Numbered from the stretch's first letter, positions 1 through 36,186 are shown. The stretch is DNA of 36,186 nt from Oceanibaculum nanhaiense (GCF_002148795.1 NZ_MPOB01000016.1:1-36186), one strand, 5' to 3'. The notes: generated from the letters alone by a model not told the origin. A program made the numbers and translations.

Positions 1-127
1 AGAACCTCCCACACACCATGTCCACTTCACGCTCCCGACGCTGCCTCCAATACCCACACAGTTCCAGGCAGCAGACTTGGGCAGCACACCCAGAAAACCA
101 GACTGGGAACAGCCACAAAACTTCGCC

Positions 128-148
128 GGCATGCAAAACCAGCATGCC
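128..148. repeat. 7-bp inverted repeat upstream of tRNA-fMet
   Basis: GGCATGC and GCATGCC are separated by 7 nt (AAAACCA). The arms can form a small hairpin about 20 nt before the tRNA. No T-tract follows, so it is a weak terminator candidate at best. The rest of 1-127 is C-rich and holds nothing I recognise. Confidence 0.4.
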
Positions 149-167
149 CGGCCACCACCACACCCGG

Positions 168-245
<78 letters not shown>

Positions 246-269
246 AATTCTAAAACAAAATCAATAAGA

Positions 270-297
270 AAGGTCGCCGTAGGGCGGCCTTCTCTTT
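270..297 (+). terminator. rho-independent terminator after tRNA-fMet
   Basis: AAGGTCGCC and GGCGGCCTT form a 9-bp stem (one G-T wobble) around the loop GTAG, followed by the T-rich run CTCTTT. It lies 26 nt after the tRNA CCA. From here to the jetD stop at 436 nothing else is recognisable. Confidence 0.75.
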
Positions 298-435
298 ATC
301 TGAAATCCGATGCAGCTACCATATAGCTACCATCCGAAATCGTATTCTGGCGTAGATCGGAACCAGGAAAGCCGGCTTGCACCGGTGCTGAGCACCGAGT
401 GACGAAATCTGGCCTGCGGAGGTCGACGGAGGTTT

Positions 436-1626
436 CTACGCTGGTGGGGGCCGGGGATCGAGCTGTTCTTGCTCCAGCGCCTGCCCATCGCTTGATTGGA
501 GCCATTGGGCAAGAGACCCGATTTCTCCACCATGACCAGCCAACCGCTCCAGGCCGGCTCGAGACTTGAGCGGCGTTCCCCAATTTGTTGCCAGTTCTGG
601 CGCCATATCGTGCAGTCGAAGGGGGACACCGCAGGCGTCCTCCAGGTGCTTGGCGATCCGCAATCCGCCAGCATCTATGTCCCCCCAATGGAACAATGGA
701 GCCGGCTGCGCCACTCGGACCATGTGTACGATGCCGGCGAGAACATCGCGCGCCGGAAATCCGTCGCTGAGTAACGCAAGATATTGCCCTTCGATCTCCA
801 TGCAGTATCGCCAGAAACTCGTCGGGTTCTCGATGATGATCGTGTAGTCGACCGGCGAATGCAGCGTTGCCGACCGGACCGTAGACCAGGGAAGCCCGAC
901 GAACGGCACGCCGCTGCCTTCAAGTCGGATAGTATCGGACGTGACACTAACAGGGCCCCTCAGGAATAGTGGGTGGGCGCGGCGCACAATACCGTGCGCT
1001 TGAAGAACCTCTCGGGACTCCAGATCTGACGTTGCCGGACTCCAGCGTCGCAACAACGCGGCCACGCGACCTTCGTGACGCTCGAGCGCCTTGCTGTCAC
1101 CGACGGTCCGCCGGGAGAATGTCCGATGATCGATGTCGCGCCCGGCCCAGTGAACGATTCCATGGGTCAGGCGAAAGACTTCAATGAGGCCATCGGGATC
1201 GGTCGGCCCCAAATCGAGGACTCTGCGATTGATTGCCCACGCAGCCGACGCCTCGCTAAGGACGGCCTGAAAAAATGGTTCGTGAAGGATCTCAGGGCAT
1301 GCTGACTCGATACGCTGACGCGCCGTTCCGGCGATATCGGCCGAAGGCAGCCTGTTGAGAAAGCGATAGAGTGCATCAGCATCGGTGAGGCGGACGCGCG
1401 CGATTTCATTGGTAAACCGCCCGAGGCGATCCTCCTCGAGGCGAATCCCGCCGGCACGTTCGGCATCGCGCAATACGCGATGAAGAGAGTCTTGCTCTGC
1501 GGGCCCACCGACGCGGTTGTAGTCAATGCGCTGGGTGATATCGCGAACGCGTTCCCGGGGGGATTCGTGACGATCAAGCAAGCTGTTCAGGATGTCGTCA
1601 CCGGTGACACTTTTATTCGGCGGCAT
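436..1626 (-). CDS. jetD: Wadjet protein JetD (Toprim-type nuclease subunit)
   Basis: JetD is the nuclease of the Wadjet SMC complex, which extrudes and cleaves circular plasmid DNA. This 396-residue protein has the family layout: an N-terminal helical arm region and a C-terminal Toprim-like domain (DUF2220 type). The metal-binding motifs are visible as IIIENPTSFW (about residue 262) and HWGDIDAGGLRIAKHL (about 312). I chose the ATG at 1626 (MPPNKSVTGDD), which overlaps the jetC stop by 14 bp. The longer upstream reading would run backward through jetC in another frame. It is the last gene of the jetABCD operon and ends 140 bp from the tRNA terminator. All key acidic residues appear present, so it looks functional. 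The Wadjet subtype is not settled by this gene. Confidence 0.93.
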   Translation of the reverse strand: MPPNKSVTGDDILNSLLDRHESPRERVRDITQRIDYNRVGGPAEQDSLHRVLRDAERAGGIRLEEDRLGRFTNEIARVRLTDADALYRFLNRLPSADIAGTARQRIESACPEILHEPFFQAVLSEASAAWAINRRVLDLGPTDPDGLIEVFRLTHGIVHWAGRDIDHRTFSRRTVGDSKALERHEGRVAALLRRWSPATSDLESREVLQAHGIVRRAHPLFLRGPVSVTSDTIRLEGSGVPFVGLPWSTVRSATLHSPVDYTIIIENPTSFWRYCMEIEGQYLALLSDGFPARDVLAGIVHMVRVAQPAPLFHWGDIDAGGLRIAKHLEDACGVPLRLHDMAPELATNWGTPLKSRAGLERLAGHGGEIGSLAQWLQSSDGQALEQEQLDPRPPPA

Positions 1627-4600
1627 CCTGACTCTCTCGTCGGACGACTTCCTCGAAGTAGGCACGAGGCTTGTGCATCGGGTTCTCCAACTGCAAGAGC
1701 TCGTGCGCGGGCGCATGCATATGCTGCGGCGTTGCCTGAATGCGGCGCCCCACACGTATGATCGAGATCAGCGTGTCGAACGTCTCCTGATACAAAGCCT
1801 GGTGCGTCTTGGGCGCAGCCATAATGAGCTGAAGACCGAGCGCCTTATAGAAGCTGATGATCTTGTAAATATTTTCAGGATCCAGCTTCTCGAAGGCTTC
1901 GTCCATCAAGAGCAGCGCCGACTGCGGCGGCGCATCGTGGGCGCCGCCCAGGTGATTGCGATAGGCCGCAGACGATGCAACGCCGAGGCAGATATAGAAC
2001 GGCAGGAACTTCTGCCCGCCGCTGGCCTTGCCGCGTCGCGTTTCGAGATCCGAGATCTTCTCGTAGTTCTTCTCCGGATCGCAGATGTCGATGCTGAACC
2101 GGAAATAGTTCCGGTAGTCGGCCAGCTCTCGCAGCCGCCGGCGATGCGCCGCCTCGTCCTGTACGTCCTCGGCCGTCAGCATCTCGATCAGCTCGTTGAT
2201 CTTTACCTGGTCCGGATCGTTCGGGTCCGGAGCGCTCTGCATGAGTGCCGTCGCCTTCGGTGCGATCACATCGAGCCGGTCGATCAGATACCGGATGGTT
2301 TCCTTGTCCTGGTCGCGCTCCTGCCGGATTTGATACACCTCACCCATGAAGATGCTGCGCCGAAGCTCGCGGTTGAGGTCGTCTTGCACGCGCCGGACCG
2401 TATCTATGTTTGCGCGCAGACGGCTCAGGAAGTCGTGGACCATGGTTTCGATCAAGGCCTTCACGGCCAAGTCGACCCGGTCCTTGAACTGCCGCAACAC
2501 GGTTTGTGTCAGGTACCGCTGGCGCAAAGAGGCCCAATCGTGAAGGAGAACCGTCTTCTCCGCGTGAATGGTGTCGGTCCAGTCGAATCCGGGGTGCTGA
2601 TCGGGATTGGCCTGAACGTAGTCCTGGATGGCTGACATGAGCCTGGTCACGGCGGCACGTTGAGCCGGGCCCTTGTCCTTTGACTGCGCGGTAAAATGAT
2701 TTCGCACCTGTGCAGGGTGAGCAAGTTTAGCGCTCACGTCTCGGTATATCGATCGAACCCTACCCATAAACCGTTCCAGCCCGAGAGGTGGATCGTGACG
2801 GGCCTTGCGAAGCTCGAAGTTCGGCATCCGGCTAAGCAACAACTCGGCAGCTTTTTGGCGTTCCGTCTTGTTCGCCTCCATTCCGCCACGTCGGTGGCCG
2901 ATCTTCTCACGTAGCTCCCGATCCTTTGACTCCTCCTCTCGTTTCTCGTCACGATACGCTTTGAGGTCCTTCTCCAAGGAGCGCTTCTCCTCCATCAGCC
3001 CAGCGGGGAGGTCTTGCTCAAGCGCTGCGACGAGGTCATCGAGGCGCACTATCTCGTTGTCCGCTTCGCCGATGGCTCGAAGCGTATCGTGCCAATCTTC
3101 TCTATTGGTCCCCAGGATAGAATTGGCACGCTCCAAGGCCGTGACGAGGGCTTGCAAGCGGCTCTTTCCCTCGGCCGCTCTTTGAAGCGGCGCTTCGAGT
3201 CCGGCGCGAGCCTCAGTCAGGTGTTCGATTTGTCGTTCCCGAACGGCCTTCCCTAGACGTGGCACTGCCTGGAGGCGGCGGTATTCGATGCCGCGTCCGT
3301 GAGCGTATTTGCCATCCGCGGATGCGGCGAGGTCTCCCCGCCGAATGTCATTCGCGGATCGGGCCCGAACGATCCGCCCGAGCCGTACATTGATGAAGGC
3401 GCGCGCATATCGATCGTCCGTGAGGACGGCCTCGGCGAGAGTGCCGGGCGTCGGCGCCTGAAGCCCCGTCGGCAGGTTCTCGGTCTGAATGAGCTTTGCC
3501 TTGGTTCCCTTGTAGTGATTGTCGAAATGGCTGTAGGCGCTGTCCATGCGGGACGGATCAACGATTGTCGCATCGCACCAGTCACCCAGGATAGCCTCGA
3601 TGATCCCGCGCCACTCGGCGTATTGTGGGGCGATGTCGGCAACTTCGGACAGGGTGCGGCAGCTCACGCCGAGCTGGTTCAGGTCCTCCAGGAAATCCTG
3701 TGTATCCTTCGACATCATGCGGCCGCCGGCTCTCAGGTTGCTCAGGTTCCTGTCGAGCTCGGCAGCTTCCTTCGACAACTTGGCGTGATCCCCCGCCACG
3801 TCTTCGTAGTTCCGCTGAATGTGCCCGATAGCATCGGATAGCGGAGGCGCTTCCGATAGCAGCTCTGCGACATCACGAGGCTTCGACGGCCAGTTCGCGA
3901 CGTCGGGTTCGATGACATCGAGAGAATGAAGAGTATCGACAAAACCAACGAGATCGGGGAAATCGTCTCGTGGGAAAGCGGAATTCGAAGCGGCCTCGCG
4001 TACGTCGATGAGAGCCTGACGTACCGGTCTCGCTTCGGTGGCTTTGGCTTTGCGCCTCGACTCTTGCGTAGCCCTCCCGGATTGAGCGCGCTTTATCTGT
4101 TCGTAGGCAGGTGTACCGTCGATTTGTTGCGTGATCGCGTCGATCTGACGCTTGGTCACGTCTATGTTGTCTTCCAGCCTCGGTAGATAGGACTCGATCG
4201 AGCCCAGCTGCTCTTCCATCTCCGCGATTTCGCTGACTTGTTTTTCGATGATCTGCGAAAAGCGGTCGTATTCCGCGCGCTGCTCGCCATAGGACCATAG
4301 ACGAGCGTTGAACTGATCCGACATCACGCGCTCGCACTGCGAGCGTATCGTTTCAACGGTGCGGATTTCCGCTTCGACGCGGGCAATGTCTTTCTGCATG
4401 TCGCGCCACGTTTTGTAGCGCGCCTGGAATGTCTCGATCTCGATCGGTGCTTCGTCCAGCAGAAAGCTCTGGACGAAGGTCGTTACGCTCGTGATCTGTC
4501 CGATATCGAACGACAGGGCTTGCCGCATCGCGGCGCGCGCACGATCAGGGTCCAGTTGCGTCCCTCGGGCGTTCGCATTGATGACCGCATACAGATGACG

Positions 4601-5158
4601 CAAGAAGGTACGATTGTTTTGACGTTGAAAGGTCTGGACGTCGCGGCCCCGCCGCCGCTGCTCATCGAGAAAGCTTGCCCACGCCTTCTCCTGGACCCCG
4701 CCCTCCACCGGGTCCACGAAATCGTCCCGTCGCAGGATGGAGCCCTCGACAAAAAAGAGCCCTAGAACGTGCTCCTCTCCCGCCGCCGCCTTCGCCTCAA
4801 TACATACGCCGGCCGTGCAGCGCCGCGTCGCATCGGTCGTTTCGAACCCCAAGGCGATGTAGGTAACACAGGAGTCTCGTTCGTAGCCCTGGCCGTCGTC
4901 GAGGAGGCCCAGGCAAGCTTCGAGGACGGTGCGTCGGTTTGCGCGACCTTCCGCGATACGGCTGTTGAGGTCGAGGTACCGTTTGTTCATCCCCGTCATG
5001 ACGATCTGGATCGCGTCCAGAAGAACGGATTTTCCGGAGCCATTGCCGCCCAGGAAAACGGCATTCCCGGCACCTTCGATCGGGAAGTCCTGTTGGTACA
5101 GGTAGTAATTGACGGCCGTGATGTTTCTGAGAACGAAAGCGGTCGTCATGGCCATCAC
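1613..5158 (-). CDS. jetC: Wadjet SMC-like ATPase JetC
   Basis: This 1181-residue SMC/MukB-like ATPase is the motor of Wadjet. A Walker A motif GGNGSGKS lies at residues 37-44. Long charged helical segments, predicted coiled coil, fill the middle. The C-terminal head has an ABC signature (ASGGQKF, about 1043) and a Walker B motif (LLLMDEAFEKLDP, about 1083). Known Wadjet complexes use this ATPase to load on and extrude closed circular DNA before JetD cuts. The start at 5158 overlaps the jetB stop as ATGA. Alternative Met codons at positions 2 and 4 cannot be excluded. Length and intact head motifs argue that it is active. Confidence 0.95.
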   Translation of the reverse strand: MMAMTTAFVLRNITAVNYYLYQQDFPIEGAGNAVFLGGNGSGKSVLLDAIQIVMTGMNKRYLDLNSRIAEGRANRRTVLEACLGLLDDGQGYERDSCVTYIALGFETTDATRRCTAGVCIEAKAAAGEEHVLGLFFVEGSILRRDDFVDPVEGGVQEKAWASFLDEQRRRGRDVQTFQRQNNRTFLRHLYAVINANARGTQLDPDRARAAMRQALSFDIGQITSVTTFVQSFLLDEAPIEIETFQARYKTWRDMQKDIARVEAEIRTVETIRSQCERVMSDQFNARLWSYGEQRAEYDRFSQIIEKQVSEIAEMEEQLGSIESYLPRLEDNIDVTKRQIDAITQQIDGTPAYEQIKRAQSGRATQESRRKAKATEARPVRQALIDVREAASNSAFPRDDFPDLVGFVDTLHSLDVIEPDVANWPSKPRDVAELLSEAPPLSDAIGHIQRNYEDVAGDHAKLSKEAAELDRNLSNLRAGGRMMSKDTQDFLEDLNQLGVSCRTLSEVADIAPQYAEWRGIIEAILGDWCDATIVDPSRMDSAYSHFDNHYKGTKAKLIQTENLPTGLQAPTPGTLAEAVLTDDRYARAFINVRLGRIVRARSANDIRRGDLAASADGKYAHGRGIEYRRLQAVPRLGKAVRERQIEHLTEARAGLEAPLQRAAEGKSRLQALVTALERANSILGTNREDWHDTLRAIGEADNEIVRLDDLVAALEQDLPAGLMEEKRSLEKDLKAYRDEKREEESKDRELREKIGHRRGGMEANKTERQKAAELLLSRMPNFELRKARHDPPLGLERFMGRVRSIYRDVSAKLAHPAQVRNHFTAQSKDKGPAQRAAVTRLMSAIQDYVQANPDQHPGFDWTDTIHAEKTVLLHDWASLRQRYLTQTVLRQFKDRVDLAVKALIETMVHDFLSRLRANIDTVRRVQDDLNRELRRSIFMGEVYQIRQERDQDKETIRYLIDRLDVIAPKATALMQSAPDPNDPDQVKINELIEMLTAEDVQDEAAHRRRLRELADYRNYFRFSIDICDPEKNYEKISDLETRRGKASGGQKFLPFYICLGVASSAAYRNHLGGAHDAPPQSALLLMDEAFEKLDPENIYKIISFYKALGLQLIMAAPKTHQALYQETFDTLISIIRVGRRIQATPQHMHAPAHELLQLENPMHKPRAYFEEVVRRESQDAAE

Positions 5159-5841
5159 CTCCGTCGCGTGTCAGCGGCCTCGGCGTCCGCATCGACTTCG
5201 ATTGCGGCCAACGGGTGTTCCTCGTCCGCGGCGGCAGTCTCCGGCTGCGACGATGACGCATCACGCCATGCGCCGATCCGTGCCAGAAACGACTCGTCAA
5301 CGACCTCAAGCAGGGTCGGGCGCAACGACACCTCGACATCGACGTTCAGCGAATGGGTCTGATCAAAACTCACCAGGCCGCGACGCCTGAACTGCGTCAG
5401 GATTTCGCGAAGCTCGCCCGGCTTCAGGCGCCGCGCCCCAAATGACGAATAGACAGTCTGGATTTCCTCCTCATCGACCAGAATGTCGGCGCTCCCATCG
5501 ATGAAGTACCCCTTCTTGGCACCCTCGGAGTATAGTAGCCGTACGCAGAGCAGGATGATCGTTTCCTGCGTCGGGACCCGTGCGTTCCCATAGGCCTGAG
5601 GACTGACAAAGCCCACATAGCCCCAGCCGTCGTTGAAGACCAACCGGAACCCGAGCGACGCGAAAAGCTCCTGGAAATAGTCGAGATGGCGCTGGACGCG
5701 TTCGAAATGAGCGGCGCCTCCTAAATCGCTACGGGTGATGAATTGACGATGGAGGAGCCGGTTGGCCGTCTCAGTCAACTCTTCGGCCGTCGAATTAGGG
5801 TCCTTTCCAGCCTCCTGTGAGGCCCAGCGCGATACGATCAT
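5155..5841 (-). CDS. jetB: Wadjet protein JetB (DUF4194-like, KITE-type subunit)
   Basis: A 228-residue acidic protein sits between jetA and jetC, with 4-bp ATGA overlaps on both sides. This is the arrangement of Wadjet operons. Position, size and the winged-helix-like stretch RHLDYFQELFASLGFRLVF, followed by a LILVDEEEIQ-like region, fit JetB. JetB is a MukE/KITE-like subunit that binds the kleisin-like JetA and the JetC heads. The C-terminal 30 residues are low-complexity and acidic (EADTRRR end). The family call rests on context and general similarity, not on a catalytic motif. Confidence 0.88.
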   Translation of the reverse strand: MIVSRWASQEAGKDPNSTAEELTETANRLLHRQFITRSDLGGAAHFERVQRHLDYFQELFASLGFRLVFNDGWGYVGFVSPQAYGNARVPTQETIILLCVRLLYSEGAKKGYFIDGSADILVDEEEIQTVYSSFGARRLKPGELREILTQFRRRGLVSFDQTHSLNVDVEVSLRPTLLEVVDESFLARIGAWRDASSSQPETAAADEEHPLAAIEVDADAEAADTRRR

Positions 5842-7214
5842 CTTTCATCTTCTTTGAGTCGAACGAATATCTTGGGGCCAGATATATATCTGCAATTACC
5901 CATATTATTCATTCGTTTGAATTCTAGTCCAGGTAGAGATTCCAGATGTCCTGCCCGAGCCTCGAATAGAACTGCGATGTCGCGCGCATCCCTCGGTTCG
6001 AAACTGTCGAGATCGACATACTCCCCGCCTGTGGCGAACTCCCGGAGCCGCGCGACGATAGCGCGCGGCGTAACGGCCATGCGAGCGACGTAGTCGTCCA
6101 TGAGCTCTTCGCGTTTCAGATCGACCGGATCGACCGCGTTCTGCCTTCGGACTTGAGGCTCGATCGGGTCGCGAGCTTTCCGGGGGAGCGCCAGCGTAGC
6201 TGTCGAAAGGGGGACCGGTAGGCCAGGAAACGGGCTGACACAGGCCGAGGCACCAGCGTCCAGACAGGCAAAGGCGCCTCGGACTGCCTCGCGCAAAGCT
6301 TCTTCGCGGACATCCCGGGCCGTTTCCTGATACCGGACCGTCGTGGCGATCCGGCGTTCCAGCCTGTGCGAAAACCGGTCGATCAGGTCGAGCTTGTCAC
6401 CGAGACTGGCAAATACATCTCGTACGCGGACAAGGTCGCCTCGGATTTGCGCTGTCGCGGATGGTATGTCTTGAGCCAGCCCCTGATCAGCAAGCGCGGT
6501 CGCAGCCCGGGCGATCTGGCCCTCGTCATTGATGAAGCGTTCTGTGGTGTCGATGATGCTGCGCTGGAAGCGCATTGGATTGTAGGCAGAGGCTTTCAGG
6601 CTTCTGTAGTTTTGCAGGAGCAGCTTGTCGACAAAGCTTTCCATGAAGCGCTGAAGCAGATCGGTCAAATCCTCCGACTGCATCAGGTCTTCCTCAATCC
6701 GAAATAGCGAAGTCAGAACGCCGTCAATGGAACGCCGGAGTTGGGTCGCCTGGCGGCGAGCGCTCGCGATGTTCATGACCTTGTCCGCGGGCGCGTCGTA
6801 TGCGGCAAGAATGCCGGTATCGATGAGGCTGGCTTCCGCCGAGATATCGACCTTCAGTTCCTCTCCGAGTCCTACCAGAACCGACAGAAGCGCATGCGCC
6901 TCGCGCGGCATATGGACTTCCACCACCCGCCGATTCCTGACCTCCATGACCCAGCCGTCGTCACGAAGCTTGTTGAAAACGAGGTATTCCGCCGTATCGC
7001 TAGCCCCGCTGTCATCGTCGTCCGCGAGCGCGTTATAGGCGGGGTCGTTGATGACCTCGCGAATGACCTGAATGACTTCGGCCTTCTTGGGGGCGGCGGA
7101 GAAGTCATCGAAGAACTGGGCGAATATCTGTTCGAGGACAGCGACATTGCGGATGCGCGCAGGCGAGCACAGCATCCGGAACAGCGTGTAGGGGACTGTG
7201 TCCAGCAGGGACAT
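5838..7214 (-). CDS. jetA: Wadjet protein JetA (kleisin-like subunit, DUF5716-like)
   Basis: This 458-residue protein is the first gene of the operon. Its N-terminus (TLFRMLCSPARIRNVAVLEQ) and helical body resemble JetA proteins of the DUF5716 type, which I associate with Wadjet type II; the subtype is uncertain. JetA acts as the kleisin-like linker of the SMC complex. The start ATG at 7214 has a strong ribosome-binding site (GGGGGAGG) 10-12 nt upstream. The stop overlaps the jetB start. The promoter must lie in the 63-bp gap shared with the divergent KfrA-like gene, which contains a perfect inverted repeat. Confidence 0.88.
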   Translation of the reverse strand: MSLLDTVPYTLFRMLCSPARIRNVAVLEQIFAQFFDDFSAAPKKAEVIQVIREVINDPAYNALADDDDSGASDTAEYLVFNKLRDDGWVMEVRNRRVVEVHMPREAHALLSVLVGLGEELKVDISAEASLIDTGILAAYDAPADKVMNIASARRQATQLRRSIDGVLTSLFRIEEDLMQSEDLTDLLQRFMESFVDKLLLQNYRSLKASAYNPMRFQRSIIDTTERFINDEGQIARAATALADQGLAQDIPSATAQIRGDLVRVRDVFASLGDKLDLIDRFSHRLERRIATTVRYQETARDVREEALREAVRGAFACLDAGASACVSPFPGLPVPLSTATLALPRKARDPIEPQVRRQNAVDPVDLKREELMDDYVARMAVTPRAIVARLREFATGGEYVDLDSFEPRDARDIAVLFEARAGHLESLPGLEFKRMNNMGNCRYISGPKIFVRLKEDER

Positions 7215-7233
7215 ATCACGTTGCCTCCCCCAA

Positions 7234-7267
7234 TTAGTTTGTTATATTATAAGTTATAACAAACTAA
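7234..7267. promoter_or_regulatory. 13-bp perfect inverted repeat, candidate operator for the KfrA-like protein
   Basis: TTAGTTTGTTATA (7234-7246) and TATAACAAACTAA (7255-7267) are perfect inverse complements separated by 8 bp. The element is very AT-rich within GC-rich DNA. It fills most of the 63-bp space between the divergent starts of jetA (7214) and the KfrA-like gene (7278). It therefore overlaps whatever promoters drive both. KfrA proteins of IncP plasmids bind an operator over their own promoter, so autoregulation plus Wadjet control is the natural inference. Confidence 0.75.
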
Positions 7268-7277
7268 AGGACCTCGT

Positions 7278-7910
7278 ATGCCTCGACCGCCGAAGTATAC
7301 CGACGATGACATCGCGGAGGCCATCGATTCCCTGATCGGCGAGGGGAAGGAGGTCAACCCGTCACGAGTGAAGCAGCTGCTTGGCGGAGGAAATGTCGAG
7401 AGAATCAAGGGGGTCATCGATCGGAGAGGCGTAGGCCCGCGCAGTGCCAAGGCCGACACGCCAGATTTGCCGCCCTCCATGATGGCGGAGCTTAGGCGGC
7501 ACAACGATCAGAGCGTCGACGAAATTCGGCGTCTCACCGCGAAGTTGTGGCAGTTGGCCTGTGATGAATTATCGAAAGGCCAGAAGAACGAGGGCGCCGC
7601 ACTACGCAGCCGTATCTCCGATTTGGAGAAAAAACTGTCAGAAGCAGATCGTCAGCTTCAGCAAGCTACTTCGGAAGCCCATCGTGAAAGTAGGACATTG
7701 ACGATCGAAAACAGGCAACTCGTGGACCAGTGCGGGCAATTGAAGGAAGCGCTGCGAAACGCCGAGAGTGATTTACGCGCGTCCGAGAAACTTATCGCAG
7801 TCCTCGAAAGAGCGCAGCGCCAGGATAGGGAAGAGATCCGCTCGCTGCAGAAGCGGGTGGAAGAGCTTGTGGCGGAGCTCGCCACCATCAAGGCAAAAAA
7901 CCAAGAATAG
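7278..7910 (+). CDS. KfrA-like DNA-binding coiled-coil protein
   Basis: The 210-residue protein starts with a helix-turn-helix domain of the KfrA N-terminal type (MPRPPKYTDDDIAEAIDSL, then NPSRVKQLLGGGNVERIKGVID, residues 1-50). From about residue 80 to the end there is a long coiled coil rich in E, K, Q, L and R. KfrA of plasmid RK2 is an autorepressor with the same architecture and is linked to plasmid segregation. The ATG at 7278 follows AAAGGA. The gene is divergent from jetA across a single inverted repeat, so it is probably the Wadjet regulator, perhaps sensing or organising plasmid DNA. That role is inference. Confidence 0.82.
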   Translation: MPRPPKYTDDDIAEAIDSLIGEGKEVNPSRVKQLLGGGNVERIKGVIDRRGVGPRSAKADTPDLPPSMMAELRRHNDQSVDEIRRLTAKLWQLACDELSKGQKNEGAALRSRISDLEKKLSEADRQLQQATSEAHRESRTLTIENRQLVDQCGQLKEALRNAESDLRASEKLIAVLERAQRQDREEIRSLQKRVEELVAELATIKAKNQE

Positions 7911-8121
7911 AATCGATTGCTTGCCCACGACCAGACAGCGGAACGTGGAGTCTGGTCATGAGCCCCCGCACTCGAGCGTCAGCTGGTTGAAAAGTATCCG
8001 AGGCCGTTTTCATGTCTACGGGGACGCCGACATGTCGCTGCTGGCGTTTGGCTTCGAGTGCGTCGATCCTCGCGGGCAATGGTCTCCTCCGTCCACGCCG
8101 CTATTGTACCTTGTTGGAGTT

Positions 8122-8400
8122 TCAGCGCTGGGAGTCTCGCGCGTCTGTCAATAGTTGCCGATAGCCCCGCTCCGTCATCCACTTGGCCCGTTTGAGGTGA
8201 GCTTCCCAGCAGTGCCGTGTCCGGTCAGGCTCGGCCGCCGGATTGCGGTGCAGGACGATCCGCGCCACCTCTCGCCAGTCGGCTCCCTCGTCGTCTGCAT
8301 CCAGCAGCCGCAGGTAGGTGACGAAGTGCTGCTCGTCGTAGCGGGTGACGCTGTCTGACCAAGGCACGTCGTCGGCAACGTCGGGATCAAGCTCGGTCAT
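8122..8400 (-). CDS. small DUF2285-like protein
   Basis: The 92-residue acidic protein (MTELDPDVADDVPW, later DWREVARIVLH and HLKRAKWMTERGYRQLL) resembles short DUF2285-type proteins found on alphaproteobacterial integrative elements next to XRE regulators. DUF2285 is related to the DNA-binding domain of RovC. The start at 8400 has AGGAAGG upstream, whereas the longer in-frame reading lacks support. It is divergent from the XRE gene at 8534 and shares its dyad-containing promoter. The exact function is unknown. The 211 bp between the KfrA-like gene and this gene hold nothing I recognise. Confidence 0.75.
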   Translation of the reverse strand: MTELDPDVADDVPWSDSVTRYDEQHFVTYLRLLDADDEGADWREVARIVLHRNPAAEPDRTRHCWEAHLKRAKWMTERGYRQLLTDARDSQR

Positions 8401-8464
8401 AGTCCGGCCTTCCTGAAGCCGTCCGTCTCCGCTGGGTGCAGACGGAGGCGCCGCCGTCGAAGAA

Positions 8465-8498
8465 TATCCCGATATGGGATAATCCGAAATCAGGATTA
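8465..8498. promoter_or_regulatory. two overlapping dyads, candidate XRE operator
   Basis: TATCCC-N5-GGGATA (8465-8481) is directly followed by TAATCC-N7-GGATTA (8480-8498). Both are perfect dyads of the size bound by XRE/lambda-type repressors. They lie 36 bp before the XRE start and 64 bp from the divergent DUF2285 gene, a position suited to autoregulation of both. Confidence 0.65.
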
Positions 8499-8533
8499 GT
8501 GGAAGAACCGGCCTCACCATTTAGCCGGTTTTC

Positions 8534-8824
8534 ATGCCCAAATCGCTCCGCACGCCGCGGCAAGAACGACTGCAAGCATTATTAGCCCAAGTCCGGAAAG
8601 CCAGGAAGCTCACGCAATCCGATGTTGCCAAACGGCTCGATCGCCCGCAGTCCTTTGTCGCCAAGTATGAAGGCGGGGAGCGTAGGCTGGATGTCGTTGA
8701 ATTCGTTGAGGTCGCCGAAGCGCTTGAAACAGACCCCTGCGCATTACTCTCGAACCTTCTTCACGCCGACGAGCCTTTGCCGCCTGCGATCCAAGGTCGC
8801 CGACCAAGGCGCACCAGAGCCTAG
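8534..8824 (+). CDS. XRE-family helix-turn-helix regulator
   Basis: The 96-residue protein carries a canonical [29 protein letters not shown] followed by [19 protein letters not shown] (residues 12-55). The C-terminus is short and basic. Such proteins repress from palindromic operators, and two overlapping dyads sit just upstream of its ATG. It is divergent from the small DUF2285 gene. This pair recurs on alphaproteobacterial integrative elements, where it may control element functions (inference). Confidence 0.92.
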
Positions 8825-8948
8825 GTAAATTCGTTGCCGGTCCAGACTTCGCGGGCCGGTCTAGGCGTGTCTGTCCGCCGCGCACTTACGCCATCAGCAT
8901 ATCACTTCGGGTGCGCAAGAGGGATCGGTATCGTGACCGTCATGCAAA

Positions 8949-9848
8949 TCAGGTCCGGTCTATACGGAAGCGCGACGGCGTGGTGCCCGTTAGCTTCCGG
9001 AAATTGTCGGTGAAGTGGCTGTGGCTGGCGAAGCCAACGGAGATCGCGATCTCGGCGATAGACTGTTCGGCGCCGAGCAACAGTTCCTTTGCCCGGAGGA
9101 TGCGCCGTTCGATCAGGTAGCGATGCGGCGATGTGCCGGTGGAGGCCTTGAAGGCCTCGCCAAAATGATGTGTGCTCAAGCCTGCCAGCCCCGCCAGGTC
9201 GCTCAGGCTGATGTCGTCGGCGAGGTGTGCTTCGATGTAGTCGACGACGCGCCGCAGGCGCAGCGCGCCGAGTCCGCCGATCACTGGCGGCGACCGGCTG
9301 AGCCCATCGCCATAGGCACGGAAGACATGCACGGCGAGCGCCGACCCCAACCCCTCAGTATAGAGCCGCCCGCCCGCGCCGCGTTCGGCCAGTTCCCGGC
9401 GCCACGCCGCAGCCATGCCCTCGATGACCGGATCCCGGATGCCGATCTGGGTCCTCAGCTCCAGCTCCTTCCCATCGAAGGCCTCGCCGACGATCTGCTT
9501 GATGAAGGCCTGTTCCATCGCGATGACGAGAATGCGCGGCGAACTCGTCCAGCGCTGAAAGATCGGGCGGTCCCCGGAGTTGACATGGAGATCGCCGGAG
9601 ACGATCCGGCGGCGCTCCGTTTCACGCATTTCCGGCAGCCGCCATTCCATCTGGAACGGCGTGCCCTCGTGAATGGCGACCGTGAACTGCGTGGCGCCGA
9701 TCTCAGTTCCCGGGTTCGGCTGCAATGTGCAGCGGCTGACGCCGACGCCGTCATGGACAACCCGCTCGGCGTAGGACAACCGAGCCGAAGGAGTTTCGGA
9801 GCCGAAGTCGAGCAATTCTATTTGGCTCTTGGGCTGCGAATCCGGCAT
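8949..9848 (-). CDS. AraC-family transcriptional regulator
   Basis: The 299-residue protein has a C-terminal double HTH of the AraC/XylS type: RRVVDYIEAHLADDISLSDLAGLAGLSTHHFGEAFK, then SIAEIAISVGFASHSHFTDNFRKLTGTTPSRFR. The N-terminal 180 residues are a poorly conserved sensing domain. I prefer the ATG at 9848 (MPDSQPKSQ) because GGAGG and GAGGG precede it. An ATG at 9887 would add 13 residues but has no ribosome-binding site. The nearest gene upstream is a divergent lipoprotein gene at 10097, a possible target. The ligand is unknown. Confidence 0.9.
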   Translation of the reverse strand: MPDSQPKSQIELLDFGSETPSARLSYAERVVHDGVGVSRCTLQPNPGTEIGATQFTVAIHEGTPFQMEWRLPEMRETERRRIVSGDLHVNSGDRPIFQRWTSSPRILVIAMEQAFIKQIVGEAFDGKELELRTQIGIRDPVIEGMAAAWRRELAERGAGGRLYTEGLGSALAVHVFRAYGDGLSRSPPVIGGLGALRLRRVVDYIEAHLADDISLSDLAGLAGLSTHHFGEAFKASTGTSPHRYLIERRILRAKELLLGAEQSIAEIAISVGFASHSHFTDNFRKLTGTTPSRFRIDRT

Positions 9849-10096
9849 CCCTCGAAGCCTCCATACAATGGTATTCAAGGTTGGCATCCGAACGTCGAGT
9901 ATCTATATGTTGCCTCGATCGCTCCGAGCACAGCCTCGTGCAATGGTGGAAGGAATAGTAGAAGATTAGGACAAGGATAAGGCGAGAATTTCAGAAGCAA
10001 TACTGGTCAATATTTATATAAACTTTACCATATTTACTTGATTTCTGATTCTGGCAAATTCCCGGGCGCATTGCGCAGTAAACGGAGGAAAGCCCG
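9849..10096. promoter_or_regulatory. AT-rich intergenic region between araC-like and lipoprotein genes
   Basis: About 250 bp lie between divergent genes. The part from 9955 to 10060 is unusually AT-rich (ATATTTATATAAAC, TACCATATTTAC). It must hold both promoters, but I cannot assign -35/-10 boxes with confidence. No clear operator dyad is visible. Confidence 0.5.
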
Positions 10097-10714
10097 ATGT
10101 ATCCCCGCTCCAGTCTGTTCATTTGCGCTGCTGCGCTGTCGCTTCTGACTGCGTGCGATGATCCGCCGAAGGCGGATGACAGTATCTTTGAAAAAACGCT
10201 GCAGACTTATTACGACTCGCACCCTGTCTGCGTCGCGATTCCGCTGACATTCCCCGTCGACCTGCGCAGCGACGGAGACACCGCCAGGAAGCGGCAGCTG
10301 GAACCTCTGGTGGCGGCCGGTCTGATCGCGGGCACCACTATCCAAAAGAACGAGCCCGCAGCGTCGGGACAAGGACAGGCGACCGACTATCTCCGCTACG
10401 CGCCGACTGCCGCCGGTGAGAAGGTCGTACGAAAGGGCGCGGACAGTTTTCTCGGCGGCACGGACATCTGTTTCGCGCGGCGGAAGGTCGTGAAGATCGA
10501 GTCCTTCACCGAGCCCGCCGACGCTGCCGGGGTGAAGGCCTCGCGTGTCACTTATGACTATGAACTAAAAGACGTCGAGCCGTGGGCCACGGGACCCGAT
10601 ATCGCGGGCGCCTTCCCCCAGATTGCGGCTTTGCTGGCCAAGCCCGGTAACCAGGCGACCGACGTCCTGGTTCAGACCGATAACGGCTGGAAGCACGAAC
10701 GCGACGTGCGCTGA
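10097..10714 (+). CDS. predicted lipoprotein of unknown function
   Basis: The 205-residue protein starts with a type II signal peptide (MYPRSSLFICAAALSLLTAC). The lipobox LTAC places the lipidated cysteine at residue 20. Asp follows at +2, which in Enterobacteria favours inner-membrane retention. The mature part has two further cysteines (HPVCVAI and GTDICFARR) that could form a disulfide. I recognise no known domain. The ribosome-binding site GGAGG lies 11 nt before the ATG. It is divergent from the AraC-type regulator. Confidence 0.75.
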   Translation: MYPRSSLFICAAALSLLTACDDPPKADDSIFEKTLQTYYDSHPVCVAIPLTFPVDLRSDGDTARKRQLEPLVAAGLIAGTTIQKNEPAASGQGQATDYLRYAPTAAGEKVVRKGADSFLGGTDICFARRKVVKIESFTEPADAAGVKASRVTYDYELKDVEPWATGPDIAGAFPQIAALLAKPGNQATDVLVQTDNGWKHERDVR

Positions 10715-11019
10715 CGAAAAGCCTGTCGAAATCGAAGCCGAACTCGTGCTACACAGCCACGGGCTGCAACCGGCTCTTGCGCTGCGGCACTATGCCAGTC
10801 CCGTCGCCTGGCGATTACCCCGATTTCTCGACAATCTCCGGTTGAACGCGGAAGCGGTGCGTCTGCCGCGCACCAATATCAACGGGTGTCGCTGGTGACT
10901 TCTTCCCGAGGCCCGTGCCGCATCTGAGCGACGAGCCATTCTCCCCAGCGACAGATCGTCGAACAGCTCCGCTCGGCGCGTTGAATGCCACGAGCGATGC
11001 GACGGGAGGAGGCAGTGCC
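10715..11019. other. 305-bp stretch with no recognisable gene
   Basis: Short open frames on both strands here do not resemble known proteins and lack good start signals. A purine-rich ribosome-binding site (GGGAGGAGG, 11004-11012) at the right edge belongs to the following DUF6499/DUF2285 gene. No strong hairpin or repeat was seen. Confidence 0.5.
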
Positions 11020-11848
11020 ATGGCAAAGGAGATTCCTCAAGAACCCGGCGAACCGTCGCGCGCCGATTGGCGCGATCCCACGAACTACAAATCCCTGCTG
11101 ACTCTTGACCGTTCCGGCTGGGCTTGGAATTGGCTCCGCCGAAATCCCGACTACATTGCCCGAACGAGTCAACTTCTTGCGCGTAGGCGGCTCGAACAGC
11201 CCGGCACGCGATTGCGCGTCATCACCACATCGGATGCCGAGGAGGCGCGCGATTGGGGTTTGCACTTTCGCGGAGGCGCCGATCCGCCCGGCAACCGATG
11301 CCTGCATCTTCTGGCGAGCCGATTGGGATACATCGGTGCTGGCTGCCGAGACGCTGCCAGTGCGGCACGGCGATGGCGATGCCTTCGACATCCGCCGTTT
11401 CGACAGCGTGGCGACCGTACTATGGTGCCCTGACGGCCACGAGCATCTGCTCCTCAGTGATGGGGTACATCACCTCCAGATGGAAGTGACGGCGGGCAGC
11501 CTGCTCGATGGCCCCGTTCGCTTCCGCTACGAGCTGTCCGGCTTCAAGCATATCGAGGCGAAGACGCTGACGCTGCGCCGCCTGATGCTGCTCCACCGCC
11601 TTGGACGCTTCCCGAGCGGGCTCTATCCCCCGGAACGCCGCGCCCGCCGCTGGGCGATGGCGCTTCGGGCCCATGACGCGGTGGGGGCCGGTGCCAGTCA
11701 TCGCGAAATCGCCGCGGCGCTCTTCGGCGAGAAGGGCGTCAAGGAAGATTGGTGCGGCCGGTCAGACTATCTGCGCCTTCGGGTACAACGGCTCCTCCGA
11801 ATGGCGGACAAGCTGGTGAACGGCGGCTATCGCGATCTCTTGCGATGA
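11020..11848 (+). pseudogene. frameshifted DUF6499-DUF2285 regulator-like gene
   Basis: The N-terminal half (MAKEIPQEPGEPSRADWRDP..., WAWNWLRRNPDY) is the DUF6499 regulator-like domain, in one frame. The rest (ACIFWRADWDTSVLA through SHREIAAALFGEKGVKEDW and LRLRVQRLLRMADKLVNGGYRDLL) is DUF2285, in the next frame. The join falls near 11266-11271, where GLHF should continue as AEAPIRPATDA. One extra base in TTTCGCGG explains it. The start at 11020 has GGGAGGAGG upstream. DUF2285 is a RovC-like DNA-binding domain. Either the gene is broken, there is a sequencing error, or a frameshift is used; the first two are more likely. An intact version would be about 275 residues. Confidence 0.8.
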
Positions 11849-11914
11849 GCCGGAACGCGGAAGGAGTAGCGGCCTTTGCGGCCGTACGAGTGAGAGGGCG
11901 GCTGGGGATTCCGT

Positions 11915-11956
11915 GACGGGTTGAGGAGGCGAGAGAGAGGCTCTTGCCGGCCCGTC
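11915..11956 (+). promoter_or_regulatory. GAGAGAGA-type hairpin leader upstream of ardC
   Basis: GACGGG (11915-11920) pairs with CCCGTC (11951-11956). The loop contains GCGAGAGAGAGGC. Near-identical architecture and sequence occur before parB (14836-14878), with related forms before the genes at 17544 and 19644. It ends 14 nt before the ardC ATG, with a weak GGAG in between. It looks like a shared cis-acting RNA or protein-binding element of the mobile backbone. Confidence 0.65.
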
Positions 11957-11969
11957 TCGGAGATCCGCG

Positions 11970-12932
11970 ATGTCACGTTCAACCGCTTGCGCTCGCTCCG
12001 GTCGGGACCGGGCGAGCCTCTATCAGGAAATCACCGACAAGTTTATCGCCGAGCTGGAGGCAGGCCGCGTGCCCTGGGTCCAGCCCTGGGGCACGACGGC
12101 GGCGAAGGCATCGCTCGCCATGCCGAAGAATGCTGCGACCAGCCATTGCTACTCCGGGATCAATGTGCTGATCCTGTGGCGTGCAGTCGTAGAGCGCGGC
12201 TTTTCGGGCCAGCGCTGGCTCACGTTTCGCCAGGCGCTTGGGCTCGGCGGCCATGTCCGTAAGGGCGAGACCGGCACGACTGTCGTCTATGCCGACCGCT
12301 TCGTTCCCGACGAGGAGCGCCGGCGGGCCGAACGCGACGGGGACGAGCCGGGGGCCATCCCTTTCCTGAAGCGCTTCACGGTCTTCAACACCGACCAATG
12401 CGAGGGCCTGCCGCGGGAGCTCTCGACCTCGCCGCCGCCCGTGGCAGAGGGCATGATCCTGCCGCAGGCCGAGGCCCTGATCGCGGCCACGGGCGCGGAT
12501 TTCCGCATCGGCGGCGACCGAGCCTTCTACAGCCCATCGCACGATTTCGTCCAAGTGCCTCGGCCCGACGCCTACTTCGAGCCGATCAACTGGCACCGCA
12601 CGGCGCTGCACGAGCTCGGCCATTGGAGCGGCCATCCCTCCCGGCTCGGCCGTGACCTGTCGGGCGGGTTCGGTTCCGTGCCCTATGCCAAAGAAGAGCT
12701 CTGTGCGGAGATGACCAGTGCCTTCGTCTGCGCCACGCTCGGCATCGTGCCGACCGTGCGGCACGCCGACTACCTCGGATCCTGGCTCGAGGTGCTGCGC
12801 GAGGATGACCGCGCCATCGTTCGTGCCGCGAGCGCCGCGTCAAAAGCCGCGGACTATCTGCTCACCTTCCAGTCGCATCCCGACGAGCCCGTCGATATGG
12901 CGGCCGACGAAGACGAGCAGGAGGCGGCGTGA
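11970..12932 (+). CDS. ardC: ArdC-like antirestriction protein with zincin domain
   Basis: The 320-residue protein has the ArdC layout. Residues 15-150 form a single-strand-DNA-binding N-terminal domain (LYQEITDKFIAELEAGRVPWVQPW; YSGINVLILW; GHVRKGETGTTVVYADRF). A zincin-like metallopeptidase domain follows, with HELGH at 214-218 and a downstream KEELCAEM glutamate. ArdC proteins protect incoming conjugative DNA from restriction. The start at 11970 lies just after the GAGAGAGA hairpin leader; an alternative start further in (about residue 17) is possible. The gene is the first of the plasmid-like backbone and is convergent with the dmeF cargo. Confidence 0.9.
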   Translation: MSRSTACARSGRDRASLYQEITDKFIAELEAGRVPWVQPWGTTAAKASLAMPKNAATSHCYSGINVLILWRAVVERGFSGQRWLTFRQALGLGGHVRKGETGTTVVYADRFVPDEERRRAERDGDEPGAIPFLKRFTVFNTDQCEGLPRELSTSPPPVAEGMILPQAEALIAATGADFRIGGDRAFYSPSHDFVQVPRPDAYFEPINWHRTALHELGHWSGHPSRLGRDLSGGFGSVPYAKEELCAEMTSAFVCATLGIVPTVRHADYLGSWLEVLREDDRAIVRAASAASKAADYLLTFQSHPDEPVDMAADEDEQEAA

Positions 12933-12969
12933 TGCGTTTGCACAGCGATCACCGCAAGTCGGTATGCGG

Positions 12970-13935
12970 TTATGCTGCTTGCCGCGCGTGTTCGCAGCGG
13001 TGAATTTCGACCGTGACGTGGGAGAGCTGCGGCAGCTCGCGGAGCCTCGCTTTGTAGTGGCCGGGTTCTTGGGGGCGATCAGATATGACCGATACGATCA
13101 CCGCCATATGGCCGGGGCCGATCCGCCACAGATGCAGATCTGAAACCCGATCCCCATCATGTTCGAGTGTATGGCGGATCTGCTCCGACAGAGCGGTGTC
13201 CGGCATCGTGTCGAGCAGAACCGCCCCCGCGTCCCGAAGCAGTCCCCATGACCAACGGGCAATAACGACGCCTCCCACAATCCCCATGAGCGGGTCCATC
13301 CAGAGCCAGCCGTAAAACCGCCCGCCGAGCAGTCCAGCGATCGCCAGAACAGAGGTCAGCGCATCGGTGAGGACATGGAAATAGGCGGAACGCAGATTAT
13401 GATCCTGATGGCCATGCGCATGCGCGTGTGGGTGACCGTCCTGCCGACCATGGTCATGGTGCTGATGATCGTGGTGACCGCCGTCGTGGAGCAGCCACGC
13501 GCTCACCAGATTGACGATCAGTCCCAAAACAGCCACGGCAATGGCCTCATTGAAGCGAATAGGGATAGGCGCGGTGAGGCGGAGCACGGACTCGAACCCG
13601 ATCAACAGGGCGATAACTGCCAAGATGACGGCGCTTGAATATCCGGCCAGCTCTCCGAGCTTGCCGGTTCCGAATGTGAAGCGCTCGTCGTGAGCGTTGC
13701 GGCGTGCGTAGAGATAGGCGACAGCCGCAATCGTAAGCGCCCCGGCATGGGTCGCCATGTGAAAACCGTCGGCCAGCAGCGCCATCGACCCGAACATGGC
13801 TCCGGCGATGATCTCTCCGAACATCATCACAGCCGTCAGGCCGATGACGATCCAGGTCCGCCGCTCGTTGCGGGCATGATCCGCACCAAGGAAAACATGA
13901 TCGTGTTGCCAGGACTCGACGGAATCGGAGTGCAT
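12970..13935 (-). CDS. dmeF: cation diffusion facilitator DmeF (Co/Ni efflux)
   Basis: The 321-residue inner-membrane CDF transporter has about six membrane segments, starting with TWIVIGLTAVMMFGEIIAG. The metal site of TM2 is ADGFHMATH and that of TM5 is FHVLTDALTSV. A histidine-rich cytoplasmic loop (HHDHQHHDHGRQ and HPHAHAHGHQDHN, about residues 150-180) separates TM4 and TM5, and a C-terminal cytoplasmic domain follows. These are traits of DmeF, a proton-driven Co/Ni (and other divalent metal) exporter. The gene follows dmeR by 14 bp on the same strand, matching the dmeRF operons of rhizobia and agrobacteria. It sits as cargo between ardC and parB. Confidence 0.92.
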   Translation of the reverse strand: MHSDSVESWQHDHVFLGADHARNERRTWIVIGLTAVMMFGEIIAGAMFGSMALLADGFHMATHAGALTIAAVAYLYARRNAHDERFTFGTGKLGELAGYSSAVILAVIALLIGFESVLRLTAPIPIRFNEAIAVAVLGLIVNLVSAWLLHDGGHHDHQHHDHGRQDGHPHAHAHGHQDHNLRSAYFHVLTDALTSVLAIAGLLGGRFYGWLWMDPLMGIVGGVVIARWSWGLLRDAGAVLLDTMPDTALSEQIRHTLEHDGDRVSDLHLWRIGPGHMAVIVSVISDRPQEPGHYKARLRELPQLSHVTVEIHRCEHARQAA

Positions 13936-13949
13936 TTGAAGCCTTCGCT

Positions 13950-14216
13950 TTAGAGGTATTTCGTAATCTCGCGGAACTCCGCGATCTTCTGTTGAACTTC
14001 AGGCGGTAGCGGGCCCGTAACCTCCCCCAAGTGGTGGTCGATGTGATCGATGATCAGCATCTGCTTAGCCTTCTCTAGTGCCTTGATCACGGCCTGCATC
14101 TGTTGGGCGATCACCATTCCGTCCCGTCCCTCGACGACCATACGGACGACAGTTGAGAGATGGCCTTCGGCGCGGCGAAGACGCCTGAGAATATCCGGAT
14201 TGTCTGCATGGCTCAT
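13950..14216 (-). CDS. dmeR: CsoR/RcnR-family metal repressor DmeR
   Basis: The 88-residue all-helical repressor (ILRRLRRAEGHLSTVVRMV, IAQQMQAVIKALEKAK, DHIDHHL) belongs to the CsoR/RcnR/FrmR family. By alignment with RcnR and DmeR, the ligands His3, His58 and His62 are present. The usual first-shell cysteine (Cys35 of RcnR) is replaced by Gly33 in RDGMVIAQQ. That may change metal selectivity or affinity. A G/C-tract dyad operator lies 12 bp upstream of the ATG. It is the first gene of the dmeRF operon and should be released by Co or Ni (inference). Confidence 0.88.
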   Translation of the reverse strand: MSHADNPDILRRLRRAEGHLSTVVRMVVEGRDGMVIAQQMQAVIKALEKAKQMLIIDHIDHHLGEVTGPLPPEVQQKIAEFREITKYL

Positions 14217-14227
14217 AGTTGTTATCC

Positions 14228-14246
14228 TATCCCCCTGGAGGGGATA
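14228..14246. promoter_or_regulatory. DmeR-type operator, TATCCCC-N5-GGGGATA
   Basis: A perfect 7-bp inverted repeat with G/C tracts flanked by AT lies just before dmeR. CsoR/RcnR-family repressors recognise such G-tract dyads (TACTG6NAGTA-like sites for RcnR). It is in the gap between dmeR and the divergent ykvA-like gene and probably controls dmeRF. Confidence 0.75.
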
Positions 14247-14389
14247 CGGTCAAGTATGATAAACTTCGGTAGCGTCTCAGTTTGGCTCTCGCTTTTGGTA
14301 AGAGACGCGGCTTATCGCAGGCGGGGCGTTGCTCGGCTCCGATCTATTGGGGCATTCATTCGCTTCCCCACTTCGCATTAAGGATGCCT

Positions 14390-14770
14390 ATGGCAGATCG
14401 TCTGAAGAACTGGGCGCGTATCATTAAGCGGGATGTACATGCGCTGTACCTCGCCAGCCGCGATCCTCGCGTGCCCTGGTATGCCAAAGCCTTGGCCCTT
14501 GTCGTGGTGGGCTACGCGCTCTCCCCGATCGATCTTATTCCCGATTTCATTCCGGTTCTGGGCTACCTGGATGACGTGATCCTGCTTCCGCTTGGTATCC
14601 TTCTCGTCATTCGCCTGATCCCTCCGAAAATTCTGGCTGAACACCGTGACTTGGCCGCAGCGGCTCAGGAGCGCCCGGTGAGCCGCAGAGCGGCTGTTGT
14701 GATTGTCTGCATCTGGGCAGCTTGTATTGGACTGTCGGGATGGTTCGTCTATCGCTATTTCGGGCGCTGA
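14390..14770 (+). CDS. YkvA-like membrane protein (DUF1232)
   Basis: The 126-residue protein contains the DUF1232 signature, WYAKALALVVVGYALSPIDLIPDFIPVLGYLDD, as part of a hydrophobic hairpin. A second membrane segment lies near the C-terminus (AVVIVCIWAACIGLSGWFVY). The function of YkvA proteins is unknown. I chose the ATG at 14390, preceded by AAGGA at 5-nt spacing; an in-frame ATG at 14384 would add two residues. It is divergent from dmeR and may be part of the same cargo. DUF1232 proteins often travel with metal-efflux genes. Confidence 0.85.
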   Translation: MADRLKNWARIIKRDVHALYLASRDPRVPWYAKALALVVVGYALSPIDLIPDFIPVLGYLDDVILLPLGILLVIRLIPPKILAEHRDLAAAAQERPVSRRAAVVIVCIWAACIGLSGWFVYRYFGR

Positions 14771-14835
14771 AATTCAAACGGACACACTGCCCGGACGCGT
14801 TGGCTCCAGAGGGAGAGGCGGGAGGGGGACTTTGT

Positions 14836-14878
14836 GACGGGTTTGGAGGTCGAGAGAGAGGCTCCCGGCCGGCCCGTC
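14836..14878 (+). promoter_or_regulatory. GAGAGAGA-type hairpin leader upstream of parB-like gene
   Basis: GACGGG (14836-14841) pairs with CCCGTC (14873-14878). Inside, GGAG pairs with CTCC around the GAGAGAGAG core. Sequence and layout are very close to the ardC leader, including upstream G-rich purine tracts. It ends 13 nt before the ATG, and the ribosome-binding site GGAG (14881-14884) lies directly after the hairpin. Confidence 0.65.
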
Positions 14879-14891
14879 ATGGAGAACCGAC

Positions 14892-16973
14892 ATGGCAACC
14901 GCCAATCCCAAGATCGTCCTGAGCCGGTCCCAGGACATTCCCTTCAACAAGCTGGTGCTGTCCCAGGCGAACGTCCGCCGGGTGAAGGCCGGCATCTCGG
15001 TCGAGGACCTGGCCGAGGATATCGCCCGGCGCACGCTCCTGCAGAGCTTGAGCGTGCGGCCGGTACTGAACGCTGAGGGCGTCGCGACCGGCATGTACGA
15101 GGTTCCGGCCGGCGGCCGGCGCTTCCGTGCGCTCGAACTGCTCGTGAAGCAGAAGCGCATGGCCAAGACCCAGCCCGTGCCGTGCGTCGTGCGCGAAGGC
15201 GGGACGCCCGAGGAGGACAGCCTGGCCGAGAACGTCCAGCGCGTCGCGCTCCATCCGCTCGACCAGTTCCGGGCCTTCCAGACCCTTCGCGACTCCGGCC
15301 TGGGTGAGGACGAGATCGCCGCCCGTTTCTTCGTCAGCCCCAGCGTCGTGAAGCAGCGCCTGAAGCTCGCATCGGTCTCGCCGAAGCTCCTCGACATCTA
15401 TGCCGGCGACGAGATGACGCTCGAGCAGCTCATGGCCTTCACCGTCACCAATGACCATGACCGGCAGGAGCAGGTGTGGGAGCAGCTTGCCCGCTCCTAC
15501 AACAAGGAGCCCTATTACATCCGCCGCCAACTTACCGAAGGCGCCATCCGTGCCTCCGACAAGCGGGCGCAATTCGTTGGCATCGAGGTCTACGAGGCGG
15601 CCGGTGGCGCCGTCATGCGCGATCTCTTCCAGCAGGACGATGGCGGCTGGCTGCAGGATCCGGCACTGCTCGACCGGCTCGTCGTCGAGAAGCTGACCAA
15701 AGAGGCGGAGGCGCTCCGCGGCGAGGGCTGGAAATGGATCGAGGTCGCGGCGGAGTTTCCCTACGGCCATACCGCCGGTCTCCGCCGCCTTGCCGGGGAG
15801 ACGGCATCGCCTACCGACGAGGAGCAGGCGACCCACGACGCGCTGCGCGCCGAGTACAACAAGCTGGAGGAGACCTACGCGGAGGTCGAAGAACTCCCCG
15901 ACGAGGTCGACCAGCGTCTCGGCGAGATCGAGACAGCGCTGGAGGCGTTCGACGATCGCCCTGTGATCTACGATCCCGCCGACATTGCCCGTGCCGGCGC
16001 CTTCGTCAGCATTGATGGCGACGGCGATCTGCGCATCGAGCGCGGCTATGTCCGTCCCGAGGATGAAGCGCCGGCCGAGCCGGACGCCGATGGCGACGCG
16101 CCCGAAGGTTCCGAGGACGACGGCGATGTCCAGCGCACGGTGGTCACCATCGGCGGCAACGGATCGTCGGCGAGTGCCGAGACCGCCGAGGAGGAAGATG
16201 GCATCAAGCCGCTGCCCGACCGTCTGGTCACCGAGCTCACCGCTCATCGCACGCTGGCGCTGCGCGACGCGCTGGCGAACGATCCCGACACCGCCTTCGT
16301 CGCGGTTCTTCATGCGCTCTGTCTCAACGCCTTCTATCGCTATGCGTCTGAGACCTGCCTGGAGATCGCGGCGAAGAGCGCGAGCTTCGGCACGCAGGCG
16401 CCGGGGCTCAACGACAGTGCGTCGGCCAAGGCGATCGAGGGCCGGCACGCGCAATGGGCCGGACAATTGCCGAAGGACGCCAGTGACCTCTGGAACGCGC
16501 TCATCGCCTTCGACGGCGACAGCCGCGCATCGCTGTTCGCGCACTGCGCGTCGCTTTCGGTCAACGCGGTCCATGAGCCGTGGAACCGCAACCCGCGCCG
16601 CATCGTCCATGCGGGACGGGTCGCCCGAGCCGTCGGTCTCGACATGGTCGCGGCCGGTTGGACGCCGACCGTCGACAACTATCTCGGCCGCGTCACCAAG
16701 GCACGCATCCTCGAAGCCGTGCGCGAGGCCAAGGGCGAAGCCTCGGCCCAGCTCATCGACCACCTCAAGAAGCCGGACATGGCGAAGGAGGCCGAGCGCC
16801 TGCTCGCCGGATCGGGGTGGCTGCCCGAGCCGCTTCGCCTGCCGGACGCCGAGACGGCTGTCGACGAACCGGCCACGACCGAGAATCTACCGGCGTTCCT
16901 CGATGACGACGAAGGCGCCTCCGTGGACTCCGATCCGAAAGAGCCGCAGCCGCCCGCCATCGCGGCAGAATGA
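14892..16973 (+). CDS. large ParB/Spo0J-like protein of mobile-element backbone
   Basis: The 693-residue protein begins with a ParB/Srx-type nucleotide-binding domain: NVRRVKAGISVEDLAEDI, then PAGGRRFRALELL (about 72-84) and AENVQR (112-117). A central HTH follows (DEIAARFFVSPSVVKQRLKLASVSPKLLD, 140-170). The C-terminal 500 residues are helical and acidic, with no known domain; a disordered stretch lies near 395-440. Standard ParB proteins are about 300 residues, so this is the long form typical of alphaproteobacterial plasmids and integrative elements. No parA accompanies it here. Its role may be partition, regulation or DNA loading on the element (inference). Confidence 0.9.
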   Translation: MATANPKIVLSRSQDIPFNKLVLSQANVRRVKAGISVEDLAEDIARRTLLQSLSVRPVLNAEGVATGMYEVPAGGRRFRALELLVKQKRMAKTQPVPCVVREGGTPEEDSLAENVQRVALHPLDQFRAFQTLRDSGLGEDEIAARFFVSPSVVKQRLKLASVSPKLLDIYAGDEMTLEQLMAFTVTNDHDRQEQVWEQLARSYNKEPYYIRRQLTEGAIRASDKRAQFVGIEVYEAAGGAVMRDLFQQDDGGWLQDPALLDRLVVEKLTKEAEALRGEGWKWIEVAAEFPYGHTAGLRRLAGETASPTDEEQATHDALRAEYNKLEETYAEVEELPDEVDQRLGEIETALEAFDDRPVIYDPADIARAGAFVSIDGDGDLRIERGYVRPEDEAPAEPDADGDAPEGSEDDGDVQRTVVTIGGNGSSASAETAEEEDGIKPLPDRLVTELTAHRTLALRDALANDPDTAFVAVLHALCLNAFYRYASETCLEIAAKSASFGTQAPGLNDSASAKAIEGRHAQWAGQLPKDASDLWNALIAFDGDSRASLFAHCASLSVNAVHEPWNRNPRRIVHAGRVARAVGLDMVAAGWTPTVDNYLGRVTKARILEAVREAKGEASAQLIDHLKKPDMAKEAERLLAGSGWLPEPLRLPDAETAVDEPATTENLPAFLDDDEGASVDSDPKEPQPPAIAAE

Positions 16974-16983
16974 CCTCGACCAG

Positions 16984-17005
16984 CGGGGCGGCGCTTGTCG
17001 CCCCG
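16984..17005 (+). terminator. hairpin after the parB-like gene
   Basis: CGGGGCG and CGCCCCG form a 7-bp GC stem with an 8-nt loop, 10 nt after the parB-like stop. No T-run follows (TACCCTCTC), so it may be a pause or an mRNA-end-protecting hairpin rather than a strong terminator. Confidence 0.5.
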
Positions 17006-17020
17006 TACCCTCTCACACAG

Positions 17021-17080
17021 AGCCCGGCCTCCTGAGCTTGTCGCAGGGGCGCCGGGCTTTCGCATTTCAGGAGACTTTCG
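17021..17080 (+). promoter_or_regulatory. AGCCCGGC-type hairpin plus CAGGAGAC ribosome-binding site (copy 1)
   Basis: AGCCCGGC (17021-17028) pairs with GCCGGGCT (17051-17058). The longer loop holds an inner CCTG/CAGG pair. It is followed by TTCGCATTTCAGGAGAC and the ATG at 17081. The same hairpin and spacer recur before the genes at 18468 and 19304, so this is a repeated translation-initiation module. Confidence 0.65.
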
Positions 17081-17617
17081 ATGGACTGGTACACCTCCTG
17101 CTCCTACGAGCCCGATCGAAAGCGTCGCTTCCATACCGTCGCCCGGGCGCGGCTTCGTTGCCTCGCCGCGGAACTCGGCTTTTCGCCCGCATCGTTCGAT
17201 CTGCGCTCGAACCAGGGCGGGATCGCCGTGTCCGGCGAGATCACGCTCCATCATGAGCGCGTCTATGTGCAGGTCTGCCAGCCGGCGACCCGTGCCGACA
17301 CCGGCATCCTCATCCGCAGTTGCGAAGGCCGGCGCGACTATACGGGCGGATGCAACAACTTCGCGCCGCTGCGGCTCCTTGATGACATTCCGGCGCTCGC
17401 CGAGCGGGTCCGCGCGGTGATCGCGGCCAACGGCGGCCGCGCCCACGCAGCATGTGAGGGGGAGGACAATCGGGACGGGCGAGCCGGGTCGGGCCGAGAG
17501 AGAGCCCGCCGGCCGTCCCGCAACCCGCATCAGGAGGTCAATCATGACCGACACCACATCGGCCCCCACTGTCAATCCGGACTGGGAATCCTGGCAGGCT
17601 CAGGCGCGAGAACGTGA
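17081..17617 (+). CDS. conserved hypothetical protein of mobile-element backbone
   Basis: The open frame encodes 178 residues. The first 120 (MDWYTSCSYEPDRKRRFHTVARARLRCLAAELGF; GGIAVSGEITLHHERVYVQV; ILIRSCEGRRDYTGGCNNFAPLRLLDD) look like a compact conserved protein found beside ParB and DUF6878 genes on related elements. The last 58 residues, from about AANGGRAHAACEG, run through the next gene's hairpin leader and 74 bp into the DUF6878 gene. They are basic and low in complexity, so the original stop has probably been lost. The function is unknown. Translation starts at the hairpin/CAGGAGAC module. Confidence 0.7.
   Translation: MDWYTSCSYEPDRKRRFHTVARARLRCLAAELGFSPASFDLRSNQGGIAVSGEITLHHERVYVQVCQPATRADTGILIRSCEGRRDYTGGCNNFAPLRLLDDIPALAERVRAVIAANGGRAHAACEGEDNRDGRAGSGRERARRPSRNPHQEVNHDRHHIGPHCQSGLGILAGSGART
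17471..17520 (+). promoter_or_regulatory. GAGAGAGA-type hairpin leader upstream of DUF6878 gene
   Basis: CGGGACGG (17471-17478) pairs perfectly with CCGTCCCG (17513-17520). Inside, GGGC (17491-17494) pairs with GCCC (17504-17507) around a loop CGAGAGAGA. This is the best-paired member of the family also seen before ardC, parB and the helicase gene. CAGGAGG follows 11 nt later. Confidence 0.65.
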
Positions 17618-18020
17618 CCGGCTCGCCAAGGAGGTGCTTCCCGCCAACAAGGCCGCCCTCTTCGACGTGCTCGCCGCTGCCGGCATCGTCACTGTCACCG
17701 TCCGCTTCGACGGCTATGGCGATTCCGGCCAGATCGAGGATATCGAGGCCTGCGCGACCGATACCATCGTCGAACTTCCTCCCGACCGGATCGAGATCAC
17801 CGAGCCGCTTTACGACGGCTCGGGACTGGAGCGATCCACCCCGTCGGTCCGCGACGTGATCGAGAAGTTCGCCTACGACTTCCTTGAGGAAACCCATGGC
17901 GGCTGGGAGAACAACGAAGGCGCCTATGGCGATTTCACCTTCGACGTCGAGAGCCGGACCATCACGCTCGAATACAACGAGCGGATGATGACGTCCGAAT
18001 ACTCCCAGCACGCATTCTGA
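17544..18020 (+). CDS. DUF6878 family protein
   Basis: The 158-residue acidic protein (WESWQAQARERDRLAKEVLPANKAALFDVLAAAGIVTVTVRFDGYGDSGQIEDI, then FAYDFLEETHGGWENNEGAYGDFTFDV and SRTITLEYNER) matches what I know as DUF6878. This family is encoded between ParB-like and helicase genes on alphaproteobacterial mobile elements. Its biochemical function is unknown. CAGGAGG precedes the ATG at 17544; the longer upstream in-frame reading would run through the hairpin leader and is unlikely. The next gene begins 10 bp after its stop, suggesting co-translation. Confidence 0.82.
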   Translation: MTDTTSAPTVNPDWESWQAQARERDRLAKEVLPANKAALFDVLAAAGIVTVTVRFDGYGDSGQIEDIEACATDTIVELPPDRIEITEPLYDGSGLERSTPSVRDVIEKFAYDFLEETHGGWENNEGAYGDFTFDVESRTITLEYNERMMTSEYSQHAF

Positions 18021-18030
18021 GGAGGCGACG

Positions 18031-18393
18031 ATGGGACATTGCTATCATCACGCCCTCTCCTCGGTGAACAAATGGGGCGGCACGGCGGACGACTATCTGC
18101 CGCTCCATCAATGGTTCGACGAGTCGAAGGCGATCACGGCCGATTTTCGTCACCGGGCGCTGCGCCACCACGCAGAAGGCATCTTCATGCTGGAGCGCTT
18201 CTTCGGACCGACGATCACGATCTCCTCGGGCCGCGTCGTGCCGGTCCGCCTGATCGGCGAGCAGCATGTGCGCGAGGATCTCGGTTTCATCCCGAGCTTC
18301 GCCGACTGGGTCCGCTGCATTCGGCCAGAACCCTGGATGGGCCGCGCCCAGCCGATCCACCGCGACGTCGATCCCTTCGCGGCTACCGCCTGA
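18031..18393 (+). CDS. DUF6915 family protein
   Basis: The 120-residue protein (MGHCYHHALSSVNKWGGTADDYLPLHQWFDESKAI, ADFRHRALRHHAEGIFMLE, LIGEQHVREDLGFIPSFADWVRCIRPEPWMGR) is a well-conserved backbone protein I recall as DUF6915. It is histidine-rich, with HH pairs that could bind metal, but no activity is known to me. GAGGAGG precedes the ATG, 10 bp after the DUF6878 stop. Tight spacing suggests the two act together. Confidence 0.82.
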   Translation: MGHCYHHALSSVNKWGGTADDYLPLHQWFDESKAITADFRHRALRHHAEGIFMLERFFGPTITISSGRVVPVRLIGEQHVREDLGFIPSFADWVRCIRPEPWMGRAQPIHRDVDPFAATA

Positions 18394-18418
18394 CGTCCAC
18401 CCCCTCATCATCCTCTTC

Positions 18419-18467
18419 GAAGAGCCCGGCCATCGCGCCGGGCTCTTCGCATCTCAGGAGACCTCTC
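18419..18467 (+). promoter_or_regulatory. AGCCCGGC-type hairpin plus CAGGAGAC site (copy 2)
   Basis: GAAGAGCCCGGC (18419-18430) and GCCGGGCTCTTC (18437-18448) form a perfect 12-bp stem with a CATCGC loop. The stem is followed by GCATCTCAGGAGACCTCTC and the ATG at 18468. This is the strongest of the three copies. It could also end transcription from upstream, although no T-tract is present. Confidence 0.7.
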
Positions 18468-19232
18468 ATGGCCGACTATCATTCACCGACCGTGGTGCAG
18501 CCGACGATTCCCGATCGCGACATGACGCCGCTCGAACGCCTGCTGCTCTCGCACATCCTCGATTGCGAGCCGGACGGCGACGGGTTCTATTTCTACAGCG
18601 AAACCGGTCCAAACGACGGCATCGAGCTGCCGGTCGCGGAACTCCGCACGGCGCTCGCGGCATTCGACAGCGTTCCGAGCACCGCCCATGACTACGTCAT
18701 CGAGCGGCTGGACCCCGCCGACCCGGACGAAACGCATATCACGATCGACCTTAGCGGAACGTCGTGGGAGTTCATCCTCCAGGACATCGTCCGCCGGTCG
18801 CGGACCCTCGATCACATCACCGTCGTCTCGGCGTTCACCTGCACCAAGATGCGCCCCGACGGTTTCGGAGGGATGGCGGTGCTGATCAGCGCCGACGCCA
18901 TCAAGGGCAAATCTACCCACGATATCCTGGAAGACTTTCTCGCCGAAGGCGCCGAAGACGATCCGATGCGCTCTGTCGCTTGCGGCGCAAGATCGCATGT
19001 GCTGTTGGCGCTCGATGAACCGTCGGTAAAGCAAGAGGTCCGAGTGGTCATCGAAAGCGATCCCGCGTTCGCGGCCTTGGCACCGGAGGCGGTGACGGAC
19101 GCCGATATCCGCTCAGCCTGTATCGCGGTCGCCGAACATGCCGACCTGGCGGAGGAACAGGGCGCCGCCCGCTTCCGCGCCGCCCTCCGCGCCATTCGCG
19201 AGGCCGAGCGGCGATGCGCGCAGATCAACTGA
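18468..19232 (+). CDS. conserved hypothetical protein of mobile-element backbone
   Basis: The 254-residue acidic protein starts MADYHSPTVVQPTIPDRDMTPLERLLLSHIL and contains FYFYSETGPND, WEFILQDIVRRS and a helical C-terminus (DIRSACIAVAEHADLAEEQGAARFRAALRAIREAERRC). I do not recognise a named domain, but the protein has no signal peptide or membrane segment and looks cytoplasmic. The start is set by the hairpin/CAGGAGAC module; longer in-frame readings upstream overlap the DUF6915 gene and are shadows. Its place between DUF6915 and DUF6117 genes suggests an element-maintenance role (inference). Confidence 0.75.
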   Translation: MADYHSPTVVQPTIPDRDMTPLERLLLSHILDCEPDGDGFYFYSETGPNDGIELPVAELRTALAAFDSVPSTAHDYVIERLDPADPDETHITIDLSGTSWEFILQDIVRRSRTLDHITVVSAFTCTKMRPDGFGGMAVLISADAIKGKSTHDILEDFLAEGAEDDPMRSVACGARSHVLLALDEPSVKQEVRVVIESDPAFAALAPEAVTDADIRSACIAVAEHADLAEEQGAARFRAALRAIREAERRCAQIN

Positions 19233-19260
19233 CTCTCCCACATCCGATCTCGCACAGAGA

Positions 19261-19303
19261 GCCCGGCCATCGCGCCGGGCCTTCGCCGTTCAGGAGACCA
19301 CCC
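19261..19303 (+). promoter_or_regulatory. AGCCCGGC-type hairpin plus CAGGAGAC site (copy 3)
   Basis: GCCCGGC (19261-19267) and GCCGGGC (19274-19280) form a stem with the same CATCGC loop as copy 2. CTTCGCCGTTCAGGAGACCACCC follows as two conserved blocks leading to the ATG at 19304. The preceding CACAGAGAGCC also matches copy 1 (CACAGAGCC). Confidence 0.65.
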
Positions 19304-19549
19304 ATGAGCATCCCCGATCACGCCCGCGTCAATTTCCAAACCCTGTTGCGCGCCGCGGCGGCCGGTGACCTGGCCCTTGTCGAGTGCGCCGACGCCACCA
19401 CAGGCGAGACGCGCTACGTTATCTGCGCCGTGGCCCGTCACGACGGCGATTACGTGCTGACGCCCTTCGGCCATCTGGCGCCGTGCAATCCCTATGACGC
19501 CTATGTCCCGCCCACCGAGGCGGCGGGACCCGCCATCGGGGCCGGCTGA
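19304..19549 (+). CDS. DUF6117 family protein
   Basis: The 81-residue protein (MSIPDHARVNFQTLLRAAAAGDLALVECADA, ETRYVICAVARHDGDYVLTPFGHLAPCNPYDAYVPP) corresponds to the small family I know as DUF6117. It is nearly invariant on related alphaproteobacterial elements and usually sits just before the strawberry-notch helicase gene, as here. The function is unknown. The start is fixed by CAGGAGAC 7 nt upstream. Confidence 0.85.
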   Translation: MSIPDHARVNFQTLLRAAAAGDLALVECADATTGETRYVICAVARHDGDYVLTPFGHLAPCNPYDAYVPPTEAAGPAIGAG

Positions 19550-19564
19550 GAGGAAGAGGGGGCC

Positions 19565-19623
19565 GGGACGGGGTTGAGCCGGCCGGGCTTCAGAGAGAGC
19601 GGCCTGCCGGTCTCGCCCCTCCC
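19565..19623 (+). promoter_or_regulatory. GAGAGAGA-type leader upstream of helicase gene (divergent member)
   Basis: GGGACGGGG (19565-19573) can pair with CCCCTCCC (19616-19623) with one bulged base. The interior contains AGCCGG and CAGAGAGAGCGGCCTGCCGG. Pairing is weaker than in the other three leaders, but the order of blocks (GACGGG, GAGAGAG, GCCGG) is kept. It ends 20 nt before the helicase ATG. No clear Shine-Dalgarno is visible there. Confidence 0.5.
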
Positions 19624-19643
19624 GCTCTCCTGGACCTCCGCCC

Positions 19644-22600
19644 ATGCACCCGACCACCGTATCCGCGGCCGTTACCACGGCCGCGCCTCGTACCCGCGCC
19701 ATCACCGAGCCGGACACGGCGACCTGCCTGATCCGCGCCGCCAATCTCCTTCTCCAGGATATTGAACACGGCCACGCCGTCGATTCACGGCAGCTGCGCA
19801 CCGCCATGGAACAGGCTTTCGGCGGCACCGACGCCGAAGGCGCATGGAGCTGGAAGGACGCCTACGAAGCCTGCGAAGCGGCGCAGGTGCTCTTCCTGCG
19901 CAAGTTCGGCCCGGCCATCCGGGCGCGCGCCGCGACACCGGCTGCCCAGCTCGCCATGCTCGGCAAGGTCGCCGCTCTTTTGCCGTCGCAGACGCGGCGT
20001 TCCGAGGAGAGCCAGGCGCTTCAGCAATTCTCGACGCCGATCGCCCTCGGCTTCGCCGCCAGCATCGCTGGCGCGATCGACCCTGCCGATCTCGTGCTGG
20101 AGCCTTCGGCCGGGACGGGCCTCCTCGCTATCTTCGCCGAACTAGCCGGGACATCGCTCGCACTCAACGAGCTCGCCGAGACCCGCGCCGGGTTGCTCGC
20201 TTCTCTCTTCGCCGGCGCGGTCGTCACTCGCTACGACGCGGCTCACATCCACGACCATCTCGACGCCGGCATCCGGCCGAGCGTCGTTCTGATGAACCCG
20301 CCCTTCTCGGCGGCGGCGCATGTGGACGGCAAGGTTGCCGACGCCGCCCTGCGCCATGTCGCCTCCGCGCTGGCACGCCTCGCCGAAGGCGGCCGCCTGG
20401 TCGCTATCACCGGCGCCAACCTCTCCCCCGACAATCCCGCCTGGCGCGACAGCTTCGTGCGGCTCCAGGAGCGGGGCCGTATCATGTTCTCCGCTGCGAT
20501 CGACGGGCGCGTCTATGCCCGCCATGGCACGAGCGTCGAGACACGCCTGACGGTGATAGACCGCATCCCTGCCGACGATCCGACGGCGTTCCCCCCGTCG
20601 CGGGGTGCAGCACCCGATGCCGCCACGCTTCTCGATTGGGTCATCCGCCACCTCCCGCCGCGCGCCGCCATGGCGACTTCCCCGGCGATACCGGCTGCGA
20701 CGCCCGCAGGGCGTCCGACATCCGCGCCTTCGACGCCGCGCGCGATCCCGCCCCAGCCCATCGGACCCGTTCCGGAAGACGCCGTCGAACTCGTCTATGA
20801 ACCTTGCGACTGGGCGCCCGCCGAAGACGGGCGCATCAGTGAGGCGCTCTATGAGAGCTATGCCCTCCAGTCGATCCGCATCCCGAATGCCAAGCCGCAT
20901 CCGACGCGGCTGGTGCAGTCGGCGGCCATGGCGTCGGTGGCACCGCCCAAGCCGAGCTACCGCCCACATCTGCCGGCCGCCGTCATCGCCGACGGCCTGC
21001 TGTCGGACGCCCAACTCGAGAGCGTCATCTATGCCGGCGAGGCCCATGCCGGCTTCCTCGCCGGATCGTGGACCGTCGACGAGACCTTCGACATCGTCGC
21101 GGCGGCGCACGACGACGCCGAGACGGCGGTCCGCTTCCGTCGTGGCTGGATGCTCGGCGACGGCACTGGCGCCGGCAAGGGCCGCCAGGTCGCGGGCGTG
21201 CTGCTCGACAACTGGCTGCGAGGCCGCCGCCGCGCGGTCTGGGTGTCGAAGTCGGACAAGCTGATCGAGGACGCCCAGCGCGACTGGTCCGCGCTCGGCC
21301 AGGAGCGGCTGCTGGTCACGCCGCTCGCGCGATTCCGGCAGGGCACGCCGATCCGCCTGGAGCACGGCATCCTCTTTACCACCTATGCGACGCTGCGCTC
21401 CGATGCGCGGGAGGCGAAGGCCTCCCGCGTTCAGCAGATCGTCGACTGGCTGGCCCGCGACTTCGATGGCGTCATCGTCTTCGACGAGAGCCACGCCATG
21501 CAGAATGCTGCGGGAGGGAAGGGCGAGCGCGGCGATCAGGCGCCCTCGCAGCAGGGCCGCGCCGGCCTTCGCTTGCAGCATGCGCTGCCCAACGCCCGCG
21601 TGCTCTATGTCTCGGCGACCGGCGCCACCACGGTCCACAATCTCGCCTACGCCCAGCGCCTCGGCCTCTGGGGCGGCGAGGACTTCCCCTTCGCCACGCG
21701 CGCCGAGTTCGTCCAGGCGATCGAGGCCGGCGGCGTGGCGGCGATGGAGGTGCTGGCTCGCGACCTGAAGGCGCTCGGCCTCTATGCCGCTCGCTCGCTC
21801 TCCTACGAAGGCGTCGAATACGAGCTGGTCGAGCACCCGCTCAGCCCGGAGCAGATCCGCATCTACGACGCCTATGCCGGCGCCTTTCAGGTCATCCACA
21901 ACAATCTGACCGCGGCGCTGGAGGCCGCGAACATCACGGGCGAGGGCGGTACGTTGAACGCCCAGGCGAAGTCGGCTGCGCGCTCCGCTTTCGAAAGCTC
22001 GAAGCAGCGCTTCTTCAATCACCTCATCACGGCGATGAAGACGCCGACGCTGATCGCCGCCGTCGATCGCGACCTCGACGCGGGCCATGCCGCCGTCATC
22101 CAGATCGTCTCGACCGGCGAAGCGCTGATGGAGCGACGCCTCGCGGAGATTCCGACCGAGGAATGGGGCGACGTGCAGGTCGACATCACGCCCCGCGAGT
22201 ATGTCCTCGACTACCTGGCGCATTCCTTTCCGACGCAGCTCTACGAGCCATTCACCGACAGCGAGGGCAATCTGTCGTCACGGCCCGTGTATCGCGACGG
22301 CCAGCCGGTCCAGTGCCGTGACGCCATCGAGCGTCGCGACCGCCTGATCGAGAAGCTCGCCGCGCTGCCGCCGGTGCAGGGCGCGCTCGACCAGATCGTG
22401 CAACGGTTCGGCACGGACCTGGTCGCCGAGGTCACCGGCCGCTCGCGGCGCATCGTCCGTCATGGTGATCGTCTGCGCGTCGAGAGCCGCGCCGGCTCGG
22501 CCAACCTCGCCGAGACGCAAGCCTTCATGGACGACGAGAAGCGCATCCTCGTGTTCAGCGACGCCGGCGGCACCGGCCGCAGCTACCATGCCGATCTCGG

Positions 22601-23981
22601 CGCGAGGAACCGCCGCCTACGCGTCCACTACCTGCTCGAAGCCGGCTGGAAGGCGGACACGGCGATCCAGGGTCTCGGGCGCTCCAACCGCACCAACCAG
22701 GCGCAGCCGCCGCTGTTCCGGCCGATCGCCACCGACGTGAAGGCGGAGAAGCGCTTCCTTTCGACCATCGCCCGCCGTCTCGACACGCTCGGCGCCATCA
22801 CCAAGGGCCAGCGCCAGACCGGCGGGCAGGGGCTTTTCCGCGCCGACGACAACCTCGAATCCGTCTATGGCCGCGCCGCGCTGCGCCAGCTCTACATGCT
22901 GCTCTACTCCGGCAAGGTCGACGGCTGTTCCTTGCAGGGGTTCGAGGACGCCACCGGCCTGCGACTGACGGACGGCGACGGCAGCCTGCGCGAGGAGCTG
23001 CCGCCGATCACCACCTTCCTCAACCGCCTGCTGGCGCTCACCATCGACCTGCAGAACGTCCTGTTCGGCGTGTTCGAGGAATTGCTGCGGGCGAATATCG
23101 AGGGCGCTGTCGCGTCGGGCACTTACGATCTCGGCGTCGAGACGGTCACGGCGGAATCGCTGCGCATCGCCGACCGCCGCACCATTTACGCACATCCAGG
23201 CAGCGGCGCCGAGACACAGGTCTTCACCGTGGCCCGCCGGGACCGCAACCGGCCGCTCGGCTTGGCCGAGGCGCTGAACCGCGCCGATGATCCCCGGGCA
23301 ACGCTTCTGATCAACGGCCAGTCGGGCCGCGCCGCCGTCCAGGTCCCCGCGCCCAGCCTGATGCTCGACGACGGCGAGGTCGAGCGCCGCGTCCGTCTCC
23401 TGCGGCCGATGGAGCGCACCGCCATCCCCTTGGCCGCGATGGCGCAGACCCATTGGCAGGAAGCCGACCGCGACGCCTTCGCCGCCGCCTGGAATGCCGA
23501 GCTCGCCGATCTGCCCGAGTTCACCGACAGCCGGATCCATATCGTTACCGGCCTGCTTCTGCCGATCTGGAAGCGGCTTCCCGACGAAGGCTGCCGCGTC
23601 TACCGGCTCCAGACCGACGAGGGCGAGCGGGTGATCGGCCGTCTCGTCTCGCCGGCCTGGGTCGCCCAGGCGGTCGCGACGGAGACACCGACGATCAGCC
23701 CCGCCGACGCTTGGACCGCCGTGCTCGACGGCCGCACCGTGCTGGAGCTCGCCGACGGCCTCCAGCTCCGTCGCGCCAAGATCATGGGGGCGTTCCGCGT
23801 CGAGCTCTCCGGCTTCACCGACGGCATGGTCGACCGGCTAAAGGCGATGGGGCTCACCTCCGAGATCATCGCCTGGAAGCTCCGGCTGTTCGTTCCCACC
23901 GGCGCGACCGGCCCCGCCATCCTCGGCACGCTGATGGAGCGCCATCCGCTCATGCGCATCGCCGACCGCAGCGCGCCGTGA
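19644..23981 (+). CDS. methyltransferase-strawberry notch helicase fusion
   Basis: This 1445-residue protein joins two enzymes. Residues about 125-330 form an N6-adenine-type DNA methyltransferase with motif I EPSAGTG (153-159) and catalytic NPPF (218-221). Residues about 430-1100 form an SF2/SNF2-like ATPase of the strawberry-notch family: Walker A GDGTGAGKGR (about 505), DEAH-like DESH (about 614), and the C-terminal helicase part with GTGRSYHADLG (about 975) and QGLGRSNRTNQ. The remaining 340 residues are family-specific. Such genes mark alphaproteobacterial plasmids and integrative elements. Whether they modify, remodel or protect element DNA is not known. The start has no good ribosome-binding site, so the N-terminus is uncertain. 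It is followed closely by Toprim genes. Confidence 0.92.
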   Translation: MHPTTVSAAVTTAAPRTRAITEPDTATCLIRAANLLLQDIEHGHAVDSRQLRTAMEQAFGGTDAEGAWSWKDAYEACEAAQVLFLRKFGPAIRARAATPAAQLAMLGKVAALLPSQTRRSEESQALQQFSTPIALGFAASIAGAIDPADLVLEPSAGTGLLAIFAELAGTSLALNELAETRAGLLASLFAGAVVTRYDAAHIHDHLDAGIRPSVVLMNPPFSAAAHVDGKVADAALRHVASALARLAEGGRLVAITGANLSPDNPAWRDSFVRLQERGRIMFSAAIDGRVYARHGTSVETRLTVIDRIPADDPTAFPPSRGAAPDAATLLDWVIRHLPPRAAMATSPAIPAATPAGRPTSAPSTPRAIPPQPIGPVPEDAVELVYEPCDWAPAEDGRISEALYESYALQSIRIPNAKPHPTRLVQSAAMASVAPPKPSYRPHLPAAVIADGLLSDAQLESVIYAGEAHAGFLAGSWTVDETFDIVAAAHDDAETAVRFRRGWMLGDGTGAGKGRQVAGVLLDNWLRGRRRAVWVSKSDKLIEDAQRDWSALGQERLLVTPLARFRQGTPIRLEHGILFTTYATLRSDAREAKASRVQQIVDWLARDFDGVIVFDESHAMQNAAGGKGERGDQAPSQQGRAGLRLQHALPNARVLYVSATGATTVHNLAYAQRLGLWGGEDFPFATRAEFVQAIEAGGVAAMEVLARDLKALGLYAARSLSYEGVEYELVEHPLSPEQIRIYDAYAGAFQVIHNNLTAALEAANITGEGGTLNAQAKSAARSAFESSKQRFFNHLITAMKTPTLIAAVDRDLDAGHAAVIQIVSTGEALMERRLAEIPTEEWGDVQVDITPREYVLDYLAHSFPTQLYEPFTDSEGNLSSRPVYRDGQPVQCRDAIERRDRLIEKLAALPPVQGALDQIVQRFGTDLVAEVTGRSRRIVRHGDRLRVESRAGSANLAETQAFMDDEKRILVFSDAGGTGRSYHADLGARNRRLRVHYLLEAGWKADTAIQGLGRSNRTNQAQPPLFRPIATDVKAEKRFLSTIARRLDTLGAITKGQRQTGGQGLFRADDNLESVYGRAALRQLYMLLYSGKVDGCSLQGFEDATGLRLTDGDGSLREELPPITTFLNRLLALTIDLQNVLFGVFEELLRANIEGAVASGTYDLGVETVTAESLRIADRRTIYAHPGSGAETQVFTVARRDRNRPLGLAEALNRADDPRATLLINGQSGRAAVQVPAPSLMLDDGEVERRVRLLRPMERTAIPLAAMAQTHWQEADRDAFAAAWNAELADLPEFTDSRIHIVTGLLLPIWKRLPDEGCRVYRLQTDEGERVIGRLVSPAWVAQAVATETPTISPADAWTAVLDGRTVLELADGLQLRRAKIMGAFRVELSGFTDGMVDRLKAMGLTSEIIAWKLRLFVPTGATGPAILGTLMERHPLMRIADRSAP

Positions 23982-23993
23982 TGGGAGGCGATC

Positions 23994-24311
23994 ATGTCCA
24001 GCATCATATCCAGCCGGGCCGCCGAGCTGGCGCGGCGCCTCGCGCGCGACGCCGAGGCCGTCTGCCGCCACTACCTTCCCAACGGCCGCCGCCACGGCCA
24101 TTACTGGTTGGTGGGCGATGTCCGGAACACGCCCGGCCGCAGCCTCTATGTCCGTCTCACGGGACCGGAGTCCGGTCCTGGCGCCGCCGGCAAATGGACT
24201 GATTATGTTGCGCGGCGGGTTATGTTGCGGCCCTGCGCTGGGCATCGGTGTTGCGAGAGATCGGCAACTTCTCCGCAACATAATCTCAGCCCGTCCGGGA
24301 GGGTCGCGTGA
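23994..24311 (+). pseudogene. truncated N-terminus of a Toprim/primase-like protein
   Basis: Residues 1-70 (ELARRLARDAEAVCRHYLPNGRRHGHYWLVGDVRNTPGRSLYVRL, GPESGPGAAGKWTD) match the start of the next gene at roughly 80% identity. Similarity stops exactly at 24203, where an unrelated GTTGC-repeat sequence begins. The frame then continues with unrelated residues to a stop that overlaps the next gene's start. GGGAGG precedes the ATG, so the stub may still be translated. Divergence between the two copies argues against a recent tandem duplication. Recombination between two related elements, or insertion and loss of one, fits better. Confidence 0.8.
24201..24285. repeat. clustered GTTGC repeats, TTATGTTGCGG direct and inverted
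   Basis: TTATGTTGCG occurs at 24203-24212 and TTATGTTGCGG at 24220-24230. The exact inverse CCGCAACATAA is at 24273-24283. Between them an inner pair GTTGC (24250-24254) and GCAAC (24264-24268) adds another dyad. The cluster lies exactly at the break in the truncated Toprim gene. The pattern looks like recombinase-binding sites or the ends of a lost small element. Confidence 0.65.
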
Positions 24312-25354
24312 TGCCCCGCGACGCTTCCGAGCTGGCGCGCCGCCTCGCGCGCGCCGCCGAGGCGGTCTGCCGCCATTATCTATCGAAGGGTCGACGCCAG
24401 GGCCGCTATTGGACGGTGGGCGACGTGCGCAACACGCCCGGCCGGTCGATGTTCGTGCGGCTGAGCGGGCCGGACTCCGGCCCCGGCGCCGCCGGGCGCT
24501 GGACCGATGCCGCCTCAGCCGAGTACGGCGACCTGCTCGACGTGATCCGCGAGAGCTGCGGGCTGACCCAGTTCCGCGAGGTCGCCGAGGAGGCGCGACG
24601 CTTCCTGGCGTTGCCCCGCGCCGAACCGCCGCATGAGCCGAGACCGCCCGTCCCGACCGGTTCGCCCGAGGCCGCGCGGCGGCTCTGGGCTATCACGAAG
24701 CCGCTCGCCGGCACTTTGGCCGAGGCGTACCTCCACGCCCGCGGGATTGAGACCGTCCACCATGCGGGCGCACTGCGGTTTCACCCGCGGTGCTACTATC
24801 GCCCGGACGATAACGCGCCGACCGAGACCTGGCCGGCGATGGTCGCCGCCGTCACCGACCTTTGCGGCGCCATCACGGGCGTGCATCGCACCTGGCTTGC
24901 CCCGGACGGCTTGGGCAAGGCGCCGATCGACACGCCGCGACGAGCCATGGGCGGTCTCTTCGGCCATGCCGTCCGGTTCGGTGCGGCCGGCGACGTCCTC
25001 GCCGCCGGTGAAGGCATCGAGACGATACTGTCGCTGCGATGTGCGCTCCCCGCCCTGCCCATGGCGGCGGCGCTGTCAGCGAACCACCTCGCCGCTCTCC
25101 AGTTCCCGCCGGCGCTCCGTCGGCTCTACATAGCCCGCGACGCTGACGCCGCCGGCGACACGGCGGTCGCGGCGCTCACCGAACGAGCCGAAGCCGCTGG
25201 CATCGAGGCGCTGGTCCTCTCTCCGCAATTCGGAGACTTCAATGACGACCTGCGAGCGTTCGGCGTCGGCGCCGTTCGCGCGTCCGTGCGTGTTCAGCTC
25301 GGTCCGCAGGATGCAGTCCGCTTCATACGCCGGAGAACGGCCAGGACGGGGTGA
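24311..25354 (+). CDS. Toprim-domain primase-like protein (DUF7146 type)
   Basis: The 347-residue protein has an N-terminal DNA-binding-type region (ELARRLARAAEAVCRHYLSKGRRQGRYW). A middle DUF7146-like part follows (PLAGTLAEAYLHARGIETVHHAGALRFHP; THRTWL-like IHRTWL region). The C-terminal Toprim domain has the glutamate motif GEGIETILSL (about 233) and the DxD motif YIARDADAAGD (about 275). Proteins of this kind act as primase or helicase-associated factors on phages, plasmids and integrative elements. I use the ATG at 24311; a GTG one codon upstream is equally possible. GGGAGGG lies 8 nt upstream. It is the last backbone gene before the recombinase remnant. Confidence 0.88.
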   Translation: MPRDASELARRLARAAEAVCRHYLSKGRRQGRYWTVGDVRNTPGRSMFVRLSGPDSGPGAAGRWTDAASAEYGDLLDVIRESCGLTQFREVAEEARRFLALPRAEPPHEPRPPVPTGSPEAARRLWAITKPLAGTLAEAYLHARGIETVHHAGALRFHPRCYYRPDDNAPTETWPAMVAAVTDLCGAITGVHRTWLAPDGLGKAPIDTPRRAMGGLFGHAVRFGAAGDVLAAGEGIETILSLRCALPALPMAAALSANHLAALQFPPALRRLYIARDADAAGDTAVAALTERAEAAGIEALVLSPQFGDFNDDLRAFGVGAVRASVRVQLGPQDAVRFIRRRTARTG

Positions 25355-25358
25355 CCGA

Positions 25359-25401
25359 AGTCGGCACCCCGTCGCCGACTCACAAGGCCTTCAGGAAGGC
25401 C
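25359..25401. terminator. two adjacent hairpins between convergent Toprim and recombinase genes
   Basis: AGTCGGC (25359-25365) pairs with GCCGACT (25374-25380). A second perfect repeat, GGCCTT-CAGG-AAGGCC (25386-25401), overlaps the recombinase stop. They sit between convergent genes, so a two-way terminator is likely, although T-runs are short. Confidence 0.5.
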
Positions 25402-26391
25402 ATGAGGCCCTTATCCTCCTTCCATGACCGAACGGTCGCGGCTGCCCCACCTTGCAGAGTGCGACGGCGTTGGCCTTCAGCGTCAGGTCGATCTCGGCAT
25501 AGATGTTGGTCGTGCTGATCGAGACGTGTCCGAGCCAGGCGCGGATAGTGTTGATGTCCACGCCGGCGAGGACCAGGTGGCAGCCGTGGTGTGCCGGATC
25601 ACGTGCGGCGTTATCGTCCGATCGGGCAGTTCCGGGACCTGAGCTGCGCAACGCTCGATCAGGCGATAGATCCCGAAGCGGGTGAACGGCGTCCCGAGCC
25701 GGCTTACGAACACGGCGTCTTCGCCCGCGCGACCGGTGATCTCGTCCGCCAGAACGCGCTCGGTTTCCGGCCACAGCGGGCAGTGCCGCGTCGTGCCGCC
25801 CTTGCCGTGCAAGGTGGCGAGATCGTGCCCGCCTTTCCGCGATCCGATCTGCAGATCGCACACCCTCAGTTGGGTGGCCTCCGACACCCTTGCACTGGTG
25901 TTGTAGAGGAAGAGCAGAAGCGCGTACTCGCTCCGGCCCCGCCGGGTCTTGCGGTCGGGCGTTGCCAGCATCGCCTCCATCTCCGCCCTGGTCAGCCATC
26001 CAACCGGCGGCGGCATCGATCTCTTCGACGCGATAGCCCGGATGTGACCGCACCATTCGACATGAGCCGGATCGCGGCTGCCGACGAAGCGCGCGAACGT
26101 GCGTATGGCCGCCAGTCGCTGATTGCGGGTCCGGGCCGAGCAACCTCGATCCGTCTCGAGATGAGCGAGGAACTGCAGCACCCATCCGGACGTGATGTCC
26201 GATACCATAAGCCGGTCCACGGGCTTGCGCACCTTCCGGCTGACGAAGGGCAGCAACAGGCTGAAGGTGTCGCGATAGCTCTTGCGGGTGTTCCGAGCGA
26301 GATTGCGTTCGGTAACGATGTGCTCGCACAGGAACCGGCGGAGCCACGGGCCGAGGGCTGCGAGGTCAGGCATGCCGACCTCCCGCCGCAT
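25391..26391 (-). pseudogene. third tyrosine recombinase of a RIT-type trio (frameshifted)
   Basis: The tyrosine recombinase begins MRREVGMPDLAALGPWLRRFLCEHI and shows the catalytic Arg region (NTSARVSEATQL) and HVIRHTT. The expected CHLVLAGVDINTIRAWLGHVSISTTNIYAEID, with the last His and Tyr, is in the adjacent frame. A single missing base near 25580-25588 explains this. In its own frame the protein ends early and lacks the catalytic tyrosine. Its start overlaps the preceding recombinase stop (TAATG), as is usual in recombinase-in-trio elements. The element is probably inactive. Confidence 0.85.
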
Positions 26392-27317
26392 TAGCGGGCG
26401 AACCGCAGCGACGTCTGCTCCAGCAGCTCCGGCGTCATCGACAGATAGACCTTCGTGCCCTCCAGATCGGCGTGACCGAGATAGGTGGAGAGCACCGGCA
26501 GCAGCCGTTGCATATCGGCGCCCTGCCGATACCAGCTCATCAGGCGATGGACGGCGAAGCTGTGCCGAAGGTCGTGCAGCCGCGGGATTGTCCGGCCGCC
26601 TGCTGCGCGGTGGACCCCGGCAACGCGCCGCAGCGTGTCGAACGCGGCCTGCACGGTGCTGCTGGCGAGCCGCGTCCCATCCCGGTTCGCGAGGAGCAAC
26701 GCGTCCCGGCCGTTCGCGAGTCCGGCGCGCTGGCGCAGGGACACGTGGCTGTCCAGCACTGCGGCAAGCTGAGGTCCGACCGGGACCAGCCGGCTCTTGT
26801 AGAACTTGGTGGCCCGGATGGTCACGACGGCGTTCGCCAGATCAACGTCGGTCAGCGTGAGGCGGGTCGCCTCCCCGAAGCGTAGCCCCGCCCCGTATAA
26901 GAGGAGAAGCAGGGTGCGGAACGTCACCGCATCCAGCTGGACCGCGCCGCGCCGGCTTGCCTCCACGGTCGCGGGATCGAAGAGGCGCGCAAGCTCATCG
27001 CGCGAGTAGATGTAGGGCGGCGCCCGAACGGGCGATCTCGGCGCGTCGACCGGCATGGACGAGCGGGTCGCATGGCCGCGGCTGATCGCGTGACGCCAGA
27101 AGCCGGCAAGCGCGTAGTACCTATTCTCGCGGTGACGCGTCGGCGGGCTCTCGCCCGCCAGGTAGGCCAGGACCTGCCCCGTGGTGACCGCGTCGCAGGC
27201 GGCGTCGCTATCGGCATGGTCAAGGAAGCGGCGTAGGAGGTTCGCCCCGGTCGTGAACTTCGCGCCGTGAGCCCGTCGCCAGAGCACATAGCGTTCGATC
27301 GACTCGCGCAGGATCAT
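26391..27317 (-). CDS. second tyrosine recombinase of a RIT-type trio
   Basis: The 308-residue recombinase appears complete: an N-terminal SAM-like arm domain (MILRESIERYVLWRRAHGAKFTTGANLLRRFLDHA), the catalytic Arg in GAGLRFGEATRLTL, HDLRHSFAVHR, and GHADLEGTKVYLSM with the Tyr. The ATG at 27317 overlaps the upstream recombinase stop (ATGA), so I reject the longer in-frame start. RIT elements carry three such genes in tandem and are thought to need all of them. Here both partners are damaged, so it is likely stranded. Confidence 0.88.
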   Translation of the reverse strand: MILRESIERYVLWRRAHGAKFTTGANLLRRFLDHADSDAACDAVTTGQVLAYLAGESPPTRHRENRYYALAGFWRHAISRGHATRSSMPVDAPRSPVRAPPYIYSRDELARLFDPATVEASRRGAVQLDAVTFRTLLLLLYGAGLRFGEATRLTLTDVDLANAVVTIRATKFYKSRLVPVGPQLAAVLDSHVSLRQRAGLANGRDALLLANRDGTRLASSTVQAAFDTLRRVAGVHRAAGGRTIPRLHDLRHSFAVHRLMSWYRQGADMQRLLPVLSTYLGHADLEGTKVYLSMTPELLEQTSLRFAR

Positions 27318-27812
27318 GCCAGGCCCTCCAGGTCGAGAGCGGCCACCTCGCGAAGCGCGGCGAGGTCGACCTTGGCGTAGATCGCGGTGGAGGACGGATC
27401 GCGGTGGCCAAGGAAGTCCCCGATCACCTTCATCGACGTGCCTTGATCCAGCAGATGCTGGCCGCGGCATGCCGCAGGGCGTGGGCCCCGCGTCGGCCGG
27501 TGACGACGTCGATGCGCGCCAGCCGGTCGCGAACCATCTCGCCCAGGGCTTTTCGGTCGAGTGGCCGGACCGGCGCGAGCGTCGTGAAGAAGAGACTGCG
27601 CCCGAAGCCGGACGGCCGCGCCTCCCTGATGTAACGCAGAATGGCGTGGCCCACGCCCTGCGACAGCGGCCACAGATGGGTTCGCCCCGGTTTCGGGCAG
27701 CGGACCCGAAGCATTGCGTTCTCCCAGTCCAGATCGTCCAGCCGCAGACCGCCGACCTCTCCGGTCCGAAGCCCGTACCCGATGAACAGCATCAGGATGG
27801 CACGGTGCGTTA
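27314..27812 (-). pseudogene. first tyrosine recombinase of a RIT-type trio (5' truncated, frameshifted)
   Basis: Only the catalytic half remains: THRAILMLFIGYGLRTGEVGGLRLDDLDW, WPLSQGVGHAILRYI, GAHALRHAAAS. The continuation HLLDQGTSMKVIGDFLGHRDPSSTAIYAKVDL is in the next frame because of a missing C near 27456-27461. The 5' half is replaced at about 27805-27812 by an unrelated nuclease-like fragment on the other strand. The gene cannot make an active enzyme. Confidence 0.85.
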
Positions 27813-28018
27813 CGTCGGCGACGGCGATGGATTTTGCGTGGGCAACTCTGCGAACCCCAACACCTGGATCGAGGTTCGGCTGGCGGACTTTGACGCGCCG
27901 GGACTCCATTCCCCTGACGGCCGGCGCTCGAAGGGGCTTTTGGAACAAGTGGCGTTTGGGCAGACGGTGAGCTACGAAGCGCGGCGCGGTCGAAGCGACC
28001 GGGTTATTGTCTATGATC
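27800..28018 (+). pseudogene. staphylococcal-nuclease-like (thermonuclease) fragment
   Basis: VRYVGDGDGFCVGNSANPNTWIEVRLADFDAPGLHSPDGRRSKGLLEQVAFGQTVSYEARRGRSDRVIVYD is spread over 27800-28015 and resembles the core of the SNase family: the DGDG metal loop and the RLADFDAPG segment with catalytic Arg. There is no start and no C-terminal part. The left end joins the truncated recombinase and the right end stops at an IS630-like end at TA (28024-28025). Thermonuclease genes are common on related elements. Confidence 0.6.
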
Positions 28019-28025
28019 TATTATA

Positions 28026-28110
28026 CCAGCGGCAGTCGTCACTGACCGCCATGCGCCCAGCCGCAACCGCTTCGAGACGAGCGCGGTCAGCGGCACTCAC
28101 ATTGACGACG
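28026..28110 (-). mobile_element. remnant end of an IS630-type element
   Basis: The complement of 28026-28053 (CATGGCGGTCAGT...CTGCCGCTGG) closely matches the right end of the IS630 element at 31092-31119 (CATGGCGGTCAGT...CTGCCGTTGG). It abuts TA, as the target rule of this family requires. The next 50 bases resemble the end of a transposase gene, with no intact frame. It interrupts the nuclease fragment. Confidence 0.55.
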
Positions 28111-28117
28111 ATTCCCT

Positions 28118-28567
28118 TATCGGAACCTGATCTCGGTCCTGAAGAACCCGTTCTACGCTGGCGTCTATGTCTACGGCAAAAGCGAGAAGCGGACCGAGAT
28201 CATCGGAGGCCGGGCCCGCAAGAGCTATGGTCACGGCAAGCCGATCGGCACCTGGGAGGTGATGATCAAGGATCACCACGAGGGCTACATCAGCTGGGCG
28301 GAGTACGAACGCAACCAGAAGCAGCTGGCCAACAACACCTATGGCTGGCCCGGTGGCGCCAAGTCCAGCCGGGGCGGCCGCGCGCTGTTGTCAGGGATGT
28401 TGACCTGCGGGCGGTGCGGCCGCCGGCTTGCCGTCACCTATGCGGGCAATGCCGGGAGCCGTCCAGTGTATCGCTGCGACAAGCTGGGGCCGTTGCCACA
28501 ACCGCCGGCACGAACATTGGCGGAGGTCGCGCCGGGTTTGCGCTGCGGGCCAGCCGACGCCACGTGA
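28118..28567 (+). pseudogene. serine recombinase fragment (recombinase and zinc-ribbon domains)
   Basis: YRNLISVLKNPFYAGVYVYGK and GTWEVMIKDHHEGYISWAEYERNQKQLANN are typical of the recombinase domain of large serine recombinases. The zinc ribbon SGMLTCGRCGRRLAVTYAG with RPVYRCDK follows. The N-terminal catalytic resolvase domain is missing. After RCDK the frame departs from the family. The IS630 element begins 24 bases after the stop. Confidence 0.75.
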
Positions 28568-29236
28568 AAAGCTGCTGCGGCGTCAGTCATACCAACGGTG
28601 CCCGATACCGACCCGTAGGGGATTCCCTTTCGGACGGAAATGGGATTCAAGGCTGGCGAAGGAGAATCGCCATGCCGCCATCGAGGATTGGGCTCCGGGA
28701 CGATTTTGACGCCGGCGCGCTTCGCCGCCTAGCGCGGCGTAGCCGGGACAACCGCCAGACCCGACGTCTGCTGGCACTGGCGGCGGTCTATGACGGGATG
28801 AGCCGCGAGGCTGCCGCCGCGGTCGGCGGCATGGACCGGCAGACGCTCCGGGATTGGGTGCATCGCTTCAATGCCGAAGGCCCGGACGGCCTGATGGACC
28901 GGCCCCGCCCCGGCATGCAACGGCGCTTGAGCGACGCGCAGATGCGGGAGCTGGCGGAGATCGTGGAGACAGGGCCCGATCCGGCGGTCGACGGCGTCGT
29001 GCGCTGGCGGCGGATCGACCTGCAGCGCGTCATCGAGGAGCGCTTCGGTGTCGTCTACAGTGAGCGCACGATCACCGATCTGCTCGCCGCGTTGTCGTTC
29101 TCCTACATCAGCGGCCGGCCGAAGCATCCGGGCCAGGATGCGCGCGTCATCGAGGCGTTCAAAAAAACTTTCCGCGAACGCTCCAGGCCCACATAGGCCA
29201 CTTGCCGAAGCACCGGCGGATCGAGATCTGGTTTCA

Positions 29237-29511
29237 GTGTATGGTTCGCCTCCGGTTTGCAAGAAGAAACGATAGTCCCAGAAGACCCTGCTTCAGCGTA
29301 TCCGGCTTGTTCGTGGGCGAGTGCCCGAGCCACAATGGGAGCCGCTGGGATGCGTTCCTTACAAGATGATCAGACTTTTTGATCTACTGCCACCACCAGG
29401 TTTTGCGTGTCCCGGTCGAAGCAGGGCGATCTACTGGAACCATCAGGCTGCACATCCGATCAGATCACGGTGCCATTGGCTTCTTCTTGCAAGTCGTTCA
29501 GCTTCGCGCCG
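29237..29511 (-). ncRNA. candidate bridge RNA / seekRNA region of the IS1111 element
   Basis: In IS1111-group elements the guide RNA is encoded in the non-coding DNA downstream of the transposase, which here is this 275-bp stretch. It has several short inverted repeats. The 9-mer ACAAGATGA (29361-29369) is identical to the target flank at 30602-30610, so it may belong to a guide loop. RNA ends and fold are not determined; the call is by analogy. Confidence 0.4.
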
Positions 29512-30543
29512 TCAGGCCGCGACCGGCTGAAAGGGTTCGTTCCTCGATAAGACCGCCCAGACGATCCGGGCAACCTTGTTGGCGCTCGCGACGACAATCT
29601 TGTTGGTGTGCATGCCCCGTGCGCAAAGCCGTTCCATAAATTCCGCCATTCGACTTTCCCGCTTTCTGCGATGGTAAAATGCCGACCGCATGCCGTGTAT
29701 CATCAGCGTTCGAACATGGGTGTTTCCGCGTTTCGATATCCCGAGCAGGATCGTCTTGCCTCCGGTCGAGCGCTGTCTGGGTACAAGTCCGAGAAAGGCG
29801 GCGAGATCTCGCCCTGTCCGGAAGTCAGAGATGTTGGCGACGGCGCTATAAAGGGCTGTCGCCACGATCACGCCGATGCCCGGAATGGGAAGCAAGGCCC
29901 GGCAGACAGAGTTGGATTTGGCGAAGGCTTCCAGTTCGTCGTCGATCTTGGAAAGGCGAGCGTCGATCATCGTGTATTCGGCAATGAGCGTTTCGAAGAG
30001 CGCCCGCGAGACCGCAGAAAGATCGACCTTTCCGACCTCCATCAATTCCGTCTGAATGTAGCGTTCGAAACGCGCCCGCCCTGAGGGGATCACCAGGCCG
30101 CGTTCGCGCAACAGGCCACGGAGCTGATTGATGATCGAGGTTCGTGCCGTCACTAGCCGTTGGCGCACACGATGGAGCGCCTGCATGTCCAGTTGTTCAT
30201 CGGATTTGATTCCGACCGCATGGCGGCCCGGCCGTTGTGCGGCTTCGGCGATCGCCAGCGCATCGTTCCAGTCGTTCTTTTGCGCTTTTGCGAAGGGCCG
30301 CACGCTCTCCGGGGTCAGCAGCTTGACGTCATGTCCCATCGCGATGAGCTGGTGGGCAAGCCAATGCGCGCCAGAACACGCCTCGAATGCTACACGCAGG
30401 CACTCGCTGCGCCGATCGCCGAAAAACGCCAGCAGCCGTGAACGGGTAAATTGCTTTCGCAGGACGATGTCGCCATCGGCGCCCAGGCCGACGACGTGGA
30501 AGCTGTTTTTGCCGATATCGATGCCGATCTGCTTGAATGTCAT
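29512..30543 (-). CDS. IS110/IS1111-family transposase (DEDD recombinase)
   Basis: The 343-residue protein has the N-terminal RuvC-like DEDD domain (IGIDIGKNSFHVVG; FEACSGAHWLAHQL; KNDWNDALAIAEAA). The C-terminal transposase_20 domain follows (LLPIPGIGVIVATALYSAV; LGLVPRQRSTGGKTILLGISKRGN, with the catalytic serine). The ATG at 30543 has AAGGAGG upstream. Family length is about 320-350, so it is full length and probably active. Enzymes of this family recombine DNA under guidance of an element-encoded bridge or seekRNA. Confidence 0.93.
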   Translation of the reverse strand: MTFKQIGIDIGKNSFHVVGLGADGDIVLRKQFTRSRLLAFFGDRRSECLRVAFEACSGAHWLAHQLIAMGHDVKLLTPESVRPFAKAQKNDWNDALAIAEAAQRPGRHAVGIKSDEQLDMQALHRVRQRLVTARTSIINQLRGLLRERGLVIPSGRARFERYIQTELMEVGKVDLSAVSRALFETLIAEYTMIDARLSKIDDELEAFAKSNSVCRALLPIPGIGVIVATALYSAVANISDFRTGRDLAAFLGLVPRQRSTGGKTILLGISKRGNTHVRTLMIHGMRSAFYHRRKRESRMAEFMERLCARGMHTNKIVVASANKVARIVWAVLSRNEPFQPVAA

Positions 30544-31175
30544 GTGATGCCTCCTTGTTGAGACGGCGAAAATATCCGCCGGGGAGGAGGCGAACCATCC
30601 CACAAGATGAAGCCCGGCTCGGACAGAAGAACGGCCGCACCCGGATCTGGGCCAAGAGGGGGACGCGCCCACGCCTCCCGGCCGACCAACGTTATGAGAA
30701 CGCCTACCTGTTCGGCGCGATCTGCCCCAGGCGCGGCGTCGGCGCCGCGCTCATGCTGCCGCACGCCAACATTCCGGCCATGCAGATGCACCTCGACGAA
30801 ATCAGCCGCACCGTGGCCCGGCGCGCCCATGCCGTCGTCCTGATGGACCGCGCCGGCTGGCACAAGACCGACAGGCTCAAGGTCCCGAAGAACCTCACCA
30901 TCATCCTCCTCCCGTCACGGTCCCCCGAGCTGAACCCGGTCGAGAACATCTGGCAGTATCTACGCCAGAACTGGCTCTCCAACTCCGTCTTCGAGACCTA
31001 CGACGCCATCCTCGACGCCGGATGCGACGCTTGGAACCGCCTCCTGGCAAAGCCCCAGACGATCATGTCCATTGGTCTCAGAAACTGGGCACATGGCGGT
31101 CAGTAACTACTGCCGTTGGTATTAGTTAGGGCCTTACCAATTCTCCGAGCCAGAGGACAGTCGCAGCCGAAACCA

Positions 31176-32279
31176 CTATGGCTTGCCGCGCCGAAAGATG
31201 AGCATCGCTGTGGCGAAAAGAGGCGCGCCGATCGCCAGGAGCGCGAGCGCCTGCGGCCAAAGCTCGGACAGGCCTATCCCTTTCAGGAACACGCCGAGGA
31301 TCACGTCCATGTAATGGCGCAGCGGGCTCCCGAGAGAGAGAGTCTGCAACAGCGCGGGCATGCTTTCAACGGGCGCAAGTGTCCCGGAGAGGAACATCAA
31401 CGGGAACAAGCTGAAAAAGCTTAGCAAAAGGGCCTGCTGCAATGTTCGGCTCACGCTTGCAATCAGCACGCCCAGCGAAATCGCGCTCACAAGGAATACC
31501 GCAGTGAGCGCAAGGAAGAGAAGGAAGCTGCCCCGCATAGGCACGCCGAACCACCAGACGATCAAGAGGCTTGGGAATATCGAGAGGAGCCCGATAACGA
31601 GTGTCGGGAAGGTCTTGGCGACGAAGAGCTCCGCCGTGCCGATCGGCGTCACCTGGAGCTGCTCGATAGTGCCGGCTTCTTTCTCGCGGACGATGGAGGC
31701 CGCTGGATGGATCACCCCCACCATCATGGCGGCAAGCGCAATCATGGAAAGCACCACGAATGAGGTGTAGGTCTGGTCAGGGTTGTACCAGACCCGGACT
31801 ACCGGCTGGACACCCCCTCCGGACGCCGCTGCGGTTGTCGAAGCCGCCTGGAAACGGTTGACGATCTCAAGCGCATAACCGCGGGCCTGTGCCGCCATGT
31901 TCGAATTGGTCCCGTCAAGGAGTACCTGCACGGTAGGCGTGTCGCCCCTCGCCAAATTATGCTGGAAGCGTTCCGGGATGACGAGCGCAACACGTGCCCG
32001 GCCCGTCTGAAGCCAATCTGTCGCCGCAGGCGCGCTAGCGGGATACCCGGCGGGCGCGAACGCGTCTGTTACCATAAAGCTTTCGACCAGGGCGCGACTA
32101 GCTGATGTCTGGTCGAGGTCGACGACGGCGAGCGGCATGTCATTGACTTCGAAGGACAGGGCGTAGGCGCAGATCACCACCTCGATCGTGTAAAGCCAGA
32201 GGATCAAGACCAGCATCACGCGGTCGCGCAGCAGCTGAATCATCTCCTTTACAAGGAGGCCGGCAAGCCGCGTGCCCAT
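31176..32279 (-). CDS. ybhR: ABC-2 type permease, YbhR-like
   Basis: The 367-residue protein begins MGTRLAGLLVKEMIQLLRDRVML and has a first membrane segment. A large extracytoplasmic loop follows (about 60-185, with the AVVDLDQTSASRALV motif of the ABC2_membrane_3 family). Five more membrane segments occupy the C-terminal half, with the cytoplasmic EKEAGTIEQLQVTPIG coupling motif. It is the last gene of the exporter operon, starting 1 bp after the preceding permease stop. I reject the longer in-frame start, which lies inside that gene. Partner of the YbhS-like permease. The end is 55 bp from the IS630 copy, so the insertion did not damage it. Confidence 0.88.
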   Translation of the reverse strand: MGTRLAGLLVKEMIQLLRDRVMLVLILWLYTIEVVICAYALSFEVNDMPLAVVDLDQTSASRALVESFMVTDAFAPAGYPASAPAATDWLQTGRARVALVIPERFQHNLARGDTPTVQVLLDGTNSNMAAQARGYALEIVNRFQAASTTAAASGGGVQPVVRVWYNPDQTYTSFVVLSMIALAAMMVGVIHPAASIVREKEAGTIEQLQVTPIGTAELFVAKTFPTLVIGLLSIFPSLLIVWWFGVPMRGSFLLFLALTAVFLVSAISLGVLIASVSRTLQQALLLSFFSLFPLMFLSGTLAPVESMPALLQTLSLGSPLRHYMDVILGVFLKGIGLSELWPQALALLAIGAPLFATAMLIFRRGKP

Positions 32280-32280
32280 C

Positions 32281-33375
32281 TCACGCCACCTTCTTGCGAA
32301 ACCGCCACGCCGCGAGCGCGAAGATGATCGCCGTATAGGCGAAGAGAAGCAGGACCGAGGGCCAGAGTTCCGGCAAACCGGCGCCCTTGAGCACGACGCC
32401 CCGCGAGAAGTCCACGAAATATTGCACCGGGAACAGGCGCGTATAGAGCTGGAGGACATAAGGCATCGTGAATATTGGGAACAGGAATCCCGAGAACAGA
32501 AACGAGGGCATCAGCGTCACGATGAGCGCCAGTAACATGGCGACGAGTTGGCTTTTGGTGACTGTGGAAACCAGGAGCCCAATGCCGACGGTGCAAAAGA
32601 CATAGACGAGCCCCACCAGAAGGAGGAGGCCAATGCTGCCGCGCAGCGGAACATCGAACCACAGGAAGCCCACGGCGATAACCATGACGATTTGAACAAA
32701 GGCAATAAGGCCATAAGGCACGAGCTTGCCGGTCAGAAACTCGGCCGGCGTAAGTGGTGACGCGAAGATCTGTTGAATCGAACCACTTTCCTTTTCACGG
32801 GTGATGGCAAGCGCCGTCAGAAGCGGCGGAAACGCCATCAAGATCACGCCGAACAAGCCTGAAATCACGAAAGTTACGCTGCGCAACGCCGGATTATACC
32901 AGACGCGGGCTTCGACGCGGACGCTCGGGAACGCCTCACTATGAAAATCCGAGACGATGGCTGCTGCGTAGGCTGCGACGAGGTTAGCAGTGGCGGAATA
33001 AGTGCCGTCCACGAGCACCTGGACAGGTGCCGTCCCATCGCGCGCGAGGGTGTTCTGGAACTTCGGCGGGATAACGAGCGCGAGCTTAACAGTGCCACGC
33101 TGCAGCCCCTTCTCGACATCCCGATTATCGGTGAAATCCTGTGCAAGCTGGAAGTAGCCGCTCTGAATGAAACGATCGACGAGTGCCCGGCTGTCCGGGG
33201 ACCGGTCCTGGTCGAAAACCCCTATGGGAACGTTGTCCACGTCGAGCGAGATCGCATAACCAAACAGAAATAGCATCAGTAGCGGCATGAGAAGGGCGAC
33301 CACGACCGTGATGGGATCGCGAACTATCTCGGTCGTTTCTTTTTCAACGATAGCGGCTATACGGGTGAATTTCAT
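32281..33375 (-). CDS. ybhS: ABC-2 type permease, YbhS-like
   Basis: The 364-residue permease starts MKFTRIAAIVEKETTEIVRDPITVVVALLMPLLMLFLFGY, with the first membrane helix. The periplasmic domain has GVFDQDRSPDSRALVDRF. Five helices at the C-terminus follow the REKESGSIQQIFASPLTPAEF coupling segment. The start overlaps the ATPase stop by 4 bp (ATGA). Together with its partner permease it forms the membrane channel of a ybhGFSR-type exporter. In E. coli this system affects sensitivity to drugs such as cefoperazone and to Na+; the substrate here is unknown. Confidence 0.9.
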   Translation of the reverse strand: MKFTRIAAIVEKETTEIVRDPITVVVALLMPLLMLFLFGYAISLDVDNVPIGVFDQDRSPDSRALVDRFIQSGYFQLAQDFTDNRDVEKGLQRGTVKLALVIPPKFQNTLARDGTAPVQVLVDGTYSATANLVAAYAAAIVSDFHSEAFPSVRVEARVWYNPALRSVTFVISGLFGVILMAFPPLLTALAITREKESGSIQQIFASPLTPAEFLTGKLVPYGLIAFVQIVMVIAVGFLWFDVPLRGSIGLLLLVGLVYVFCTVGIGLLVSTVTKSQLVAMLLALIVTLMPSFLFSGFLFPIFTMPYVLQLYTRLFPVQYFVDFSRGVVLKGAGLPELWPSVLLLFAYTAIIFALAAWRFRKKVA

Positions 33376-35126
33376 CCTGCTTCCCCGATTGGCCGAACTG
33401 CCTGCGTGCGCTCCCGCTCGATATAGGCAAGAAACACGTCCTCGATCGTTTCCAGACCATCTTGCGGCAGGCCGGCGCGCAAGGCCGCGAGGTCGCCCGC
33501 CGCGATCAGGCGGCCCTCGTACATGAGCCCGAGGCGGTGGCAGTAGGCGGCCTCCTCCAGATAATGCGTCGTAACGAGCACAGCTGTGCCGGCCGCAGCC
33601 AGCGTGTTGACGAGTCGCCAGAAGCGGGAACGCGCCTGGGGATCGACCCCGGAGGTCGGCTCGTCAAGGAACAGGACGGCCGGACGGTGCAGGATGCCGC
33701 AGGCGAGTGCAAGCCGCTGGCGCACGGCGCCGGAAAGGCCGGAGACACTTTCGTCCGCGAGGCCGTGGAGCCCGGTGACGGCGCTTGCCCAGGCGATGGC
33801 CTCTCGGGCCGGGCGGCGTTTTATCCCGTAGGCGCTGGCGAAGAATGCCAGATTCTCATGCACGGTGAGATCGTGGTAAAGCGAGAAGCGCTGGGACATG
33901 TAGCCGATACGCTGGCGCAATCGGCGCGGTTGCGAAGCAATGTCGATACCCACGACACGCGCGGTCCCGTTCGAAGGCGGCAAAAGACCGCAGAGCATAC
34001 GGATGAGTGTGGTCTTGCCGGCGCCGTTCGGGCCGAGCAAGCCGAAGATTTCCCCGGGGTTCACCTCGAAGGAGACATCGTCTACAGCGACAAAATCACC
34101 GAAGCGGCGGGTCAGTCGGCGCGTTTCCACACTCTCGGCCGGTTCGCGATGACCCTTCGAAGCGGCAAGCCGGGCGACTTCAGCAATGCCTGTCGGAACC
34201 TCGGTACGCACGCCCTTGCGCAGGACAACGAAGACATCCTCCATCGAGGGCGTGGCCGGTTCCACCCGTCCGAGCTGTTCGAGCTGTTTGCGCAACTCAT
34301 TCGAAAGACCCTTGGCCGGCTCCACGACAAAGCGGACATCCGTCGGCCGCCACTGGCTTCCCAGCATCTCCGGAGCTTCACTCAAGACATTCTCGACCGC
34401 GACCGGATTGTCCGTTTCCACTTGGAAGACAGCTCCCTGCGCGCGAGCACGCAGCGCGTCGGGAGACCCTTGTGCGGTTATCGAACCGCGGTCGAGGAAA
34501 GCGACGCGATCGCACATTTCCGCCTCGTCCATGTAGGATGTTGCGAAGACAATCGTCGCACCCTCGCGCCGGAAGTCTTCCAGCATCCGCCAGAGTTCGC
34601 GGCGCGAGAGCGGGTCCACCCCAAGGCCGGGCTCGTCGAGGAGAAGCAGGGGCGGCTGATGAATCAGGTTGGTGCACAGGGCGAGCTTCTTGCGCATGCC
34701 GCCCGACAGTGTGCCCTCCCGGCGATGAAGAAAGGGGGTGAGCGCGGCGATCGCGAGGAGGCGCTCGCTCCTTGCGGCGTACACAGCCTGAGGCACGGCG
34801 CGCACCTTGCCGGCGAAGGCCAGGTTCTCCGCGACAGTAAGGTGATCATAGAGCGTAAAGCCTTGCGCCATGTAGCCAATCCGGGACGTGATTTCGGAGG
34901 CTTGCCGTACCGTATCGAAGCCGAGCACCCGGCAGTTTCCCTCACTCGGATCGAGAATGGCGGCCAGGAGTTGAAGGAGTGTCGTCTTGCCCGCCCCATC
35001 AGGCCCGACGAGACCAAAGATCTCGCCCCGCGCAATTCGCAGATCGATTGCACTGATGGCCCGAGCGTGGCCGAACCGTCGGCCCAGTCCCTCGGTTTCA
35101 ATCATGTTGTCGTCCGCGTCGCTCAT
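33372..35126 (-). CDS. ybhF: dual-domain ABC transporter ATPase, YbhF-like
   Basis: The 584-residue protein carries two nucleotide-binding domains. The first has Walker A GPDGAGKTT (41-49), signature LSGGMRKKLAL and Walker B LLLLDEPGLGVDP. The second has GPNGAGKTTLI, signature LSGAVRQRLAL (Ala-Val in place of Gly-Gln) and VLFLDEPTSGVDP. Size and order match YbhF. I start at the ATG at 35126 (MSDADDNMIE), 10 bp after the HlyD-like stop with GAGGCGGGGG upstream. The longer reading overlaps the previous gene. It energises the two downstream permeases. Confidence 0.9.
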   Translation of the reverse strand: MSDADDNMIETEGLGRRFGHARAISAIDLRIARGEIFGLVGPDGAGKTTLLQLLAAILDPSEGNCRVLGFDTVRQASEITSRIGYMAQGFTLYDHLTVAENLAFAGKVRAVPQAVYAARSERLLAIAALTPFLHRREGTLSGGMRKKLALCTNLIHQPPLLLLDEPGLGVDPLSRRELWRMLEDFRREGATIVFATSYMDEAEMCDRVAFLDRGSITAQGSPDALRARAQGAVFQVETDNPVAVENVLSEAPEMLGSQWRPTDVRFVVEPAKGLSNELRKQLEQLGRVEPATPSMEDVFVVLRKGVRTEVPTGIAEVARLAASKGHREPAESVETRRLTRRFGDFVAVDDVSFEVNPGEIFGLLGPNGAGKTTLIRMLCGLLPPSNGTARVVGIDIASQPRRLRQRIGYMSQRFSLYHDLTVHENLAFFASAYGIKRRPAREAIAWASAVTGLHGLADESVSGLSGAVRQRLALACGILHRPAVLFLDEPTSGVDPQARSRFWRLVNTLAAAGTAVLVTTHYLEEAAYCHRLGLMYEGRLIAAGDLAALRAGLPQDGLETIEDVFLAYIERERTQAVRPIGEAG

Positions 35127-35136
35127 CGCCCCCGCC

Positions 35137-36096
35137 TCACTGCGGAACGAAGAGTTGCGGTGGCCATCGCGTGCCGGAACCCCAAAGTATCCAGGCATCA
35201 GCAGGCATGCCGGGCTTGAGCACACCATCAGGATTGTCAAGAACAAGCGTCACGCCGAAAACCATGCGCGTCCGCTCCTCCGGCATGTGGATATCGCGGG
35301 GCGTGAACTGCGCCTGCTGATCGACCCGCGCGACCCGCCCTTCGAACAGACGGTCGGGAAAGGCGTCCACCCGGACGCGCGCAGAGGCGTCGAGCTTGAC
35401 CTTGCCGATGTCCTTCTCGGGAATGAAAACCTTGAGTTCGATGCGAGAAAGGTCGGCCAGGATAGCCACCGTTCGACCTGGCTGGGCGAACTCGCCCACC
35501 TCTATCGTCTTCGCCAAAACGGTTCCGGAGACCGGTGTGAAAACACGCGTCTTTTTGACTTGGTTCGCCACAAGGGCAAGCTCCTTGCGCGCGGCTTCGA
35601 TCCGGCCTTCGATCGCGCCGATCTCCGCTTCCAAAGCGCCAACCCGGCCTTGGGCGTTCCGGAACGCGTTTTCCTCCTGTTCGACCCGCTGTGGCGACAC
35701 GGTACCCCGCTTGCCAAGTTCCCGGTAGCGGGAGAGCTCACGTTCGGCAGTCTCATAGTGATGGCGCCAGACCTGCAGCTCGCGCTCCGCCTGTTCGCGC
35801 TCCCGCCGTCGCGCCTCGACCCCGGCCTCGGCTTGCTCTTTCCGCAGGATGAAATCGGCGTCATCGAGTCGAAGCAGGAGGTCGCCTTTGGTGACGGTTA
35901 CACCTTCGTCAATCCGACTCTCGACGACTCGGCCCGCTACCTCGACGGCCACCCGCACTTCCGTACCTTCGATGTGGCCGTTGCCGTAGAGCAACTGTTC
36001 AGGAAGCGGCGCTGGCCGCAAATAGAGGTACAAGCCATAAGAGCCGCCAGCAATGGTGGCCAGCAACAGCGCGCTCAAGAGCCATGTTTTTCTCAC
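35137..36096 (-). CDS. ybhG: HlyD-family membrane fusion protein, YbhG-like
   Basis: The 319-residue periplasmic adaptor has an N-terminal anchor (LLSALLLATIAGGSYGLYLYL). A lipoyl half-motif (GNGHIEGTEVRVAVEVAGRVVESRIDEGVTVTKGDLLLRLDD) comes next, then a coiled coil (about 85-165). The second half (TPVSGTVLAKTIEVGEFAQPGRTVAIL) and a beta-barrel domain follow. The start is a GTG at 36096 with AGGAGG 8-13 nt upstream. It is the first gene seen of the operon and links the inner-membrane ABC complex to an outer-membrane channel. In E. coli a TetR-type regulator (CecR) precedes this operon, but here the window ends too soon. The 90 bp upstream (36097-36186) are unassigned. Confidence 0.9.
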   Translation of the reverse strand: MRKTWLLSALLLATIAGGSYGLYLYLRPAPLPEQLLYGNGHIEGTEVRVAVEVAGRVVESRIDEGVTVTKGDLLLRLDDADFILRKEQAEAGVEARRREREQAERELQVWRHHYETAERELSRYRELGKRGTVSPQRVEQEENAFRNAQGRVGALEAEIGAIEGRIEAARKELALVANQVKKTRVFTPVSGTVLAKTIEVGEFAQPGRTVAILADLSRIELKVFIPEKDIGKVKLDASARVRVDAFPDRLFEGRVARVDQQAQFTPRDIHMPEERTRMVFGVTLVLDNPDGVLKPGMPADAWILWGSGTRWPPQLFVPQ

Positions 36097-36186
36097 GCGG
36101 GCGTCCTCCTATAGCGCGACAATCTGGGTGAGATGCTGGCGACAATCAGGATGAGATTCTATGTCGCGGCATCGGTGACGATATCA

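What the first reader, a model, noticed from the sequence alone, without database searches (positions are those of the whole stretch)
436..7910. Complete Wadjet operon paired with a KfrA-like plasmid regulator
Seen: jetA-B-C-D in order, with translational overlaps and intact motifs, divergent from a KfrA-like gene over a 63-bp promoter. Known: Wadjet cuts circular plasmids, and KfrA is a plasmid-borne autorepressor linked to segregation. Inference: a plasmid-type regulator has been recruited to control plasmid defence, which could keep Wadjet from acting on the host element or let it respond to plasmid entry.
Basis: partly seen in the sequence, partly recalled or inferred. Interest (0 to 1): 0.75.

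Follow-up and report, generated by a model that had tools for sequence, protein, structure and literature searches.

The report
KfrA-type repressor paired with Wadjet
A complete anti-plasmid defence operon (Wadjet) sits back to back with a gene for a DNA-binding protein of a type best known from plasmids; the two genes stay together in relatives and share a DNA switch found nowhere else in those genomes, so the pair looks like a defence system with its own dedicated control gene.

Summary
Bases 436-7214 (-) hold an intact type I Wadjet operon jetABCD, and 7278-7910 (+) holds a divergent 210-aa protein with a Pfam KfrA_N domain (42.7 bits, cut-off 26.1) and a long coiled-coil tail. The linkage recurs: KfrA_N genes sit next to jetA in 7 of about 105 loci surveyed, in at least two Wadjet lineages. 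In three relatives (L015, L016, L200) it is the same divergent gene. About 0.01 loci are expected by chance. Elsewhere jetA has WYL, LysR, MucR or no regulator, so KfrA is a lineage-specific partner.

New evidence: the 63-bp gap holds a 34-bp inverted repeat, TTAGTTTGTTATA-N8-TATAACAAACTAA, conserved 28-31/34 in relatives whose synonymous sites are near saturation, and found once per genome in three genomes, always here. The last ~54 residues of the tail are as conserved as the Jet proteins, the middle is not, and this block is absent from other KfrA proteins.

Best reading: a dedicated autorepressor that also represses jetA, like BrxR for BREX but from another family. It sits on an ICE-like island at tRNA-fMet. 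Repression, and any response to plasmids or protection of the host element, are untested. New variant of a known kind.

The parts
436..1626 (-). jetD, Wadjet nuclease subunit (396 aa)
   Evidence: PADLOC JetD1 6e-115; Pfam JetD_C, DUF3322
1613..5158 (-). jetC, SMC-type ATPase (1181 aa)
   Evidence: PADLOC JetC1 6e-144; ATPase motifs on invariant columns
5155..5841 (-). jetB, KITE subunit (228 aa)
   Evidence: PADLOC JetB1 6e-31; Pfam DUF4194, MksE
5838..7214 (-). jetA, kleisin subunit (458 aa)
   Evidence: PADLOC JetA1 2e-63; Pfam JetA 1.4e-35
7215..7277 (.). 63-bp divergent promoter region of jetA and the KfrA-like gene
   Evidence: promoter-like hexamers 7221-7250
7234..7267 (.). 34-bp operator-like inverted repeat (13-bp perfect arms, 8-bp spacer) around the TATAAT-like centre
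   Evidence: 0 of 1000 shuffles as good; core 7237-7264 unique in the genome; conserved in L015, L016, L200
7278..7910 (+). KfrA-like regulator gene (210 aa): N-terminal HTH, long coiled-coil tail
   Evidence: Pfam KfrA_N 42.7 bits; AlphaFold helices 9-22, 28-35, 40-50, 66-209
7734..7895 (+). conserved C-terminal coiled-coil block (residues 153-206) of the KfrA-like protein
   Evidence: 67% identity to L016 against 20% for residues 51-152; absent from other KfrA proteins
168..244 (+). tRNA-Met, probable integration site of the island that carries the pair
   Evidence: ARAGORN; 3'-end copies about 53 kb apart in genus-mate G002

Best explanation
The KfrA-like protein is a dedicated autorepressor of the Wadjet operon. 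Shown by sequence: an HTH domain with a coiled-coil tail, encoded divergently from jetA; one conserved 34-bp palindrome in the shared promoter region and nowhere else in three genomes; co-inheritance of regulator and operon with uniform synonymous divergence. Inferred: a dimer or oligomer binds the palindrome, blocks RNA polymerase at both promoters, and keeps its own gene and jetABCD low by negative feedback. Low Jet levels limit damage from a nuclease that cuts circular DNA, plausibly including the excised circle of the ICE-like island that carries the genes. More speculative: after transfer to a naive cell, where no repressor is present yet, the operon would fire briefly. The conserved C-terminal coil is a candidate for the surface that receives a derepressing signal or for specific self-assembly.
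For: KfrA_N over the Pfam cut-off in the window and in L015, L016, L044, L151, L006. The homologue found from the Kfr side alone, L200, also has jetA beside it, so both strong Kfr hits among 76 genomes are jet-linked. The palindrome arms are perfect in the window (0/1000 shuffles), 31/34 and 28/34 conserved while pS between the coding genes is about 0.4 (L015) and about 0.7 (L016), and the core occurs once per genome in G000, G385 and G386, always between kfr and jetA. dS is uniform across kfr, jetA, jetB and jetC against L015 (0.57-0.69), and kfr is under purifying selection (dN/dS 0.24). The RA3 KfrA precedent: a strong autorepressor (index over 200) acting at 9-nt TGTATTGTA repeats, some inverted around the -10, at the only such site in the plasmid (PMC7783346). 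The BrxR/WYL precedent for regulators co-located with defence systems, Wadjet included (PMC9122601), with WYL genes upstream of jetA in 8 of 61 loci here.
Against: No expression or binding data. The palindrome contains the -10-like TATAAT, so part of its conservation could be promoter conservation. The L016 and L200 arms are degenerate on the left, and the L016 gap alone is no better than shuffles (215/1000). L006, L044 and L151 do not carry the same palindrome. Activation instead of repression cannot be excluded.
Confidence: 0.7

Rival explanations
1. The protein is a structural or targeting partner of the Jet complex: it binds DNA by its HTH and the SMC machine by its conserved C-terminal coil, acting as loader, tether or inhibitor; autoregulation is secondary.
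For: Residues 153-206 are 67% identical to L016, like the Jet proteins themselves, while the middle is 20% identical, and other KfrA proteins lack this block. In L044 and L151 the KfrA gene is the first gene of the operon, co-directional with jetA, as for a complex subunit. RA3 KfrA binds partition proteins through its tail (PMC7783346).
Against: About 95% of the Wadjet loci surveyed lack the gene, so it is not needed for the core activity. The operator-like site is single and local, not spread over the genome or the island.
Confidence: 0.15
2. It represses only itself, and jetA has its own unregulated promoter in the gap.
For: RA3 KfrA is a monocistronic autoregulator (PMC7783346). Consensus promoter matches were found on the kfr strand only.
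Against: The gap is 63 bp and the palindrome covers more than half of it, so a protein bound there would probably also hinder jetA transcription. Long-term linkage to jetA would then have no purpose.
Confidence: 0.1
3. It is a stability gene of a plasmid or mobile element that happens to lie beside Wadjet.
For: KfrA_N genes are common on plasmids (PMC7783346). The window carries ICE-like genes.
Against: The pair stays together in different surroundings: the other island genes of the window are absent around L016, which has CapP-, TerB- and BrxC/D-like neighbours. Uniform dS, unique operator and linkage in at least two Wadjet lineages. No plasmid relatives above 28% identity.
Confidence: 0.05

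Closest known systems
Type I Wadjet (JetABCD / MksBEFG / EptABCD)
   Same: Four subunits in the same order, motifs intact, PADLOC type I models
   Different: Divergent clade: JetC only about 24-28% identical to the other type I members found here outside its own clade; carries a divergent KfrA-type gene
KfrA of plasmids RA3 (IncU), RK2 and R751 (IncP)
   Same: N-terminal HTH followed by a long alpha-helical tail; single repeat-rich AT-rich operator over the promoter
   Different: Shorter (210 against 355 aa in RA3), not on a known plasmid, next to a defence operon, 34-bp palindrome instead of five 9-nt repeats, own conserved C-terminal block
BrxR/CapW WYL-domain regulators of defence systems
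   Same: A regulator gene next to a defence operon; WYL genes are the commonest regulator found beside jetA here
   Different: Unrelated protein family; no ligand-binding WYL domain

Membership tests
Wadjet type I | jetA, jetB, jetC and jetD all present in one operon | tested here: met
Wadjet type I | SMC ATPase motifs intact in JetC | tested here: met
   invariant G37, G42, K43, S44; S1046-G1047; D1086-E1087
Wadjet type I | Restricts circular plasmids by loop extrusion and JetD cleavage | not testable with these tools
   needs a transformation or cleavage assay
KfrA family (Pfam KfrA_N) | KfrA_N DNA-binding domain over the curated cut-off | tested here: met
   42.7 bits against 26.1
KfrA family (Pfam KfrA_N) | Long alpha-helical coiled-coil tail | tested here: met
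   AlphaFold helix 66-209, mean pLDDT 88.9
KfrA family (Pfam KfrA_N) | Autorepression at a repeat operator over its own promoter | tested here: inconclusive
   conserved palindrome present and unique; binding not tested
KfrA plasmid stability protein | Encoded on a plasmid, in or near a partition or stability module | tested here: not met
   contig begins with tRNA-Met and carries ICE-like genes; no close plasmid relatives. Caveat: draft contig, integration inferred
KfrA plasmid stability protein | Role in segregation, contacts with ParA/ParB-type proteins | not testable with these tools
   needs experiment

The most novel reading that the evidence does not exclude
The KfrA-like protein couples transcription to the state of the defence machine: its HTH holds the jet promoter shut while its Jet-lineage-specific C-terminal coil contacts a Jet subunit or an invader signal, so that Wadjet is kept away from the excised circle of its own mobile element and released on plasmid entry or after transfer to a new cell.
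Probability: 0.17. Interest if true: 0.75.

Novelty: new variant of a known kind. Interest (0 to 1): 0.52.

Why it matters
Little is known about how Wadjet is regulated in vivo; [quoted passage not shown] A dedicated repressor with a single conserved operator makes that question testable, and it adds a second regulator family beside WYL proteins to those associated with defence operons. No paper in the library connects KfrA with Wadjet; the only one holding both words does so in unrelated passages.

Tried and rejected
Kfr in plasmids by tblastn: two weak hits at 28%, no help. Kfr alignment and the palindrome in viral contigs: nothing. PDB sequence searches with JetC, JetD and Kfr: no match at the limits used. 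Shared palindrome in L006, L044 and L151: not found, though L044 has TGTTAT direct repeats upstream of its gene, which may be a site of the RA3 style. Rejected: chance adjacency, passenger gene, and universal Wadjet regulator. A MucR-type and not a KfrA-type regulator lies beside jetA in L009. A multimer prediction of Kfr with Jet subunits was not possible.

Full report
WHAT IS THERE. The window is one whole contig (C16, 36,186 bp) of a 3.84-Mb draft genome; the relatives that the tools returned suggest an alphaproteobacterium. jetA, jetB, jetC and jetD lie on the minus strand (7214 down to 436), with overlaps between neighbours, and match PADLOC and Pfam models of type I Wadjet. JetC keeps its ATPase motifs. 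Divergent from jetA, over 63 bp, lies a 210-aa gene whose product has a KfrA_N domain. AlphaFold gives three N-terminal helices and one helix from residue 66 to 209 (mean pLDDT 88.9, low pTM as expected for an extended coil). It is the only KfrA_N gene of the genome.

DOES THE LINKAGE RECUR? A scan of 84,980 genomes with a JetC alignment gave 80 loci, and KfrA_N was then sought with the Pfam model in 86 genomes or records that hold such loci. Further jetA loci came from samples of the class, the phylum and an order, scanned with a KfrA profile built here, with Pfam confirmation of the hits. Adjacent KfrA genes were found in L015, L016, L006 (divergent, like the window) and in L044 and L151 (first gene of the operon, same direction). 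A seventh, L200, was found from the Kfr side: two strong homologues in 76 genomes, both next to jetA. A further sample from the order of the Pseudolabrys MAG, partly overlapping the earlier ones, added none. The total is 7 of about 105 loci. The expected number by chance is about 0.013 per 100 loci, and P of two or more independent cases is about 8e-5.

HOW MANY ORIGINS? On a maximum-likelihood tree of 78 JetA proteins the KfrA-bearing rows form two groups, window+L015+L016+L006 (95/91) and L044+L151 (100/100), and none of the other 72 has KfrA; well-supported branches force at least two changes. L006 sits on a long branch, so it may be a third case. Elsewhere the gene beside jetA is a WYL protein (8 of 61), LysR, MucR, or an unrelated gene. 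Within its two lineages the linkage is complete in the loci where the flank could be read; overall it is rare.

THE OPERATOR. The 63-bp gap contains TTAGTTTGTTATA-ACTTATAA-TATAACAAACTAA (jetA strand; 7234-7267), with perfect 13-bp arms; 0 of 1000 dinucleotide shuffles match it. L015 keeps 31/34 and L016 28/34 positions, and L200 keeps it too, although the coding genes have pS of about 0.4 (L015) and 0.7 (L016) against the window and the rest of the gap has diverged in length and sequence. A search of three whole genomes for the core with up to two mismatches found exactly one site in each, always between kfr and jetA. The centre holds a TATAAT-like -10, so a bound protein would cover the promoter region of both genes. 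In plasmid RA3, KfrA represses at 9-nt repeats TGTATTGTA placed in both orientations around the -10, a site that is also unique in its plasmid (PMC7783346). The resemblance in layout is a lead, not proof.

TWO CONSERVED FACES. Against L016, residues 1-50 (HTH) are 64% identical, residues 51-152 are 20%, and residues 153-206 are 67%; the Jet proteins themselves are 64-65%. A profile of the last block hits no other KfrA protein collected here. Something beyond generic coiled-coil formation constrains this block: a Jet subunit, a signal, or specific oligomerisation. dS is uniform across kfr, jetA, jetB and jetC against L015 (0.57-0.69), so they have travelled together; kfr has dN/dS 0.24.

CONTEXT. 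The contig begins with tRNA-Met, and the matches at contig ends in this genome and its genus-mates fit a tRNA-fMet at the end of an rRNA operon (inference). Genus-mate G002 has two copies of the tRNA 3' end about 53 kb apart, the mark of an integrated island. To the right lie ICE-like genes: ArdC-type, ParB_N, strawberry-notch-type helicase, toprim, two tyrosine recombinases. A related second element lies on contig C10 (about 70% DNA identity), and only one JetA exists in the genome. The genus-mates tested have no JetA, so the pair is acquired cargo. L017 carries a close Wadjet (78% over the JetC C-terminus) beside relatives of the same ArdC- and ParB-type genes (73%); L016 carries the pair in a different, defence-gene-rich setting. 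The conserved unit is therefore the kfr-jetABCD module itself.

MECHANISM AND JUDGEMENT. The most likely role is a local autorepressor that also represses jetABCD. Shown: anatomy, conserved linkage, unique conserved site, co-inheritance. Inferred: binding, repression, benefit. 'Plasmid-type' should be read with care: the domain is common on plasmids, but this subfamily is not found there. No paper in the library links KfrA with Wadjet, though most subscription journals are missing from it. The finding is a new variant of a known kind: a defence operon with a dedicated regulator, from a family not linked to defence in the papers searched.

Noticed in passing
window 9000-28900; G000:C10:70142-82804: A second element related to the ICE-like part of the window (67-78% DNA identity in pieces) lies on another contig of the same genome; JetA is found only once, so the C10 element seems to lack Wadjet.
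   Followed up: partly
window 168-244; G002:C24:749-797 and 53369-53419: The 3' end of tRNA-Met looks like a recurrent integration site in this genus; in G002 two copies about 53 kb apart suggest an integrated island there.
   Followed up: partly
L017:2286-8251: In a Pseudolabrys MAG, jetD of a close Wadjet relative runs with a start-stop overlap into a PD-(D/E)XK protein (885 aa), followed by a UvrD helicase-nuclease (1103 aa), AddB/AddA-like, between Wadjet and ICE genes: a possible extension of the operon.
   Followed up: no
L045, L049, L050, L053, upstream of jetA: Betaproteobacterial Wadjet operons carry a 287-290 aa codirectional gene that overlaps the jetA reading frame start; in L045 it is a WYL protein (the others were counted only in the group scan).
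   Followed up: partly
L016:3951-5627 and 14350-20699: Neighbours of the KfrA-Wadjet pair include a CapP-like metallopeptidase protein and a TerB / BrxC-BrxD ATPase / DEAD helicase cluster that may be a further defence system.
   Followed up: no
L035:10001-10587: Remnant of a JetC C-terminus (about 80% identical, frameshifted) in Bradyrhizobium sp. cir1, a decayed copy of this Wadjet clade.
   Followed up: no
L044:7080-7150: At the start of the KfrA gene that heads the jet operon lie direct repeats GTTATCTGTTAT and a GATAACGTTATC palindrome, a candidate operator in the style of RA3 KfrA; TATCTGTTAT recurs upstream of the L151 gene.
   Followed up: partly
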